NCBI GenBank assembly: GCA_029260295.1
Contig: JAJDDN010000002.1
Coordinates: forward strand, 372,001-436,000
Source of the DNA: Phycisphaerales bacterium
GTDB taxonomy: Bacteria > Planctomycetota > Phycisphaerae > Phycisphaerales > UBA1924
Length of the DNA: 64,000 nucleotides
Direction: 5' to 3'
Under the pieces are notes generated by a model, which was given only the letters and a program-made list of their open reading frames with translations, made no database searches and had not been told where the DNA came from. Positions 1-64,000 of the stretch are shown piece by piece. Position 1 is the stretch's first letter. Each line of letters begins with the position of its first letter. The translations under genes and the position numbers were made by a program.

Positions 1-1
1 C

Positions 2-169
2 AACTCCCGCAAGGGCGGCCGCACCCCCCAGCAAGCCCACATGAAACTCATCAAAGAACCGGTCCAACCAAAGCGCAACCCCCTCATCTCCATGCGCCTG
101 AGCAGCGAACGCTACGCCTCCTGGAAAGCGTTTTTAGACGAAGCCTACTGGTCCGTCGAACTCAAGTAA
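2..169 (+). CDS. C-terminal fragment of an unidentified protein (gene runs off the window start)
   Basis: An open frame enters from the left edge and ends at a TAA at 167-169, giving the last 55 residues of a protein. The visible part is basic at first (N-S-R-K-G-G-R-T-P-Q-Q) and ends with an aromatic segment containing Y-A-S-W-K-A-F-L-D-E-A-Y-W. The C-rich codon use matches other + strand genes nearby, which is why I take it as coding. I do not recognise the family and the start is outside the window. Confidence 0.5.
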   Translation, partial: NSRKGGRTPQQAHMKLIKEPVQPKRNPLISMRLSSERYASWKAFLDEAYWSVELK

Positions 170-186
170 GCCCGCCGCCGGCCGCG

Positions 187-195
187 TGATATAAT
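187..195 (+). promoter_or_regulatory. Extended -10 promoter, probably leaderless
   Basis: TG-A-TATAAT is a perfect extended -10 element. Five bases (CGCGT) separate it from the ATG at 201, so transcription would be expected to begin at or within a base or two of the start codon. There is no recognisable -35 and no Shine-Dalgarno sequence. Confidence 0.7.
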
Positions 196-200
196 CGCGT

Positions 201-968
201 ATGAATATTAAATCATCTCTATGCGTTGCCCTGTTGTCCGCCGGATTCATTTCGGCAACCCCTGCAACTGCTCAGGACACACCAGACCAAGACAAACCAA
301 ACAAGACCCCCGAGCAACTCAAAGAACGACTCAAACTCCAACGCACATCCGCGATGAGTTCTTCAATCCAGTTCAAGCTTATGCCGACACTCTCCAAACT
401 CCAATCAAAGGCAATCCCCCTGACCCATCAGCAAATCATCTACACAATTCTCGCCAACACCAACGAATCAGCAAGCCATCAGATGCGCGGCCAGTCAGAG
501 AATCAGTTATACACACACGACGACGGGCGCGAAGCCGTCTATGACAAAGACGGCGAACTCGTCAAGAACGGCTACAACGACGGCTCATACAACTACGCCC
601 ACCCAAAGGACGAACCCCTCCTCCACTTCAGTCTCGACACCTCGCCCTGGCTCCTGTGGGGCATGGGCGAAGACGACCCGACAACCATCGAAGAACGAAC
701 CTACGCATACATGGGCGATCTTGAAGGCGGCATCCGCAGAGCCAACGCCATGCTCCCCCTCGACACACTCCCAGAAGATCACAAATGGCCGGAGATCAGC
801 CAGATGCAAACACTGGCGATCTTTGCCAAAGCAATCGAGCTCGGAGATGCCGAGGAAATCTATACACTCTTTGAAAATGATCACGAACTAACAGACAAAG
901 AAATCATCCGCGTGCTCACCAAGCTCAATGCCGGATTTGACATCGTATACAACATCCCAGACCCTTAA
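201..968 (+). CDS. Hypothetical secreted protein
   Basis: A protein of 255 residues with a clear Sec signal peptide (short basic start, hydrophobic core near residues 7-20, A-T-A-Q-D cleavage region near 25). The mature part is hydrophilic and alternates helical and acidic stretches; no known domain is evident. The ATG at 201 is chosen because it sits directly behind an extended -10 element and gives a complete signal peptide. The stop lies 5 bases before the convergent asparaginase-like gene, so the two ends are packed tightly. Probably a lineage-specific periplasmic protein of unknown role. Confidence 0.75.
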   Translation: MNIKSSLCVALLSAGFISATPATAQDTPDQDKPNKTPEQLKERLKLQRTSAMSSSIQFKLMPTLSKLQSKAIPLTHQQIIYTILANTNESASHQMRGQSENQLYTHDDGREAVYDKDGELVKNGYNDGSYNYAHPKDEPLLHFSLDTSPWLLWGMGEDDPTTIEERTYAYMGDLEGGIRRANAMLPLDTLPEDHKWPEISQMQTLAIFAKAIELGDAEEIYTLFENDHELTDKEIIRVLTKLNAGFDIVYNIPDP

Positions 969-973
969 ACCAA

Positions 974-2062
974 CTACTCAAAAACAGAAGCACACGCCAC
1001 CTTCCGGCTCCCCTGCCCGTCAGCCACCGCGTATTTCGCGCCCGGGAACATCGCCGCCGATCCATGCACCCCGTCCTTGCGGAGCGCATACATGATGACA
1101 TTGAACTTCGGGCGGCCGTCGTTGCCGGTTAGCCGTTTCTGCAATCTAGATTTCTTTGCGATCCCCCTGAGAACATGCACACACGCTTCGGAGGGTTCCA
1201 TCCCGGACTCCATCGCCCGCACCACCGCAAAGGCCCCGCACGACTGGATCACGGATTCCCCACGCCCCGTCGCCCCCGCAGATCCAACCTCATTATCCAC
1301 ATACATCCCCGCCCCGATGATCGGCGAGTCCCCAACCCGACCCGGGATCTTGTAACTCAGCCCGCTCGTCGTCGTGCACGCCGACACATCCCCACCACCA
1401 TCCACGGCCCCGCAATGGATCGTGCCATAAGTAAACGCCGCGGATTCAGACCCCTTACCCATCGCAACCTGTGTCCCCTCAGGGTTCCAATCCCGCTCGG
1501 ATTCATCGAGCCAATCATCACGCGATGAGTTGTTCATCTTCCATTTGAGCCACACCTTCCGCGCCTGATCCGAGAGCATGTCCTTCGCCGGGAACCCGTG
1601 CGCCCGCGCAAACCGCCGCGCCCCATCCCCGACGATCATCACATGATCCGTCGTCTGCAGCACCTTGAGCGCCACCTGCGCCGCATGCAATGTATCTTCG
1701 AGCGCACCGACCGACCCCGCCTTGTGCGTCGGCCCGTGCATCACAGACGCATCGAGCTGAACAACCCCGTCCTCATTGGGCAAACCACCATACCCGACAC
1801 TCATATCACCGGGATCAGCCTCAACAATCCCCACACCACTGACCACCGCCAACGCCGTATCGGCCCCGTTGATCACCATCTGATAGGCGCGTTCAACCGC
1901 CCGGATCCCGTTCCCAGATGAAATCACCACAGGCCCGCCCGGCCCGCGCCGAGAAAATGCCCCGACTTCACCGGCCCCAGCAGATCCCACAAGCCCAGCC
2001 GCACCGATCGCCGCAACACCGCCCGATGCCAAAAAAGCCCGTCTTGAATGTTCTGTGTTCAT
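974..2062 (-). CDS. N4-(beta-N-acetylglucosaminyl)-L-asparaginase / isoaspartyl peptidase-like Ntn hydrolase
   Basis: 362 residues in the glycosylasparaginase (type 2 asparaginase) family of self-cleaving Ntn hydrolases. The autoproteolysis site is the G-T-I-H segment with Thr near residue 214, which would become the N-terminal nucleophile of the beta subunit. It is followed by the family blocks G-R-V-G-D-S-P-I-I-G-A-G and G-A-T-G-R-G-E. The N-terminus S-R-R-A-F-L-A is a twin-arginine signal, so the enzyme is probably exported folded by Tat. The frame could start five codons upstream, but the ATG at 2062 has a TATATT hexamer six bases before it and places the Arg pair correctly. It lies 33 bases behind phhB on the same strand. 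Substrate specificity (glycoasparagine or isoaspartyl peptide) cannot be decided from sequence. Confidence 0.88.
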   Translation of the reverse strand: MNTEHSRRAFLASGGVAAIGAAGLVGSAGAGEVGAFSRRGPGGPVVISSGNGIRAVERAYQMVINGADTALAVVSGVGIVEADPGDMSVGYGGLPNEDGVVQLDASVMHGPTHKAGSVGALEDTLHAAQVALKVLQTTDHVMIVGDGARRFARAHGFPAKDMLSDQARKVWLKWKMNNSSRDDWLDESERDWNPEGTQVAMGKGSESAAFTYGTIHCGAVDGGGDVSACTTTSGLSYKIPGRVGDSPIIGAGMYVDNEVGSAGATGRGESVIQSCGAFAVVRAMESGMEPSEACVHVLRGIAKKSRLQKRLTGNDGRPKFNVIMYALRKDGVHGSAAMFPGAKYAVADGQGSRKVACASVFE

Positions 2063-2068
2063 CCCACC

Positions 2069-2074
2069 AATATA
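2069..2074 (-). promoter_or_regulatory. -10-like hexamer, leaderless start of the asparaginase-like gene
   Basis: Read on the minus strand, TATATT ends six bases (GGTGGG) before the ATG at 2062. That spacing puts +1 on the start codon. No -35 is visible. Confidence 0.5.
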
Positions 2075-2095
2075 CACGATCCCGTCACAACGGGC

Positions 2096-2389
2096 TCACA
2101 CCATCGCATCAGCCGTCCGAGCGAGCTCGAAGTCCTTGTGCGTGATCCCACCCGCATCATGCGTCGATACTGTCAGCGTCACCTTGTCATACCGAATCAG
2201 AATGTCCGGATGATGCTGCACCTGCTCGGCGTACTCGGCGATCCGACCCACAAACGCGATCGACTGGTCAAAGTCATCGAACTGGAAAGTCCGCTGGATC
2301 TGACCATTGAGCTCGGCCCATTCCGGAAACTGCTCCAGTTGCGCCTCGATCTGATCTTCGCTCAGTTTGCCTAAAGCTTGTTCTTTCAC
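2096..2389 (-). CDS. phhB: Pterin-4a-carbinolamine dehydratase
   Basis: 97 residues, the usual length for the family. It dehydrates 4a-hydroxytetrahydropterin during cofactor recycling, classically beside an aromatic amino acid hydroxylase. The diagnostic active-site block H-H-P-D-I is present, followed by S-T-H-D-A-G-G-I-T and a closing D-F-E-L-A helix. The start is GTG at 2389: AAGGAG sits six bases upstream, while the longer reading frame above it has no support. No pterin-dependent hydroxylase gene lies nearby, so the partner is unknown. It is divergent from gluQ across a gap of about 68 bases. Confidence 0.93.
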   Translation of the reverse strand: MKEQALGKLSEDQIEAQLEQFPEWAELNGQIQRTFQFDDFDQSIAFVGRIAEYAEQVQHHPDILIRYDKVTLTVSTHDAGGITHKDFELARTADAMV

Positions 2390-2457
2390 GCATATCTCCT
2401 TCACACGCACCGAAACCGTTCTAAAAACACAAGGCCTCGGCTTGCCTGACACCACAA

Positions 2458-3441
2458 GTGTACACACAATCACCCGTGCACACAACGCCCCCCCCCAATC
2501 CCACGCCCAATCCCACACAGATCACCAGAATCGCCCCCTCCCCCACCGGTGCCCTCCATCTGGGCAATGCACGCACTTTTTTAATCAACTGGGCCCTCGC
2601 AAGACAGAACAACTGGTCCATTATTCTCCGCATTGAGGACCTCGACACCCCGCGCGTCAAGCCAGGAGTCATCGACCAAACCATCGACACCCTAACTTGG
2701 CTCGGGATCGACTGGGACACCGGACCCATTATCCAATCTACAGATCTCCCAAACCACCACGCCGCGATGGAATCCCTCGCATCCAACAAACTCGTCTACC
2801 CCTGCACGCTCACCCGTTCACAGATCGAAGCCGCCGCCAGTGCACCCAACGAGGGCGACCACGAAACCCGGTTCGATCCATCACTCCGACCAACCCAAAT
2901 CCCCTCGTCATTCAACGACGCCGGAACAAACTGGCGGCTCGTCGTTCAACCAAACACCATCGAGTTCACCGATACCTTCCTAGGCCTCCAATCCTTCGAC
3001 CCATCAACAACCACCGGCGATTTCGTCGTCTGGACCCAACGCTCCTGCCCAAGCTACCAGCTCGCCGTCGTCGTCGATGACCACCACCAATCCATCACCC
3101 ACATCGTCCGAGGCGACGACCTCATAGACTCTGCCACCCGCCAGATCACCCTCCAAAGAGCCCTCGGGTACACCACGCCGCAATACACCCACCTCCCACT
3201 CGTCCGAGGCCAAGACGGCCGAAGGCTCGCCAAACGCCACGGCGACACCCGCATCGACCACTACCGATCCTCCGGCACCACACAAGAACACATCATCGGG
3301 CTCATGGCATTCTGGTGCGGCCTCACCCCACAAAGATCCAAGATGTCCCCTGCAGACTTCCTCGGAGCCTTCGATCTCGATACACTTCCCAAAGACGACA
3401 TCATCTTTACCCCAGAGGACGACCAATGGCTCACTTCATAA
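2458..3441 (+). CDS. gluQ: Glutamyl-Q tRNA(Asp) synthetase
   Basis: About 327 residues, the length of a GluRS catalytic domain without the anticodon-binding half, as expected for GluQ-RS. This enzyme attaches glutamate to the queuosine base of tRNA-Asp, not to the 3' end. Visible: class I signature H-L-G-N after A-P-S-P-T-G, the L-R-I-E-D-L-D-T-P-R block, and a KMSKS-like R-L-A-K-R-H-G-D. The start is uncertain: GTG at 2458 or GTG at 2476, neither with a good ribosome site. A run of nine C (2488-2496) lies between either start and the catalytic core. queF, another queuosine gene, is in this window. Its last 16 bases overlap the next gene. Confidence 0.9.
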   Translation: MYTQSPVHTTPPPNPTPNPTQITRIAPSPTGALHLGNARTFLINWALARQNNWSIILRIEDLDTPRVKPGVIDQTIDTLTWLGIDWDTGPIIQSTDLPNHHAAMESLASNKLVYPCTLTRSQIEAAASAPNEGDHETRFDPSLRPTQIPSSFNDAGTNWRLVVQPNTIEFTDTFLGLQSFDPSTTTGDFVVWTQRSCPSYQLAVVVDDHHQSITHIVRGDDLIDSATRQITLQRALGYTTPQYTHLPLVRGQDGRRLAKRHGDTRIDHYRSSGTTQEHIIGLMAFWCGLTPQRSKMSPADFLGAFDLDTLPKDDIIFTPEDDQWLTS

Positions 3442-3953
3442 CCCCCACAACCACCCTCCGCACCGCCCTCATCCTGGCCACTGCAATCATGCTCGTCTCC
3501 ATGACCGCATGCTCCAAACCCGCGATCGTCAACGGCAAAGCCGTCGTCGATCTCGACGGCACCTCCTACACACTCGACATCGTCGCCGACAACCCAACCC
3601 GCGAACGCGGCCTTGGCGGAGCATCCGAACTCCCAGACAACGGAGGCATGCTCTTCGTCTTCCCAGACTCCCGACTCCGAACATTTGTCATGCGCGATTG
3701 CCTGATCGACATCGACATCATCTTCCTAGATCCCACCGGACGCATCGTCGCCATGCACCACATGCCCAAAGAAGAACTCAAAGCCGACAGCGAATCCCCC
3801 GTCCAATACGAGCAGCGACTCAAGCGGTACCCCAGCCGATTCAGCGCCAAGTTCGCCATCGAGATCGCAGGCGGCAAACTCGAAACACTCGATCTCAAAG
3901 ACGGACAGCTCATCAAGCTCGATGTGGACTACCTCAAATCAATCGTGCAATAG
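3426..3953 (+). CDS. DUF192-family lipoprotein
   Basis: 175 residues. A hydrophobic signal ends in a lipobox (L-V-S-M-T-A-C), so the product is probably a lipoprotein. The rest is a DUF192 domain: E-R-G-L-G-G near its start, G-M-L-F-V-F-P-D, F-V-M-R-D-C and the I-D-I-I-F-L-D block. Function of DUF192 is not established. The ATG at 3426 overlaps the end of gluQ and is preceded by GAGGAC, so translation is probably coupled; the longer upstream reading frame is only the shadow of gluQ. Confidence 0.88.
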   Translation: MAHFITPTTTLRTALILATAIMLVSMTACSKPAIVNGKAVVDLDGTSYTLDIVADNPTRERGLGGASELPDNGGMLFVFPDSRLRTFVMRDCLIDIDIIFLDPTGRIVAMHHMPKEELKADSESPVQYEQRLKRYPSRFSAKFAIEIAGGKLETLDLKDGQLIKLDVDYLKSIVQ

Positions 3954-4138
3954 CAAACCCCCGCCCCTGTATCACCGTTATCGGTCACCCAATGCCAGTC
4001 ATCGGACGCTCATTGCGGCCTGTGCCAGCGGTCTAGTCACACAACACCTTTCCAATCTCACGCGAAGCATTCCATCTCAATATACAGCCGATCCACTCTA
4101 AACGCGACCATTCAGGTCACGCTCGGAGGGCTCACCCA

Positions 4139-5467
4139 ATGTCTATGCGCCTCACAGGTTCATCCAAGCCAAGCTCATTCGAAGGCCCCATGGTCGTCGG
4201 AGCAGGGCTCGAAATCATTGACCAAATCAATCCGAGCTGGTCACGCTCTCTGGGCATCCAACTCTCCAAACGCGGGCTCGGCCTCCACAATGTCCAACTC
4301 ACAGACCTCCTCGAAACAAGTCCAAAGACGCCAGAGAGCATCTCAAACTCGCCCGCAATCATCGTCATCTCAGAACACGACCCCGATCGAATCGTTGGAA
4401 AGCTTATGGACGCACTCTCTCATCACCACGCCGCCGCACTCGTGCTCGTCGATAGCAACCGAACCCATCTCCGTTCATTCATGCACGCCGAAGGCATCCT
4501 GTGCGAACCCCTCACCACATCCGCCAGCGACGCCGCAATGATCCTCCATACCCTCGCCCAACGCCAGCCCGCCCTCCAAAGACTCAACACTGATCTCCGT
4601 CTCAGCGAACTCACCATCAACGGCGTTCAATCAGAAGTCGATAAACTCCACGAAGAACTCCAATCCGCCGCAAGCATCCAACGCGAATACCTACCCGAAG
4701 GTATCCCCGATATCCACGGCGTAGACCTTGGGATCATCTACAGACCCGCCTCCTATGTCTCAGGAGACATCTACGACATCACCCAACTCGACGAAAACCG
4801 CTCCGCGTTCTTCCTAGCCGATGCCGTTGGCCACGGCGTACCCGCCGCACTCATGACCATGGTCATCACACAAGGACTCAGAAAAATCGATGGCTCCGGC
4901 AAAGATTCGAAAATTGTCGAACCCGCAGAAGCCCTCCGCCGCCTAAACAACACCATGACCGAACACACCGGAGGCAACGCCCGCTTCGCCACCGCGATGT
5001 ACGCGGTCTACGACAAATCTAAAAACGAAGTCACCATCGCCGGAGCCGGGCACCCGCCGGCACTCATCGTCCGCGCATCGACAGGCGAGACCGACCTGGT
5101 CGACTCCCAAGGCCCACTCCTCGGAATATTCAGCGATGTTGAGTTCAACCAAACCACCATCACACTCGAACCAGGAGATGTCCTCGTCTTCTACTCCGAC
5201 GGCTTCGAAGTCGCGTTCCCCAACAACAACGACGACGAACACGAACGCCGACGCCCAACCCTCACCTACCTATCACGCCTCACCAAAGCAGGGAATGACG
5301 CAGAGAACCTAGACCAATCAGTCAAAGTCCTCGAAGACAACCTCGACCTGCAAATGGGTTCCCTCCACCAACCAGACGACATCACCGCGCTCTTCATCGC
5401 CCCAAAGGTAAAGCGATCAATCGCAACCAACGAACTCGTTAGCGACATATCTTCTTCATCGAAATAA
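4139..5467 (+). CDS. RsbU/SpoIIE-type serine phosphatase (PP2C fold)
   Basis: 442 residues. The N-terminal third is a receiver-like or GAF-like region without clear catalytic residues, then a short coiled coil (about 155-180), then a PP2C-like SpoIIE domain. Metal-binding and core motifs are all there: S-G-D-I-Y-D, A-D-A-V-G-H-G-V-P-A-A-L, A-G-H-P-P-A, Y-S-D-G-F and D-D-I-T-A. Such enzymes dephosphorylate STAS anti-anti-sigma proteins in partner-switch pathways. A STAS protein is encoded convergently just 33 bases after the stop, a likely substrate. The start has GGAGGG eight bases upstream. The 185-base gap before it shows no structure beyond this. Confidence 0.9.
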   Translation: MSMRLTGSSKPSSFEGPMVVGAGLEIIDQINPSWSRSLGIQLSKRGLGLHNVQLTDLLETSPKTPESISNSPAIIVISEHDPDRIVGKLMDALSHHHAAALVLVDSNRTHLRSFMHAEGILCEPLTTSASDAAMILHTLAQRQPALQRLNTDLRLSELTINGVQSEVDKLHEELQSAASIQREYLPEGIPDIHGVDLGIIYRPASYVSGDIYDITQLDENRSAFFLADAVGHGVPAALMTMVITQGLRKIDGSGKDSKIVEPAEALRRLNNTMTEHTGGNARFATAMYAVYDKSKNEVTIAGAGHPPALIVRASTGETDLVDSQGPLLGIFSDVEFNQTTITLEPGDVLVFYSDGFEVAFPNNNDDEHERRRPTLTYLSRLTKAGNDAENLDQSVKVLEDNLDLQMGSLHQPDDITALFIAPKVKRSIATNELVSDISSSSK

Positions 5468-5500
5468 CCAAGCCCCAAAGCATCACTGACCACCCCAGAA

Positions 5501-5848
5501 TCATGAGGCGGGAGTATCTTCGATCTGAACCGAAGCGATTGCTGTCAGCGTATCGGGAGCAAACAAGAAAAGCTTGTGCAAGCCAGACACCACCATCACC
5601 GACATCACCTCATCGGTCACAGAGCACAACACCAACCGATGCCCGCTCTCGTCGAGCACCTTCCGGATCCGCAACAGCTGCGCGATATTCGATGAGTTCA
5701 CATAACTCACCTCATGAAAGTCCAGCACGATATGAGGCGGCGCATCGGATCCCTCAACACGCTCGATCAGCGTCCCAAGCTCATCAGACAACGCCGGCTC
5801 ATCGGCCAGGTTGGCAATCGCAATATCAGTAGACCAGTCAATGGACAT
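5501..5848 (-). CDS. STAS-domain anti-anti-sigma factor-like protein
   Basis: 115 residues forming one STAS domain. The phosphorylation-loop region reads V-N-S-S-N-I-A-Q-L-L-R, with Ser in the place where SpoIIAA-like proteins are phosphorylated. The C-terminus is the usual L-H-K-L-F helix. It starts 51 bases behind gyrA with AAGGA upstream, so it may be transcribed as a tail of the gyrA message. The convergent RsbU-type phosphatase at 4139-5467 is the natural partner; no anti-sigma kinase is present in the window, so the third member must be elsewhere. Confidence 0.87.
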   Translation of the reverse strand: MSIDWSTDIAIANLADEPALSDELGTLIERVEGSDAPPHIVLDFHEVSYVNSSNIAQLLRIRKVLDESGHRLVLCSVTDEVMSVMVVSGLHKLFLFAPDTLTAIASVQIEDTPAS

Positions 5849-5899
5849 CCGCGTCCGTCCTTCCTTGAGCGTTCTCTTTCAACGCCCTAAGCCAGTAGC

Positions 5900-8656
5900 T
5901 CACGCCTGCCCGTCCATCGTACCAGATTCACCGCCTGATTCGCCATCAGAATCTTCAGATTCTTCGACCCGAGCCGCCGCGATCACACGATCATCGCCCT
6001 TGAGCCCCACCACACGCACCCCCTGCGTCCCGCGACCGATCCGTGAAATCGATTCCACAGCCATCCGCACAAGCAACCCACCACGCGAAATCACGACCGC
6101 ATCATCCGAATCGTAAACCCCGAGCGATACAACCGCCTTGCCGTTGCGTGCAGTGATCTTAATGTCACCGCGACCCTTGCCGCCACGCGACTGGCTCCTC
6201 ATCGGGCCATTTTCAGGAGCGACGCGGTACTCATCAACAAGCGTCCGCTTGCCGTACCCGTTCTCACAGATCGTCAACACACTCAAGCCGCGATCAATCG
6301 CCTCACTTGCAGTGTGACGAACCTCAGAATCTTCCTCGTCGGTCACCATCGGCACCCGCATGATCCCGACAATCTCCGCATCCGATCCGAGCTCTATACC
6401 CTTGACGCCAGCAGCAGAACGACCCATGAGCCGAACATCCTGCTCGCTGAACCGGATCGACATCCCGTTAGAAGCGATCAGCATGATGTCATCAACACCC
6501 GTCGTCAAACGAACATTAAACAACGCATCGCCATCCTTAAGACCAACCGCAATCAAACCCGAACGGTTCACATTCCGGTATTCCTTAAGCGCAGTCCGCT
6601 TAACAATCCCGCGACGCGAAACAAAGGTCAGGAAGTGCGACCCGGACTCAAAGTCCTTGATCGACCGATACGCACAAGTCCGTTCACCAGGCTTCAGATC
6701 AATATAGTTGATAATCGGCCGGCCCTTGCTCGTCCGAGTCATCTCAGGAAGCTCGTACACCTTGAGCTTAAACACCCGGCCAGAATCGGTAAAGCACAAC
6801 AAATCGTCGTGCGTCGAAGCAACAAACAAGTGCTCGATAAAGTCGTCATCCTTCGAATCAGACGCCTTGATCCCCTTGCCGCCGCGTGCCTGGGCCCGGT
6901 AGGTCTCCAGAGGCACCCGCTTGACATACCCCTGATGCGAGATCGTCACGGCCATGTCCTGTTCCTGGATCAACGCCGCGATGTCAATATCGCCCGCCGC
7001 GTCTTCGATCGCTGTCAACCGCTCGCGACCAAACTTGGCCTTCATCTCTTCGCAGTCCTCAACGATGATGTCCAGGATCATCCGGTGATTCGCAAGAATC
7101 GCTTCGTAGCCCTCGATCTCGACAACGAGCTCTGAGTACTCCTTGACCAGCCGCTCGATCTCAAGACCAACAAGCTGGATCAATCGCATCGCACCGATCG
7201 TCTCGGCCTGCACCCGCGTGAGTAAGGTCCCGCCCTTGATATCCGCCTGACGAACCATCTCCATCAGCCGTTGCGGGATCACCGCAGCCGCCGGATGATC
7301 GCTCGGGATCGTGTACTTCCGCTCCATGAGCTTCCCGATCGCTTCCTCGCGCGTTTTGGAAGCCTTGATGAGCTTGATGATCTCGTCAATATCCACAACC
7401 GCATAGATCATGCCCTCGAGCACATGGGCCCGCTTCTTGGCCTCGCGGAGCAAATGCTGCGTGCGCCGGGTAATCACCTCAACACGGTGATCTACATAAC
7501 ACTCCATCATCTGCTTGATGCCCATCGTCCGAGGCTGACGGTTCACAAGCGCGATGTTGATAATGCTAAAGGTCTGCTGGAACGGCGTGCACTGGTACAA
7601 CTGGTTCTCAACAACCGCCGGATCCGCGCCCTTCTTGAGCTCGATGACAATCCGAGTCTGAGCGTTCCGCCCAGACTCGTTCCGCACATCGGAAATATCC
7701 GTAATCCGCTCGTCCTTGACCGCATCGACGATCTTCTCAACAAGTGAGTTCTGCACCAGCGAGTACGGGATCTCATCGATCACAAGCTGATCGCGCCCCT
7801 TCCGCATCTCTTCGACATGCAGATTGCCACGAACTGTCACGCGACCGCGACCGGTGGTGTACGCCTCCATGATCCCCTTGCGACCAAGGATCCGACCACC
7901 CGTCGGGAAGTCAGGCCCCTGCACCCCGCGGCGGACAACATCCCCGTCCTCGTCGAGCTCGTCGGTCATGAGTTCCATCAACTCGATCTCGGGATTGTTC
8001 ACAAGCCGAACGATCGAATCCAAAATCTCCGTCGGATTATGAGGCGGCAAACTCGTCGCCATCCCCACCGCGATCCCCATACCACCATTGACAAGCAGGT
8101 TCGGGAACTTACCAGGCAGCACCGTTGGCTCAAGCAAACGATCGTCATAGTTGGGAATGAAATCGACCGTCGAAAGCTTCAAATCCTGCATCATGTCCAT
8201 CGAAGCGTGCGTCATCCGCGCCTCGGTGTACCGCATCGCCGCCGGCGGGTCGCCGTCAATCGAACCAAAGTTCCCCTGAGGCTGAACCATCGGCGTATTC
8301 ATTTTCCACTTCTGCGCCATCCCGACCATCGTCGGATAGATCACCGATTCGCCGTGCGGGTGATAGTTACCCGAGGTATCGCCACAAATTTTCGCACACT
8401 TGAGGTGCTTCTTGTTGGGACGCAGGTTGAGATCATTCATCGCCACCAAGATCCGCCGCTGCGAAGGCTTGAGCCCGTCGCGGACATCGGGGAGCGCACG
8501 ATCCATGATCGTGCTCATCGCGTAGGTCAGGTACGAGTCCTGAAGCTCACGCTCGATATCAAGATCAAGAATCACCCCTGAGTCGACAGGCGTGCTGGCG
8601 GATTCTGATTGGTCGGCATCGCCGCTGGGCGGTGTTGTTCCTTGATCGTCGCTCAT
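5900..8656 (-). CDS. gyrA: DNA gyrase subunit A
   Basis: 918 residues. The breakage-reunion domain has the catalytic Tyr near residue 143 in A-A-M-R-Y-T-E. The C-terminal beta-pinwheel contains the GyrA box as Q-S-R-G-G-K-G-R, which separates gyrase from topoisomerase IV. The start at 8656 (M-S-D-D-Q) is preceded by GGGAG; the 15-codon longer frame has no support. In the quinolone-binding loop the sequence is H-G-E-S-V-I-Y-P: the Ser is kept (S104), but Pro 108 replaces the acidic residue that follows Tyr in E. coli. gyrB is not adjacent. The gene points away from the presumed origin at 55 kb, as expected for a leading-strand gene. Confidence 0.97.
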
Positions 8657-8816
8657 AAATCTGTGTCTCCCGAGAGCCGCCCCGCAGTCACTCAGCAACA
8701 CCTGACCCGCCCGTATTGGGCCTCAGATTATGCTTGTTTTTGGGGATGCGAATCATAGGCACCCGCCCAATTTTAAACCCTAAAAACACCCCAAAATCAG
8801 ATCAATTGCACACCGC

Positions 8817-8839
8817 CAAAACCCCTGCATTTGCAGGAG
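8817..8839 (-). terminator. Terminator after the 604-residue secreted protein gene
   Basis: On the minus strand CTCCTGC-AAAT-GCAGGGG (7 bp, one G-T pair) is followed by TTTT. It lies 26 bases after the stop at 8865. Confidence 0.6.
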
Positions 8840-8864
8840 TTTACAGCCCTCAATCATTCGCTAT

Positions 8865-10679
8865 CTAAGGCTGCCGAGCCGGCATCGGCCGCGCCCCGAT
8901 CTCCTGAATCGATCGCTCAAACTCCACCGCACCCAGGAGAGCAATCGCGCTCCAAGCCGGGCTCACCTTCCACTCCCAAAGCGACTCCCGAACCCCCCCG
9001 ATGCACCGATCCGGAGCACGCGAAACAAACCCGCTCCGCTCGTCCATCACAAGCTGATCCACAAACCGCATCGCCGACGCCACCCGTCCGATCTCAGCGG
9101 CCATCGCACCATCAGCAATCGTCCCAGGCGTCAAACGCTCATCACCAAGCATCGAACTCACCATCGCGATCGGACGCAAATTCCCGCTCGTTGGCAGCGC
9201 ATTACTTCCCGTCGTAAACACCACCGCGCCAGCAAAGTCACGGTCACGCCAATCCAGATCCGATTTCTTGATCTGATACGCCCACATTCGGCTCCGCATC
9301 TGCTCGAGTGCACCAGCCGCCGGGACCTCCTTCTCCCCCTCAGCAAGACCCAACTCCGCCCAGCCAAGGAAAGGCATCTGCCCCACAAGCTGCCCCTGAG
9401 TCGTATCCTGAAACACCGACCGCACCGCCCTTGACGCATACTGGCTCTCCGATCGCACAAGCGCCCAAGACACCAGCCCCCACGCGGGCATCGGTACTGA
9501 ATCCGAATACCCATCAATCGGCGAGTACAACCCCGCCAAGGTCACCAGGCAACGCTCCTGCAATCGCAGCAGATCCTCATCCCCGCTCGCCCGCAATGCC
9601 CACAACTCACCCTCCTCAAGAAACGACAACGCGATCACGCACGCCGCACTCCCGATCCCGTCCTCCCAAGGCAACTGCTCCCCGGGCTCAACTGCACCCA
9701 AGTCCTTCAAAATCTGCAACGCATACTCTCGGCTCTGATTGTGTATCGGTTTCTTCCCCATCTTGGCAAACCGCAACAACGCCGTAGCCGAAATCGCCTG
9801 CTCATACACAGAAGCAACCTCAGGCGTCGCCCGCCCGCTCACCACATCACGCGCCCCCACCATCCCAAACCGCTCGCTCCCAGGCCACCGCTGCGCCACC
9901 AGATACCCCGCGATCCGCTCGCCCATATCCCGCACCGACCGCATCCCCACGCTCGACCCCTCAATCACCCGCCCGCCCCGATCAATAAAGACCCCACCAA
10001 GGCCCGCCCCGCCCTGCGCAATCCACACAGGCTCACAACGACCAAACCAATACCCACGCCCGATTAACTCCTCGATAGACGCCAGCGCCATCCCCCCATC
10101 ACCAGAGAGCACCGTCGCCATCGAATACGCCGAGCTCTCAACATCGAGCCCCAGCGTGATCATCTCGTCAGGCGTCATCACCTCAGCCTGATCCCCCAGC
10201 CGCATCACCAGCCCGTGGACACCCGGAGACAACCCAAGCCCAGGAAGCCCCAGCGACGATGCGCTCATAGGCACCACACGATCAACAAGCTCAACGCTCA
10301 GCACCACACGCGAACCAATCGCCGCCCATTCATCATCCGTAGGCTCAAGATCAGACTTCGCCCGAACCCACGCCCGCCCCTGCGCCATCGCCCCCCGCGC
10401 CGCCAGCACAATACCCTGCGTATCAGCATCATCACGAACCACCTGCCCCCGCCCGATGACCTGCCCATCAAGCCGGAGCGTCACCGAAGCGCACGCAATC
10501 GCGGGCAACCCCTCAACACTCTCCTGGGAAACACCCCAGTTGCGAACCCACCCATCAACCGCCCGGTAAACATCCATCGCTCGCGCCGCATCGAGTTCTT
10601 GTGCCGCTGCATGACCCGGTCCGAGAACCGAAAGACACACCACCGCCAGCACCGGCCAAGTTCGCCCAAAGTTCCCCAT
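8865..10679 (-). CDS. Hypothetical secreted protein, 604 residues
   Basis: A signal peptide (residues 1-24, ending G-H-A-A-A-Q-E) is followed by a mature protein with two parts. Residues 40-180 look like a mixed alpha/beta domain ending in the motif T-P-D-E-M-I-T-L-G-L-D. Residues 250-590 are mostly helical with repeated W-x-x-x-A-L patterns, suggesting an alpha/alpha toroid, but I cannot assign a family. The start at 10679 is preferred because it alone gives a signal peptide; the 67 codons upstream look non-coding. The gene stands alone between gyrA and rpsA on the same strand and has its own terminator. Confidence 0.7.
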   Translation of the reverse strand: MGNFGRTWPVLAVVCLSVLGPGHAAAQELDAARAMDVYRAVDGWVRNWGVSQESVEGLPAIACASVTLRLDGQVIGRGQVVRDDADTQGIVLAARGAMAQGRAWVRAKSDLEPTDDEWAAIGSRVVLSVELVDRVVPMSASSLGLPGLGLSPGVHGLVMRLGDQAEVMTPDEMITLGLDVESSAYSMATVLSGDGGMALASIEELIGRGYWFGRCEPVWIAQGGAGLGGVFIDRGGRVIEGSSVGMRSVRDMGERIAGYLVAQRWPGSERFGMVGARDVVSGRATPEVASVYEQAISATALLRFAKMGKKPIHNQSREYALQILKDLGAVEPGEQLPWEDGIGSAACVIALSFLEEGELWALRASGDEDLLRLQERCLVTLAGLYSPIDGYSDSVPMPAWGLVSWALVRSESQYASRAVRSVFQDTTQGQLVGQMPFLGWAELGLAEGEKEVPAAGALEQMRSRMWAYQIKKSDLDWRDRDFAGAVVFTTGSNALPTSGNLRPIAMVSSMLGDERLTPGTIADGAMAAEIGRVASAMRFVDQLVMDERSGFVSRAPDRCIGGVRESLWEWKVSPAWSAIALLGAVEFERSIQEIGARPMPARQP

Positions 10680-10824
10680 CTTGCCCACACCGCACGCTTG
10701 TCCCCGTCCGAGAACCGAAACTTGCACTTTGAGCAACGATCTTGCTTCACTTGGTTGCTTTGACCTTGCACAAATCCCTGCCCGTGGTACCTTTTGGCTA
10801 TACAACTGAAAAAAGGATTTACAA

Positions 10825-10914
10825 ATGAACAGCATCGAACTGATCTTCACCATCAATGAACTCCGCAAGCGTGTCGCCATTCTCAGCCTCCTGTGCTTCG
10901 TCGCCCTCTGCTAG
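10825..10914 (+). CDS. Possible small peptide, 29 residues
   Basis: A short frame with AAAGGA eight bases before an ATG, in the gap between two minus-strand genes. It encodes a half-charged, half-hydrophobic peptide ending L-S-L-L-C-F-V-A-L-C, which could insert in a membrane. A TATACA hexamer lies about 20 bases upstream of the ATG. A bidirectional terminator at 11040-11085 would end its transcript. No family is recognised and chance occurrence cannot be excluded. Confidence 0.3.
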   Translation: MNSIELIFTINELRKRVAILSLLCFVALC

Positions 10915-11039
10915 TCCCTGACATTCAATCAATCTGAGGCATGCCCTCACGGGACAAACACATCACACCCCATCATTAGAATATATCCGCCACCAAGCAT
11001 CATTGGTTGCAATCCGATCCTGCTCCGCTGGGAACTCAC

Positions 11040-11085
11040 TAAAAAAACACCCCGGTCCATTGCTGACCGGGGTGTGTCGTTTTTA
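11040..11085. terminator. Bidirectional terminator downstream of rpsA
   Basis: An 11-bp perfect stem (ACACCCCGGTC / GACCGGGGTGT) is flanked by seven A on the left and GTCGTTTTT on the right. It ends rpsA on the minus strand and could end any transcript from the small + strand frame at 10825. Confidence 0.9.
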
Positions 11086-11118
11086 GATAGATCAATCGGA
11101 ACTCGGCAAGAAAGCTCG

Positions 11119-12903
11119 TTAGAGCGTGATCTTGTCGGTACCCATCGAGCCGTGGTCGTCCATGCCGCCGCGTGATGGCGATCCACCACCCATGCCGCCC
11201 ATACCACCACCGCCGCCTTCGCCGCCGCCGGATTCGCCCAGATCACCCGAGTCGCCCCACTGGGCACGCTTGAGTGACAGGCCGATCTTGCGATCGTCGA
11301 TGTCTACGCGGAGGATCTTGACTTCCAGCTCCTCGTCAATAGCAACAACATCCTGCGGGTTCTCGATCTTGTGATCAGCCAACTCGGAGATGTGCAGCAA
11401 GCCCTCAAGATCATCCTCAAGCTCGACGAACACGCCGAAGTTGGTGATCTTGGTGACCTTGCCCTTGACGACCATACCAGGCTGGTACGCGCCAGGAATC
11501 GCATCGACCCATGGGTCCTCGGTCAGCTGCTTGATACCAAGCGAGATCCGCTGCTTGTCGCGATCGACTTCCAGCACAACACACTGGACCTCGTCGTTCT
11601 TGGAGTACAACTCGTTTGGATGAGTCACCTTCTTGGTCCACGACATGTCGCTGATGTGCAGCAACCCGTCGATGCCAGGCTCGATCTCAACAAACGCGCC
11701 ATAGTTGGCCAGGTTGCGGATCGCGCCAGTCACGATGGTCCCCGGAGGGTACTTCTCGGAAACGAGTTCCCAAGGGTTCACTTCAACCTGCTTCATGCCA
11801 AGCGAGATCTCTTGCTTGTTCTTGTCGATCTCGAGGACAACCACTTCGATCTCGTCGCCCGGATTGACGATCTCGCTCGGGTGGTTGACCCGCCGTGTCC
11901 ATGACATCTCCGAAATATGCACCAAGCCCTCGATGCCCTCATCCAAACGGATGAACGCGCCGTACGACATGATGTTGACGACCTCGCCTTTGATGCGTGA
12001 GCCAACAGGGAACTTGGCCTCGATCTCTTCCCACGGGGAAGACTCGGTCTGCTTGAGACCAAGAGCGATCTTCTCTTTTTCGTGATCGATATTGAGAACC
12101 TTGACCTCGATCTTGTCATCGATGCGGAGCATCTCAGACGGGTGATTGATCCGGCCCCAAGACATATCAGTGATGTGCAGAAGCCCATCGATGCCGCCAA
12201 GATCAACAAACGCACCGAAATCGGCGATGTTCTTGACAGTGCCCTTGACGATCTGGCCCTCTTCGAGGGTCGACATCAAACGACGCTTGGCGTCTGAACG
12301 CTCGGTCTCAACAAGACGACGACGCGAGATCACAATGTTGCGACGCTCGGTATCAATCTTCAAAATCTCGGCACGGATCTTCCGGCCAACAAACTCATCA
12401 AGATTATGCGGGCGACGGATGTCCACCTGCGATGCAGGCAAGAACACAGGCACGCCGATATCAACGAGCAACCCGCCCTTGATCTTCCGCAGAACCATTC
12501 CCTCAACAACATCTTCTTCTTTAGTAGTATCAACAATCCGCTGCCAAGCGATCTGGCGATCAGCCTTCCGCTTGGACAACTCGATGATGCCCTCGGAGTT
12601 CTCGATCGATTCGAGGAGAACATCAACCTCATCGCCGATCTTCAGCGAAGGCATGTCCTCAAACTCTTCGCGAGCGATCAAGCCCTCACTCTTGAGACCA
12701 ACATCAACAACGACATCGTCGCCGGCAAAGCCGATGACGGTACCCTTGATCAGCTTGCCAGATGTCAGGTCGCGGGCCTGGTCATCAAGAATCGAATCCA
12801 TCTGTTCTTCGGTCCCGGTCACATCCCCGAAAGCCTCGCCCAGAAGTGCCATCGTTTCATCATCGTTAATCCCGAGTGAAGCGATTAGAATCTCATCGAT
12901 CAT
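11119..12903 (-). CDS. rpsA: 30S ribosomal protein S1
   Basis: 594 residues with six S1 RNA-binding repeats. Repeats 3-6 are the most regular (G-x-V-x-N-I-x-x-F/Y-G-A-F-V ending D-G-L-L-H-I-S-D/E-M-S-W), and repeats 1-2 are the diverged ribosome-docking pair. The C-terminus is a Gly-rich tail with G-G-G/M-G-G-M repeats followed by S-P-S-R-G-G. The ATG at 12903 has AAGGA ten bases upstream; the 23-codon longer frame is unsupported. S1 brings mRNA to the 30S subunit, which is of interest in a genome with many candidate leaderless genes. Leading-strand orientation relative to the presumed origin. Confidence 0.96.
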   Translation of the reverse strand: MIDEILIASLGINDDETMALLGEAFGDVTGTEEQMDSILDDQARDLTSGKLIKGTVIGFAGDDVVVDVGLKSEGLIAREEFEDMPSLKIGDEVDVLLESIENSEGIIELSKRKADRQIAWQRIVDTTKEEDVVEGMVLRKIKGGLLVDIGVPVFLPASQVDIRRPHNLDEFVGRKIRAEILKIDTERRNIVISRRRLVETERSDAKRRLMSTLEEGQIVKGTVKNIADFGAFVDLGGIDGLLHITDMSWGRINHPSEMLRIDDKIEVKVLNIDHEKEKIALGLKQTESSPWEEIEAKFPVGSRIKGEVVNIMSYGAFIRLDEGIEGLVHISEMSWTRRVNHPSEIVNPGDEIEVVVLEIDKNKQEISLGMKQVEVNPWELVSEKYPPGTIVTGAIRNLANYGAFVEIEPGIDGLLHISDMSWTKKVTHPNELYSKNDEVQCVVLEVDRDKQRISLGIKQLTEDPWVDAIPGAYQPGMVVKGKVTKITNFGVFVELEDDLEGLLHISELADHKIENPQDVVAIDEELEVKILRVDIDDRKIGLSLKRAQWGDSGDLGESGGGEGGGGGMGGMGGGSPSRGGMDDHGSMGTDKITL

Positions 12904-13442
12904 ATTGTGTAGTTCCTTCCCTGCCCGAAGAACGGACAGATCGACCGTGGTCTGAAATTGCTGGCCCAGCAATCCCGTCCTCGATCACCACCAAGCCCCT
13001 TTCAAATAAGGACGCCCGGCGGGTGTTTCCAATGGAAACGCTTAGGGTTCAGTTGTCACTCAGACAGACCATCTGTCCGAATGCACAGGCCAATCCGCAC
13101 CCTCTGGAATCAAATCCGATGCGGGAAGGAAGGATAGAGCCCTCAACGCACACAGAAAACCTGTCAGGGCAGAGTTTTAGACAATTTGACCACTTCTCCC
13201 ACACACCCACACAATCAGGTCAAAAATCATCAAAATCAGGCCTCAAATTTCCAGAAAGATTCCCCCCCCAATGCAACAAAAAAGAGGCCTCATAACCCCT
13301 CAGCATGGGTATCATTCCTACCCGGCGGCTTGCGTTCTCAGCCGCCCTATGACGATGGGCAGCTCGTCAATGGATCTGTGCGATCGGGATGCTGCAACAC
13401 AAAGGCGTCATAACGCCCGCCCGGCTGACACCGGACGCATGA
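12904..13442. other. 539-bp gap between divergent rpsA and gdhA
   Basis: No convincing gene. It holds the 5' leaders of both genes. Visible structure: a 7-bp hairpin GGCGGCT/AGCCGCC at 13324-13346, a small hairpin GGCGT-CATA-ACGCC at 13404-13417 just before gdhA, and a run of eight C near 13262-13269. The long leader on the rpsA side could carry autoregulation by S1, but I see no defined element. Confidence 0.5.
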
Positions 13443-14777
13443 ATGGATGCAAAAACCATGACTGCAGCAACCACAGAACTCCCCCGCGGATCGGTCACCC
13501 AAGAACTCGGCTTCCCAGATGACCCAAACAACCTCTACACCCAAACCGTAAACACGATGCTGACCGCAGCTGACGCGGTCAACCTCAAACACCGCACCCG
13601 CATCATCCTCGCTCAACCAAAGAACGAGATCATGGTCCACTTCCCAGTCAAAATGGATGACGGCCACCACAAACTCTTCAAAGGCTACCGCATCCAGCAC
13701 AACAACGCCTGCGGCCCATACAAAGGCGGCTTCCGCTTCCACACCGATGTACACCTAGACGATGTCAAATCACTCGCCTTCCTCATGACCATGAAGTGTG
13801 CCGTAGTCCGCATCCCATTCGGTGGCGGCAAGGGCGGCGTCAAGGTCAACACCCGCGACCTCTCCCACGGCGAACTCCAACGACTCACACGACGCTACTG
13901 CAGCGCCATCATGGATCAGATCGGTCCAGATGTTGACATCCCCGCACCAGATGTCGGCACCACCGCCGAAATCATGGGCTGGTTCGCAGACACCTACATG
14001 ATGTCCTCCTCGCACCAGCACCACGACGCCCTCCGCGTCGTCACCGGTAAACCAGTCGAGTTCGGAGGCTCAGAAGGACGACTCAAAGCAACCGGCCAGG
14101 GTGTCGCAGACACCCTCGCAGAAATGCTCCCAGGCGTTGGCATCTCCGTCAAGGGCATGAAGGTCTCGCTCCTCGGATTCGGTAATGTAAACGGCTGGGC
14201 CGGCCAGATCCTACAAGACATGGGCGCAACCATCGTCGCCGTCATGGACCACACCGGAGCCATCCGCAACGACAAAGGCATCGACTGCAAAGCCCTCTAC
14301 GCCCACAACATGAAAACAGGCGGCATCGGAGGCTTCGAAGGAGCCGTCGATGAAATCGGCGAAGAAGACTTCTACCGCACCACGGTCGACGTCTTCATCC
14401 CAGGTGCTCTTGAGCAGATGATCAAAGAAAAGCAAGCCGACTGGCTCGACTGCAAAGTCATGGCCGAGTCCGCAAACGCCCCTTGTGATCCCTCAGGAGA
14501 ACGCAAGCTCGACGAAAAAGGCATCGAGGTCATCCCCGCCATTCTCGCAAACGCGGGCGGCGTAACCGTGTCCTACTTCGAATGGGTACAGAACAAGAAC
14601 GCAGTCACCTGGTCCGCAGAGCAGGTCGACCGCGAGCTCAACCGCCACATGGTCGTTGCAGCACAGCGTACCCTGGCGCGACGCAATGAACTCAAGTGCT
14701 CACTCCGTACCGCAGCCTTCGCATCAGCCCTCGACCATATCGGCGATGTCTACAAAGTCCGCGGCATCTTCCCATAA
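13443..14777 (+). CDS. gdhA: Glutamate dehydrogenase (NAD(P)-dependent)
   Basis: 444 residues, the length of the hexameric small-subunit enzymes. It interconverts glutamate and 2-oxoglutarate plus ammonia. The glutamate-binding region contains K-G-Y-R-I-Q-H-N and G-P-Y-K-G-G-F-R-F, the catalytic Lys lies in P-F-G-G-G-K-G-G-V, and the Rossmann domain begins near L-L-G-F-G-N-V. ATG at 13443 and ATG at 13458 are both possible starts. A strong terminator follows at once, so the gene is transcribed alone. Coenzyme preference cannot be told from sequence with confidence. Confidence 0.95.
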   Translation: MDAKTMTAATTELPRGSVTQELGFPDDPNNLYTQTVNTMLTAADAVNLKHRTRIILAQPKNEIMVHFPVKMDDGHHKLFKGYRIQHNNACGPYKGGFRFHTDVHLDDVKSLAFLMTMKCAVVRIPFGGGKGGVKVNTRDLSHGELQRLTRRYCSAIMDQIGPDVDIPAPDVGTTAEIMGWFADTYMMSSSHQHHDALRVVTGKPVEFGGSEGRLKATGQGVADTLAEMLPGVGISVKGMKVSLLGFGNVNGWAGQILQDMGATIVAVMDHTGAIRNDKGIDCKALYAHNMKTGGIGGFEGAVDEIGEEDFYRTTVDVFIPGALEQMIKEKQADWLDCKVMAESANAPCDPSGERKLDEKGIEVIPAILANAGGVTVSYFEWVQNKNAVTWSAEQVDRELNRHMVVAAQRTLARRNELKCSLRTAAFASALDHIGDVYKVRGIFP

Positions 14778-14812
14778 ACCACACAGCATATAAACTCATA
14801 TTTGAGATCGGG

Positions 14813-14838
14813 CGGCACAATTTTGTGTCGTTTTTTTT
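14813..14838 (+). terminator. gdhA terminator
   Basis: CGGCACA-ATTT-TGTGTCG (7 bp, one G-T pair) followed by eight T. Confidence 0.85.
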
Positions 14839-14860
14839 ATCCATAATAACAACATACCTA

Positions 14861-14890
14861 TTGACAGAAGAAGAGGGGGGGGGGTAACTT
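14861..14890 (+). promoter_or_regulatory. Promoter with a ten-G spacer tract, possibly phase-variable
   Basis: A perfect -35 (TTGACA, 14861-14866) is separated by 18 bases from TAACTT (14885-14890), which ends six bases before the ATG at 14897. Ten consecutive G (14875-14884) fill the 3' part of the spacer, so gain or loss of one G would change spacing to 19 or to the optimal 17. Confidence 0.65.
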
Positions 14891-14896
14891 GTGTGT

Positions 14897-15601
14897 ATGA
14901 ACAGACAATTGGTATACTTAATGCTCTTAACAGGATTCCATAGCACCTGCTACGCACAAAACGCTATCGATCGTCCGCCCAGCTTTTTCGCCTATTGCTG
15001 GCCTGATCACCTAAGCCAATTACCCCCACTCAACGAGGCGTCTTGCGTCCACCTAGGTACATCCTCCAATGTGATTGTGATGACACCTGTTCAATCTGAG
15101 ACTTCTGATACCACATTCGAATCTGATTTAGAAGGAAACTGCGGGGTGTGGGAGTGTGGCGAAGGTCCTCCAGGCACTATGGGAACCTGTGGATATTCAG
15201 ATTCTTCTCAACTCTGTTGGTCGGTATCAGGAAACCTAGAGATTGAGATTAAGTGGGCGTTGTTGGTAAGACTCGGCCCCAAAGCCTCATTCGGCGGTGA
15301 GACCTCAGGATGCAACTCAACTACTTATCACGCAGCAATTGCCGCAGAAATCCCAAACTGTTCAGAACGAACCTGCATTATCGAGGAAGTCACTACTGTG
15401 AAAACCATTTCGGCAAGCAAGTTCGCAGAAGTTGCAGAGTTTGATTGTACATTTACAAACGGAACAATTATCACCGTCGGAACCGCTTGTGGCGAATATC
15501 AAACAGGCACGGCAGAAACAACCCATGAGGTACGGGGGCGAGTTCGTTTTTCACTTCCAAGACCGATCGAACACTGCGACCCCTGTGGCGAAGAATGCTA
15601 A
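14897..15601 (+). CDS. Cysteine-rich secreted protein, unknown family
   Basis: 234 residues with a Sec signal (cleavage near C-Y-A-Q). The mature protein has 19-20 Cys, clustered as C-G-V-W-E-C-G-E near residue 85 and C-D-P-C-G-E-E-C at the very end, so it is probably disulfide-rich and extracellular. The GTG two codons upstream is rejected because it falls in the promoter spacing region. Codon use is AT-richer than flanking genes and the strand skew is weak, suggesting recent acquisition. It is followed after 16 bases by a second gene on the same strand, which also carries its own ribosome site. I do not recognise a family. Confidence 0.65.
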   Translation: MNRQLVYLMLLTGFHSTCYAQNAIDRPPSFFAYCWPDHLSQLPPLNEASCVHLGTSSNVIVMTPVQSETSDTTFESDLEGNCGVWECGEGPPGTMGTCGYSDSSQLCWSVSGNLEIEIKWALLVRLGPKASFGGETSGCNSTTYHAAIAAEIPNCSERTCIIEEVTTVKTISASKFAEVAEFDCTFTNGTIITVGTACGEYQTGTAETTHEVRGRVRFSLPRPIEHCDPCGEEC

Positions 15602-15617
15602 ATAGCTAGGAGATCAC

Positions 15618-16715
15618 ATGTTTATTGCAAATTGTATTTCTATTTTTTTATATCTCTCTACCACCCTGGTCCAGCCGGGAGATATTCTGACTGTTGAACC
15701 GAACCAAGTTGACTCCACTGCAAATGTAGCGAGTGAACTACTTGGCAAAGCTAGGTTGTTAAAACTATCTGAAAAATCCGGCCACGGGGCAATGTACAGG
15801 CGAGCAGCCTGGGCTTCATTGGAGATCCAGCCTCCCAATCATTCCCTCGCATTGGTCATTTTAGATGAACTCATGCAACAACCAGAGTCTCTTTTCGATA
15901 AATGGGATGGGCTCCGCATTGAGGCTCGTGTGTATCTCGCGATACAAAACGACCAACTCGCAGCCGAATCGTATGGGCAAGCGGAGCTACTCGCAGTCGC
16001 AGATCCTTCTCTAATAAAATCACACCCACTTGTATACATCGAAATAATGCAGCAGCAGAGTGCCGCCTATGCAACTTCTGGGGATTTCTTAAAGGCAGCT
16101 CAATGTGCAATCAGATTGCGAGACCACTCCAACATTTCTATTGACTCCGATCACAAACTCCTCGCGGCTCAGTCCGCGTGCGCATACTGGTTGTCGGCAG
16201 GAAATAAAAACGAATACATAGACGCATGGACTGATTACAAATCGCTATTCCCTTCATCATTCGCCAGTAATCAAGGTGTGTGGCTACATATTGAACACGC
16301 TCGAAATTTATCCATGCTGGGCGATGACATTGCCGATCATTTAGAAGAGCTTTTTTCGAACCAAGAACTTCTGAACTACAACAACTATATCGAAATTGGC
16401 GAAGAACTCGCATGGGCATGGTTAGAGAAAGACGATAGCGCTGAAGCACAAAACTTTGCGTACTCAACGCTCCAACAAACTTGGAATGTTGTCGAAGAGC
16501 GAGAGAACTCTTGGCTTGAGGCAGCGGGACCGTTGCCACTGAATCATTCACCAATTATAAAGCAAATTAAATCATTCATTGGATGGTACGCATCAATGGC
16601 GTACGAACGAGATGACTTTCAAACGCTCGAATCACTCGGGCATGCGTACGGAACTCGGTATGGATATGAAGATGGCGAAGCGATAAACATGCTCAATCTC
16701 AGTCAAAATCCATAA
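15618..16715 (+). CDS. Secreted or anchored TPR-like helical protein
   Basis: 365 residues with a hydrophobic N-terminus (residues 1-18) that is a signal peptide or anchor. The rest is a chain of helical pairs with Y-x-x-A / A-x-x-x-Y spacing typical of TPR-like solenoids, without strict consensus. AGGAG stands five bases before the ATG. It lies 16 bases behind the cysteine-rich protein gene, so the two form a small operon driven by the ten-G promoter. Like its partner it is AT-richer than its surroundings. It may be a binding partner of the cysteine-rich protein; this is inference from position only. Confidence 0.6.
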   Translation: MFIANCISIFLYLSTTLVQPGDILTVEPNQVDSTANVASELLGKARLLKLSEKSGHGAMYRRAAWASLEIQPPNHSLALVILDELMQQPESLFDKWDGLRIEARVYLAIQNDQLAAESYGQAELLAVADPSLIKSHPLVYIEIMQQQSAAYATSGDFLKAAQCAIRLRDHSNISIDSDHKLLAAQSACAYWLSAGNKNEYIDAWTDYKSLFPSSFASNQGVWLHIEHARNLSMLGDDIADHLEELFSNQELLNYNNYIEIGEELAWAWLEKDDSAEAQNFAYSTLQQTWNVVEERENSWLEAAGPLPLNHSPIIKQIKSFIGWYASMAYERDDFQTLESLGHAYGTRYGYEDGEAINMLNLSQNP

Positions 16716-16816
16716 AGCGTCTGCAAGAATACCAACTTCCCTTTCATGCCGAGGTCGCTGCTTGGCCGTCTTCGACAATGGGCAGTACAATAAGTTGCCC
16801 TGACCCGTTCGGACTA

Positions 16817-18133
16817 TCACCCCTCGCTGCCCGCCGGATGCGAGTATCGACGCAACAACTCCACTATCCTCGGCTGCTGACGCTCGATACGAAGCGACCG
16901 ACGCATCGCATCAACCGCACGCTCACGCGCACTCCCATCAGTCTTCCCATTCCAAAGATAGTTATTGAGCTCGCACACCGCGATCCCATTGAGCGCCGCG
17001 TAGTGATTCGGATCAAGGTCCGCCGATGAGTTAAACGCCGACAGCGCGTCCTCATACCGACGCAACCTGAAATACCCAGACCCCAACCGCTCGTACGAAA
17101 CCGTGTCGGGCTCGATCAGCACAAGCTGCTCCAAGACCCCAACCATCTCCGCGTACCGCTGCAACTGATTCAGCGAATCAGCAAGATTCAACAGCAAACC
17201 GGTCCCGGGCGTTTCGAGCATATCAGCGGCCTGCTGATACTCGACAATCGCTTCTTCGTGCTGGTCCATCGCCGCATACACATTCCCAAGGTGCATCCGC
17301 GCCCGCCCGCTCGGCGGATCAGCCCGCACCGCACGCTGAGCATACGGAGCCGCCTGCTCCGCGTATCCGCTCTCAAGATGCACAATCGATAACCCAAGAT
17401 TCGCATCAAACGCACTCGGACGGATCGACAACGCACGCAGATACGCCCGTTTGGATTCTTCGAGCGACCCCAGTTTATGGAGCACGCTCGCATGCCGATA
17501 CTGAGCCATGTAGTTGCGGGGTTCATTGCGAACCGCCGCCGCGTACTGACGCTCGGCCTGCTCAAACTGACCCATCTCAACATAAATATCACCAGACTCA
17601 ATATACGCCCGCGTAAACCGGGGGTTGTACGCGATCGCCCGCTCGAGCTCCTGCAACGCCGCCTCAAGGTTCCCGCCCGACTGCAACTCCACCGCACGAG
17701 CAAGACTCTGCTCTTCGCGAGTTCTTGGCGAAGGCAAATCAATAATCGGCTCCGAACCCCGCGGCGCGATCTCCGTCCCCCTGTCAGCAACCGGACGATC
17801 GTCAATAATCTCCATCACCGCCTGATCCAACGACTCCGGCTCATCGGCAGCCTGATCAACCCGCTCATCAGCCGAGCGAGGACGCTGCTCCTGGGTCCAT
17901 TCCGATTGCGTCGGCTGCTCTACCACAGGCTGCGATTGCTCCGTTGCCCGATTCGATTGCATCGACTCAATCTGCCTCGCCTCACGCTCGGCCGCCTTAT
18001 TGGCCCGGTGCTTCTGCACTGCCTTGCAACCCCCAGCACTGCTCATCAGCATCGCCGCAGAAATCGTTATACCAAAGGTCAAGGTTCTCGTAGTCAACGC
18101 TCTTGAAATATTGAGATCAGTTCTGTGCATCAT
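16817..18133 (-). CDS. TPR-repeat lipoprotein
   Basis: 438 residues. The signal ends in a lipobox (S-S-A-G-G-C near residue 36), followed by a charged, Gln/Glu-rich linker to about residue 140, then eight or so TPR units, the clearest reading A-Y-I-E-S-G-D-I-Y-V-E-M-G-Q-F-E-Q-A and A-R-M-H-L-G-N-V-Y. It should be an outer- or inner-membrane-anchored scaffold facing the periplasm. The ATG at 18133 lies five bases after a TAGGAT hexamer, suggesting a leaderless message. It is divergent from the SDR gene at 18187. Confidence 0.8.
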   Translation of the reverse strand: MMHRTDLNISRALTTRTLTFGITISAAMLMSSAGGCKAVQKHRANKAAEREARQIESMQSNRATEQSQPVVEQPTQSEWTQEQRPRSADERVDQAADEPESLDQAVMEIIDDRPVADRGTEIAPRGSEPIIDLPSPRTREEQSLARAVELQSGGNLEAALQELERAIAYNPRFTRAYIESGDIYVEMGQFEQAERQYAAAVRNEPRNYMAQYRHASVLHKLGSLEESKRAYLRALSIRPSAFDANLGLSIVHLESGYAEQAAPYAQRAVRADPPSGRARMHLGNVYAAMDQHEEAIVEYQQAADMLETPGTGLLLNLADSLNQLQRYAEMVGVLEQLVLIEPDTVSYERLGSGYFRLRRYEDALSAFNSSADLDPNHYAALNGIAVCELNNYLWNGKTDGSARERAVDAMRRSLRIERQQPRIVELLRRYSHPAGSEG

Positions 18134-18138
18134 GGCCC

Positions 18139-18144
18139 ATCCTA
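18139..18144 (-). promoter_or_regulatory. -10-like hexamer, leaderless start of the TPR lipoprotein gene
   Basis: Minus-strand TAGGAT ends five bases (GGGCC) before the ATG at 18133. Match to TATAAT is four of six. Confidence 0.45.
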
Positions 18145-18186
18145 TTCACCCTCTTGCCCGCGTACACTCGCCAAAGGAGTTCTGCT

Positions 18187-19017
18187 GTGCAATCATCTTC
18201 CCAAATCAAACCGCTCGAATCCCGCATCGCCCTCATCACCGGAGCCTCCGCAGGCATCGGACGCGACTGTGCCCACCATCTCGCCTCACTGGGCGCAAGG
18301 CTCATCCTCAACGCCCGCCGAGAGCAGAATCTCATCAAACTCACCCAAGAGCTCAACGAAACCTACCCAACAAACGAAGGCCCACCCCGATCCGCATTCG
18401 TAGCCGGAGACGCCGCCGATCAGTCCACTATCGACGAAATGATGGCCGCAACCGCACTTCTAACCCCCCAAAGCACCTCAAACGCCCCAGCAATCCCTGA
18501 CATCGTCATCGTCAACGCCGGCCGAGGCCTCAACGGCTCCGTCATGACCTCTGATACGACACAATGGGAGGAGATGGTTCGCACAAACCTCCTCGGAGCC
18601 GCAAGACTCATCCGCACCGCCGGAAACGCCCTCGTCAAACTCCAAGAATCCCACGATTGGCCAGAGCACCCCGCCGACCTCGTCATCCTCGGCTCCACCG
18701 TCGGACGACACATCTCCCCATTCTCCTCAATGTACGGCTCAACAAAGTTCGCCGTCAACTCCCTCGCAGAAGCCGCCCGCAGAGAACTCGGCCCCAAAGG
18801 CGTCCGAGTCTCACTCATCGAGCCCGGCATCGTCAAATCAGAGTTCCAACAAGTCGCAGGCTACGACCAAAGCAAGTTCGGCGATCTCATGGACACCATC
18901 TCCCCCGTCCTCTCCCCAATGGACATCGCCCGAACCATCGGCTTCATCATCTCCCAACCCGCAGGCATGCACATCTCCGATGTCGTCATCCGCTCAACCC
19001 GGCAGGAATATCCGTGA
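18187..19017 (+). CDS. Short-chain dehydrogenase/reductase
   Basis: 276 residues, classical SDR. The cofactor loop is T-G-A-S-A-G-I-G near residue 17, the N-A-G motif follows at V-N-A-G-R-G, and the catalytic Tyr and Lys lie in Y-G-S-T-K. The start is GTG at 18187: AAAGGAG is seven bases upstream and a TACACT hexamer at 18163-18168 precedes it. A TTG eleven codons earlier would place the promoter inside the gene. The stop overlaps the next start as GTGA, so the downstream gene is translationally coupled. Substrate unknown. Confidence 0.88.
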   Translation: MQSSSQIKPLESRIALITGASAGIGRDCAHHLASLGARLILNARREQNLIKLTQELNETYPTNEGPPRSAFVAGDAADQSTIDEMMAATALLTPQSTSNAPAIPDIVIVNAGRGLNGSVMTSDTTQWEEMVRTNLLGAARLIRTAGNALVKLQESHDWPEHPADLVILGSTVGRHISPFSSMYGSTKFAVNSLAEAARRELGPKGVRVSLIEPGIVKSEFQQVAGYDQSKFGDLMDTISPVLSPMDIARTIGFIISQPAGMHISDVVIRSTRQEYP

Positions 19018-20471
19018 ACCAAACCCCATCGGTCATACCCGATGCTAACCATGCTCCATATCAACTACCGTTGAACTCGCACGATTTCAAACTCGCAATC
19101 CAGCGTGGACTTGGACGGATCTACCAGCACGCCACTCAATATGGCCTAGAGGGTATGGAAGATGCGGTTGTTCATGCGTGCACGCACAACCTTCGATACG
19201 ACACCCAATGCGAAGATGCCTCCCAAGATTGGCTGATCAACATCATCCAATGCGACAACGCTCAAGACCGCATCTTCCCACGCATCCTCGATCACATCGA
19301 ATCAACCCTAGCAAATGCATCTGCAGATGATGAAGAAATCCCCCGCTACTACTTCGCTGGAATACTCCTAGAGATAGCCAATGTTGGCATATCTCGTGCA
19401 CGAGAGCTGCTCTACAAACTTTTAACAGCTCCAGCCGCCGGATATGACACTCCACCCGGCGCTGACGAAGTCGTCTCACTAGATGGGAAAAATGGTCTGG
19501 CCCATGTATTTGAACAACTAGCCAATCTTTTAAAGCGGGATCAACTCGAACAATGGACTATCGGTCTGTGCTTAAGTCATTACGACGAACAATACTCAGA
19601 AGGCGATGGACTCATACTCCTATCAGAATGGTCAAGAGTTAACGAAGAGCTTTCAAACCTCCTCGAGTTTTACCAAACTGAAAATCCCTCTCGCCCTACT
19701 TGCATAGAGTCGAACTCCGAACAAGATTTTCAACCAGGGCTAGGAGACTACCGGTCTCTCCCTCAGTTTTTGGATCGTTCCACACGAAAGAAAGACGCTA
19801 TCCGCTTCCGTGATACCACAGCCGAAGATGTCATCAGTTGGGTTAACAAAGCCCCGGATAACAACTATGGCGCATGGATTCGCCGATGGGGCCGGAATGC
19901 TCCGAAAGATGAAACTCTAACGATCACATCCGAGATTCTTCGAGAAACAAACCCAAACCATATCCATAAATATCTCATGGCTTTCACGCAACACTGCCCA
20001 TTGCCATTCATTGATTGCCGCTTGCTCACTCTCGTAGATAACCCAAGTGAAAAGGTTCGTTGGAAGTCTTATCAAGCTCTCGCTACATGCAGCCATCCAG
20101 ACATCCGTGAGCTCGCGTTCACGAAACGAACCCGCAAGAATCTCGCCGAGGGTTCACTCTACCTTTTCACATCAAGCTACCAGCCGGGTGATCATGCCGT
20201 GATCGAGGAAGCCCTCTTCCTTACAGATGACCACCATGACCTCCACACCATCGGTTTCTCGCTGCTCGACATTTTCAAAGAACGGAATACTCCAGAATCA
20301 CTCAACTCGATGCTCTATCTCTACGAGCACGGCCCCTGCATGAACTGCAGATACCATGCGATAGAAATTATGCAAAAAGCCGATGTCCTTCCCGATTGGG
20401 TTTCTCAAGAAGCTCAGCACGATGCAGATGGCTCAATCAGAGAACTGATCACAGGATCAGAAGACATCTAA
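19014..20471 (+). CDS. Hypothetical helical protein, 485 residues
   Basis: The GTG at 19014 overlaps the SDR stop as GTGA, with AGGA upstream. The product has no signal peptide and looks like a helical-repeat protein; the C-terminal 150 residues (S-E-K-V-R-W-K-S-Y-Q-A-L-A-T-C-S-H-P-D-I-R-E-L-A-F) resemble HEAT-type repeats. The central part is rich in acidic and aromatic residues (D-W-L-I-N-I-I, W-I-R-R-W-G-R-N-A-P-K-D-E-T-L). Codon use is AT-richer than the SDR and than queF. Position suggests a cytoplasmic partner of the SDR, but the composition suggests a later insertion behind it. Not a family I know. Confidence 0.65.
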   Translation: MNQTPSVIPDANHAPYQLPLNSHDFKLAIQRGLGRIYQHATQYGLEGMEDAVVHACTHNLRYDTQCEDASQDWLINIIQCDNAQDRIFPRILDHIESTLANASADDEEIPRYYFAGILLEIANVGISRARELLYKLLTAPAAGYDTPPGADEVVSLDGKNGLAHVFEQLANLLKRDQLEQWTIGLCLSHYDEQYSEGDGLILLSEWSRVNEELSNLLEFYQTENPSRPTCIESNSEQDFQPGLGDYRSLPQFLDRSTRKKDAIRFRDTTAEDVISWVNKAPDNNYGAWIRRWGRNAPKDETLTITSEILRETNPNHIHKYLMAFTQHCPLPFIDCRLLTLVDNPSEKVRWKSYQALATCSHPDIRELAFTKRTRKNLAEGSLYLFTSSYQPGDHAVIEEALFLTDDHHDLHTIGFSLLDIFKERNTPESLNSMLYLYEHGPCMNCRYHAIEIMQKADVLPDWVSQEAQHDADGSIRELITGSEDI

Positions 20472-20479
20472 TACCAAAC

Positions 20480-20863
20480 TCACCGCCCAAGAAAATGCCC
20501 CGGCACATCCCCATGATCCGCCCGGATCACCGACCGGATACCCCCCCGCCCCTTCCAGTCCGTCTCGATCTGCAGCCAGACCGGATCGATCGCCTTGACC
20601 AGATCCTCCCGGATCGTGTTGGTCACCGCCTCAAAGAAACTCCCCTTGTTGCGGAACGAGTGGTAGTACAACTTCAGGCTCTTGAGCTCGATGCACTGCC
20701 CCCCGTCCTTGGCCGCCCGCGGCTCATACCGAAGCGTCACCACACCAAAGTCCGGGTGACCCGTAATCGGGCACACACTCGTAAACTCCGCCGCGATATG
20801 CTCAATCACAAACGGGGTATCCGAAGGCGTTTCAAAGAGTTCCAATAGTGTTACATCAGCCAT
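20480..20863 (-). CDS. queF: NADPH-dependent 7-cyano-7-deazaguanine reductase (preQ0 to preQ1)
   Basis: 127 residues, the size of unimodular QueF. The catalytic Cys is residue 31 in T-S-V-C-P-I-T-G, the Asp follows in H-P-D-F-G, and the QueF signature E-L-K-S-L-K-L-Y-Y-H-S-F-R-N is complete. It reduces the nitrile of preQ0 in queuosine synthesis. It lies behind the rpoC terminator on the same strand and convergent to the helical protein gene (8 bases between stops). GluQ, which glutamylates the finished queuosine on tRNA-Asp, is also in this window. Confidence 0.96.
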   Translation of the reverse strand: MADVTLLELFETPSDTPFVIEHIAAEFTSVCPITGHPDFGVVTLRYEPRAAKDGGQCIELKSLKLYYHSFRNKGSFFEAVTNTIREDLVKAIDPVWLQIETDWKGRGGIRSVIRADHGDVPGHFLGR

Positions 20864-20908
20864 AAGCCCAGCCTAGGCGCACTCCCCCAAACTCTCATTA
20901 AACACTAC

Positions 20909-20938
20909 AAAAAAAGGGCACCCCGCAAAGGGTGCCCT
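20909..20938 (-). terminator. rpoC terminator
   Basis: On the minus strand a 9-bp perfect stem (AGGGCACCC/GGGTGCCCT) with a six-base loop is followed by at least six T. It ends the ribosomal-protein/RNA polymerase transcript before queF. Confidence 0.92.
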
Positions 20939-20966
20939 CGATATTCTCATTGAATCCGAAAGCTTA

Positions 20967-23900
20967 TCAGCCCTCAGCACCGGTCTCAGCAGGTGATTCA
21001 GTCGTAGGCTCGCCCACGATCACATCGCGGATCTCGACCTGCGGGCTTTCGCCGCCGACCTCGCCGCCAACTTCACCAACCCCGACCTCAGCGGTCTCAA
21101 GCTGACCCTCGCCCAAAATCTCGGCCTCGAGTTCCGCCTCGTCGTAGTACTCGTCATCCATCATGGACTCTTCGAGTTCCTCCGGGCTCACCAGCGTCTT
21201 GACGCGGATGTCCTGGTACTTGCGGAAACCTGTACCCGCCGGGATCAAGTGACCCAGCAGCACATTCTCCTTAAGACCAATCAACTCGTCCTCAGCACCG
21301 CGGAGCGAAGCCTCGGTAAGCACCTTGGTCGATTCCTGGAACGATGCACCAGACAAGAACGACTCGCTCGACAACGCCGCCTTGGTAATACCAAGAAGAA
21401 GCGTACGACCAGCCGCAGGACGCGCCCGCTTGGTCTTGGCGATCTCGCCGCCCTCAGCCTCAGCCTTGGCATTGGCTTCCTTAACCTCGTCCTTCGGGTA
21501 CAACTCGCCCATACGGAGCGGGGTCGTCCCAACATCGGTCACCTTGAGCAAGCCCGCCATCTCGTTGTTCTTCGTACGGAACTTGAACTTGTCAACAACA
21601 TCATGCGGAAGCATGTCTGTGTCACCAATATTCTCGACCCGGACCTTCCGAAGCATCGAAGAAAGAATCAGCTCGATGTGCTTGTCATTAATCGGCACAC
21701 CCTGAGCACGGTACACATTCTGCACCTCGTCAAGCATGTATTGCCACAGAACCTCTTCACCCTTAATACGAAGAATATCGTGCGGGATCTGAGGGCCTTC
21801 GGTCAACGAATCGCCCGCGGTGACAAAGTCACCAGCGTGCACGAGCAGTGCCTTGTCATTGGGAACATGATGATCCTTCTCGATCCCCGAATCGGAAATC
21901 ACGCGGATCGTCATCTTGCCCTTGCGTTTGTCGGAGTAGATCTCGATAACACCAGAGATCTCCGCCATCACAGCAGGTTCCTTGGGCTTGCGTGCCTCAA
22001 AGATCTCCGTCACACGAGGGAGACCACCAACGATGTCCGCTGAACCCGCTGCTGAACGAGGCTGACGAGCAATCATGTGCCCGGACCCGATCACTTCACC
22101 ATCGGCAACCTCAAGACGAGCCTTCGCTGGCAAGTAATGGAAGTCGAGGATGTTGCCTTCGCCGTCAACGATGTTGATCTGTGGGTGCTTATCACCCTTG
22201 TGCTCGATGACGACAAGCGCCTTCTGACCACGACCAGCATCCTCTTCACGAACAGTCTCGCCAATCTCAATATCAACAAACTGAACCGTACCAGGCTTCT
22301 CAGCCAAAGTAGGCGTCCGGTGCGGATCCCATTTGATCATGTCAGATCCACGCTTGATCGTGTCACCATTCTTCACATAGATGAACGCACCGTAAGGCAC
22401 CTTCGTCTTCTCGAGTTCCTTGCCCGACTCATCAAGAATCGCAAGCTCACCGTTCCGCTTGAGCGAAACACGACAGTCATTGCCGTCCTCGTCCTTCACG
22501 GTCACTTCATTACAGTCACGGATCTCAACAACACCGTTGTTGAGTGCCCGGTACTCGGTATCAAGAATATCACGGGTACCAATACCACCAGAGTGGAAAG
22601 TACGCATCGTCAACTGAGTACCAGGCTCACCAATCGACTGAGCACCAATAATGCCCACGGCCATGCCCTCTTCGACAAGCTTACCAGTCGACATGTCCAT
22701 GCCGTAGTCAAGCGCCGAACACCCAGTAAACGATTCAGAAGTCAGCGGGCTGCGGACCAGAAGCCCGTCCATCCCGATCTCTTCGATCCGCTTGGATGCT
22801 TCCTCGGAAATCATCTCGTTGGCGTCAACGATCTTGTCTCCTGTAATCGGGTCCATCACCGCATTGACCGAAACACGACCAAAGATCTGCTCGCTCAATG
22901 GAACATCAATCTGCTCGCCCTTGTAGATCGCACGCTTCATCAGACCGCGACGGCTGCCACAATCATGCTCACCGATGATCACCGACTGGGCGACATCACA
23001 GAGCTTACGAGTCAGGTAACCGGAGTCCGCGGTCTTGAGAGCCGTATCAGCCAGACCCTTACGAGCACCGTGCGTTGACGAGAAGTACTCAAGAATGTGC
23101 AGACCTTCCCGGAAGTTCGCACGAATCGGTGTCTCGATAATCTCGCCCGATGGCTTGGCCATCAAACCACGCATACCAGCAAGCTGCTGCATCTGCGAAA
23201 CATTACCACGAGCACCAGAGTCACTCATCAGGTAGACAGGATTGAGGAACGCAGCGCCCTCCTTCTCCTTGATACCCGCGTACGAGCCGTCTGGGTGACG
23301 ACGATCGTTCTTGAGTGTCTCGATCAACTTGACAGTCAACTCCTCACGACAGTGCGACCAAATATCAAGCAACTGGTTGTAACGCTCACGCTCGGTGATA
23401 ATACCGCGATCAAAGTTCTTCTCGACACGCGTCACCTTCGCCTGAGCCGCATCAAGAATCTCAGGCTTCTCATCAGGGATACGGAGGTCGGTCACCGAGA
23501 AACTCAGCCCCGCAACCGTCGCCTGCTTGAACCCGATCTCTTTCATCTTGTCAAGGATATTGATCGTTTCGGCGCGTCCACAATACTCGTAAGTATCATC
23601 GATCACGCGGGCACAGCCCTTCTTACCGATCGAACAGTTATAGAACGGCATCCCGTCACCAAGAATCTCGGAGAACAGAATACGACCAATAGTGGTCACC
23701 AATCGCCCGTGCTCAGGCATAGGCTCGGTCGCACCCTTCTCCTTCTTGACTACCATGCTGAACCCACCAAGCCGCACACTGATCGGCTCGTGGATATCAA
23801 TCTTGCCGTTGTCGTACGCAAGAATCGCCTCGTGCCGATCCTTAAACCGGGGCACATCGTTCTCGTTCGTCTTTTCAATATCAGCAAGCGTCGTGGTGAT

Positions 23901-25421
23901 GAAGTACACACCCATCACGATGTCCTGCGATGCGTTAATAATCGGTGCACCGTTAGCAGGCGAGAACACATTGTTCGTCGAAAGCATCAGCACATGAGCC
24001 TCCGCCTGAGCCTCCACCGACAACGGCAAGTGAACCGCCATCTGGTCACCGTCAAAGTCAGCATTAAACCCACCACACACCAATGGGTGCAGACGGATCG
24101 CGTTGCCTTCAACAAGCACAGGCTCGAACGCCTGGATACCCATACGGTGAAGCGTTGGTGCACGGTTAAGCATGACCGGATGCTGGTAGATCACCTCTTC
24201 GAGGATGTCCCACACCTCTGCATCACGACGCTCAAGCATTCTCTTAGCGCTCTTGATCGTGTCAGCCAGTCCGTGCTCCTTGAGCTTCCGGATAATGAAA
24301 GGCTGGAACAACTCAAGGGCGATCTTCTTAGGAAGACCACACTGGTTAATCTTCAGACTCGGACCCACCACAATCACCGAACGAGCAGAATAATCCACAC
24401 GCTTACCAAGCAGGTTCTCGCGGAAGCGACCCTGCTTGCCCTTGATCATGTCAGTAAGCGACTTGAGTGCACGGCTCGATGAACCAAGCACCGGACGACG
24501 ACAACGGTTGTTATCAAACAACGCATCGACCGCCTGCTGAAGCATCCGCTTCTCGTTCCGGATAATCACCTCAGGAGCATTCAGATCCATCAGCTTCTTA
24601 AGCCGGTTGTTCCGGTTGATAATCCGGCGGTACAAATCATTGAGGTCACTGGTCGCAAAGTTGCCCGATTCGAGCAACACAAGCGGGCGAAGATCAGGCG
24701 GGATCACCGGGATCACATCCATCACAAGCCAAGCCGGATCATTCTCAGAATGACGGACCGCCTCAACGAGCTTGAGCCGCTTGGCGTAGTCCTTGGTCTT
24801 CTGCTTGGACCGCGTTGCCGCAAGACCCGCACGGATCTCGTCAGCCTCAGCATCAAGATCAAGCATCTCGATCAGCGAACGGATCGCCTCAGCACCCATC
24901 TCAGCGCGGAACTCATTGCCGTACTGCTCAAGGGCAGCGCGATGCTCGTCCTCGGTCAGGACCTGCTTAAAGGTCAGCTCGGTATCACCAGGCTTGGTGA
25001 CAACATAGTCCTGGTAGTAAATGATCTTCTCAAGATCCGAAGTCTTCATCCCAAGCAGCGTCCCAAGACGCGAAGGCATGGATTTGAAGAACCAGATGTG
25101 CACACCCGGCGAAGCCAAGTTAATGTGCCCCATCCGCTTACGCCGGACACGCGAGTGGGTCACCTTGACACCACAACGGTCACAGATGTAACCCTTGTAC
25201 TTGGTGCCCTTGTACTTCCCGCACGAACACTCGTAATCCCGCTCAGGACCAAAGATCCGCTCGCAGAACAACCCGTCCTTCTCAGGCCGGTAGGTACGGT
25301 AGTTAATAGTCTCAGGCTTCTTCACCTCACCGTACGACCACGCACGGATGTCGTTCGGAGAAGCAAGTGTGATCTTCACACTTGAGAAATCATTTACACG
25401 ATCAAAGACGCTCTCGTTCAT
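20967..25421 (-). CDS. rpoC: RNA polymerase beta' subunit
   Basis: 1484 residues. The N-terminal zinc ribbon is C-S-C-G followed by C-D-R-C-G; the catalytic loop is N-A-D-F-D-G-D-Q. The C-terminus carries an extra acidic tail ([10 protein letters not shown], then P-T-T-E-S-P-A-E). The ATG at 25421 has GGGAG eight bases upstream; a TTG six codons earlier is unlikely. It follows rpoB after 86 bases on the same strand and is closed by a strong terminator. Confidence 0.98.
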
Positions 25422-25507
25422 ATCAGTTTCTCCCGTCAAGGAGTGAATGTTCTCATCTAAACAACACGATTCACGCGGGGATCAATCCCCGCATCAAAGC
25501 CGATCTC

Positions 25508-28500
25508 TTACAGCAGACTTCCGCCTTCGAGTTGCTTCTTCTCCAGTGTCAGGTTCATACCAAGACCCTTGAGCTCGTTGCAAAGCACATCAAACGCCAC
25601 AGGCATTCCGGCCTCCAGCTTGTTGGTGCCCTTCACCATCGACTCGTAGATCTTCGTACGACCTTCAACATCATCAGACTTGACCGTCAACAGCTCCTGC
25701 AAGATGTATGCAGCCCCGTACGCCTCAAGCGCCCAGACTTCCATCTCACCAAACCGCTGACCACCCGTCCGTGCCTTACCACCCAGCGGCTGCTGAGTAA
25801 TAAGCGAGTATGGACCCGTCGCACGAGCATGAATCTTGTCATCGACAAGGTGATGCAGCTTGAGCAGGTACATAAACCCAACGGTCGTCCGTTGCTTGAA
25901 CGCCTCGCCTGTGCGGCCGTCATACAACTGGATCTTTCCACCAGCAGGCATCTCGGCAAGCAGCTCGCGATGGTGCGGCCAAGTGCCGTCCTCTTCGCAT
26001 TTCGCCCAGCGATTCGACACATACTCATTGGCCTCGGCCAAAGCAGCATGAATCTCAGCCTCGGTACACCCGTCAAACACAGGAGTGACCGCCTGGAAAC
26101 CAAGCACCTGAGCAGCCCAACCAAGGTGCGTCTCAAGAATCTGACCAACATTCATCCGAGACGGAACACCCAACGGATTGAGCATCACATCGACAGGAGT
26201 CCCGTCGTCCATGAAAGGCATGTCCTCTTCAGGAACCACGCGGGCAATCACACCCTTGTTCCCGTGACGACCAGCCATCTTGTCACCAGCAGACAATGTC
26301 CGCTTGGACGCGATATACACCTTGACCATCTCAAGAACACCGTTGGGCAACTCGTCGCCACGCTTCATATGCGCGACCTTCCGCTGCTTCTCGGCTTCAA
26401 CCGCCTCGATACGAGGCCAGTACTGACGGAATGAAATCTCCGCCTTCTCCTTGAGTTCCTTAGAGCCCTTAATCCACTTGGCATTAAAGGTCTTGATCTG
26501 CTCGTTGATAACCTCAGGAATGTCCGAAGCACCGACCTTCTGGCGGGTCATCGGGTCAACCATCTCGGTACCGACGATCTCATTGATCTCCTCGGTCATC
26601 TCTTTGAAGAGCTTGATCGCCTGGGCGTCCTGCTCCGCTTCATACGCAGCCATGTCAGCCTTGAGAGCCTTCTTCTGCGTGTCGTTCATATGAACACGGC
26701 GTGAGAACTTCTTGGTCCCAATCACAATGCCGGATGTACCAGCACTGACCTCGAGCGAATCGTTCTTCACATCCTCGCCCGCACGACCAAAGATCGCATG
26801 GAGAAGCTTCTCTTCAGGAGTCAGCTCGGTCTTGCTCTTAGGCGAAACCTTACCAACCAGAATATCACCAGGACCAACCTTGGCGCCAACACGGATCACG
26901 CCCGTCTCGTCAAGGTTCCGCAGCATCCGTTCGGACACATTGGGAATATCCCGAGTGAACTCCTCGCGACCAAGCTTGGTCTCGCGGACTTCAACATCGT
27001 AGTTATTGATATGAATACTGGTAAAGGTATCGTCCTTCACAAGCCGTTCAGAAATCACGATCGCATCTTCGAAGTTGTACCCGTCGAATGTGTTGAACGC
27101 CACAAGAGCATTCTTACCAATCGCCAGCTCACCCTTCTGCGTTGAAGCACCGTCAGCAATAACCTCGCCGTCCTTGACCTTCTGGCCTTTCTTGACGATC
27201 GGCTTCTGGTTCTGGCAAGTACGCTCGTTGAGACCAACAAACTTACGGAGCACATACTCATCAGCATTATCAATCACGATCCGCTGGGAGTCGACATAAG
27301 TCACCTTCCCGCCGCGAGTCGCCTTGACAAGCATACCAGAGTACCGCCCCACTTCCTTCTCCATACCCGTCGCCACACAAGGTGGATCGATCCGAATAAG
27401 AGGCACGGCCTGACGCTGCATGTTCGAACCCATCAAGGCCCGGTTCGCATCGTCATGCTCGAGGAATGGAATCAACGAAGCCGAGATCCCGACCAACTGC
27501 TTGGGCGAAACATCAACATAGTTCACTTCCTTAGGCTTCACTTCGGCGATCTCGCCGTCCATGCGTGCAAGAACATACTTGTCCTTGAACTCGCCCTCAG
27601 GATTCAGAACGTCCGCAGGTGCAAGCACCGAACGGATCTCTTCATCTGCACGAAGATTCATGATCTTCCCGGTCAGCTTGCCGTTCTCGACCTGCCGGTA
27701 AGGCGTCCGCAAGAAGCCGTACTCGTCAACCGTTGAGTAGATACCCAACGAAACGATCAGACCAATGTTGGTGCCTTCGGGAGTCTCAATCGGACACACA
27801 CGCCCGTAATGGGAAGTATGAACATCACGAACCTCAAAGCCCGCACGCTTGCGGTTCAGTCCACCAGGTCCAAGGGCCGACAAACGACGCTCGTGAACGA
27901 GCGACGACAGCGGGTTGGTCTGGTCAACAACCTGAGAAAGCTCAGAGCGACCAAAGAAGAAATCAATCGCCGACGAAATCGATTTGGAGTTGACCAAATC
28001 AGCAATCTTGGCGACCTCTTCAGGGTCCTTGACACTCATCCGCTCCTGGACCGTACGACGCAGCTTCAGAAGACCCTTCCGGATCTCCTCAACAGCAAGC
28101 TCATCGAGCGTCCGGAGACGACGGTTACCAAGGTGATCAATATCATCAATCAAAGCAACCGGACGCTGTGTATCTGGATCGAGACGATTCGAGCGGAGGT
28201 CCAGCATGTACTGGATCACCTTCAAGAAATCGAGCCCGAGCAAGAACAACTGATCCGGATCGATATCCATATCAAACTTGCGGTTGATACGGAAACGACC
28301 AACGCTACCCAAACGGTAACGGTTGCCATCAAAGAACTTCTCGTGGAACAACTGCTTGGCCTTCTCGACCTGCGGCGGGTTGCCCGGACGCAAACGAGAG
28401 TAAATCTTCAGCATCGCACGGTCATAATCACTGGTCACATTGGGGACTTCATCGAAGGCCTCAAGGTTCTCCTCAGCAATCGTGTTGAGAATCAGCGAGT

Positions 28501-29356
28501 CGCTCGGATTCTGCACCACACGGATAGTCTTGAGCGCAGAAGCCTTGATCGCCTCAGCAGCTTCCTCGCCGACCTGACAACCGACATGAACAAGCTCTTC
28601 GCCAGACTCGGTATCAATAATCGAAGCAGCGGCCCAATCCTCAGGATGGACATCCTTCGCCTTGATCTCAGCAACCTCGTAGAACAAACCAATGATCGCA
28701 TCAGTCGATGCAACAGACTCGTCCAAACAACGCAAGAAGGTCGTCGCGGCAAGCTTGGTCGACTGGTCGATCCGCATCGCCAGCACATCCTTCTTGGTCA
28801 CCTCAAGCTCGATCCATGAACCACGCTCAGGAATAATCCGGGCGCTGTGCAATGGACGGTCAGCCTCAGAAGACACAATCGAGAAATCCACACCAGGCGA
28901 GCGGTGGAGCTGCGACACGATCACGCGTTCTGCACCATTGACGATAAACTCGCCGCCGCCCATCATGACCGGGAACTCACCGAGGTAAATATCTTCCTCG
29001 GGCAGATCGCCGTGGGTCTCACGCTTGAGACGCAAGCACAACTTGAACGGATGCCCGTAAGTCAACCGAAGCTGACGACACTCATCCGAGGTATACCGCG
29101 GCTCGTCGAGCGAGTAGCTTACATATTCAAGCTTCATCGTCTCGTCGTACGATTCAATTGGGAAGATCTCCTGGAGAAGCGACTCAAGACCATACTTGGC
29201 CTCACGCTCATCAGGATTCTCATGCACCTGCAGGAACCGGCTGTATGCAGCCTGCTGAACCTGCCAAAGATCTGGGACTTCCGTTGCATCGCCTCGTTTG
29301 GCGAAACTCCGAACCAATCGCTCACGCTCCATTTGGCGCACTTTGGTCGCTGCCAT
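25508..29356 (-). CDS. rpoB: RNA polymerase beta subunit
   Basis: 1282 residues. The rifampicin pocket reads [20 protein letters not shown], keeping the Asp, His and Ser most often mutated in resistance, so the enzyme should bind rifampicin unless entry prevents it. The C-terminal clamp region contains [16 protein letters not shown] stands just upstream of the ATG at 29356. A 421-bp gap with a strong hairpin separates it from rplL. Confidence 0.98.
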
Positions 29357-29777
29357 CCATCACCTCGTTATGGTTCTCAACACACGCGCACCATCTCTAC
29401 GAAAACACGCTGTGAAGAACTCTCTAAATTGTGGTATGCCCCGATTGCCGGCCGATGCCAAAGTCTAGTCACACAAAGACCTACAAACCAGTCTCAGACC
29501 CACGCAAACCCCCGAAGAAGCCCGCCGAATCCTGCGTAACTAGAAATATGAACACCCGTCAGACAGCCAAAAACATCCCGATATCACACCCGTACCCAAT
29601 CAAAGACCTACCCGTCGGTCGGTCTCCAAACCGTTTCTCACCCTGAGAGCTCACTACTCAAAGCCCAGCATGAGAGAATCGGGCACCCCGCACATTCGGG
29701 GTGCCCGACATAAGTCTTGCAAGCCCAGAATCGATCTTTACATCCCTGCAAATCCGATCCCAGGCCAAAATGATCGA
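29357..29777. other. 421-bp gap between rplL and rpoB
   Basis: No gene seen. On the coding (minus) strand the gap begins with the 11-bp hairpin at 29680-29707 and then runs about 320 bases without a clear element to the rpoB ribosome site. Weak AT-rich patches could hold a secondary rpoB promoter. Confidence 0.5.
29680..29707 (-). promoter_or_regulatory. Strong hairpin in the rplL-rpoB gap, possible attenuator or processing site
   Basis: An 11-bp perfect stem (CGGGCACCCCG/CGGGGTGCCCG) with a six-base loop lies 71 bases after rplL. It is followed on the minus strand by ATTCTCTC, not a T-run, so termination would be partial. E. coli has an attenuator and an RNase III site at the same place. 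Confidence 0.6.
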
Positions 29778-30182
29778 TTAAGCGATCTCGACTTCAGCGC
29801 CAGCTTCTTCGAGCTTGCCAATGACCTCTTCGGCCTCTTCCTTCGAGACGCCTTCCTTGACCTTCGCGCCGGCTTCTTCTGCAAGTGCCTTCGCTTCTTT
29901 CAGGCCAAGACCGGTGATCTCGCGGATCGCCTTGATGGTCTGGATCTTGTTGCCACCAGGGCTCTTGATGATCACATCAAAGGCGGTCTGCTCAGCAGGA
30001 CCAGCGCCATCGCCGTCGCCGCCGCCAGCCATGACCACAGCACCACCAGCAGCAGCTTCGATGCCGTAGGTATCCTTCATGTAATCGCCCAGGTCAACAG
30101 CTTCCTTCAGGGTAAGCCCTGCAAGCTCGTCACCGAGTTTCGAAATCTTTGCGTCAAATGTTTTGGTTGCTTCGTCAGACAT
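29778..30182 (-). CDS. rplL: 50S ribosomal protein L7/L12
   Basis: 134 residues. The N-terminal dimer domain is followed by a Gly/Ala hinge ([12 protein letters not shown]) and the factor-binding C-terminal domain with [22 protein letters not shown] lies seven bases upstream. It forms the stalk with L10. The 221-bp gap before it is longer than usual for rplJ-rplL and may hold a second promoter or translational control. Confidence 0.97.
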
Positions 30183-30403
30183 GGTCCAACTCCTTCTTCA
30201 TAATGCACATTCTTCAATGCGCCAGACTCGCTCACCCAAGAGGGACCGAACCGCTCGGTTCTTTAACCCTGCTCATCAAAGAGCTCAGGGCCAGTCGGGT
30301 GAATACGGGTTGTTTCACGAACCACTCATGCATAATCACACAAGCAGATAAATACACATTCAAGCAACAGAGCAACACGCCCCGCCACTTATAAACAAGA
30401 CAA

Positions 30404-30946
30404 TCAGATCTTCGCGATCGCCTCGCCCTTTTCCAACTTCTCTTCGATGCTCTTGAGAATGCCCACAAGACCCGAACCCGGACCCTTGACAGCACCAACA
30501 AGATTCCGTGCAGGACTGAGCACCAAGGTGACCGCCTGAGCAATCGCCTCGTCGCGCGTTGGGAACCTACTCAGCTCCTTCACACCCGCATCGCCCTCAA
30601 ACAGCATCCCATCAAGTACCGCGCCCTTAAGCTCGATATCCGGGAACTCCTTGAGCAGCCCAACAATCTCGCGAGCAACATCGACGACCGACTCTGCCCC
30701 GTAGGTCAGAGCGCTAGCGCCGTTCATCACACCAGCGAGTGGTGCAAGCGTTGTCTCGCCAAACGCCTGACCAAAGAGGCTGTTCCGCATGATGGTCACA
30801 CGGATCTCCTTCTTGGCAAGACCGCTACGGATCGCGTTTGTATCGTTGGAACTAATCCCACGAAGACCGATCACCAGAGCATCCTCGGTCTCGCCGACTC
30901 GCTCGATGTAATCACGGATCATCATTTCTTTGACTGGTTTACTCAT
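30404..30946 (-). CDS. rplJ: 50S ribosomal protein L10
   Basis: 180 residues. The N-terminal rRNA-binding domain is followed by the helical L7/L12-binding tail (K-S-I-E-E-K-L-E-K-G). AAGGGA is eight bases before the ATG at 30946, and the gene starts 12 bases after rplA. Order and strand match the universal rplKAJL cluster. Confidence 0.95.
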   Translation of the reverse strand: MSKPVKEMMIRDYIERVGETEDALVIGLRGISSNDTNAIRSGLAKKEIRVTIMRNSLFGQAFGETTLAPLAGVMNGASALTYGAESVVDVAREIVGLLKEFPDIELKGAVLDGMLFEGDAGVKELSRFPTRDEAIAQAVTLVLSPARNLVGAVKGPGSGLVGILKSIEEKLEKGEAIAKI

Positions 30947-30958
30947 CGGATGATCCCT

Positions 30959-31648
30959 TTATTCTTCTTCGCTCGCAACAGCAACCTGAACCCCGGGGGT
31001 CATGGTGCCGCTGAGCGTGATCTTCTTGACATACTTACCCTTGACTGTCGAAGGACGAGCCTTCTCAATCGTGGCAACGAAATGATTGTAGTTCTCAAGC
31101 AAATCAGCCTCAGAGAAGCTCATCTTGCCCAGAATCGCATGGACATTCCCGCCCTTGTCAGCCCGGTACTCGAGCTTACCAGCCGAGAAGTCCTTGACCG
31201 CATCAGCGACCTTAGGTGTCACAGTACCGTTCTTCGGCGATGGCATCAGACCCTTAGGACCAAGCACCTTACCAAGAACAGACATCACACGCATCATGTC
31301 AGGCGATGCAATCGCAACATCAAAGTCGAACCAGCCGCCCTTCACCCTGCTCACAAGCTCATCGCCGCCCGCTTCAATCGCACCAGCAGCAAGCGCGTCC
31401 TTCACATGCTCAGGAGCACAGAACGCGATCACTTTCTTCGACTTGCCGATACCCTTAGGGAGCGACACCGAGCCACGAACCATCTGGTCCGCATGCTTAA
31501 CATCAACACCCAAGTGCATGCAAATCTCGACCGACTGATCGAACTTGGTAGCCTTAAACTTCTTCACCGCAGCGAGTGCTTCCGGGGCCTCAACAGCCTC
31601 CACAAGAACCATCGCAGCGTCTGCTTTCGCACGCTTTGTCATCGCCAT
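30959..31648 (-). CDS. rplA: 50S ribosomal protein L1
   Basis: 229 residues, usual length. The L1 signature region includes V-L-G-P-K-G-L-M-P-S-P-K-N-G-T-V. It begins 2 bases after the rplK stop, so the two are co-translated. L1 represses its own operon in other bacteria by binding the rplK leader; see the candidate site at 32083. Confidence 0.97.
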   Translation of the reverse strand: MAMTKRAKADAAMVLVEAVEAPEALAAVKKFKATKFDQSVEICMHLGVDVKHADQMVRGSVSLPKGIGKSKKVIAFCAPEHVKDALAAGAIEAGGDELVSRVKGGWFDFDVAIASPDMMRVMSVLGKVLGPKGLMPSPKNGTVTPKVADAVKDFSAGKLEYRADKGGNVHAILGKMSFSEADLLENYNHFVATIEKARPSTVKGKYVKKITLSGTMTPGVQVAVASEEE

Positions 31649-31650
31649 GA

Positions 31651-32073
31651 TTAAGCCCCCACCGTAATGCCCATTGAACGGGCAGTGCCAGCAATGACAA
31701 GCATCGCGGCATCAAGGTCATGTGAGTTCAAGTCTTCAAACTTCTCTTCAGCAATCTTGCGACACTGCTCCGAAGTAATCGAACCAACAATGGTCTGAGG
31801 CTCTCCCGAACCCTTTTCCAAACCAGCAGCTTCCTTGATCAAAACCGAAGCCGGTGAAGACTTGATCTCAAACTCAAACGAGCGATCGTTGTACACCTTG
31901 ATGATGCAACCAACGACCTTGCCGTTGAGCGCACCAGTCGCAGCATTAAACTGCTGAATAAACTGCCCAGGGTTCACACCCTTAGCACCGAGAACAGGAC
32001 CCAGAGGCGGAGCAGGCGTTGCCTTCCCCCCCGGTGCCATGATCTTAAACTGTTCGATAAGTTCTTTAGCCAT
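31651..32073 (-). CDS. rplK: 50S ribosomal protein L11
   Basis: 140 residues. The N-terminal domain has the Pro-rich A-P-P-L-G-P-V-L-G-A-K-G-V-N, and the C-terminal rRNA-binding domain ends I-A-G-T-A-R-S-M-G-I. The start at 32073 has AGGTGGAG five bases upstream. secE and nusG, usual upstream neighbours, are absent; a TPR-like secreted protein gene lies there. Confidence 0.97.
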   Translation of the reverse strand: MAKELIEQFKIMAPGGKATPAPPLGPVLGAKGVNPGQFIQQFNAATGALNGKVVGCIIKVYNDRSFEFEIKSSPASVLIKEAAGLEKGSGEPQTIVGSITSEQCRKIAEEKFEDLNSHDLDAAMLVIAGTARSMGITVGA

Positions 32074-32082
32074 TTGATCTCC

Positions 32083-32134
32083 ACCTCCCACTCCTGCGTT
32101 CGCTCTCAAAGAGCATCCGATCCTGGCAGATCGG
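32083..32134 (-). promoter_or_regulatory. Candidate L1 autoregulatory site in the rplK leader
   Basis: Immediately before rplK the minus strand has a hairpin (CCGATC-TGCCAG-GATCGG), then GGATGCTC, a short stem GCTC-TTTGA-GAGC, then GCAGGAGTGGGAGG running into the ribosome site. The pairing GATG...AGGA...GTGGGAG resembles the L1 site of 23S rRNA (GATGTGTAGGATAGGTGGGAG). Resemblance only; folding was not computed. Confidence 0.4.
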
Positions 32135-32307
32135 CACACGAGTGGTTCACACGGTTCACAATAATCCCACACATCACGCGATGCGCAGGGCCACGACTCT
32201 AGACACCACCAATATCCCAGTCCACACCCACACCCCTATCAACCTGTCAATTCAACAGTTCCACCCACCACCATCCCCACACACGACTTCTCAAAAACAC
32301 ACACCCA

Positions 32308-33084
32308 TCAAGGCCCCCCAACACCAAACCCCCGAACAATCTCCGTATCTAGACCGAGTTCAACAGCCCGCCCAAGCATCTCCATCGCCAGCTCCTGACG
32401 ACCCTGGCTCTGCATCAGCACCGCCACCAGCAGCCACCCCTTATCGCTCGGCTCCCGATGCGCAGACTGCACCGCCCGAACAACCAGCTTCCGCATCGGT
32501 TCAGTCGATTTCCCCAAAAAATGCCCCTTTAAAGGCATAATGCCCAACTCAGGGTTCTGCACATACGCCTCATGCATCAACTTCACCGCATCATCTACCC
32601 GCCGGGCCTCAAGCAACGCAACAGCCATCTCCCGCACCGCGGTCCAATCCTCAGGAAACTCCTGAAGATGCAGCCCATACGCCCCAATCGCCGCCTCAAC
32701 CACAGAATCACGAGATCTACGATTCACCCGATCCTCGGCCTCGGTCTCAAACGCCACCCGCGCCGTCTCATCATTAAACCGCCCACGCATCAGATCCCGA
32801 CCGTAATCAATCAACTTATATTCAACCCCAGCCCCCTCATCAGCCTCCCCACGACGCTCGCCAACACGCTCAAGCTCCCCCTCAGGCCCCTCGATCACTT
32901 CCTCATATCCATCGAAATACCAATATCTACTACTACATGATGGACCCGTACCAACCGAAAATGACCAGTTCACCGAGCATCCATTGACCTCATAGGACCC
33001 CGAATACGACTGCCCATGAACCACCCCACCAAAAAACAGTACCACCAACGCACCAATCCATCGAACTGCCATTCGTTCATTCAT
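32308..33084 (-). CDS. Secreted TPR-like protein, 258 residues
   Basis: A signal peptide (cleavage near V-V-H-G-Q) is followed by a short Cys/Tyr-rich segment (N-G-C-S-V-N-W, S-C-S-S-R-Y-W-Y-F) and then helical repeats (A-V-A-L-L-E-A-R-R-V-D-D-A-V-K-L-M-H) of TPR type. The start at 33084 has AAAGGG seven bases upstream. No family assigned. It stands where secE-nusG would be expected upstream of rplK, but a 234-bp gap separates them. Confidence 0.7.
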   Translation of the reverse strand: MNERMAVRWIGALVVLFFGGVVHGQSYSGSYEVNGCSVNWSFSVGTGPSCSSRYWYFDGYEEVIEGPEGELERVGERRGEADEGAGVEYKLIDYGRDLMRGRFNDETARVAFETEAEDRVNRRSRDSVVEAAIGAYGLHLQEFPEDWTAVREMAVALLEARRVDDAVKLMHEAYVQNPELGIMPLKGHFLGKSTEPMRKLVVRAVQSAHREPSDKGWLLVAVLMQSQGRQELAMEMLGRAVELGLDTEIVRGFGVGGP

Positions 33085-33195
33085 TCTTTGACCCTTTCAT
33101 CCATTCACCACTGATTCAAACGCATATATACAAAGATCCGCTCGCCGCCACTACCGGTTCCACCCCCGGCAACCACCCCATCCACCTACACACCC

Positions 33196-33201
33196 TACAG
33201 T
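33196..33201 (+). promoter_or_regulatory. -10-like hexamer, leaderless start
   Basis: TACAGT ends five bases (CCCCC) before the ATG at 33207. No ribosome site is present. Confidence 0.45.
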
Positions 33202-33206
33202 CCCCC

Positions 33207-33827
33207 ATGAATCCCCGCAAGAGACAATTAATCGCCATCACAACCACCGCACTCGCCCCCCTCCTCCTCACCGCCTGTTCAACCATCGGCCTGACAGGCG
33301 GCTCCTCAGGATCAAGCACCACAACAGACTCAGAAGGACTCACCTTCTCGGCACACTACCCCACCCGCGCCTACCAGTTCGCAGACAAAAACACCGCAGA
33401 TGTCTACCTCACAGACCTCTCAGACGACGAACTCTCCGCATTCTTCACAGATTCACAAGACTGGTCACAAATCACAGGCACCATCGCACAAATCCACCTC
33501 TTCCTCAACCCAAAGCCCGGACGCACACCAATCGAACCCACCGCCGCCTCCGCCTCAGTCAGATGGATCGTCATCACCAACGGCGAAATCGGCATCTACG
33601 ACGGCGCAGGCTTCATGCTCCCAGGACGACAGGTCGCCAAAGGACACATCTCAGGATCAATCCGCAACGCACCCCTCCGCCTAACACGCAAAACCCCAGG
33701 CTTCTCAGACCCACTCATCACACCAGAAATCAACATCAAGTTCGCCACCAAACTCGACGAGCAAAGCGCAATCGAACTCGCCTCAAGAGTCCAAGCCCTC
33801 GCCGCCAGAGCAACACCAATCCAATAA
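33207..33827 (+). CDS. Lipoprotein of unknown function
   Basis: 206 residues with a short basic start and a lipobox (L-L-L-T-A-C), then a Gly/Ser/Thr-rich linker (G-G-S-S-G-S-S-T-T-T) and a beta-rich domain containing W-I-V-I-T-N-G-E-I-G-I-Y. The domain may be related to small periplasmic lipoproteins of planctomycetes; I have no name for it. The stop codon lies inside a 16-base tandem repeat (33818-33849) and a strong terminator follows. Confidence 0.7.
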   Translation: MNPRKRQLIAITTTALAPLLLTACSTIGLTGGSSGSSTTTDSEGLTFSAHYPTRAYQFADKNTADVYLTDLSDDELSAFFTDSQDWSQITGTIAQIHLFLNPKPGRTPIEPTAASASVRWIVITNGEIGIYDGAGFMLPGRQVAKGHISGSIRNAPLRLTRKTPGFSDPLITPEINIKFATKLDEQSAIELASRVQALAARATPIQ

Positions 33828-33856
33828 GAACACAATCCAATAAGAACACAATCCAA
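33818..33856 (+). repeat. 16-base tandem repeat over the stop codon
   Basis: AATCCAATAAGAACAC occurs twice in a row (33818-33833, 33834-33849), followed by the first seven bases of a third copy. The gene stop TAA is within the first copy. Confidence 0.9.
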
Positions 33857-33863
33857 AAAATAA

Positions 33864-33907
33864 ACAAGCCCGCGCGAGCAATCACTCGCGCGGGCTTGTT
33901 CTTTTTT
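33864..33907. terminator. Bidirectional terminator between convergent genes
   Basis: A 15-bp perfect stem (ACAAGCCCGCGCGAG and its complement) with a six-base loop is followed by TCTTTTTTT on the + strand and preceded by AAAAAATAA, giving a T-run for the minus strand. Confidence 0.93.
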
Positions 33908-33936
33908 TAACCGATCGCCGTTCAGACCAACAACCC

Positions 33937-36150
33937 TTACGGGCAGCCAGCACCAAACGCCGACAAGAACGCCGCAATATCAAAGAAGTCAAAGCTCCCA
34001 TCACCGGTCAGATCCGCCGATGGATCCTGACCGCCAAACGCCGTCAAGAACGCCGCAATATCAAAGAAATCCAGCGATCCATCGCCGGTAAAGTCCGCGA
34101 CGCACTCGCCGCCATTACAAATGATCGTCGAGATAGAGAACCCATCAACCCCGCCCTCAACAAGCGAGTTGGCCCCCTCGTCAGTAAGCGTGAGCCGCAC
34201 CGCGAAGAACCCACTGAGCCCAACAAAGTCACTCACCAAATACCGCTTCATCTCCCACCCATCGGTGTCATCAATCTCGTCAACCGGGAACCAGTCAATA
34301 AAGTTCGGAGTGAACTCCACGATCATCCGCTCGCTATCAGCAGTATTGACCCAAGCCCAAAAACTCACCGTCGGATCCTCCATCATGGTCGTATCAACAA
34401 ACGGCGACATAAGCTGAGCAGGCCCCCCATCAAGATCCTCAACAACCCCGCGACCAGTCACAAAGCACCGCCCGGATCCATCGGCATCATGCTGAGCCCC
34501 GCCGTTACTCGTCCCTTGATTCGGATCCAGCCGCAGCCAGCCCCCGTCGGTCACGCCGTTATTGAATACAAGCCAGCCAGTATCAGTCTGGAAATCGTCA
34601 TCAAAGTGCACGACCAAATCATCGAACGCCGTCGTCCGCAACGCCCCGCTCGCGCCCCCCTCGGGATACTCCGTCGTATTCCCATCGGTATCCGAAATCT
34701 GGAAGTAATACAAAAGATCAACCCCACAATCCGTCGCAGGCAGCAACCCCTCAAAGGTCGAAGCATCAACCATACTCGTGGGCAACCCTACAAATCCAGC
34801 CCCGTTATCAACAAACAAAGTTGGCGTTCCAACAATCGTCCGCCCATGGAAGTTGGAAATCACAAGCTGCACAGCATCGCCCCCATCAGGAGACACAAAA
34901 TCAGGCGCCGAGGCAACATCCCCCTCAATCGTACGAGGCGCCGCGATCCCCGTAGGATTCGCAAGCGCATTCTGCAACCCAGAGTTAAACAAGTTGCACC
35001 CATGATTCCAGCCCCCACCAGACCCACACCCAGCATTCGTATGAATCCCGATCGCCTGATTGTTATTGTCATCAAGAATCACAGACCCAGAGTTCCCGCC
35101 CGTCGTGTCCGTCGTGTATTGAACAACATTCCCGTTGTAACCACGGAACGGCCCAGCATGCGTCTTCTGCACCCCATTCCAAGTAAACGACACCGGAGAC
35201 GAAACAGTACCGTACCCAGTAATCCGGATCGGACGCCCATCATTGGCAATCTGCGACGACGCCAGCGTATGCGAATCACCCTGTGCCGCCAGAGGCGAAA
35301 GCCCCGTCCCAGTATTATCAAAGGCCCCGAAGAACCCGTAATCATTCCCCAATGTCGGCCCCCCCGCCTGCGTCTGCACCGATGCCCCATCAATAACATA
35401 CTGATCCTGAGGCGGCGGATTCTGGTACCCACCACCACTACTCGACAAAGGCACATTAAACTGCACCACATTACCGCCACTCGGACTGCAGTGCCCCGCC
35501 GTCAAAAATGTATTGCCGTGATCCGAGAACAACCAAGCGCTGCACCCGATCGGCATCAAACGAGCATCACGCGGATCACTCGAAAGCACCCGATCATCAA
35601 CACTAAAGCAGATCGAAGCCGAAGCAACAGGTGCCGACGCCTGAACACCAGAAATCTGCACACGATCCGCACTCACCGATCCCGCAGATGCCATGATCTC
35701 AACCCGAACCGCATTCCCATTAAAGTACGCCGTCGTGTTCCCCCACACCCGCAACGCCTCCAAATCGAGATACTGCTCGTGCCCATCAAACAGCGAAGTC
35801 ACCCGAAGGTAGCTCTCTCTGACATCACCCGTCGCCGAGGACAGATCAACATCCCCAAACTCAAGCCGTAACCAGTCCGCATCCTCAACCCGCACCACAG
35901 TTGACCACGCCGCCTCCTGCGCCCCCTGCCGTCTCCCCATCGCCTGACCTTCAATCCCACCAAGAACCGCCGCCCCAACAACACTGCCAGAATCCACAGC
36001 CAACTTGATCTGACGGAAGTCCGCCTCAAGCAAATCCACCGGCTCGTTCTCCAGAGCCAACTCCCAAGAACGCTCGCCTGCCGCCAAGCCCCCCGCATTC
36101 GAAGACATCGCAAACCCACACATCGACAACAAGACCAAAGCTGACCGCAT
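33937..36150 (-). CDS. Secreted trypsin-like serine protease with C-terminal GC-type dockerin-like repeats
   Basis: 737 residues. Signal peptide (M-R-S-A-L-V-L-L ending N-A-G-G), an N-terminal beta domain, then a chymotrypsin-fold domain with the catalytic His in F-L-T-A-G-H-C and catalytic Ser in G-G-N-S-G-S. A C-terminal beta-sandwich region follows, and the end carries two copies of D-F/L-T-G-D-G-S-x-D-F-F-D-I-A-A-F-L and finishes G-A-G-C-P. That tail is typical of Phycisphaerae extracellular proteins and probably serves anchoring. The ATG at 36150 has AAGGA eight bases upstream. The C-terminal third is homologous to that of the metalloprotease at 51124. Confidence 0.85.
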   Translation of the reverse strand: MRSALVLLSMCGFAMSSNAGGLAAGERSWELALENEPVDLLEADFRQIKLAVDSGSVVGAAVLGGIEGQAMGRRQGAQEAAWSTVVRVEDADWLRLEFGDVDLSSATGDVRESYLRVTSLFDGHEQYLDLEALRVWGNTTAYFNGNAVRVEIMASAGSVSADRVQISGVQASAPVASASICFSVDDRVLSSDPRDARLMPIGCSAWLFSDHGNTFLTAGHCSPSGGNVVQFNVPLSSSGGGYQNPPPQDQYVIDGASVQTQAGGPTLGNDYGFFGAFDNTGTGLSPLAAQGDSHTLASSQIANDGRPIRITGYGTVSSPVSFTWNGVQKTHAGPFRGYNGNVVQYTTDTTGGNSGSVILDDNNNQAIGIHTNAGCGSGGGWNHGCNLFNSGLQNALANPTGIAAPRTIEGDVASAPDFVSPDGGDAVQLVISNFHGRTIVGTPTLFVDNGAGFVGLPTSMVDASTFEGLLPATDCGVDLLYYFQISDTDGNTTEYPEGGASGALRTTAFDDLVVHFDDDFQTDTGWLVFNNGVTDGGWLRLDPNQGTSNGGAQHDADGSGRCFVTGRGVVEDLDGGPAQLMSPFVDTTMMEDPTVSFWAWVNTADSERMIVEFTPNFIDWFPVDEIDDTDGWEMKRYLVSDFVGLSGFFAVRLTLTDEGANSLVEGGVDGFSISTIICNGGECVADFTGDGSLDFFDIAAFLTAFGGQDPSADLTGDGSFDFFDIAAFLSAFGAGCP

Positions 36151-36341
36151 AATGACCATCCTTCTCGCCAGGCCCAATTCAGCCACAGCGCAAAAACCAA
36201 AAAACAAAGTGTGCAATGCCCGCCATCAACCCCACGAAGACGACGCGACCACTCAGAAATACGACCCGCTCAGAGTAACCGATCAACCCACCCAATACAA
36301 GCAAACACCCAAAAACACCCAAAGACCGCCCCTTTCACCGA

Positions 36342-37445
36342 TCAACCCCCGTACCACTCATCCAGCGTCCCCTCACAAGCACCCCGATAAAGCATCCCAA
36401 GCACCCCCTCATCAAGCCCATGCCCAAACAACGCAGGCCCGCTCATCGCATCAAACGACTCCGGATCGCACATCATCAGATCAGGATCAGCAATATTTGA
36501 CTCCCCCCGATACCCAGTCTCATACATCGTCCGCAACGCCCAGTACCGCGACGCATACAACTCAAACGCCTCCTCCTCGCTGCTCGCCAGCTGGTTCCCA
36601 AACGCCGGGTTATCAGGATCAGACGCCGCCAGATGATCATCATGCGTCACGATGTCAGACCCGAAGAGAATCCGCCCCTCAAACCGCTTCAAGAACGCCA
36701 CAAGCTCACCCGTAGGCTGCTTGCTCAACTCCCGCACAATCCACTTGGTCGCGCTCGTATCAAGCACCAACCCCGGATGCCGATCCAGCAGCTCCGTCAA
36801 AAACCCAAGATCCTCCGGATACCCCCCCATGTGCGCCCCCAGACACCGCATCCCAGTCTTATCAAGCAACCGCCCCAACGACTCATACTGCTCCTTCTTC
36901 GTTCCATACACCGAAGCATCCTTATACATCGTAGAAAACCAGGTATCAGGATCCGCAACATGCACCATCAGCGACATCCCAAGTTCCTTCGCCCGCTCCG
37001 CAATCTTCAACTTCCAAGGCGAATCAAAAGGCACAATCTCCTCAGCATCAAGCCCCATCGGCTTCACATAATCCCGCAGCCGAGGCGCACCCCAAAACTT
37101 AATCATCCGCGCCCCACGCGCATGCCACTCCTCTAAGTTCTCAAGAAACCCCTCAGTATGCGCCCACTTCCGGTCCTCGTGCATGTACTCCGGGATCGCC
37201 ACAAACCGAACCCGGTCCCCAAGCACTTCCTTCACAGCATCAGCCTGAGACAACTGCGTCTGCGAGTACACCCGCTCGATCCCATACAGATCACACACCT
37301 CTTTGTACACCTTGGCCGCCCGCGCCCCATTGATATGAACATGCCCATCAATAATCGGCACCACAGGCTTCCCGAACCTGACCGCCTCAGCGCGATAGTC
37401 CAATCCAAGCCGATTCGCCGCCGTCATCTGGGTTTGCTCGCTCAT
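36342..37445 (-). CDS. Amidohydrolase (metal-dependent, amidohydrolase_2 type)
   Basis: 367 residues. The TIM-barrel motifs are D-G-H-V-H-I-N (first metal pair), M-V-H-V-A-D-P, G-A-H-M-G-G and the F-G-S-D-I segment carrying the terminal Asp. No signal peptide, so cytoplasmic. A clear AGGAGG stands eight bases before the ATG. Substrate cannot be inferred; the family includes decarboxylases and lactonases. Confidence 0.85.
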   Translation of the reverse strand: MSEQTQMTAANRLGLDYRAEAVRFGKPVVPIIDGHVHINGARAAKVYKEVCDLYGIERVYSQTQLSQADAVKEVLGDRVRFVAIPEYMHEDRKWAHTEGFLENLEEWHARGARMIKFWGAPRLRDYVKPMGLDAEEIVPFDSPWKLKIAERAKELGMSLMVHVADPDTWFSTMYKDASVYGTKKEQYESLGRLLDKTGMRCLGAHMGGYPEDLGFLTELLDRHPGLVLDTSATKWIVRELSKQPTGELVAFLKRFEGRILFGSDIVTHDDHLAASDPDNPAFGNQLASSEEEAFELYASRYWALRTMYETGYRGESNIADPDLMMCDPESFDAMSGPALFGHGLDEGVLGMLYRGACEGTLDEWYGG

Positions 37446-37533
37446 CCGTCTATCCTCCTCAGGTAACCATCAAGATAGCCCACAAGCATAGACCAAACCG
37501 ATCAGTTAGTTATTCCCTCCGTCTCGCACAAAT

Positions 37534-38724
37534 ATGTCCACTTCAGACCCAAAAACTTCCGTCGCCCTCGCCCACGACTGGCTCGTCGCCCGCCGTGGTG
37601 GCGAACTCGTCCTCGACGCCATCACTACCCACCTGCTCAACCCAAACCACAAATCAAACTACCGCATCACCCAGCTCTACACCATGTTCGATTCCGGTGA
37701 CCCCATCACCCCCGCCATCGACGCCATCCCCCGCACCACCTCCACCCTCAACCACCTCCCCAAACCCCTCCGCCGCTGGCTCCTCCCCCGCTATCCCAAA
37801 GCCGTCGAAGAACTCTCCCGCAAACTCGCCGCCCGCAACGAACTCCACCCCATCGACCTCCTCATCTCCACATCCTCCGCCGCCATCAAAGCCCTCGTGC
37901 CACCAACCTCTTCAAACTCCAAACCAGTCCCGCACATCTGCTACTGCCACGCCCCCGCCCGCTACCTCTGGTCGCAAACCGACCAATACACAACCCAGCC
38001 CGGACTCAAATCCAAACTCCGCGCCGCAGGACTCGACCACTTCGGAAACACACTCCGCGACTGGGACAAACGCACCGCAGACTCCGTCACCCAGTTCATC
38101 GCAAACTCACACTTCATCGCAAACCAAATCAGAAACACCTACAACCGCGATGCCGTCGTCATCCACCCACCAGTCCGAACCGACTACTTCACACCACCCA
38201 CAGACAACAACCCACCCCGCACCAACCACCTCCTCTATGTCGGCGCCATCGAACCCTACAAACGCGTAGACCTCGCCATCGAAGCCGCACTCCTCCTCAA
38301 CCTCCCCATCAACATCGTCGGCACCGGCTCCCAACTCGCCGCACTCAAAAACACCTACAAAAACAACCCCAAAATCATCTTCCATGGCCACACCACCGAC
38401 GAACAAGTACGCCAGCACTTCCGCACAAACCGCGCCCTCCTCCAACCACAAATAGAAGACTTCGGAATCACCGCAGTCGAAGCCCAAGCCTGCGGCCTCC
38501 CAGTAGTCGCACGCCGAGCAGGCGGCGCACTCGACTCAATCATCGAATCAAAAACCGGCACCCTCTTCGACCACCCAGACCCCAAAGAACTCGCCGAAGC
38601 CATCGACAAACTCCCAACCACGCCAGACACCGCCGGCACCTGCCGTGCAAACGCACTCCGATTTTCTTATGAAGCGTTCACAACCAAACTCGACGCCGTC
38701 ATCGCCGCCGCCCTCACCAGCTAA
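37534..38724 (+). CDS. Glycosyltransferase, GT4 family
   Basis: 396 residues with two Rossmann-like halves. The donor-binding half has V-G-A-I-E-P-Y-K-R-V-D-L-A-I and E-D-F-G-I-T-A-V-E-A-Q-A-C-G-L-P-V-V-A, the GT4 E-x7-E motif region. The N-terminal half starts A-L-A-H-D-W-L and G-G-E-L-V-L-D. It probably adds a sugar to a lipid-linked or surface glycan. Start ATG at 37534 has no good ribosome site. The stop lies 3 bases from the convergent flavin reductase-like gene. Confidence 0.9.
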   Translation: MSTSDPKTSVALAHDWLVARRGGELVLDAITTHLLNPNHKSNYRITQLYTMFDSGDPITPAIDAIPRTTSTLNHLPKPLRRWLLPRYPKAVEELSRKLAARNELHPIDLLISTSSAAIKALVPPTSSNSKPVPHICYCHAPARYLWSQTDQYTTQPGLKSKLRAAGLDHFGNTLRDWDKRTADSVTQFIANSHFIANQIRNTYNRDAVVIHPPVRTDYFTPPTDNNPPRTNHLLYVGAIEPYKRVDLAIEAALLLNLPINIVGTGSQLAALKNTYKNNPKIIFHGHTTDEQVRQHFRTNRALLQPQIEDFGITAVEAQACGLPVVARRAGGALDSIIESKTGTLFDHPDPKELAEAIDKLPTTPDTAGTCRANALRFSYEAFTTKLDAVIAAALTS

Positions 38725-38727
38725 CCA

Positions 38728-39300
38728 CTAATCCGGCCGCCCCACAAAGCCGCCCGTCTCACCCTCTTCACCGAGCTCGGTAGGCTCGATCTTGATCGAC
38801 TCCCCGTTGTGCATCACCCCAACGACAGACCCCACAAAGAACTCCTGAGCATTCTCAAGATCCACCCGCCGCAGAACCTCGCAATCCACCCAAGATGAAC
38901 ACTGCGACAACACCGGGCTCCCCGTCTGAAGCGTCAAGCACGCCAGCGTATCAAACGGATCAAGCCCAGGCACATGGATCGCCGACTCGGACCCATTGAG
39001 CCGTTGCCCAAACCGCCGCTCAATAAACTTATCCCCCTCGTCAATAAACCCAATCGCAAACGACCGAGAGTCCCGGATCAACGGATCAATCTCGTGCCCC
39101 TTCCGCATCGACACCCCAATCAGCAAAGGCTCAGTAGTCAGCCAGTGCACACTCTCCACAAGCACCCCCGCCCGTGATCCATCATGACCCGCCGTCATCA
39201 AATAACGACCCCGCGCTATCCGCGCGATCACACGATCAACTACTTTTTGGCTCGATTCATCCACTGAATCACTCCAAAGTCCGCCCACAAGCGAACCCAT
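38728..39300 (-). CDS. Flavin reductase-like FMN-binding protein
   Basis: 190 residues in the split-barrel flavin reductase family. Typical blocks: T-A-G-H-D-G-S-R-A-G-V-L-V-E-S-V, P-L-L-I-G-V-S-M-R-K-G-H and R-S-F-A-I-G-F-I. These enzymes reduce free flavin for a partner oxygenase, but no partner is nearby. The start is uncertain: ATG at 39300 is given, while a GTG about 13 codons downstream has a better ribosome site (GGAG, seven bases). Confidence 0.8.
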   Translation of the reverse strand: MGSLVGGLWSDSVDESSQKVVDRVIARIARGRYLMTAGHDGSRAGVLVESVHWLTTEPLLIGVSMRKGHEIDPLIRDSRSFAIGFIDEGDKFIERRFGQRLNGSESAIHVPGLDPFDTLACLTLQTGSPVLSQCSSWVDCEVLRRVDLENAQEFFVGSVVGVMHNGESIKIEPTELGEEGETGGFVGRPD

Positions 39301-39516
39301 CGGGGTCGCCTGCACGAACACACCCAAAATCGACCCCCAGAGCCCCCAACTTCTCCATGTTCACACCATGTCTTCATAATTTATCAATCAATCATCACAC
39401 AAGGACCCAATACCCACAACCCACTGCCTCATCTGCGCTTAGGCAACCTCCACACCACAATAACCACCACGGACCCACCACGCCCTGTCCACATTCAATC
39501 CCCAAAATTCACCACA

Positions 39517-39552
39517 GTGGGTCAAGCGGCTTGCGTTGTGGGTCGAAGTGGG
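39517..39552 (+). promoter_or_regulatory. MraZ operator: three GTGGG boxes
   Basis: GTGGG occurs at 39517-39521, 39538-39542 and 39548-39552, that is, spaced 21 and 10 bases. MraZ is known to bind TGGGN repeats five bases apart in its own promoter; the last two boxes fit exactly. Boxes 2 and 3 lie between -35 and -10, so binding should repress. Confidence 0.8.
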
Positions 39553-39559
39553 ACATAAT
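39531..39559 (+). promoter_or_regulatory. mraZ promoter
   Basis: TTGCGT (39531-39536), 17-base spacer, CATAAT (39554-39559). Expected +1 is near 39566, 26 bases before the GTG start. Confidence 0.7.
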
Positions 39560-39591
39560 CCCATACATGAACCCCATCGAGGCCCCAACCC

Positions 39592-40044
39592 GTGCCATTC
39601 ACCGGACAAGCCAACGCGACGATCGACGCCAAAACGCGCCTCGCGATCCCGGCCAAGTTCCGCAACCGATGGGATCCCAACCAGGACGGAGCCACATGGT
39701 TCTGCATCCCCTGGCCTCAGACCAAAACCCTTCGCCTCTACACACACGCGATGTTCAACGAACTCTACTCAGCCGGCCGCACAGCCCCGAGCCTGACACC
39801 CTCCCCCGACCAAGCCGAGCTGGATGCGATTCTGTACTCAGCAGCCGAGGAAGTGGATGTCGATGCCAACCACCGTATCCGTTTGCCCGCATGGCAGGTC
39901 GAGACGCTGGCGCTCCCACGCGACATCATCGTGATCGGTGCGGGGGATCGACTGGAGATCCGAGACCGAGAATCCTGGCAAGCCTCGTTCAACGACAAGC
40001 TCGCCCGTATGCACGAGATTGCTGAAAAAATCAGTAATCAATAA
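39592..40044 (+). CDS. mraZ: Transcriptional regulator MraZ
   Basis: 150 residues with two SpoVT/AbrB-like swapped-hairpin halves: T-G-Q-A-N-A-T-I-D-A-K-T-R-L-A-I-P-A-K-F-R and V-D-A-N-H-R-I-R-L-P. The family forms ring oligomers that bind GTGGG repeats at the dcw operon promoter. The start is GTG at 39592 with GAGG nine bases upstream; an ATG at 39567 is out of frame. rsmH, ftsL and ftsI do not follow. Instead there is a structured non-coding stretch, a terminator and a convergent gene, so this mraZ is separated from the division cluster and may regulate in trans. Confidence 0.93.
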   Translation: MPFTGQANATIDAKTRLAIPAKFRNRWDPNQDGATWFCIPWPQTKTLRLYTHAMFNELYSAGRTAPSLTPSPDQAELDAILYSAAEEVDVDANHRIRLPAWQVETLALPRDIIVIGAGDRLEIRDRESWQASFNDKLARMHEIAEKISNQ

Positions 40045-40059
40045 CGAATCACGCCCGAC

Positions 40060-40302
40060 GGTTCAAAGACGAACCCAAAGGCACAAGCGTCGATGAAACG
40101 AACACTGCCGTTCAATCCATCGAGACAATCCGGACCGAGCAATGGAAGGTGCGGGGTTTAAGTTCCCCCTAAGCCCCACCAAGGACGGGATCGAGGTGCA
40201 AGGAAGCACCACGGTCAGGGACACAACCCCGGCAGGGGTCGCCACCCAGCACTCGGATCGAAACATCGCCCTCCCGACCACCACCGGGAGGGCTTTCTTT
40301 TT
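40060..40302 (+). ncRNA. Candidate structured RNA behind mraZ
   Basis: Between the mraZ stop and a strong terminator lie about 240 bases with a series of hairpins: GGTTC/GAACC (40060-40075); a two-part stem TCGATG/CATCGA enclosing GAAC/GTTC (40090-40123); a G-rich stem GGTGCGGGG with two competing C-rich partners (40148-40180); GGTGC/GCACC (40195-40210); ACCCC-GGCA-GGGGT (40226-40239). It could be an independent small RNA or a structured 3' UTR. I compared it by eye with RNase P, tmRNA, SRP and 6S consensus cores and found no match. Confidence 0.5.
40268..40302 (+). terminator. Terminator of mraZ and the candidate RNA
   Basis: A 9-bp perfect stem (GCCCTCCCG/CGGGAGGGC) with an eight-base loop is followed by TTTCTTTTT. 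Confidence 0.93.
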
Positions 40303-40360
40303 ATAATCACTGAATAACTTAAACTCACAAACCGTCGACGATTTGTCGCTCTGCTTGCAA

Positions 40361-41746
40361 TCATCCCTGCTTGCCGTCATAGTTACTGCTCTGCGTAGAA
40401 CTCTGCACAAGATCAGCAAAGGCCATCGCCGAACCATCTAAAAGCTCAATAGTCAACGCCCCCCGCTTCCCAAGCTCAACCAACCGCCCCCCCTGATCGC
40501 TCGTCAACTCCTCCATCCGCATCTTCGCCTTCCACAACAAATGGGCAACACTCGCCCGCTCAGGATCCCCGCCGTAACTCACCCGCAGCGGCATCGACTC
40601 AGAGTCATACTCCCCCGCAACTTGTTTAAAGAGCTCCGCGTTCCCCATCCCAGGCAGCTCCCGCGCAGACTCATTCACCGCCTCGCTCACAAACTCGCCC
40701 ACAACCTTAATCCCCGACAAGTTGTACCACAGCGATTCAGAATACGCCATCGGCCCAATGTCGCTGATATTGGTATACAAACACGCCCCCTCAAGATCCC
40801 ACGCCTCAAACCGACCCAACGCACGGAGCCCAGCCGCCGCCTCATACAGTGCGCTCACAATCGCACTACGCTCGGGTTCATTAATCGAATCGCCAGCGAC
40901 ATCACGCCCCTCACGCCCAACACTCAAAATCGACCCGTCAGCCCGGACCACCACCGCCATCGGCACCCCCCCAGCCTGCCCAAACAACCCTTGAATCTCA
41001 TCAGACACATCACCAGCAGCAACCCAATCAACCGGAATATACACCAGCTCCCCCGCCCGCGCCTGCAACGCCCATTGACCCGCGCCCTGCAGCGCACCCT
41101 CAAGCCCAAACAACCCATCCGACGATTCAAGAACATTCAAAGCAGCAATCGCACGGAACGACTGGTCATACGGCTCATCGTTAAACCCCGCATCCATCCT
41201 CGTCTGCCCATAAGTCGCCTTAAAGACAACATGAAAACCATCAACCGCGATCAACCCCCGCCCAATAAGCTCATCAGCAAACACCACCTGCTTAGCCCGG
41301 CAGCTCGGACAACTCTCCCCACTCGACACCTGAACAACCCGCCACCCCCCAATCCCCCCACTCCCCTCATCCCGGTGCCCCTCAAGAAACCCCACAACCT
41401 TCGCGCGGTTCTCCTGACAAAGACTCTCAGCTTCCGCATGCGCACTGGCCCGACCCGTAGAAACAACCGCGTTGGAATCTTCCAGCCGCTCGCCCGTCCC
41501 GACCAGTACATACTTCTCCTGAGATTCATGAACAAGCCACAGCTGCGCCCCAAACGGCCCCCCCTTGCCCTCATGCACAGTATTAAACGCAAACACATCG
41601 CTCTGATTCAGCACCGTCTCCCAGAACAACCCATCCCCCGGAAGCACAGCCCCAGCCCTCATGTATCGCGGTGTCATCAAACCTTGCATCCTAACTCCCG
41701 GCCCCGCCGCCCATGCAAACACCACAGGCAGCCATGCACAACACAA
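40361..41746 (-). CDS. Tandem cytidine-deaminase-fold protein, second copy degenerate
   Basis: Up to 461 residues with two deaminase-fold halves. The first (about 60-190) has P-F-G-A, the zinc ligand and proton shuttle in A-H-A-E (H103, E105) and C-P-S-C (C146, C149), and ends A-T-Y-G-Q-T-R-M-D-A-G-F-N-D like guanine deaminase. The second (about 258-350) keeps the frame (V-P-M-A-V-V-V-R-A-D-G, L-Y-T-N, S-L-W-Y-N-L-S-G-I) but has P-E-R-S for the H-A-E motif and no Cys, so it should not bind zinc. The N-terminal 20 residues are hydrophobic; if the TTG at 41746 is used the protein may be secreted or anchored. Start uncertain. Possibly acts on a purine base or nucleoside. Confidence 0.7.
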   Translation of the reverse strand: MCCAWLPVVFAWAAGPGVRMQGLMTPRYMRAGAVLPGDGLFWETVLNQSDVFAFNTVHEGKGGPFGAQLWLVHESQEKYVLVGTGERLEDSNAVVSTGRASAHAEAESLCQENRAKVVGFLEGHRDEGSGGIGGWRVVQVSSGESCPSCRAKQVVFADELIGRGLIAVDGFHVVFKATYGQTRMDAGFNDEPYDQSFRAIAALNVLESSDGLFGLEGALQGAGQWALQARAGELVYIPVDWVAAGDVSDEIQGLFGQAGGVPMAVVVRADGSILSVGREGRDVAGDSINEPERSAIVSALYEAAAGLRALGRFEAWDLEGACLYTNISDIGPMAYSESLWYNLSGIKVVGEFVSEAVNESARELPGMGNAELFKQVAGEYDSESMPLRVSYGGDPERASVAHLLWKAKMRMEELTSDQGGRLVELGKRGALTIELLDGSAMAFADLVQSSTQSSNYDGKQG

Positions 41747-41778
41747 AGCAGGGCTCGAATTTCAAATGCACTATAGCC

Positions 41779-42924
41779 TTAAGGCCTATTCCCCCCACGC
41801 CTCAGCAGCAACTGATAATCAAGCCCGCCCAGCCCACCGCCCGTCCACCGGTACCGCATATTGAGCTCGTCACCCCCCCCATCACCCGGAGCCATCTCGA
41901 TCGGACGAGGAAACAACTCAATAGGCACATAGGCCTGCTCCCACTGATTATAAAACGCCTTCTTCATCAACCAAGGCTCATCATCAACACCAAGGCCCAG
42001 CCATGCCTCAGGCGATATCGACCCCCGCGCCCGCCCGCTCTCCTCCGTATTGATCGACCCATCAAACATCAACTTGGCCGGCCGCGCATGGTCATAGGCA
42101 AAGTAAGGCGACCCCTCCTGCTCCCGGTCAAACTCCTCATACATAAACACCTTGCCATAAGGCACCGCCACCTCATGCATATACCGCTGAGCAATCTGAT
42201 CATCCGAACTAAAATCTAAATCCACAAACCAATGAGGCGATTCAACCGCCGGCCCATAAGTCAATCGGTCATCAGGCAAATACCCGGCAGGCACCAACGA
42301 ATAACTCGATCCAAACGACCACAACTGATACATCCCACGATGATCCCATCCCGTGTTCGTGTCGTACCCCTCTAAAGGATCCGGATACCCATCCCCGTAA
42401 GGCACACTCGACGGATCAACCAAAAACCCCAGCGGATTGGCCTGCCATTCAAGCAACTGCCCATCAGCAGGATCCGCCCACATCTCATCAGCCAAATTCC
42501 CCCCCATGTAATCCGCAAGCACAAGATGCGAATACCGACGCTGCATGACTCGCGCAACAGGCGCCACGATCCGATCATCCCCATTGAGCCGACCCGTGCC
42601 CCGATAGAGAATATCACGAACCTGAATCCCCCCCGCCAGCATCTCCGAGTTCGCAGACACCATCTTCCCATTCCGCAAGTTCAAATAAGGCACATGAGGC
42701 TGCCAAGTAAAGGTAAAGATCGCCCCCTGATTGTCCGCCCCATACATCCCCGCAACCTGCCCAATATCAGACAAGTTCCCCTCACTACTCACCCCCCGCA
42801 TCTGCGACCGCATCCCCCCAACGCTCGGCCCCAAAACAGCCCCCACAGCCGCAACAACAGCGACCACAGAAACCAACTCAACCAACGAAAAACCACCACG
42901 ACCAACGACGCTTCGCAATCCCAT
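41779..42924 (-). CDS. Prepilin-like protein, paralog 1 of 4
   Basis: 381 residues. N-terminal prepilin signal with cleavage between Gly and Phe in R-G-G-F-S-L-V-E-L, a hydrophobic helix, then a large globular domain. The domain carries paralog-wide blocks: G-V-S-S-E-G-N-L, R-R-Y-S-H-L-V-L-A-D-Y, F-G-S-S-Y, M-Y-E-E-F-D-R-E and A-K-L-M-F-D-G-S-I-N-T. GGAG is eight bases before the ATG at 42924. Such type II/IV pseudopilins are abundant in planctomycetes; their role is unknown. It is the last of three tandem copies on this strand. A run of eight G (41873-41880) lies in the 3' part. Confidence 0.82.
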   Translation of the reverse strand: MGLRSVVGRGGFSLVELVSVVAVVAAVGAVLGPSVGGMRSQMRGVSSEGNLSDIGQVAGMYGADNQGAIFTFTWQPHVPYLNLRNGKMVSANSEMLAGGIQVRDILYRGTGRLNGDDRIVAPVARVMQRRYSHLVLADYMGGNLADEMWADPADGQLLEWQANPLGFLVDPSSVPYGDGYPDPLEGYDTNTGWDHRGMYQLWSFGSSYSLVPAGYLPDDRLTYGPAVESPHWFVDLDFSSDDQIAQRYMHEVAVPYGKVFMYEEFDREQEGSPYFAYDHARPAKLMFDGSINTEESGRARGSISPEAWLGLGVDDEPWLMKKAFYNQWEQAYVPIELFPRPIEMAPGDGGGDELNMRYRWTGGGLGGLDYQLLLRRGGNRP

Positions 42925-43007
42925 AACGCACACTCCATAATAACAAATAAACAATATAACCAAAGACCACTTGTTTAAGCATGTAAGAATAGCCAATAAC
43001 TACGGCT

Positions 43008-44069
43008 TCAACGAATCCGTCGAATCTCCGACGAATAATCAATCCCGCTCAAACCCCCAAGCGTCCAACGATACCGCATATTGAGCTCGTCACTATCCCC
43101 AAGCCCACCAATCGGCACCGGGAACATATCAATCGGCACATACCGCTGCTCCCAAACCTCTTTCCACCCACTGTGATAGTCCCGAGGATTCACCGACGCC
43201 CGAGCATCACCGCTCCGCACAGTATTAATCGAGCCGTCAAACATCAGTTTGGCAGGCGTCGCGTAGTTGTACGCAAAGTACGGATCACCAACACGCTCAC
43301 GATCAAACTCCTCAAACATCAACACCTTCGAAGACGGGAACGCCACCTCGCTGTGCAACCGATCCCCAAGATGCGGATTCCCCCCAGTCGTCGTAAACAA
43401 ATGAGGCGTTTCACGAATAGGCTGATAGCTGTCCTCAAAGTCAGACATCCAAGAATGAGGCACCACCTGATAGCTCGACCCAAAGGGCCACATCTGCAAA
43501 ACCGAACTCTGTCCCCAACTCGGGCTGTCGTCATACCCGGGCTGATCAGGCATCCCATCCCCATAAGGCATGAAATCAAAGTTCGTCGGCGACATCTGCC
43601 AGAATGACTGCAAGAAATCACCAGGATCAGCCCACACAGACTCCCCTACATTCCCCATGTAATCCGCAAGCACCAGATGCGAATACCGCCGGTGCACCAG
43701 CCGCGAACTCGGATTCCGAATCGAGAACGCTCCATTAACTCGCCCAGTCGCACGCTGCAAAATATTCTGCACCTGTCGCGACGCCGCCTCCTGATCATGA
43801 GGCATCACCACAGTCTTGTTGTTATGCAACAGCGTGTACGACTCCCCGCCCCGCCAGGTAAACGCAAAGATCCGATCATCACTATCCGCCCCATACATCC
43901 CGCTCGCCTGCCCAATCGCAGCCAAGTTCCCCTCACTACTCACCCCCCGCATCTGCCCCCGCATAGAGCTCACACTCGGCCCAAGCACCGCCCCAACACC
44001 CACCACCACAGCAAGCACCGCCAAAAGCTCAACCAAAGAAAAACCACGCCCATCTCTATGCTCAATCAT
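43008..44069 (-). CDS. Prepilin-like protein, paralog 2 of 4
   Basis: 353 residues with the cleavage motif R-G-F-S-L-V-E-L near residue 8 and the same globular domain as its neighbours (S-E-G-N-L-A-A-I-G-Q, H-L-V-L-A-D-Y-M-G, F-G-S-S-Y-Q-V-V-P-H, M-F-E-E-F-D-R-E). The start is ATG at 44069 with GGAG six bases upstream; the TTG four codons earlier is less likely. In place of the His found before the D-G of paralogs 1 and 3 it has Y-N-Y-A. Middle gene of the tandem set. Confidence 0.82.
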   Translation of the reverse strand: MIEHRDGRGFSLVELLAVLAVVVGVGAVLGPSVSSMRGQMRGVSSEGNLAAIGQASGMYGADSDDRIFAFTWRGGESYTLLHNNKTVVMPHDQEAASRQVQNILQRATGRVNGAFSIRNPSSRLVHRRYSHLVLADYMGNVGESVWADPGDFLQSFWQMSPTNFDFMPYGDGMPDQPGYDDSPSWGQSSVLQMWPFGSSYQVVPHSWMSDFEDSYQPIRETPHLFTTTGGNPHLGDRLHSEVAFPSSKVLMFEEFDRERVGDPYFAYNYATPAKLMFDGSINTVRSGDARASVNPRDYHSGWKEVWEQRYVPIDMFPVPIGGLGDSDELNMRYRWTLGGLSGIDYSSEIRRIR

Positions 44070-44129
44070 CTCAGTCTCCAATGAATATCTACAACAAACA
44101 AACTCTATAAATAGTTCTACAAAGAACCC

Positions 44130-45215
44130 TTACCGACCCCGGCTCAACGCCTGCGGATAGTTCACACCAGACAACCCACCCAGCGTCCACCGAAACCGCT
44201 GACTCAACAGCGTCTGATCACCAAGCCCACCCAAAGGCACAGGGAATGTATCCAGCGGCACATACTTCTGCTCCCACACAAACTTATCCCCATTCAAATA
44301 ATCCACCGGACTCACCGAGCTCTGCGAAAGCCCGCTCGCCATCGTATTAATCGACCCATCAAACATCAGCTTCGCCGGCTCCGCATGGTCATACGCAAAG
44401 TAAGGCGACCCCGCCTGCTCACGATCAAACTCCTCAAACATCCACACCTTCGCAGACGGGAACCGCACCTCAGTATGCCGCCGCTCACCAAGTTGCACAT
44501 CAAACCCAGTCGCTGAAAAAAGATGCGGCGTCTCATCAACCGGCCTGTATTGATCACCAAAATCCTGCAGCCATGCATGCGGCACAACCTGATAACTCGA
44601 TGCAAAGGGCCAAAGCTGCGTAAAGTTCTGGGGCTCCCAACCAAGAGCCTCATCATACCCCGCCTTATTGGGGTACCCATTGCCATAGGGAACGGAGTTG
44701 TCTGGCTCTAGATACTCAAGTGGATGAAGCTGCCAACTCAACTGGTTGGCATCCATCGGATCAACCCACATCGGATCCGTCACACTCCCTCCAAGGTAAT
44801 CCACAAGAACCAGATGAGAGAATCGTCGATGCATCAATCTGGTATGCGACCAGAGAATCCGACTCTCTCCTTCCAATCTTCCTGTGGCGCGATAGAGGAT
44901 GTCTCGCACCTGATATGAAGCCGCCGTCTGATCGCTGCTCGGCTGAAACTGCTTACCATTACTGAGGTTTGTGTAAATCCCGCCCGCCTGCCAGGTAAAG
45001 CTAAAGATCCGATCATCACTATCCACAGCATACATCCCCCCAACCTGCCCAATAGCCGCCAAGTTCCCCTCACTACTCACCCCCCGCATCTGCGACCGCA
45101 TCGACCCAACACTCGGCCCAAGCACCGCCCCCACACTCACCACCACAGCAACCACCGCCACAAGCTCAACCAAAGAAAAACCACGACCACCCGTATCCGA
45201 CTCATAATGCTTCAT
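44130..45215 (-). CDS. Prepilin-like protein, paralog 3 of 4
   Basis: 361 residues, prepilin cleavage in G-G-R-G-F-S-L-V-E-L near residue 12. Shares with paralog 2 long blocks such as S-S-E-G-N-L-A-A-I-G-Q and L-G-G-L-G-D-Q. GGAG eight bases before the ATG at 45215. A TATATT hexamer lies about 20 bases before the start, so this gene probably heads the tandem set, though each copy has its own ribosome site. Confidence 0.82.
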   Translation of the reverse strand: MKHYESDTGGRGFSLVELVAVVAVVVSVGAVLGPSVGSMRSQMRGVSSEGNLAAIGQVGGMYAVDSDDRIFSFTWQAGGIYTNLSNGKQFQPSSDQTAASYQVRDILYRATGRLEGESRILWSHTRLMHRRFSHLVLVDYLGGSVTDPMWVDPMDANQLSWQLHPLEYLEPDNSVPYGNGYPNKAGYDEALGWEPQNFTQLWPFASSYQVVPHAWLQDFGDQYRPVDETPHLFSATGFDVQLGERRHTEVRFPSAKVWMFEEFDREQAGSPYFAYDHAEPAKLMFDGSINTMASGLSQSSVSPVDYLNGDKFVWEQKYVPLDTFPVPLGGLGDQTLLSQRFRWTLGGLSGVNYPQALSRGR

Positions 45216-45297
45216 AACTTTGTCTCCATTACAATATAGACAAAGATACTACCACACCCCCAACACCGCGCCAACCCAAAAACCCAATCCCACACAC

Positions 45298-45322
45298 AAA
45301 AAAACCCGACATCCAAGCCGGG
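45298..45322 (-). terminator. Terminator of the two-CxxC-motif gene
   Basis: On the minus strand CCCGGC-TTGGAT-GTCGGG (6 bp, one G-T) followed by seven T, 50 bases after the stop at 45373. Confidence 0.75.
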
Positions 45323-45372
45323 CACTCATTCATTCAAATTTCCAATCAATACCCCCTACACCCCAAGCCCGT

Positions 45373-45792
45373 TCAGCCCGCCTCACGCAATCGCCGTTTC
45401 CGACCCCTCCCACGCACCACCCCACCAATCAACGCCTCGGGATGCTTGGCCAGAGTCGAAGCCGCGCACATCGCGCACACAGCACGCCAAGCAGACTTCT
45501 TCGTCGCCCGAACCCGCAGCACACGCCCAACCGTCCGACCGCAACAAGGACACCCATACATCACACGCCCCATGTCTTCCTCGCCGCACTCCCCACCCGC
45601 AGCACGATACAACGCATCAGGATGACTCTTCCCATGCAAATCAAACGACAACTCACCCTTGTGACGCGTCTCAGAACAAATATCGGCATCTTCGCTCAAT
45701 GAAGCTGTCCCCAACTCCACTGATCCATCACCAATCGCCTCATTAGCGCTTGGCTCGTTGCCATTCGGTTTTTCATGAACAAAGTCGTACAT
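45373..45792 (-). CDS. Small protein with paired CxxC motifs (zinc-ribbon-like)
   Basis: 139 residues. The N-terminal half is acidic and unstructured. Around residue 83 it has Y-G-C-P-C-C-G-R-T and around 108 A-V-C-A-M-C-A-A-S, a likely zinc knuckle, and the C-terminus is strongly basic (V-V-R-G-R-G-R-K-R-R-L-R). A nucleic-acid-binding role would fit but is inference. The ATG at 45792 has no clear ribosome site. It is transcribed toward the prepilin set and ends at its own terminator. Confidence 0.6.
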   Translation of the reverse strand: MYDFVHEKPNGNEPSANEAIGDGSVELGTASLSEDADICSETRHKGELSFDLHGKSHPDALYRAAGGECGEEDMGRVMYGCPCCGRTVGRVLRVRATKKSAWRAVCAMCAASTLAKHPEALIGGVVRGRGRKRRLREAG

Positions 45793-46170
45793 TCAGTCCC
45801 CAGCATTCCAGACCCATTACCAATACCTCACAACAAGGTACATTCCATTCCTTAGCGGCTACCCGCCAAACGAGTACCACGCCCGTCTATTGCCCATGAC
45901 CATCTTTTAAGACGGAATCCATCACGGGCAACCCTTCTACTTCGTCATACCGATTTCAGCCTCTCCAGTTTCATCGGCTTGGGCAGCACCCCACTCCAGC
46001 CCCAATAAACCCCCTTTGCACCACACAATTCTCGGACCTTCCCAACTCCCCCCCAATCCCCCCCTCCACACCCACCCATCTCCAAACTTTCCAGAATCCC
46101 CCACCATTTCTCCCTTCACTGGCAACCAGATCAGGCCAATAACACAATTAGACCGCACCAGAGACCACGC
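45793..46170. other. 378-bp gap between divergent small genes
   Basis: No gene seen. Two overlapping stems are possible and mutually exclusive: GCCCGT (45881-45886) with ACGGGC (45924-45929), and CCGTCT (45883-45888) with AGACGG (45910-45915). They could form the leader of the minus-strand gene at 45792, but there is no consensus match to a known riboswitch. Confidence 0.35.
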
Positions 46171-46440
46171 ATGATCCCAGCCATGACCCCAACCCTCTTC
46201 ACAATCCTCACCGCGACCCCCACAACCAACGAGGGCTTCGAAGGCTGGCAATCCTTCGTCAAGTCCGCAAGCGACGCCGCCTCCGACCTCGGCGGCGCCA
46301 AATACATGCTCATCGCCCTAGGCGTATTAGTCGTCCTCTACATCAACCTCCGCCTCGCCCGCTGGATCTCCGCCTCAATCAAGTTCGACCCCCCACACCC
46401 CCAAAAGCATTCACACCACCACAACCACTCACACCACTAA
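46171..46440 (+). CDS. Small membrane protein with His-rich tail
   Basis: 89 residues: a short N-terminal segment, one transmembrane helix (K-Y-M-L-I-A-L-G-V-L-V-V-L-Y-I-N), then a cytoplasmic or periplasmic tail ending H-S-H-H-H-N-H-S-H-H. The His cluster suggests metal binding. No ribosome site is obvious. A REP element follows 37 bases after the stop. Confidence 0.6.
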   Translation: MIPAMTPTLFTILTATPTTNEGFEGWQSFVKSASDAASDLGGAKYMLIALGVLVVLYINLRLARWISASIKFDPPHPQKHSHHHNHSHH

Positions 46441-46476
46441 TCCCACAGCACAGCCATCCCGCCTGTGATCTAATCT

Positions 46477-46521
46477 TCCTCCCTCTCCCATTCTGATGGG
46501 AGAGGGCCGGGGTGAGGGCTC
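46477..46521 (+). repeat. REP family A, copy 1
   Basis: CCCTCTCCC-ATTCTGAT-GGGAGAGGG hairpin followed by CCGGGGTGAGGGCTC. Identical over its core to the inverted copy at 61380. Confidence 0.9.
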
Positions 46522-46696
46522 CAACTCTCCTCCCATCCTCCCTCCAACTCTTCTTCCAATTCCTCCTCCCCCACATCCAACAAAACAAAAGGAACCCCCA
46601 CACCTTACAATCGAATAGCAATTACAAAGCCCCCCGCCCGCAACCCCTCCCCCACCCGCAGGCACAAAGCTTCGCATATCAAAAAAAGGTCTCGCC

Positions 46697-47749
46697 ATGC
46701 AACCAAATCACACCACCCGCCACGCATTCACACTTGTCGAACTCCTCGTAATCATCGGAATTGTTGCACTTCTAATTTGGATTCTTTTGCCCGCACTCGG
46801 CACTGGCGGCCACCGCAGCCCTCCAAATGTCGTCGCCCAATCCAACCTCCGTTTCCTCACCGCCGGCGCCATGAACTACGCCGGCGATTCCGACGACCTG
46901 CTTTTTGGATTCACTTGGGATGCTGACACAAGAATCGTGTGGCTCACTTCCCTCCCGAAGCCAGATCCCACTACGCAAAATGCCGCTGCATTCCAAGTCC
47001 AGAACATCCTCCATCGTGCAACCGGGCGTATTTCTGGTGATGCAAGAATGGGGGTCCCCAGCAGCCAACTTGTATACCTCCGCTACTCCCACCTCGTCCT
47101 CCTCGACTACCTCACCGACCGTCAGCCAGAACCCATCGCCGCCTCCCCCTACGACAAAAACCTCATCAACTGGCAAGAGCACCCCCTCGCCTACCTACAA
47201 GAAGAAAACAACTTCCCCTACGGCCAAGGCCTCCCAACCAAAGCCGGATACGACACAGACCCCACCTGGACCGATCCCGCAATCCTCCAACTCTGGCCCT
47301 TCGGTTCCTCCTACCAAGTCGTCCCCCACGCTTGGCTGAGCGACACCGACCCCCAGTACACCCCCTCCCCAACCTCACCACACCACATGATCCGACAAGC
47401 CGACGAAGACACCCCCCTCGGAGGCCGCAAACTCACCGAGGTCGCTCATCCATCAGGCAAAGTCTTCATGTACGAAGAGTTCGACCACCAATCCAAATCC
47501 GCCCCCCTCTATGTCTCCGACCCAAACGCCAAAGCAAACCTCGCCTTCTTCGACGGCTCAGTCCGCCAAGAAAAAACCTCAGCCGCCAACTCCGCCCACG
47601 ACAAAGACAACCCCTCAGCAGTCTGGCAGCAACCCTACCTCCCCCTCGACACCTTCCCCCTCCCAGCAGGCGGCCTCAACGACCAAACCAAACTCGACCT
47701 CCGCTTCCGCTGGACCAAAAACGGCCTAGCAGGAATCGACTACCCCTAA
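46697..47749 (+). CDS. Prepilin-like protein, paralog 4 of 4
   Basis: 350 residues, on the opposite strand from the other three. Prepilin motif H-A-F-T-L-V-E-L with an Ala before the Phe in place of the usual Gly, then a hydrophobic helix. The globular part matches the paralogs (I-L-H-R-A-T-G-R-I-S-G-D-A-R, Y-S-H-L-V-L-L-D-Y, L-W-P-F-G-S-S-Y-Q-V-V-P-H-A-W-L, M-Y-E-E-F-D). It ends with F-R-W-T-K-N-G-L-A-G-I-D-Y, as do the others. AAGG lies seven bases before the ATG. REP copies flank it on both sides (46477, 47754). Confidence 0.82.
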   Translation: MQPNHTTRHAFTLVELLVIIGIVALLIWILLPALGTGGHRSPPNVVAQSNLRFLTAGAMNYAGDSDDLLFGFTWDADTRIVWLTSLPKPDPTTQNAAAFQVQNILHRATGRISGDARMGVPSSQLVYLRYSHLVLLDYLTDRQPEPIAASPYDKNLINWQEHPLAYLQEENNFPYGQGLPTKAGYDTDPTWTDPAILQLWPFGSSYQVVPHAWLSDTDPQYTPSPTSPHHMIRQADEDTPLGGRKLTEVAHPSGKVFMYEEFDHQSKSAPLYVSDPNAKANLAFFDGSVRQEKTSAANSAHDKDNPSAVWQQPYLPLDTFPLPAGGLNDQTKLDLRFRWTKNGLAGIDYP

Positions 47750-47753
47750 CTCT

Positions 47754-47798
47754 TCCTCCCTCTCCCATTCTGATGGGAGAGGGTTGGGGTGAGGGCTC
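47754..47798 (+). repeat. REP family A, copy 2
   Basis: Same as copy 1 with TT for CC in the segment after the hairpin; starts 5 bases after the prepilin-like stop. Confidence 0.9.
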
Positions 47799-47855
47799 AC
47801 CGACTTCTCCTCTTTCCTCCCTCCCCTTCTTCCTCTCTTCTTCTGCACATCTTCC

Positions 47856-47915
47856 TCCTCCCCCGGACCTCCGGGGGAGGTGTCTGCGTCTTCGCAGACG
47901 GAGGGGGTCCTTCTT
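47856..47915 (+). repeat. REP family B, copy 1
   Basis: Two hairpins in a row: CCTCCCCC-GGACCTCC-GGGGGAGG and GTCTGCG-TCTT-CGCAGAC, followed by GGAGGGGGTC. About 60 bases after the family A copy. Confidence 0.9.
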
Positions 47916-48103
47916 CTCTTCCAACCCAAAAAACACCCTCCCAAACCCCAAAACGCCCCCCCTGTCAGCAAATTCACTCTACGGCGGTGCAACCATTGGC
48001 AGTCTCATACCAATAGTTCATCAGCCCAAGAAAACTCACGGGCTACCATACCTCTGCGACGATACACACCCGTCGCCACTCATCCACACGGAGCATTAAC
48101 AAG

Positions 48104-48790
48104 ATGAAAAAACTAGTACCAATCGCTGTCCTCGCCCTCGGTGCCGCAGTCTTCGCCGCCGTCGCGTTCGTTCAGCCAACATCAGAAGCCACCGCGGCAA
48201 CCCAACCCGTTGCCACCGAAACAACAACACCCGAAGAAGTCCAGGAGGACACCTTGGTCTACATCGCAATCGAAACCACAAAGGGCACCATGTATCTCGG
48301 ACTCAACGAGACCGCGGCCCCGATCTCCACCGAAAACTTCCTCGCCTACCTCGACGAAGGCTACTACGACAAAACAGTCTTCCACCGCGTCATGAAAGAC
48401 TTCATGATCCAAGGCGGCGGCTTCGCCGAAGGCCTCGTCAAGAAAGAAACCAAAGACGAAATCAAAAACGAATGGACCAACGGGCTCAAAAACTCCCGAG
48501 GCACCATCGCCATGGCACGCCTAGGACGCCAGCCAGACTCCGCGACCTCACAGTGGTTCATCAACCTCGCAGACAACACCTTCCTAGACCAACCACGCGA
48601 CGGCGCAGGCTACGCAGTCTTCGGACAAATCGTCAAAGGCCTCGATGTCCTCGACGCCATCGGCGCCGTACACACCTCCCCACAAGGCATGCACGGCAAT
48701 GTCCCCACCGAACCAGTCATCATCGAATCCGTCACCCGCGTAACCGACGAACAAGCCACCGAACTTGAACTCGCCGGCGCCGACAGCTAA
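48104..48790 (+). CDS. Peptidyl-prolyl cis-trans isomerase, cyclophilin type
   Basis: 228 residues with an N-terminal signal or anchor (A-V-L-A-L-G-A-A-V-F-A-A-V) and a Thr/Glu-rich linker, then the cyclophilin domain: F-H-R-V-M-K-D-F-M-I-Q-G-G, M-A-R-L-G-R-Q-P-D-S-A-T-S-Q-W-F-I-N and F-G-Q-I-V-K-G. The catalytic Arg of F-H-R-V is present. It folds exported proteins in the periplasm. GGAG lies ten bases before the ATG. A strong terminator follows. Confidence 0.94.
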   Translation: MKKLVPIAVLALGAAVFAAVAFVQPTSEATAATQPVATETTTPEEVQEDTLVYIAIETTKGTMYLGLNETAAPISTENFLAYLDEGYYDKTVFHRVMKDFMIQGGGFAEGLVKKETKDEIKNEWTNGLKNSRGTIAMARLGRQPDSATSQWFINLADNTFLDQPRDGAGYAVFGQIVKGLDVLDAIGAVHTSPQGMHGNVPTEPVIIESVTRVTDEQATELELAGADS

Positions 48791-48824
48791 CCCACCAAAG
48801 TTTCTGTCAACATAACTTCACAAA

Positions 48825-48852
48825 AAACGCCACCCGCAAAGGTGGCGTTTTC
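48825..48852. terminator. Terminator between cyclophilin and aldo/keto reductase genes
   Basis: Ten-bp stem (AAACGCCACC/GGTGGCGTTT) with a six-base loop, A-run on the left and TTTTCT on the right; serves both converging genes. Confidence 0.9.
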
Positions 48853-48872
48853 TATTCAATATGCAAACCAAC

Positions 48873-49913
48873 TCAAGACATATCAAGCTCCGTCGCCGAT
48901 GACCGAACCGCCCCGTTCATGAGCTCAAGATCACCCGCATCAAGCACAACCCGCCCCGCCCCCGCATTCTCATTCGCCTGCTGAGCAGTCCGCGCACCCA
49001 CAAGCGCATGCGTCAAACCCTTCTGATGCACCGTCCAAGCAATCACCAACTGCGCCATCGTGCAACCATGCTTCTGAACCACCGGCTCAAACTGAGCCAA
49101 CAAATCCGCAACCTTCTGACGATTCGCCTTACTAAACCGCTTCTGCTTCGAGCGAAGATCCGACTCCCCAAACACCCGCTCCGGCCCAACCTTCCCCGTC
49201 AACAACCCAAGCACCAAAGGCGAATACGCCAGCACCGCCGTGTTATTTTCTAAACAATGCCCAAGCTGGTCCGGCAACCCGTCCTCACCCTGGAACGACC
49301 CACCCTCAAGCTTCCGATGAACCATCGAATACTGCTCCTGATCCGAATCAAGCTCCCCCGCCGCCCGATACGCATCCATCTGCTCAGGCGTCGCATTACA
49401 CACCCCGATCGCCCGGATCTTCCCCTCGTCCTTCAACTCCATCAGCACCCCCATCGTGTCAGCGATCGGCGTCTCCTCTTCCTGCCAATGCGTCTGATAC
49501 AAATCAATATAATCCGTCTGCAATCTTTTCAATGACAGCTCGACCTCCTTGCGGATCGATTCGGGATTGTTCCAGATCTTGATCTCCAGATGCCCGTGCT
49601 CGTCAGGCCCCGCCGCCGTCGATCGCCCAACACTCCGCCCCCCCGGCGCGTTGATCACCATCGAGCACTTGGTCGCAATCACGACCCTGTCCCTCCGGTC
49701 CGCGATCGCCTTGCCCACCACAATCTCCGAGTGACCAAAGCCATAGATCGGAGCCGTATCAATCAGATTAATCCCCGAATCAATCGCCGCATGCACCGCC
49801 GCGATCGACTCACCCTCATCCGCGCCGCCCCACATCCAGCCCCCCATCACCCAAGTCCCGATCCCAACAACAGACGCTTCAATCCCAGACGCTCCAAGCG
49901 GACGCATTTGCAT
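48873..49913 (-). CDS. Aldo/keto reductase
   Basis: 346 residues, TIM-barrel AKR. Active-site Tyr in D-T-A-P-I-Y-G-F-G-H-S-E, Lys in V-I-A-T-K-C, His in Y-Q-T-H-W, and the NADPH-binding end G-A-R-T-A-Q-Q-A-N-E-N. It resembles the Tas/YhdN-like clade. AAGGA eight bases before the ATG at 49913; 29 bases behind the DUF2007 gene, so they may be co-transcribed. Confidence 0.93.
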   Translation of the reverse strand: MQMRPLGASGIEASVVGIGTWVMGGWMWGGADEGESIAAVHAAIDSGINLIDTAPIYGFGHSEIVVGKAIADRRDRVVIATKCSMVINAPGGRSVGRSTAAGPDEHGHLEIKIWNNPESIRKEVELSLKRLQTDYIDLYQTHWQEEETPIADTMGVLMELKDEGKIRAIGVCNATPEQMDAYRAAGELDSDQEQYSMVHRKLEGGSFQGEDGLPDQLGHCLENNTAVLAYSPLVLGLLTGKVGPERVFGESDLRSKQKRFSKANRQKVADLLAQFEPVVQKHGCTMAQLVIAWTVHQKGLTHALVGARTAQQANENAGAGRVVLDAGDLELMNGAVRSSATELDMS

Positions 49914-49942
49914 AGTTCTATTCCTTCAGTCAGTGTGTTCGT

Positions 49943-50176
49943 TTACGAATCCGGATTTGCTTTCTGTTCCGCGATCATCTCCCGCGCAACCTCAGCAAAC
50001 TCCCCAGGCACCAAAACCTGCACCATCCCAGGCGTCTCCGCCCGGAACCCCGCCGTCATCCCACCAGCCGTTTGCGACGGAATCCCCGCCTCAACAAGCA
50101 TGTTCCGCACAAGCGCCGCCTCAAACTCCGTCGGGTACTTCCCAACAACTACAGGATCTGGATGGTTATCTTTCAT
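49943..50176 (-). CDS. DUF2007-type small signal-transduction-like protein
   Basis: 77 residues with the DUF2007 pattern: V-G-K-Y-P-T-E-F-E-A-A-L-V-R-N-M-L-E/A-G-I near the start and V-L-V-P-x-x-x-A-E-V-A-R-E toward the end, a ferredoxin-like half. Function unknown. TATCAT ends five bases before the ATG on the minus strand, so the message is probably leaderless. Confidence 0.8.
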   Translation of the reverse strand: MKDNHPDPVVVGKYPTEFEAALVRNMLVEAGIPSQTAGGMTAGFRAETPGMVQVLVPGEFAEVAREMIAEQKANPDS

Positions 50177-50181
50177 CCACT

Positions 50182-50187
50182 ATGATA
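50182..50187 (-). promoter_or_regulatory. -10-like hexamer, leaderless start of the DUF2007 gene
   Basis: TATCAT (minus strand), five of six to consensus, ends five bases before the ATG at 50176. It overlaps the divergent promoter region of the DUF2238 gene. Confidence 0.5.
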
Positions 50188-50217
50188 GGTCCAACAACAC
50201 AACCTCACGACATCCAC

Positions 50218-50223
50218 TACACT
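50218..50223 (+). promoter_or_regulatory. -10-like hexamer, leaderless start of the DUF2238 gene
   Basis: TACACT ends six bases (GTCTAT) before the ATG at 50230. Confidence 0.5.
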
Positions 50224-50229
50224 GTCTAT

Positions 50230-50880
50230 ATGACAAGGCCACTCCCCCCAGTCCCAAAGGGCCTCACCCTCTTCGTCCTCGCCTTCATGTCCCTCACAAC
50301 CTTAGCCGCACTCAACCAAGGCAACAACGAGTTCCTCTTCTACTCCGTCACCCTCCTCCTCATCATCTACATCCTCGTAGAAATCCACCGAAAAATCCGC
50401 TTCACAAACACCGCACTCTGGCTCCTCACAATCTGGGGCTTCCTCCACATGATCGGAGGCACCATTCCCGTCAGCCCAGAATTCGTCCCAGGAGACGGCT
50501 CCGCAGTCCTCTACTCCTTCCGCCTCCGCCCAGACCTCCCCCGCTACGACCAGATCATCCACGCCTTCGGGTTCTTCAGCGCAACAGTCGCCTGCTGGGA
50601 AATCGTCAAATCCTCACTCAACGCAAAGCAAGGCCTCGCCCTCTCCATCATCGCCGTCCTCATGGGCATGGGCCTGGGCGCCCTCAACGAGGTCCTCGAG
50701 TTCATCGCCACCCGCTTCACCGACACCAATGTCGGTGGCTATGTCAACACAGGATGGGACCTCGTCAGCAATACCATCGGTACAGTCTCCGCCGGCATCT
50801 GGTGCCTCAACCGCCAACCACACCCCCACCCAAACGCCATTCCTGCCGTTCCCAAAAAAGATCCGCCCAAAACGCCGTAA
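50230..50880 (+). CDS. DUF2238 (YjdF-type) inner membrane protein
   Basis: 216 residues with five or six transmembrane helices and the family block I-W-G-F-L-H-M-I-G-G followed later by Y-D-Q-I-I-H-A-F-G-F-F and N-E-V-L-E-F. The W-D-L-V-S-N-T-I-G motif closes the domain. Function is not known. The ATG at 50230 is chosen because the promoter hexamer is six bases before it; the frame can be extended upstream only through the divergent gene. Confidence 0.87.
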   Translation: MTRPLPPVPKGLTLFVLAFMSLTTLAALNQGNNEFLFYSVTLLLIIYILVEIHRKIRFTNTALWLLTIWGFLHMIGGTIPVSPEFVPGDGSAVLYSFRLRPDLPRYDQIIHAFGFFSATVACWEIVKSSLNAKQGLALSIIAVLMGMGLGALNEVLEFIATRFTDTNVGGYVNTGWDLVSNTIGTVSAGIWCLNRQPHPHPNAIPAVPKKDPPKTP

Positions 50881-50906
50881 AACGCCCAAACAACGGGTAT
50901 TCCCCC

Positions 50907-50935
50907 TTGACTCCAAAGCCTATTTCAGGTACAAC
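50907..50935 (+). promoter_or_regulatory. Promoter of the metalloprotease gene
   Basis: TTGACT, 17-base spacer, TACAAC. Expected start near 50942 gives a leader of about 180 bases. Confidence 0.6.
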
Positions 50936-51123
50936 AGACCCTCTCGTAGGGGTAGCGTTGTTTCCGTACCATTTCCTCAGACCTGATTCAGGGTCCCACA
51001 AGCTGACGGCAAAATCAAGCTCCCGATACTCGACTCAAGATCACACCCGATCTCTTGAGCGATCATGATTCGGCACACCGCTCTGACGACGCACAAGCTT
51101 CTGGAAAATCAGAAAGAAAAGCA

Positions 51124-53946
51124 ATGAGCATCAAAGGCATGTCCATCCTCTCATTGAGCCTCGCGTGCGCCGCATATGCAGCCACCCCAGCCTCAACGAC
51201 ACCAACAACAGGCGAGCAACTCGCCACAACAGCAGGTCAGATCACACCAATCACGATCACACAGTCCATCGCAAACTTCAGAGCTACCAACCAAGACTCA
51301 GGAATCTACAAAAGAGACGACGGCACCATCGGCCGAGTCTTCGGCAAAGCCTTCAGCCACGGACAAACATCCGAAATCTCCACCACACGCTTCCTAGACC
51401 AACACCTCAACATGTGGGGCGTTAATGCAAGCCATCTCGTCGCCGAAGGCCCATTCGATGACGGACACCACACACAACAAATCGGCTACCTACCAGAGTT
51501 CGACGACTACAAGTTCACAGGACACTACTACAAGCAAATCGTCGACGGCGTCCCCGTATTCCGCTCCAAACTCGTCCTCCTCACAAGAAACGAAGCAAAC
51601 AACCCCCTCGTCCTCGCCTCCTCAGAACTCCGAAACCTCGGAGGCTTCCAGCTCGATGCCCAGACCAGCCGCATGGCAATCAACCACGGCCGCATCGTCA
51701 AAAACGCGCAAGCACACTTCAACCTCGGCGCAGTCCTCGACTCCTCAGAACGAGTCATCTACGCCGGTGTCGAAAACGCACCACACGCACCCGTACTCGC
51801 CGACAAATCAACAGTTGAAATCAACGGCTTCGAAAAACACCTCATCGTCACCGACGCAATGACCGGCGAAGTACTCTTCACAGAAAGCCTCATCCACACC
51901 GTAGACATCACAGGCAATGTCTCAGGCATGGCAACCGAAGGCCCAGGCGCAGACATCTGCGAAAACGAAATCTCACAACCTCTCCCACACCTCACCGTCA
52001 CGGGCCCGTCAGGATCCACTCAAACAGACGCCAACGGAAACTACACACTCTCAAACGCAGGCTCCATCGATATTGGCATCGGCGCAACACTCACAGGACA
52101 GTGGTTCCGCGTTATCGACTTCGTCGGCTCTGTCGAAACCGTAGTCGACACCGTCACCCCTCCAGGACCAGGCGACCTCCTATTCAACGCCGCAAACGCT
52201 ACACAAAGCAACCGCGCACAAGTCAACGCATACCTGGAATCAAATGTCGTCCGCGATCACGCAATCGCAGCAAACCCAGCCTTCCCAGGACTCAACTTCC
52301 GTATGGATGTCATCGTCAATCGCTCCGACGGCTTCTGCCCCGGAAACGCATGGTACGATCCAGGAGTTCAAACCATCAACTTCTGTTCCTCAGGCGGAGG
52401 CAGCCCAAACACCGCCTGGGCCTCAGTCATCCACCACGAATACGGACACCACCTCGTTAATGTCGGCGGCTCAGGCCAAGGCCAGTACGGCGAAGGCTTC
52501 GGCGATGTCATGAGCGCAATCATCCTTGATGACAACCGCCTCGGACTCGGTTTCTTCGGAAACTGCAACTCCGCGCTCCGCAACGCCGTCAACAACCTCC
52601 AATACCCCTGCGCCACCGACGGCCACGCATGTGCAGGCCTCCTCTCAGGCGCCGTCTGGGAAACACGCAACGCCATGGTCGCAAGCAATGTCTCGGATTA
52701 CACCGATGTGCTCAACTTCCTTGCCGTCAACTCCATCCTCGTTCACTCAGGCTCGACCATCACCCCCCAAATCACCATCGACTGGCTCACCCTCGACGAT
52801 GATGACGGAGACATCGGAAACGGGACTCCACACTACTCCGAAATCGCCATCGGCTTCGCCGCCAAAAACATGGACGCCCCAGCACTCAATGTCCTCTCAA
52901 TCTCCTACCCAGCAGGACAACCAGATACGGTCAGCCCAGACGGCGGCACCCCGCTTCTGGTAAACTTCGACGCGATCTCAAGCCCCGTAAACCCATCGAC
53001 AGCCACGCTGATGGTTGATACAGGATCAGGTTTCGTAGCCGTCCCAATGACACAGAACTCAGCAACCCAGTTTGAAGTCAGCTTCCCAGCTTCAAACTGC
53101 GGCTCAGGGCTGTCCTACTACATCACCTCAGAAGCTGTAAACGGCGCAATCCAAAACTCGCCAACCAACGCACCCGCCGCCGGCGTCTTCTCCACAATCT
53201 CATCCTTCGGCCCACCGGTCGTCTCATTCGATGACAACTTCCAGACCAACACTGGCTGGACCGTCTCAGGAGGCCCCGCCAACGCCGCATCAGGCCGCTG
53301 GCAGCGGGCAACCCCTACAGGCGCTGGCCAACGCGGCGATCCCGCAAACGACAGCGACGGCTCAGGACTCTGCTATGTCACAGGAAACGGCGGCCCAGGC
53401 GCAAACACCGATGTTGACGGCGGCACAACAATCCTGACCTCACCGGTCATGGACGCCTCCGGCGACGCTTCCGTCATCGAATACACCCGCTGGTACAACA
53501 ACTCCTGGGGCGATTCACCAATGGCAGACAGCATGTTCGTCGATGTCTCAGACAACGCAGGCGCAAGCTGGGTTTCACTCGAAATCGTCGGCCCGGCAGG
53601 CTCAGAAGTCACCGGCGGCTGGATCACCAAGCAGTTCCCAATCAATGATGTCGCAGGGATCTCACCTACCAGCCAGTTCATGATCCGATTCAGCGTTGGC
53701 GACCTCGGCGCGGGCTCCGTGATCGAAGCCGGCATCGACGCCGTTAACCTCTCGCAGTTTGACTGCACCGGGAACGCATGCCCCGCCGACTTGACCGGCG
53801 ACGGCGCACTGGACTTCTTCGATATCTCAGGATTCCTCACACTGTTCGCCGCAGGCGATCTCGGTGCAGATTTCAACAGCGACGGCGCACTGGACTTCTT
53901 CGACATCTCCTCATTCCTCACCGCATTCTCAGCAGGATGCCCTTGA
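51124..53946 (+). CDS. Secreted M36 (fungalysin)-like metalloprotease with GC-type dockerin-like repeats
   Basis: 940 residues. Signal peptide, then an FTP-type propeptide (G-V-P-V-F-R-S-K-L-V-L), a carboxypeptidase-regulatory-like insertion (G-P-S-G-S-T-Q-T-D-A-N-G-N-Y-T-L) and the catalytic domain with zinc motif H-E-Y-G-H-H near residue 438 and third ligand in G-E-G-F-G-D. The rest is a beta-sandwich pair and C-terminal repeats A-D-L-T-G-D-G-A-L-D-F-F-D-I-S and D-F-N-S-D-G-A-L-D-F-F-D-I, ending S-A-G-C-P. ATG at 51124 has GAAAGAAAAG upstream. The C-terminal 320 residues match the serine protease at 33937, so both are probably displayed by the same system. Confidence 0.88.
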   Translation: MSIKGMSILSLSLACAAYAATPASTTPTTGEQLATTAGQITPITITQSIANFRATNQDSGIYKRDDGTIGRVFGKAFSHGQTSEISTTRFLDQHLNMWGVNASHLVAEGPFDDGHHTQQIGYLPEFDDYKFTGHYYKQIVDGVPVFRSKLVLLTRNEANNPLVLASSELRNLGGFQLDAQTSRMAINHGRIVKNAQAHFNLGAVLDSSERVIYAGVENAPHAPVLADKSTVEINGFEKHLIVTDAMTGEVLFTESLIHTVDITGNVSGMATEGPGADICENEISQPLPHLTVTGPSGSTQTDANGNYTLSNAGSIDIGIGATLTGQWFRVIDFVGSVETVVDTVTPPGPGDLLFNAANATQSNRAQVNAYLESNVVRDHAIAANPAFPGLNFRMDVIVNRSDGFCPGNAWYDPGVQTINFCSSGGGSPNTAWASVIHHEYGHHLVNVGGSGQGQYGEGFGDVMSAIILDDNRLGLGFFGNCNSALRNAVNNLQYPCATDGHACAGLLSGAVWETRNAMVASNVSDYTDVLNFLAVNSILVHSGSTITPQITIDWLTLDDDDGDIGNGTPHYSEIAIGFAAKNMDAPALNVLSISYPAGQPDTVSPDGGTPLLVNFDAISSPVNPSTATLMVDTGSGFVAVPMTQNSATQFEVSFPASNCGSGLSYYITSEAVNGAIQNSPTNAPAAGVFSTISSFGPPVVSFDDNFQTNTGWTVSGGPANAASGRWQRATPTGAGQRGDPANDSDGSGLCYVTGNGGPGANTDVDGGTTILTSPVMDASGDASVIEYTRWYNNSWGDSPMADSMFVDVSDNAGASWVSLEIVGPAGSEVTGGWITKQFPINDVAGISPTSQFMIRFSVGDLGAGSVIEAGIDAVNLSQFDCTGNACPADLTGDGALDFFDISGFLTLFAAGDLGADFNSDGALDFFDISSFLTAFSAGCP

Positions 53947-53998
53947 TCTGAAAGGCAACGATCGATAACCGATAGTGCCCACAATCAATAACATAATC

Positions 53999-54035
53999 GG
54001 CGGGCGGCCCCTTTGAGCCGCCCGCCTTTCTTTTT
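53999..54035 (+). terminator. Terminator of the metalloprotease gene
   Basis: Ten-bp GC-rich stem (GGCGGGCGGC/GCCGCCCGCC) followed by TTTCTTTTT. Confidence 0.95.
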
Positions 54036-54110
54036 ATCACACCCCCCGCAAACCCCCATAAGCCACTCAAGAACTCAAAGAGCGGGCCCCGGGGAATCTG
54101 CACCAAAATG

Positions 54111-54119
54111 TGGTACACT
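54111..54119 (+). promoter_or_regulatory. Extended -10 promoter, leaderless
   Basis: TG-G-TACACT ends six bases (CCATGC) before the ATG at 54126. Confidence 0.6.
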
Positions 54120-54125
54120 CCATGC

Positions 54126-54953
54126 ATGGGAGTCCACTCCATCCAAGCCCGACTTTATTTGATCACACTTTCCCTCTTCACATGCGGGGCTCTCGCCCAG
54201 AGCGATCTGTTAAAGGGACCAGAGGTCAAGAAAACCGGATCGATCGTCCGCCACACCATGTCGGGACGGTTTGAACAACTAGAAGGCCGCCCAGAAATGG
54301 CGGCATTCAACGCCGTAACCGCAAACTCATCGCTCGCCGATCTAGCCATCGAAATCGAACTGCAACGCACAGTCGCACTGTCAATGCTGCTCATCGACCA
54401 GATCGATCTCATGAAAGAATCCACCGATGCAGCACTGGCCGGCAACAACAAAGAAGCCAACAGGATCCAAGGACAGCTCCACAAACTCTTTGATCCCAAC
54501 CAACGCTCCGACCCCCTGACACCAGGACTCATAGAACTCCTCGACAAAAAACAACGCCGAGAGTACACAAAGATCCTCGATGAGTACTGGGACGCCTGGA
54601 TCGATTCAACACTCGGCGATCGCAAAGACAAGGACAAACCCGCAGTCCGCAATCGCGTACGCAGCCGACTAACCACCCGACTCTTCAACCACGAGCTCAG
54701 CGAGGCATACAACATCTCACTCAAGCAGTACCGTGATGCGATAGAAGCAATTTACGCCGCTGTCGAACCCACTGAAGATCAACGCGAAGCTATGCGTGAA
54801 ATCCTAATCACATACATCAAAGAAACCCGCCTCGACCCCAGCGCCGAGCAACGACGCGATGCGATGGTTCAAATGTATGATTTACTCGATCAAGAACGGC
54901 AACAGAAGCTCTTTATCTACCTTCTCCAGATCGTCATCCCAGCCGACGGCTAA
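54126..54953 (+). CDS. Secreted helical protein, 275 residues
   Basis: A signal peptide (L-Y-L-I-T-L-S-L-F-T-C-G-A-L-A-Q) is followed by a mostly helical, charged protein (E-L-L-D-K-K-Q-R-R-E-Y, E-D-Q-R-E-A-M-R-E-I-L). No family recognised. The ATG at 54126 is chosen over that at 54108 because the latter lies inside the promoter. It is the last gene with C-rich + strand before the skew change. Confidence 0.7.
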   Translation: MGVHSIQARLYLITLSLFTCGALAQSDLLKGPEVKKTGSIVRHTMSGRFEQLEGRPEMAAFNAVTANSSLADLAIEIELQRTVALSMLLIDQIDLMKESTDAALAGNNKEANRIQGQLHKLFDPNQRSDPLTPGLIELLDKKQRREYTKILDEYWDAWIDSTLGDRKDKDKPAVRNRVRSRLTTRLFNHELSEAYNISLKQYRDAIEAIYAAVEPTEDQREAMREILITYIKETRLDPSAEQRRDAMVQMYDLLDQERQQKLFIYLLQIVIPADG

Positions 54954-55235
54954 ACGATCGAACGCCCAGAGCCGGTGTGATAAATAATCAGCTCTAATAG
55001 GCTCACGATCAGGATCAACCCCATGTGATCCTATCAATATAGACACGATCCAAATCCCGCCTATAACTGCAATACAAAGCATGCCGTCGAAACTACCTAT
55101 ATTTCCCAGTACCCGTGTTATGCAGGGCAAACTTGGCAAGTTTCTGAAATCAGTTGTAAATCCGATGGCATCACGCGGATCTGGTTTGCACATATTCAGA
55201 GTAGTGGCCGGACCGCCACTGAATAGGAGGGACAG
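54954..55235. other. Candidate replication origin (GC-skew inflection)
   Basis: An AT-rich gap where + strand skew reverses. In three 60-base samples: 54361-54420 has 12 G and 17 C, 55441-55500 has 27 G and 10 C, 63121-63180 has 27 G and 9 C. Near-DnaA boxes (TTWTNCACA) are at 54976-54984 (TTTATCACA on the minus strand, one mismatch) and 55184-55192 (GTTTGCACA, one mismatch), with weaker ones at 55118-55126. GATC occurs at least six times, and AGGATCA-N8-TGATCCT forms an inverted repeat near 55011-55032. No perfect DnaA box and no dnaA gene are present, so this rests on skew. Confidence 0.55.
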
Positions 55236-56123
55236 ATGCGTGCACCAATCTATATCGTATCAACCGGGATCGGGCTTTTGATGGCTGCCTCGGCTTATGG
55301 GCAGGACAATGGGCAGGCCGAGTCTGGGTTGCTTGTGCTGAACAGTTCTGCGCCGGGGGCGCTGAGCATGACTGGGAACTCGCATATTGAGATTCCGGCG
55401 CGGATTGTCTATGTCAACTCGTCTTCGGACAACGCGGTTCGGACTACTGGGACGGCGGTGCTTGATGCGGTGTCGTTGTATGTTGTTGGGGGCGCGTCGT
55501 TTGGTGGGCAGTCGGAATGTACTGGGACCGTTGTGGAGGGTGCGCCTGGGATTTATGATCCGCTGGCGAATAGGTCGTTCCAGTTTGAAAATGAATCTAA
55601 TTCGTACCAGTTTTATGAACAGGGTTCTGATGGAATGCCGGTCGTGCTTGAGCCTGGGTTTTATCCGTATGGGATTCGGATTACTGGGAATACGGATGTT
55701 GTTTTTTCGCCGGGCGTGTTTGTGCTTGGCGGGGAAGGGTTTGTGGTGACTTCTGGTGATGTCAGCGGCGAGGGTGTGTGTTTGGTGATCAACTCTGGTG
55801 AAGTTCGGTTGGCGGGGTCATCTTCGTTGATGCTTACGCCGCCGGAGGATGGTGAGATGGAAGGGATTGTGCTGACTCAGCCTTCGTGGAATGATTCGGA
55901 TATGCATCTGGCTGGCGGGAGTGAGTTTTCGGTATCGGGCACGATTTACGCGCCTTCTGCTGAGCTGACGATGGTTGGCAATAGCACGATTGCGGGTGAG
56001 GGGCCTCAGATGGGCGATTTGGTGATTGCTGATACTGTGGATCTTCGTGGTACGGCGATGATCCGGATTGGTCATGAGAATAGCAAGATCGTGACTTTGC
56101 CGAGCTTGCCTTTGTATGACTGA
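55236..56123 (+). CDS. Secreted beta-rich protein (possible polymer-forming or pilus-associated)
   Basis: 295 residues with a signal peptide (A-S-A-Y-G-Q). The mature protein alternates short Gly/Ser turns and beta strands (G-N-S-H-I-E-I, S-S-L-M-L, G-N-S-T-I-A-G, R-G-T-A-M-I-R-I) typical of a right-handed beta-helix, and ends E-L-T-M-V-G-N-S-T-I-A-G. This pattern is seen in planctomycetal TadG-like and surface proteins, but I cannot name a family. AGGAGG five bases before the ATG. First gene on the right of the skew switch; its codons are G/T-rich, unlike the genes to the left. Confidence 0.7.
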   Translation: MRAPIYIVSTGIGLLMAASAYGQDNGQAESGLLVLNSSAPGALSMTGNSHIEIPARIVYVNSSSDNAVRTTGTAVLDAVSLYVVGGASFGGQSECTGTVVEGAPGIYDPLANRSFQFENESNSYQFYEQGSDGMPVVLEPGFYPYGIRITGNTDVVFSPGVFVLGGEGFVVTSGDVSGEGVCLVINSGEVRLAGSSSLMLTPPEDGEMEGIVLTQPSWNDSDMHLAGGSEFSVSGTIYAPSAELTMVGNSTIAGEGPQMGDLVIADTVDLRGTAMIRIGHENSKIVTLPSLPLYD

Positions 56124-56829
56124 GCTTGGTTGCTAGGAATGATTTGATTGCACGAGCGATCGACCTTGGGCGAGCCTGCTTGGTTCGCCCTTTTCTTTTT
56201 TGTTGGATTGAAGGGGTTGGGTCTGGGTGACGGCTTGGGGATTGGTTGGTTGAAGAACCTCCTTTGCCATTCGGGTCAGAGGAAGACACAGGCGGAGGGG
56301 GGAACGAAGTAGGAGAAGTCTGGGAGCCCTCACCCTGCCCTCTCCCTCGGGGAGAGGGCGGAGAAAGAGGCCGGAGGATGGCTGTTGCGGCTTTGCGTTG
56401 GGTTTCTCTTTGGGCGTCGGTTTCGGGGTAGGTCTTTAGGAGATCGGTGAGGCGGGCTTTGGCCAGGGTTTTTGATTCTGGTTCGAGGAGTTTGTCTCTT
56501 GCGGTGGCGATGCGGGCGATGCATTGGACTGCTTGTGTGTAGGTTTCGGATTCGAGGATGGCGGCGAGTTGGGGGAGGGTGAGGTTGTGGAGCTGGCAGA
56601 GTTCGAGTGAGCCGAGGGTTGGGTTTTGGAGGTCTTCGAGGAGTTCGTTGGTGAGCTGGTTTATTGAGCCACTGGCCACTGGGGACTGGGCACTGGGGGA
56701 AGAGGGGGAAGATGAAGAGGAAGGCGAAGGGGTGGAAGAGGAGGGAGAAGACGGGGAGCCCTCACCCCGGCCCTCTCCCCGGGGGAGAGGGGGGAAGATT
56801 GATTCGGTTGTTTCACATGTTTTGTTCAT
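55834..56829 (-). CDS. Hypothetical protein interrupted by two in-frame REP elements
   Basis: The open frame has 331 codons, but only residues about 55-155 look like a protein: helices reading N-Q-L-T-N-E-L-L-E-D-L-Q and L-P-Q-L-A-A-I-L-E-S-E-T-Y-T-Q-A. On both sides the REP sequences at 56325-56363 and 56756-56797 are translated (P-L-P-R-G-E-G-R-G-E-G-S and S-P-R-G-R-G-Q-G-E-G-S). The part after the second REP runs antisense into the neighbouring gene and is probably run-on after loss of the original stop. No ribosome site. Boundaries of the working protein are uncertain. Confidence 0.45.
   Translation of the reverse strand: MNKTCETTESIFPPLPRGEGRGEGSPSSPSSSTPSPSSSSSPSSPSAQSPVASGSINQLTNELLEDLQNPTLGSLELCQLHNLTLPQLAAILESETYTQAVQCIARIATARDKLLEPESKTLAKARLTDLLKTYPETDAQRETQRKAATAILRPLSPPSPRGRGQGEGSQTSPTSFPPPPVSSSDPNGKGGSSTNQSPSRHPDPTPSIQQKRKGRTKQARPRSIARAIKSFLATKLSHTKASSAKSRSCYSHDQSGSSPYHEDPQYQQSPNRPSEAPHPQSCYCQPSSAQQKARKSCPIPKTHSRQPDAYPNHSTKAESAQSLPSHHPPAA
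56168..56201 (+). terminator. Terminator of the beta-rich secreted protein gene
   Basis: GGGCGAGCC-TGCTT-GGTTCGCCC (9 bp, one G-T) followed by TTTTCTTTTTT. Confidence 0.9.
56325..56363 (-). repeat. REP family A, copy 3
   Basis: AGCCCTCACCCTGCCCTCTCC with a CCCTCGGGGAG-type hairpin; inverted relative to copies 1-2. Lies inside the 331-codon frame. Confidence 0.85.
56756..56797 (-). repeat. REP family A, copy 4
   Basis: AGCCCTCACCCCGGCCCTCT followed by CCCCGGGGGAGAGGGG. Also inside the 331-codon frame, near its start. Confidence 0.88.
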
Positions 56830-57011
56830 GTGGAATTGAAGGCGGGGTTTTTATTCGGCGGGGTGGATTGGGTGGGTTTGGGGAGAGGGATTGCGCACAG
56901 ATGTGGTCAGTGCGGGGGGTTTGGCGCACGGAATTGGTTGTTCGTGGTTCAAGATCATGCAGGAGTCGAAGACGACACCTACATGGCACCCGGTATGGAG
57001 AGATTAGGGGA

Positions 57012-57044
57012 GAAAACCCGACGCGCCGAAGACGGCGGGTCGGG
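57012..57044 (-). terminator. Terminator of the WYL-like gene
   Basis: On the minus strand CCCGACCCGCCG-TCTT-CGGCGCGTCGGG, one mismatch, followed by TTTTCT; 18 bases after the stop at 57062. Confidence 0.85.
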
Positions 57045-57061
57045 GCACCCGGCCATGTCAT

Positions 57062-57355
57062 CTATTCAACAAACGCTATCACTTGATCCCATTTCGAATG
57101 TGAACCACTCGGATACGGTCTTGGACCATCAAACTCATCGTCAGTTAAGCAGTACCCACTAATACCATCAATAAACATTCTTCGCCAGCCCAACGGAGAA
57201 CCACTAGAACTAGACCCACCAACTTGATACACCAATACCCCATACTGCCCCTGATTTATCCCAAGCACATGCGGCTCAACAACACGAGAATGCCCTCCGT
57301 AATCGAACTCGATAATATTTTTTGCTGAAATTGCATTTCTGATTTCTTCAATCAT
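57062..57355 (-). CDS. Stand-alone WYL-like domain protein
   Basis: 97 residues forming one WYL-type (Sm-like) domain: I-I-E-F-D-Y-G-G-H-S-R-V-V-E-P-H-V-L-G, then V-L-V-Y-Q-V-G-G-S-S-S-S-G-S-P-L-G-W-R-R and a G-P-R-P-Y segment. WYL domains bind nucleotides or other ligands and often sit in regulators of phage-defence genes; here there is no DNA-binding domain. AAGGAG six bases before the ATG, and 13 bases behind the NDT-like gene, so the two are an operon. The region is AT-rich with C over G on the + strand, against its flanks. Confidence 0.75.
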   Translation of the reverse strand: MIEEIRNAISAKNIIEFDYGGHSRVVEPHVLGINQGQYGVLVYQVGGSSSSGSPLGWRRMFIDGISGYCLTDDEFDGPRPYPSGSHSKWDQVIAFVE

Positions 57356-57368
57356 CTCTTACTCCTTA

Positions 57369-58481
57369 TTATGATTTTAACAAAGACAAGTAGCTTCCAC
57401 CTTGCTCTCGGTCGATCCATGTTTGCTTGATGTGCTCAATCATATTTGGCAAATCTTCACAAACTGTCGAGCCCCACAAGCAAGGGTTGTATGAATACAC
57501 ACGAATCATGTGGTCAACATCAAACAGCGGTCCAGTGCCAGTCGATTTAATAATCGCTACGGGTTTTTCTTGTGCAATTCTGACTCCAAGCTCGAACATG
57601 ACATTCGGATTATGCTCAGTCAAATCGGCAACAACAATATCTGCTTCAAGTAGGTTTTTAACTATCGTCCTTTGAATCACATCTGAGCCCGATTTCTTTG
57701 CAGTCCGTACTCGAAATCCAATTTCTTTCGCAGCGGGAACAACTAAAGAACGAAGCACTTCATCAAAGAACCCCTTTGCATGTGTAGGATCACGCTCTGA
57801 AAACGGCAGAATCACAAAGCACAATGGCGCGTCTTCTGATTCAGATGTGGCTATATCAACTACACTTGATGTAGCAGATTCTTCTGATTCCAACGGGACT
57901 TCAGCCGGGTAGCTCTGGCGAGATTTTACAAAATCACTACCAATCCCAACGGATTTACAACTGTCAGTATAGATATTCACGAAATCAACATGAACCAGAG
58001 GATCTAAACCAAACTCTTTAGATAGTGTATTTGACAAGTATTCCATTTCTGGCAAGTTTAATCCGCCAAAATGATCTAAGACATTGTCGAATACAGGCAC
58101 ATTGCGAAACCCATCGACCAACGCAGCTAAACGCTCGGACGAACTTGATGGATAAACGGCTTTTCGCCCAAGCTCCGTCAACTCGATCTTCTCTGAATCT
58201 CTTGATCCAATGGTAAATCCATAATCTCTCGACGCAGCGCTTAAGTAAAAAAACTGATTACCTCTCGCTCCTAAATTAATTGCCTTTGCAACATCTTCAG
58301 ACGCGTAAGCGTTTCCGTTATTTTTATCTTTGATTGCCTGTGGTACGCGCAATGCATCGGATACTGACATTCTCGGGAACGGTCTTTCTACAACTACCTT
58401 TTTTTGTTTCGCAGTTTTCTTTTTGGTTGCTTTAGTAGCTTTTTTCTTTACTCTTTTTTTAGTTGCTTTCTTTTTTGCCAT
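57369..58481 (-). CDS. Lys-tailed winged-helix/nucleoside 2-deoxyribosyltransferase-like (TIR-like) protein
   Basis: 370 residues. Residues 1-32 are a histone-H1-like tail of K-K-K-A-T and T-K-K units. About 38-120 look like a winged-helix domain (A-Y-A-S-E-D-V-A-K-A-I-N-L, Y-G-F-T-I, I-E-L-T-E-L-G-R-K). The C-terminal 150 residues are the NDT/TIR-like fold: C-F-V-I-L-P-F-S-E, L-L-E-A-D-I-V-V-A-D-L-T and N-P-N-V-M-F-E-L-G, the last with the likely catalytic Glu. Relatives cleave NAD or nucleosides, several as antiviral effectors. ATG at 58481 (GGAG seven bases upstream) is preferred over 58508. A terminator-like hairpin ends ten bases before the start region. Defence role is inference. Confidence 0.75.
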   Translation of the reverse strand: MAKKKATKKRVKKKATKATKKKTAKQKKVVVERPFPRMSVSDALRVPQAIKDKNNGNAYASEDVAKAINLGARGNQFFYLSAASRDYGFTIGSRDSEKIELTELGRKAVYPSSSSERLAALVDGFRNVPVFDNVLDHFGGLNLPEMEYLSNTLSKEFGLDPLVHVDFVNIYTDSCKSVGIGSDFVKSRQSYPAEVPLESEESATSSVVDIATSESEDAPLCFVILPFSERDPTHAKGFFDEVLRSLVVPAAKEIGFRVRTAKKSGSDVIQRTIVKNLLEADIVVADLTEHNPNVMFELGVRIAQEKPVAIIKSTGTGPLFDVDHMIRVYSYNPCLWGSTVCEDLPNMIEHIKQTWIDREQGGSYLSLLKS

Positions 58482-58490
58482 TCTATATCT

Positions 58491-58530
58491 CCAATAAAGA
58501 AGGGACACTCCCTGCTAGGAAGCGTCCCTT
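58491..58530 (-). terminator. Terminator-like hairpin just before the NDT-like gene (possible attenuator)
   Basis: On the minus strand a 14-bp stem with three-base loop (AAGGGACGCTTCCT/AGGGAGTGTCCCTT, G-T pairs allowed) followed by CTTTATT. It lies between groL and the ribosome site of the NDT-like gene, so it both ends the groE transcript and may control readthrough. Confidence 0.75.
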
Positions 58531-58664
58531 GTGTGTACGGATCGTGTGTGGTAGCTCTTCTGTGAAGAGGCTCGTTCTAAACCATTCATTGAAGCGGAGA
58601 TGCGTGCTTTCACACGCATGTCCGTTTGGATTCTAGTAGCCGGACAGGGCCCGGTCAAATTGGG

Positions 58665-60296
<1,632 letters not shown>

Positions 60297-60338
60297 CTAT
60301 CTCCTTGCATCTGTTATTGATGCGTGATTGATTTTGTA

Positions 60339-60557
60339 TTAGAGTCCGATTCGTATGTATGCGATTCGTTCTGCTTCGATGATGTAGACGGATTGGCCGT
60401 CGGTGACTTTGACGAGTTTGTCTGTTTCTTCTGGTATGAGCATTGCCTTTGGGATGGTGAGGTTTGTGGCGGATTCGTGCATGCCTGTGAGGGCGAAGTG
60501 TGCGTTTCTTTCGCCGTTGAGTTCATTGAGTGCTTGTCGGAGTTGGGATTGGTTCAT
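60339..60557 (-). CDS. Small protein encoded between groES and groL
   Basis: 72 residues, start ATG overlapping the stop of the preceding gene as ATGA, so translation is coupled. The protein begins M-N-Q-S-Q-L-R-Q-A-L-N-E-L and ends Y-I-I-E-A-E-R-I-A-Y-I-R-I-G-L, an alpha/beta pattern I do not recognise. Its base skew matches groES and groL, so it looks native to the operon. A role linked to the chaperonin is possible from position only. Confidence 0.65.
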   Translation of the reverse strand: MNQSQLRQALNELNGERNAHFALTGMHESATNLTIPKAMLIPEETDKLVKVTDGQSVYIIEAERIAYIRIGL

Positions 60558-60916
60558 AATCTTGACATGTGAGGCGGCAGGCCTCCCCCTAGATAAATCA
60601 TTGAAATTTGTTCAGGATCAAGCGTCAGCCAACTATCAGGCGTTTCCGGGTCAGAACCATGCAAAGTAATTGTGTACCTTCCCAGTGGGATCCCAATTGA
60701 TTTGTAATCCCCATATTCTTCACCCCGAGTGATAAACTTACAATCGATTCCTTCGGGCACATATGGCGAAACCAAACCTGAATCAAAGGGCAATTGGAAT
60801 TCTAAGCCGGGTTTTGGATAAACATCAATCCGAACGCCGTTGCTCATAAAAATTACAACCAAGCGTTCTTCTTTTAATGCTTCAATATACCGATCGACAA
60901 ATACTTTGCAGTCCAT
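60554..60916 (-). CDS. Hypothetical protein inserted between groES and groL
   Basis: 120 residues, starting 5 bases after the groES stop with GGAG inside the groES end. It begins M-D-C-K-V-F-V-D-R-Y-I-E-A-L-K-E-E-R and contains S-N-G-V-R-I-D-V-Y-P and L-T-L-D-P-E-Q-I-S-M-I-Y-L-G-G. Its sequence is AT-rich with weak skew, unlike the genes on both sides, so it is probably a recent arrival that uses the chaperonin promoter. Function unknown; size and acidity would suit an immunity or adaptor protein. Confidence 0.6.
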   Translation of the reverse strand: MDCKVFVDRYIEALKEERLVVIFMSNGVRIDVYPKPGLEFQLPFDSGLVSPYVPEGIDCKFITRGEEYGDYKSIGIPLGRYTITLHGSDPETPDSWLTLDPEQISMIYLGGGLPPHMSRL

Positions 60917-60921
60917 AATTT

Positions 60922-61233
60922 TTACTCCACGATCGCCAGAACATCTGACGCGTTGATGATGAGGTACTCTTCGCCGTCGAGCTTGAGTTCGGTGCCGCCC
61001 CACTTGCTGAGGATGATGCGGTCGCCTACGGTGACATCGAGGGGGATGCGGGTGCCGGAGTCTGACATGGTGCCGTTGCCTACTGCGAGGACGGTGGCGA
61101 ACTGTGGTTTTTCGGAGGCTGATTCTGGGAGGTAGATTCCTGCGGAGGTTTGTGTTTCTGCGGCGTCGCGTTCTACGAGGATTTTGTCGTGGAGGGGGCG
61201 GACTGCTACTTTGGATTTGGTGTTGGTTGCCAT
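60922..61233 (-). CDS. groS: 10-kDa co-chaperonin GroES
   Basis: 103 residues. V-R-P-L-H-D-K-I-L-V at the start, the mobile loop T-Q-T-S-A-G-I-Y-L-P, then V-G-D-R-I-I-L-S-K-W-G-G-T-E-L and E-E-Y-L-I-I. AAGGA nine bases before the ATG. It caps GroEL in the folding cycle. First gene of the operon; no CIRCE element upstream, but a TTGCAAC/GTTGCAA inverted repeat is at 61263-61280. Confidence 0.97.
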   Translation of the reverse strand: MATNTKSKVAVRPLHDKILVERDAAETQTSAGIYLPESASEKPQFATVLAVGNGTMSDSGTRIPLDVTVGDRIILSKWGGTELKLDGEEYLIINASDVLAIVE

Positions 61234-61262
61234 GGTGTTGTTTCCTTATTTCTTGTCTGAGA

Positions 61263-61280
61263 TTGCAACGGTGGTTGCAA
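61263..61280. promoter_or_regulatory. Inverted repeat upstream of groES
   Basis: TTGCAAC-GGTG-GTTGCAA, perfect 7-bp arms, 30 bases before the groES start. It is in the place where CIRCE would be but has a different sequence; may be the operator of an unknown heat-shock regulator. Confidence 0.5.
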
Positions 61281-61379
61281 ATGGTTTCTTATTTGGATCC
61301 GCTTGTGCGGGGTGAATGGACGGTTTTTGATTTGTGTGAAGAGTAGAGGTAGGAAGATTGAGTGAAGAGGAAGAAGACG

Positions 61380-61425
61380 GGGAGCCCTCACCCCGGCCCT
61401 CTCCCATCAGAATGGGAGAGGGAGG
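61380..61425 (-). repeat. REP family A, copy 5
   Basis: Inverted copy with ATCAGAAT loop, core identical to copy 1 at 46477; lies between groES and the receiver-domain gene. Confidence 0.9.
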
Positions 61426-61436
61426 AAGAGTTTGGT

Positions 61437-61958
61437 TCATGAGAGGCCTCCTTGGGTTGGCCAGCGGCCTTGGTAGTGGCGGGTGAGGCAGCGGCGGAGG
61501 ACTTCTAGTAATGATTCGAGGTCGCGCTGGGCGTGGGGGCGGTCGACGACGGCGAAGGCGCCGGCGCGGAGGGCGGCGTTGAGTTCACGGGTGTCGTCGC
61601 GGTCGGTGCGGTTTCTTTTGATGACGACGATCGGGGGAGGTGATGCGAGGCGGGTGAGGAGATTGAGGAGGCGTGGGCCTGACTCTTCGCATTGGCCTGG
61701 GGAGCAGTCCAATGGGAGGGCGAGGTCGACGACGGCGATGTGGATTGGGTTGGAGTCGATGACTCTTTGGGCGGCGTCGGCTGAGTGGGCGATGTGGGAC
61801 TCGATGCCTAGGGGTTCGAGCATTCTGGGTAGGCGGTCAACCCATGGGTCTGACTGCCATCCTGCTCTTGAGAGGAGGAGATTGAGGCGACCGCTTGTGG
61901 CACCGGTTTGGGCGCCTTGGGGGGAGGGCTGATCGGGTTGGTTCCGGTGGACCGTCAT
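61437..61958 (-). CDS. Receiver-domain-like protein
   Basis: 173 residues: a Pro/Gln-rich N-terminus of about 25 residues, then a CheY-like fold. The phosphoacceptor Asp would be in V-V-D-L-A-L-P, and the conserved Lys in V-I-K-R-N-R. The acidic pair at the end of strand 1 is missing, so phosphorylation is uncertain. No histidine kinase nearby. It ends next to a REP element and starts near a divergent 200-bp gap. Confidence 0.65.
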   Translation of the reverse strand: MTVHRNQPDQPSPQGAQTGATSGRLNLLLSRAGWQSDPWVDRLPRMLEPLGIESHIAHSADAAQRVIDSNPIHIAVVDLALPLDCSPGQCEESGPRLLNLLTRLASPPPIVVIKRNRTDRDDTRELNAALRAGAFAVVDRPHAQRDLESLLEVLRRCLTRHYQGRWPTQGGLS

Positions 61959-62158
61959 GTGGCTGTATGTATGGCAAAGGGCGTGCCGGTTTTGGGGGCT
62001 TTGGAGGGGTGAATTTGGTGGAATTTAGGGGGGTTGGGGGATTGGGGTGGTGTCAGGAAGTGGCGATTTTGGGTCGGGATGCCAAGTTGGCAGGGGGTCT
62101 GGGTGATTATTCATGCTATAGACGGGGACGGGAGAAGCATGGCAGGCAGGTGGCCGGC

Positions 62159-62926
62159 TCAAGCCGTTGGATTCTGAGCAGGTTTTGTGGAGCGTTTTCG
62201 TTTGGGGGCGATGCGCCAGATCCAGAGGGCGATGCCTGTGATTGCGGTGAGGATTGCGAGGAGGCTGGCGATGGTGAGGAGGGGGGTGTTGAAGTTGTCG
62301 CGGTTTTTGTAGTCCATTGTGTGGAGCATCCAGAAGAAGTCGAAGGTGCGCCAGTTGTCGTTTCTTCGGGCGGTGATTCGGCCTAGGTTTGCGTCGATGT
62401 AGATGTGGGGATGCTTTGGGTGGTCAAGTTTGACCTGGTAGGCGGGGAGGGGGCCTTCGCGGTATTCGGTTGGGATTGATTCGGAGCTTTCGTCGAAGAG
62501 TATTGTGCTGGCGATTGTTGATTCGTGGGTGAAGTCTCGGAGGGCGATGAACTCGGCGTCTTGGGGGGTGATGAGGTTGGTTGGGGTGCCGAGTTGGTCG
62601 AGGCGGAGGAGGAGCTTTGAACTTGTATTTCGGATTTCCCAGTGTGGGCCTAGGCCTCGGTCGGTGAGGGTGACGACAGCGATGTCGGGGTTGTTGAGGT
62701 CTTTGATTGCGGCTTGGATGGTTTCTGGGAGTGCGTTGATTGAGTTGCTGTCGAGGGGGGCGTTTGTGATCATGTGGGCGTCGGCGACGCCTCGGACGGC
62801 GTTGATGTCGAGGACAGAGAAGATGAATCCACCGACGCTCCAGGCGAGGAGCTGGAGGGCGATGATGAGGGCGAGGTAGCGGTGGGCGGTGTAGGTGAAC
62901 TTGCGTGGTTTGAGTTTGCGTTTCAT
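62159..62926 (-). CDS. PepSY-associated transmembrane protein
   Basis: 255 residues with an N-terminal transmembrane helix (L-A-L-I-I-A-L-Q-L-L-A-W-S-V-G-G), a periplasmic PepSY-like region (Y-Q-V-K-L-D-H-P, I-Y-I-D-A-N-L-G-R-I-T-A-R) and a second helix near the end (L-L-T-I-A-S-L-L-A-I-L-T-A-I). The motif W-x-x-H/D-x-M-D-Y is present as F-F-W-M-L-H-T-M-D-Y. These proteins accompany ferric-siderophore or redox systems; here it stands alone. Confidence 0.8.
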   Translation of the reverse strand: MKRKLKPRKFTYTAHRYLALIIALQLLAWSVGGFIFSVLDINAVRGVADAHMITNAPLDSNSINALPETIQAAIKDLNNPDIAVVTLTDRGLGPHWEIRNTSSKLLLRLDQLGTPTNLITPQDAEFIALRDFTHESTIASTILFDESSESIPTEYREGPLPAYQVKLDHPKHPHIYIDANLGRITARRNDNWRTFDFFWMLHTMDYKNRDNFNTPLLTIASLLAILTAITGIALWIWRIAPKRKRSTKPAQNPTA

Positions 62927-62972
62927 GATGGGGGAGGATATGCGGGGATGGATGGGATGAAGAGGAAGAGAA

Positions 62973-63033
62973 GACCCCCTCCGTCTGCGAAGACGCAGAC
63001 ACCTCCCCCGTCAGGACGGGGGAGGAGGAAGAG
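62973..63033 (-). repeat. REP family B, copy 2
   Basis: Inverted copy of 47856-47915: GTCTGCG/CGCAGAC hairpin and CCTCCCCC/GGGGGAGG hairpin with a different loop (GTCAGGAC). Confidence 0.9.
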
Positions 63034-63057
63034 GGGGAGGCATTGGGAGGGCGACCC

Positions 63058-63066
63058 TGATATACT
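63058..63066 (+). promoter_or_regulatory. Extended -10 promoter of rmuC, leaderless
   Basis: TG-A-TATACT ends six bases (CCTGAC) before the ATG at 63073. Five of six to consensus plus TGn. Confidence 0.7.
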
Positions 63067-63072
63067 CCTGAC

Positions 63073-64000
63073 ATGGAGATCGCACTGATTATCGTTGGGC
63101 TGATTGCTCTTGGGCTTGGGGCTGGGGTTTTTGTCCTGTTGAAGGGGGTTTCGGGGGAGCGGGCTGTGTCTGCGAAGCTTGGGGAAGAGCTTGCGTCGGC
63201 GAAGGCCCGGCTTGATGGCGTGGAGGGGGAACGGGTGCGGTTGGTTGGGGAGCTTGTGGTTGCGGAGGGGCAGGCGGAGGAGTCTGGGGGGCGGGTGGTG
63301 AAGCTGTCTGTTGAGATGGCGGGGATTAATGAGCGGCTTGTGAGTGCGGAGAAGCGGTATCTGGATTTGGTCAATGATGAGAAGCGTTTGGTGGAATCTT
63401 TTGAGGCGATCGGGGGGAAGTCATTGCGGGCGAATCAGGAGGCGCTTTCGAAGTTTTTGACTGAGCGGTTGAAGGATGCGGATTCGTTGTCGCAGGGGGA
63501 GCTTGATAAGCGGAGGGTGGCTATTGAGGCGCTTGTGAAGCCGATATCGGAGACGCTTGGGAAGACCCGGGAGCAGTTGGTGCAGCTCGATGAGCGGGTC
63601 AAGGCTTCGGGGGATGCGAATGTATCGTTGCGGGAGGAGACGGCGCGGCTGACCAAGGCGTTGTCGCGGCCTGAGATTCGGGGGCAGTATGGGGAGATTC
63701 AGTTGCGGCGGGTTGCGGAGCTTGCGGGGATGACGGGGTATTGTGACTTTACCGAGCAGGTGTCGGTGCGCGATGAGGATGGGCAGTTGCAGCGGCCTGA
63801 CATGATTGTGACGCTGCCCAATGAGCGGATTATTGTGGTGGACGCGAAGGCGAATATCAACGCGTACATCGAGGCGGTTAACGCGACGAGCGATGAGGAA
63901 CGCGAGGAGCAGATGGACCGGTTCGGACGGCATATGACCGAGCAGGTGAAGAAGCTTGCGGATAAGAAGTACTGGTCGTTGTTTGATGGGAACAGCGCGG
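63073..64000 (+). CDS. rmuC: DNA recombination protein RmuC (partial, runs off the end)
   Basis: 309 residues are visible. One N-terminal transmembrane helix (I-A-L-I-I-V-G-L-I-A-L-G-L-G-A), a long coiled coil to about 200, then the RmuC core: L-S-R-P-E-I-R-G-Q-Y-G-E-I-Q-L-R-R-V, G-Y-C-D-F-T-E-Q and I-V-V-D-A-K, the PD-(D/E)xK-like nuclease motif. The family limits inversions at inverted repeats, of interest beside REP elements. The ATG at 63073 lies six bases after an extended -10, with no ribosome site. Confidence 0.93.
   Translation, partial: MEIALIIVGLIALGLGAGVFVLLKGVSGERAVSAKLGEELASAKARLDGVEGERVRLVGELVVAEGQAEESGGRVVKLSVEMAGINERLVSAEKRYLDLVNDEKRLVESFEAIGGKSLRANQEALSKFLTERLKDADSLSQGELDKRRVAIEALVKPISETLGKTREQLVQLDERVKASGDANVSLREETARLTKALSRPEIRGQYGEIQLRRVAELAGMTGYCDFTEQVSVRDEDGQLQRPDMIVTLPNERIIVVDAKANINAYIEAVNATSDEEREEQMDRFGRHMTEQVKKLADKKYWSLFDGNSA

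What the first reader, a model, noticed from the sequence alone, without database searches (positions are those of the whole stretch)
54954..55235. Sharp GC-skew reversal marks a probable chromosomal origin
Left of this gap the + strand carries more C than G whichever strand is coding; right of it G strongly exceeds C (counts in three 60-base samples: 12 G/17 C at 54361, 27/10 at 55441, 27/9 at 63121). A change from negative to positive skew along + is the origin signature. rpoBC, rplKAJL, gyrA and rpsA all point leftward, away from the gap, as leading-strand genes do. The gap is AT-rich with two one-mismatch DnaA boxes, many GATC sites and a GATC-centred inverted repeat. There is no dnaA or dnaN alongside, which would make this a non-canonical origin location.
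Basis: partly seen in the sequence, partly recalled or inferred. Interest (0 to 1): 0.8.

Follow-up and report, generated by a model that had tools for sequence, protein, structure and literature searches.

The report
Bacterial chromosome with many replication origins
This bacterial chromosome carries at least eleven sharp strand-composition switches, nine of them within 800 bases of a predicted chromosome-segregation site, so it is likely copied from many start points at once, whereas a bacterial chromosome is thought to use only one.

Summary
The skew reversal is real and lies at the gap, but it is not "the" origin. In the half of this 2.91-Mb planctomycete draft genome that I read there are 11 sharp minus-to-plus GC-skew rises (0.43-0.65) and no drop above 0.25. 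Four lie on the window's own 440-kb contig. Between rises the skew falls linearly, as in human replication "N-domains", and at third codon positions it follows place, not gene strand. All 10 exact parS-type sites of the genome (TGTTCCACGTGGAACA, as Pseudomonas parS2/3) lie within 800 bp of a rise, two of them beside the only parB found. In a congener (G006), 8 of 8 places chosen by parS alone sit on a rise. The window's gap is one of two rises without parS; its orthologous place in G006 is where a parS-less rise had already been seen, while 5 of 5 single-parS congeners with the orthologue show none. Best reading: many efficient origins at places shared between species, most with their own centromere site. 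DnaA boxes are not enriched at the rises; a second motif, TTTGTGCGCAC, is. Firing itself is untested.

The parts
54954..55235 (.). Intergenic gap, proposed replication origin without parS
   Evidence: Skew sign change at 55114; no parS with up to 3 mismatches anywhere in the window; no TTTGTGCGCAC with up to 2 mismatches in the gap
55057..55298 (.). Interval of the cumulative GC-skew minimum (within 12 counts of it)
   Evidence: C2:427057-427298
1..55056 (.). Left arm, negative skew: right part of an N-shaped domain that runs from C2:294616 to C2:427114
   Evidence: linear fit r2 0.83 over 132 kb
55299..64000 (.). Right arm, positive skew, interrupted by an AT-rich stretch at about 57000-58600
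   Evidence: the contig ends 3,665 bp after the window
54108..54953 (+). 281-aa protein gene at the left edge of the gap, no Pfam family; used as the marker for the orthologous place in relatives
55236..56123 (+). 295-aa protein gene at the right edge of the gap; DUF7305 match below the curated cut-off
58665..60293 (-). groEL (Cpn60), reads towards the gap, against the proposed fork direction
60922..61233 (-). groES (Cpn10), reads towards the gap

Best explanation
The gap is likely one of at least eleven bidirectional replication origins spread along one bacterial chromosome; eleven sharp minus-to-plus GC-skew rises are present, and nine of them have a parS-type site within 800 bp. Shown: the rises, the absence of comparable drops, the linear decline between rises on the contig that was read through, the independence of gene strand, the match with parS-type sites, and the shared places in related species. 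Inferred: replication would start at most of these places in most cell cycles, because each rise is a near-complete reversal of sign; if one origin out of eleven fired per cycle, each rise could be only about a tenth of the full swing. Inferred: forks would leave each origin both ways and meet at variable places between neighbours, which would smear termination into the linear decline. Inferred: ParB on the nearby parS would pull each newly copied origin apart, so that the chromosome would have many centromeres; parS probably follows origins and does not make them, since two rises (this gap and C2:85348) have none. The initiator is unknown: DnaA boxes are not enriched at the rises, and TTTGTGCGCAC, whose core lies 30-102 bp from parS at five of the eight dispersed places, is the candidate binding site (inference).
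For: Eleven rises of 0.43-0.65 and no drop above 0.25 among 1,594 positions. Three complete domains of 86, 123 and 132 kb on C2 with linear decline, r2 0.81-0.87, better than one step. Third-position skew within 10 kb: left -0.70 (plus genes, n=33) and -0.50 (minus, 35), right +0.50 (plus, 33) and +0.68 (minus, 39); intergenic -0.30 and +0.25 within 20 kb. All 10 exact parS-type sites of the whole genome are 47-799 bp from a rise, although the rises had been fixed by skew first. The only parB match is beside the C6:488k rise. G006: 8 of 8 parS places have a minus-to-plus change within about 1 kb (one of them, C5, is 1.1 kb from its contig end). Congeners with dispersed parS: skew higher on the right in 18 of 18 loci (16 places), by more than 0.2 in 17; eight single-parS congeners: 0 of 8. 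Eight of nine parS-bearing places of G000 share flanking genes with a parS place of one to three congeners, among 22 loci compared. The window's parS-less rise recurs at the orthologue in G006 (clear), G019 (clear) and G004 (weak), and not in 5 of 5 single-parS congeners with the orthologue. Simulated stochastic firing gives such domains with 70-100% of origins firing.
Against: No read depth and no experiment. Draft genomes; half of G000 unread. C5:25053, a one-mismatch parS, has no rise. In other genera the association is weaker: 11 of 17 loci clear; 17 of 18 loci (15 places) higher on the right but only 6 by more than 0.2. G032, with a single exact parS, has irregular skew and no clear rise at it. 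No DnaA-box cluster (at most 2 in 400 bp) and no shared element that accounts for the two parS-less rises. TTTGTGCGCAC was chosen after looking, so its P values are optimistic.
Confidence: 0.85

Rival explanations
1. One ordinary origin, with many inversions or chimeric assembly joins that flip blocks and so create false skew minima.
For: The genome is a draft from an uncultured organism in 8 contigs; relatives were read only in stretches; G032 has irregular skew.
Against: An inverted block has one rise and one drop, both sharp; there are 11 rises above 0.4 and no drop above 0.25. The rises sit on parS-type sites and recur at orthologous places in other genomes.
Confidence: 0.04
2. Fusion of several replicons (chromosome, chromids, plasmids), each keeping its own origin and centromere, as in the fused dicentric chromosomes of Agrobacterium.
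For: Such fusions occur in nature and both origins stay active (PMC12153318, abstract and outline).
Against: Only one parB match in the genome and one type of parS site, where fused replicons would be expected to bring their own; rises 86-132 kb apart; one rise lies at recA. Other replicon initiators were not searched for.
Confidence: 0.04
3. A real multi-origin pattern in the past, now mostly silent: one origin fires today and the skew is a relic.
For: Skew responds slowly and no activity was measured; two rises lack parS.
Against: The rises are nearly equal in size, 0.53-0.84 over 10 kb, and parS-type sites and places are kept between species, which a relic would not require.
Confidence: 0.05
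4. Transcription, not replication, sets the skew: genes diverge from the rises.
For: Gene orientation and skew often go together in bacteria (general knowledge).
Against: Genes near the rises are almost evenly oriented, both strands show the same sign on each side, and so does intergenic DNA.
Confidence: 0.02

Closest known systems
Skew N-domains of the human genome (PMC3320577, passages read)
   Same: Abrupt rises that border segments of linearly falling skew, read there as origins and a gradient of fork polarity
   Different: Human domains are megabase-sized; here 86-132 kb where measured, in a bacterium, with a parS-type site at 9 of 11 rises
Archaeal chromosomes with several origins (Sulfolobus, Haloferax; PMC3269012, passages)
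   Same: Several skew polarity changes on one chromosome
   Different: Two or three origins in those examples; here at least eleven, and DnaA proteins are present. Archaeal-type initiators were not searched for
Bacteria suspected of several origins from skew alone (Wigglesworthia, Wolbachia, Synechocystis, Mycoplasma pulmonis in PMC3269012, passages; double origins in PMC4403523, whole text)
   Same: Same kind of argument from skew
   Different: Those are one or a few switches without an independent marker; here there is a site match, linear domains, a gene-strand control and conserved places
Fused two-origin bacterial chromosomes (Agrobacterium, PMC12153318, abstract and outline; Vibrio cholerae, PMC5603330, passages)
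   Same: More than one origin and centromere on one natural bacterial chromosome; both shown active in Agrobacterium
   Different: Two origins from two replicons; here at least eleven, one parB, one site type
parS sites of Pseudomonas aeruginosa (PMC4368675, abstract and one table passage)
   Same: parS2 and parS3 are identical to this 16-bp site; several sites on one chromosome
   Different: There the important four are close to the single oriC; here nearly every exact site is at its own skew rise

Membership tests
Canonical bacterial oriC | Minus-to-plus skew change | tested here: met
Canonical bacterial oriC | Cluster of DnaA boxes | tested here: not met
   TTATCCACA with up to 1 mismatch: none in the gap, 2 against 3.9 expected near the 11 rises, at most 2 in 400 bp in 1.45 Mb
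Canonical bacterial oriC | Beside dnaA or dnaN | tested here: not met
   dnaA at C6:383k and C5:82k, dnaN at C6:357k
Canonical bacterial oriC | One per chromosome | tested here: not met
   eleven rises, four of them on one contig
Multi-origin chromosome | Several sharp rises without sharp drops | tested here: met
   11 rises above 0.4, largest drop 0.25
Multi-origin chromosome | Gradual decline of skew between origins | tested here: met
   three complete domains on C2, r2 0.81-0.87
Multi-origin chromosome | Skew follows place and not transcription | tested here: met
Multi-origin chromosome | Initiation at each place in cells | not testable with these tools
   no reads, no culture
ParABS centromere site parS | 16-bp palindrome of a known parS | tested here: met
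   10 exact copies in the genome, identical to P. aeruginosa parS2/3
ParABS centromere site parS | Site beside parB | tested here: met
   two exact and one one-mismatch copy 0.4-1.0 kb from parB
ParABS centromere site parS | Binding by ParB | not testable with these tools
   no assay
ParABS centromere site parS | Present at the window's own gap | tested here: not met
   none with up to 3 mismatches in the window
Fused multi-replicon chromosome | A separate partition system for each centromere | tested here: not met
   one parB match, one site type
Fused multi-replicon chromosome | A separate replication initiator for each origin | not tested
   plasmid-type initiators were not searched for

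The most novel reading that the evidence does not exclude
A lineage of planctomycetes has given up single-origin replication: its chromosome is copied in every cycle from a dozen or more origins whose places are inherited between species, nearly each with its own parS centromere, and started through a site other than the DnaA box (TTTGTGCGCAC, perhaps read by the lineage's second DnaA). Several genera of the family may have done this separately.
Probability: 0.45. Interest if true: 0.97.

Novelty: categorically new. Interest (0 to 1): 0.93.

Why it matters
[quoted passage not shown] Since then two active origins have been shown on fused Agrobacterium chromosomes (PMC12153318, abstract and outline). 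A bacterium with eleven or more origins would be of another order and would show that one origin is not a basic limit of the bacterial machinery. It would make testable how many forks are coordinated without a fixed terminus, how sister origins separate with many centromeres, and how a lineage changes over, since a sister clade of the same genus keeps one parS pair. My searches of the held library listed no report of this; that library lacks most subscription papers and all preprints. I rate it categorically new for bacteria; whoever counts archaeal and eukaryotic multi-origin chromosomes as the same kind would call it a new variant.

Tried and rejected
Canonical oriC anatomy at the gap: rejected. 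One displaced origin: rejected. Inversions or chimeric joins as the general cause: rejected (no drops). Transcription: rejected. parS as the cause of the rises: rejected, since two rises in G000 and one in G006 have none. A second dnaA as the cause: rejected, since two DnaA matches are found in 22 of 24 genomes tested, single- and multi-parS alike (G020 has three pieces, G011 none). A sequence element for the window's parS-less rise: none found; TTTGTGCGCAC with up to 2 mismatches is not in the gap. Named relatives by the one genome-contig scan: 5 Phycisphaerae/Planctomycetota loci at 38-40% identity, not analysed further.

Weak or contrary results: G024 C322, G025 C35 and C135, G026 C11, G035 C3 and G000 C5:25053 are parS-like places without a clear rise (in G025 C135 the site is 177 bp from the contig end), and G035's own par locus shows no clear change at the site. 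G107 C14 goes the other way. Overlapping loci: the 18 are 16 places, the 18 are 15 places, and one of these (L286) has only 260 bases on the right. G006 C5 has only 1.1 kb on the right of the change point. G005 has, besides its pair, a one-mismatch copy on another contig. The sites with two mismatches in the 11 single-parS congeners number 30, against 29 for the reversed control pattern.

Full report
WHAT WAS CHECKED. The window is C2:372001-436000 of an unnamed 2,910,212-base draft genome (G000; 8 contigs, 92.2% complete, 1.6% contamination). Among the 120 ParB relatives listed, those whose source names an organism are mostly Phycisphaerales or Phycisphaerae, and the five named relatives of the neighbour gene are Phycisphaerae or other Planctomycetota, so it is a planctomycete, probably of the Phycisphaerales (inference). 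The skew switch is real: the cumulative minimum is at window 55114 and the quoted counts are exact. The DnaA boxes exist only for a loose consensus; the GATC and inverted-repeat remarks are not supported.

NOT ONE SWITCH BUT ELEVEN. I sampled the genome with mostly 6-8-kb stretches, about every 30 kb on the large contigs (855 kb with the window), then filled zones where the sign went from minus to plus and the rest of C2 from 60 kb on. This gave rises at C2 85348, 171521, 294616 and 427114 (the window); C3 239737; C4 39653; C6 208021 and 488465; C8 263802, 602274 and 871567. With 6 kb on each side, 1,594 positions tested, the eleven best rises are these eleven (0.43-0.65), the twelfth is 0.21, and the largest drop is 0.25. 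A rise near C6:332.5k could not be tested that way because 2 kb are missing, so eleven is a lower bound, from half of the genome. In the three complete domains on C2 (86, 123, 132 kb) a line explains 81-87% of the variance and fits better than a one-step model. The dnaA/dnaN region (C6:350-390k) has skew near zero and no strong rise.

WHY REPLICATION. Within 10 kb of the rises, third-position skew on the plus strand is -0.70 and -0.50 on the left for plus and minus genes, +0.50 and +0.68 on the right. Genes are nearly evenly oriented (33/35 and 33/39), and intergenic DNA has the same signs. So side, not gene strand, sets the sign. Rises without drops are what many origins with unfixed termination predict and what inversions do not. 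A simulation of stochastic firing gives better-than-step linear domains with near-full reversal when firing times vary by roughly 50-120 kb of fork travel, with 70-100% of origins firing. By argument (no call), one randomly chosen origin per cycle could give each rise only about 1/N of the full swing.

A SEGREGATION SITE AT THE RISES. With the rises fixed by skew alone, a k-mer comparison of the 1 kb around each with the rest of the held sequence found one strongly enriched element, the palindrome CAATTGTTCCACGTGGAACAATTG and its parts (core in 7 of the 11 stretches). The 16-bp core equals parS2 and parS3 of P. aeruginosa (PMC4368675, one table passage). The whole genome has 10 exact copies and two with one mismatch, none with two. 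All 10 lie 47-799 bp from a rise, marking 9 of 11. Of the two one-mismatch copies, one is at the parB rise and the other (C5:25053) has no rise. The one parB found is beside the C6:488k rise, with three sites 0.4-1.0 kb away. C2:85348 and the window have none.

OTHER SPECIES. (a) G006, same genus, about 10 contigs: its eight parS places, fetched by sequence alone, all have a minus-to-plus change point within about 1 kb. (b) In six congeners with dispersed parS, 18 of 18 loci (16 places) have higher skew on the right over 1.5 kb or less, 17 by more than 0.2; in eight single-parS congeners 0 of 8; in G000 4.3% of positions exceed 0.2. Wider stretches of two of the latter, G002 and G009, do show a weak switch at their par locus, from about -0.1 to +0.1, as one origin there would. 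(c) Flanking genes show that eight of the nine parS-bearing places of G000 are parS places in one to three congeners, among 22 loci compared. (d) Other genera: 11 of 17 loci clear, within about 2 kb (G024 6/7, G025 3/5, G026 2/3, G035 0/2), amplitudes mostly near 0.1; in six more genomes 17 of 18 loci (15 places) are higher on the right, 6 by more than 0.2, among them all three examined on contig C1 of G063. (e) In a sample of 150 family genomes 74 have no site of the type TGTTCCAYRTGGAACA and 15 have four or more.

THE WINDOW'S OWN ORIGIN. The 281-aa gene at its left edge has orthologues in 8 of 15 congeners examined (3 of 6 multi-parS, 5 of 9 single-parS). In G006 the orthologue is at C10:445 kb, inside the 410-460 kb interval where a sparse sweep had already shown a change from -0.24 to +0.25. 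G006 and G019 have the sign change at or within about 1 kb of this gene, G004 a weak one; the five single-parS congeners have no lasting sign change there. No parS (up to 3 mismatches) is near it in any of the eight.

HOW IT MAY HAVE ARISEN. In a DnaA tree of 28 genomes the multi-parS members of the genus form one clade (support 100/98; it also holds the 56%-complete G007, with two sites), and ten single-parS members another (99/98); G010, single, is on a long branch outside both. In the eleven single-parS congeners the sites form one pair 0.8-1.2 kb apart (in three of them one partner has a mismatch), and G005 has one further one-mismatch copy. So the change may have happened once inside the genus (inference), and separately or earlier elsewhere in the family.

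WHAT STARTS REPLICATION. Unknown. DnaA boxes are not enriched (2 against 3.9 expected). A second motif is: GTGCGCAC occurs 16 times in 1.40 Mb, five of them within 1 kb of a rise and 30-102 bp from parS; TTTGTGCGCAC with up to one mismatch has 10 strand-wise matches near rises against 0.5 expected (palindromic sites count twice, motif chosen after looking). CGCACAA is found near 23 of 29 parS loci of the genus. Two copies 70 bp apart lie at C6:364.1k, near a weak parS-less rise of 0.18. The motif is absent from the window's gap. A second DnaA with its own complete DNA-binding domain occurs in nearly all tested relatives; that it reads this motif is a guess.

LIMITS. No read data, no experiment; drafts; half of G000 unread; other species known only from stretches; G032's irregular skew is unexplained.

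Noticed in passing
G000, 1.45 Mb held; also stretches of G006 and G002: The tetramer ACGT is almost absent: 50 against 5,520 expected from base composition in G000 (24 against 832 in G006, 11 against 335 in G002), but not in G024, G032 or G035. Ten of the 50 are inside parS, and every CACGTG in the held sequence is a parS. Perhaps a restriction or methylation effect.
   Followed up: partly
G000 C6 about 332500 and C6 364100: Two weaker rises without parS: -0.45 to about +0.15 near 332.5k (2 kb missing nearby), and 0.18 at 364.5k with two TTTGTGCGCAC-like boxes 70 bp apart, close to dnaN.
   Followed up: partly
G000 C5:25053-25068: A one-mismatch parS (TGTTCCACATGGAACA) inside uniformly positive skew, no rise.
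   Followed up: partly
G000 C3 1-158000: Sampled skew is almost constant near -0.13 to -0.17 for about 150 kb, unlike the linear domains on C2.
   Followed up: no
G032 contig C1: A family member with one exact parS has irregular skew (-0.31 at 480k, +0.22 at 640k, -0.13 around its parS, +0.22 at 860k), which may mean parS-less origins or inversions.
   Followed up: no
window 57000-58600: AT-rich stretch (GC 0.41-0.46) with a 379-aa ORF on the minus strand (57369-58508; weak nucleoside 2-deoxyribosyltransferase match) that breaks the positive skew of the right arm; looks recently acquired.
   Followed up: partly
window 47332-48099, 55834-56829, 61246-61440: Translations of overlapping or spurious ORFs repeat a SPILMGEGRGEGSP-like string, which suggests a dispersed DNA repeat.
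   Followed up: no
G000 C8 871567 and parS at C8:872359: This rise and its parS lie at recA (recognised from its sequence); the same recA-parS pairing is seen in G006 C6:54k and G001 C119.
   Followed up: partly
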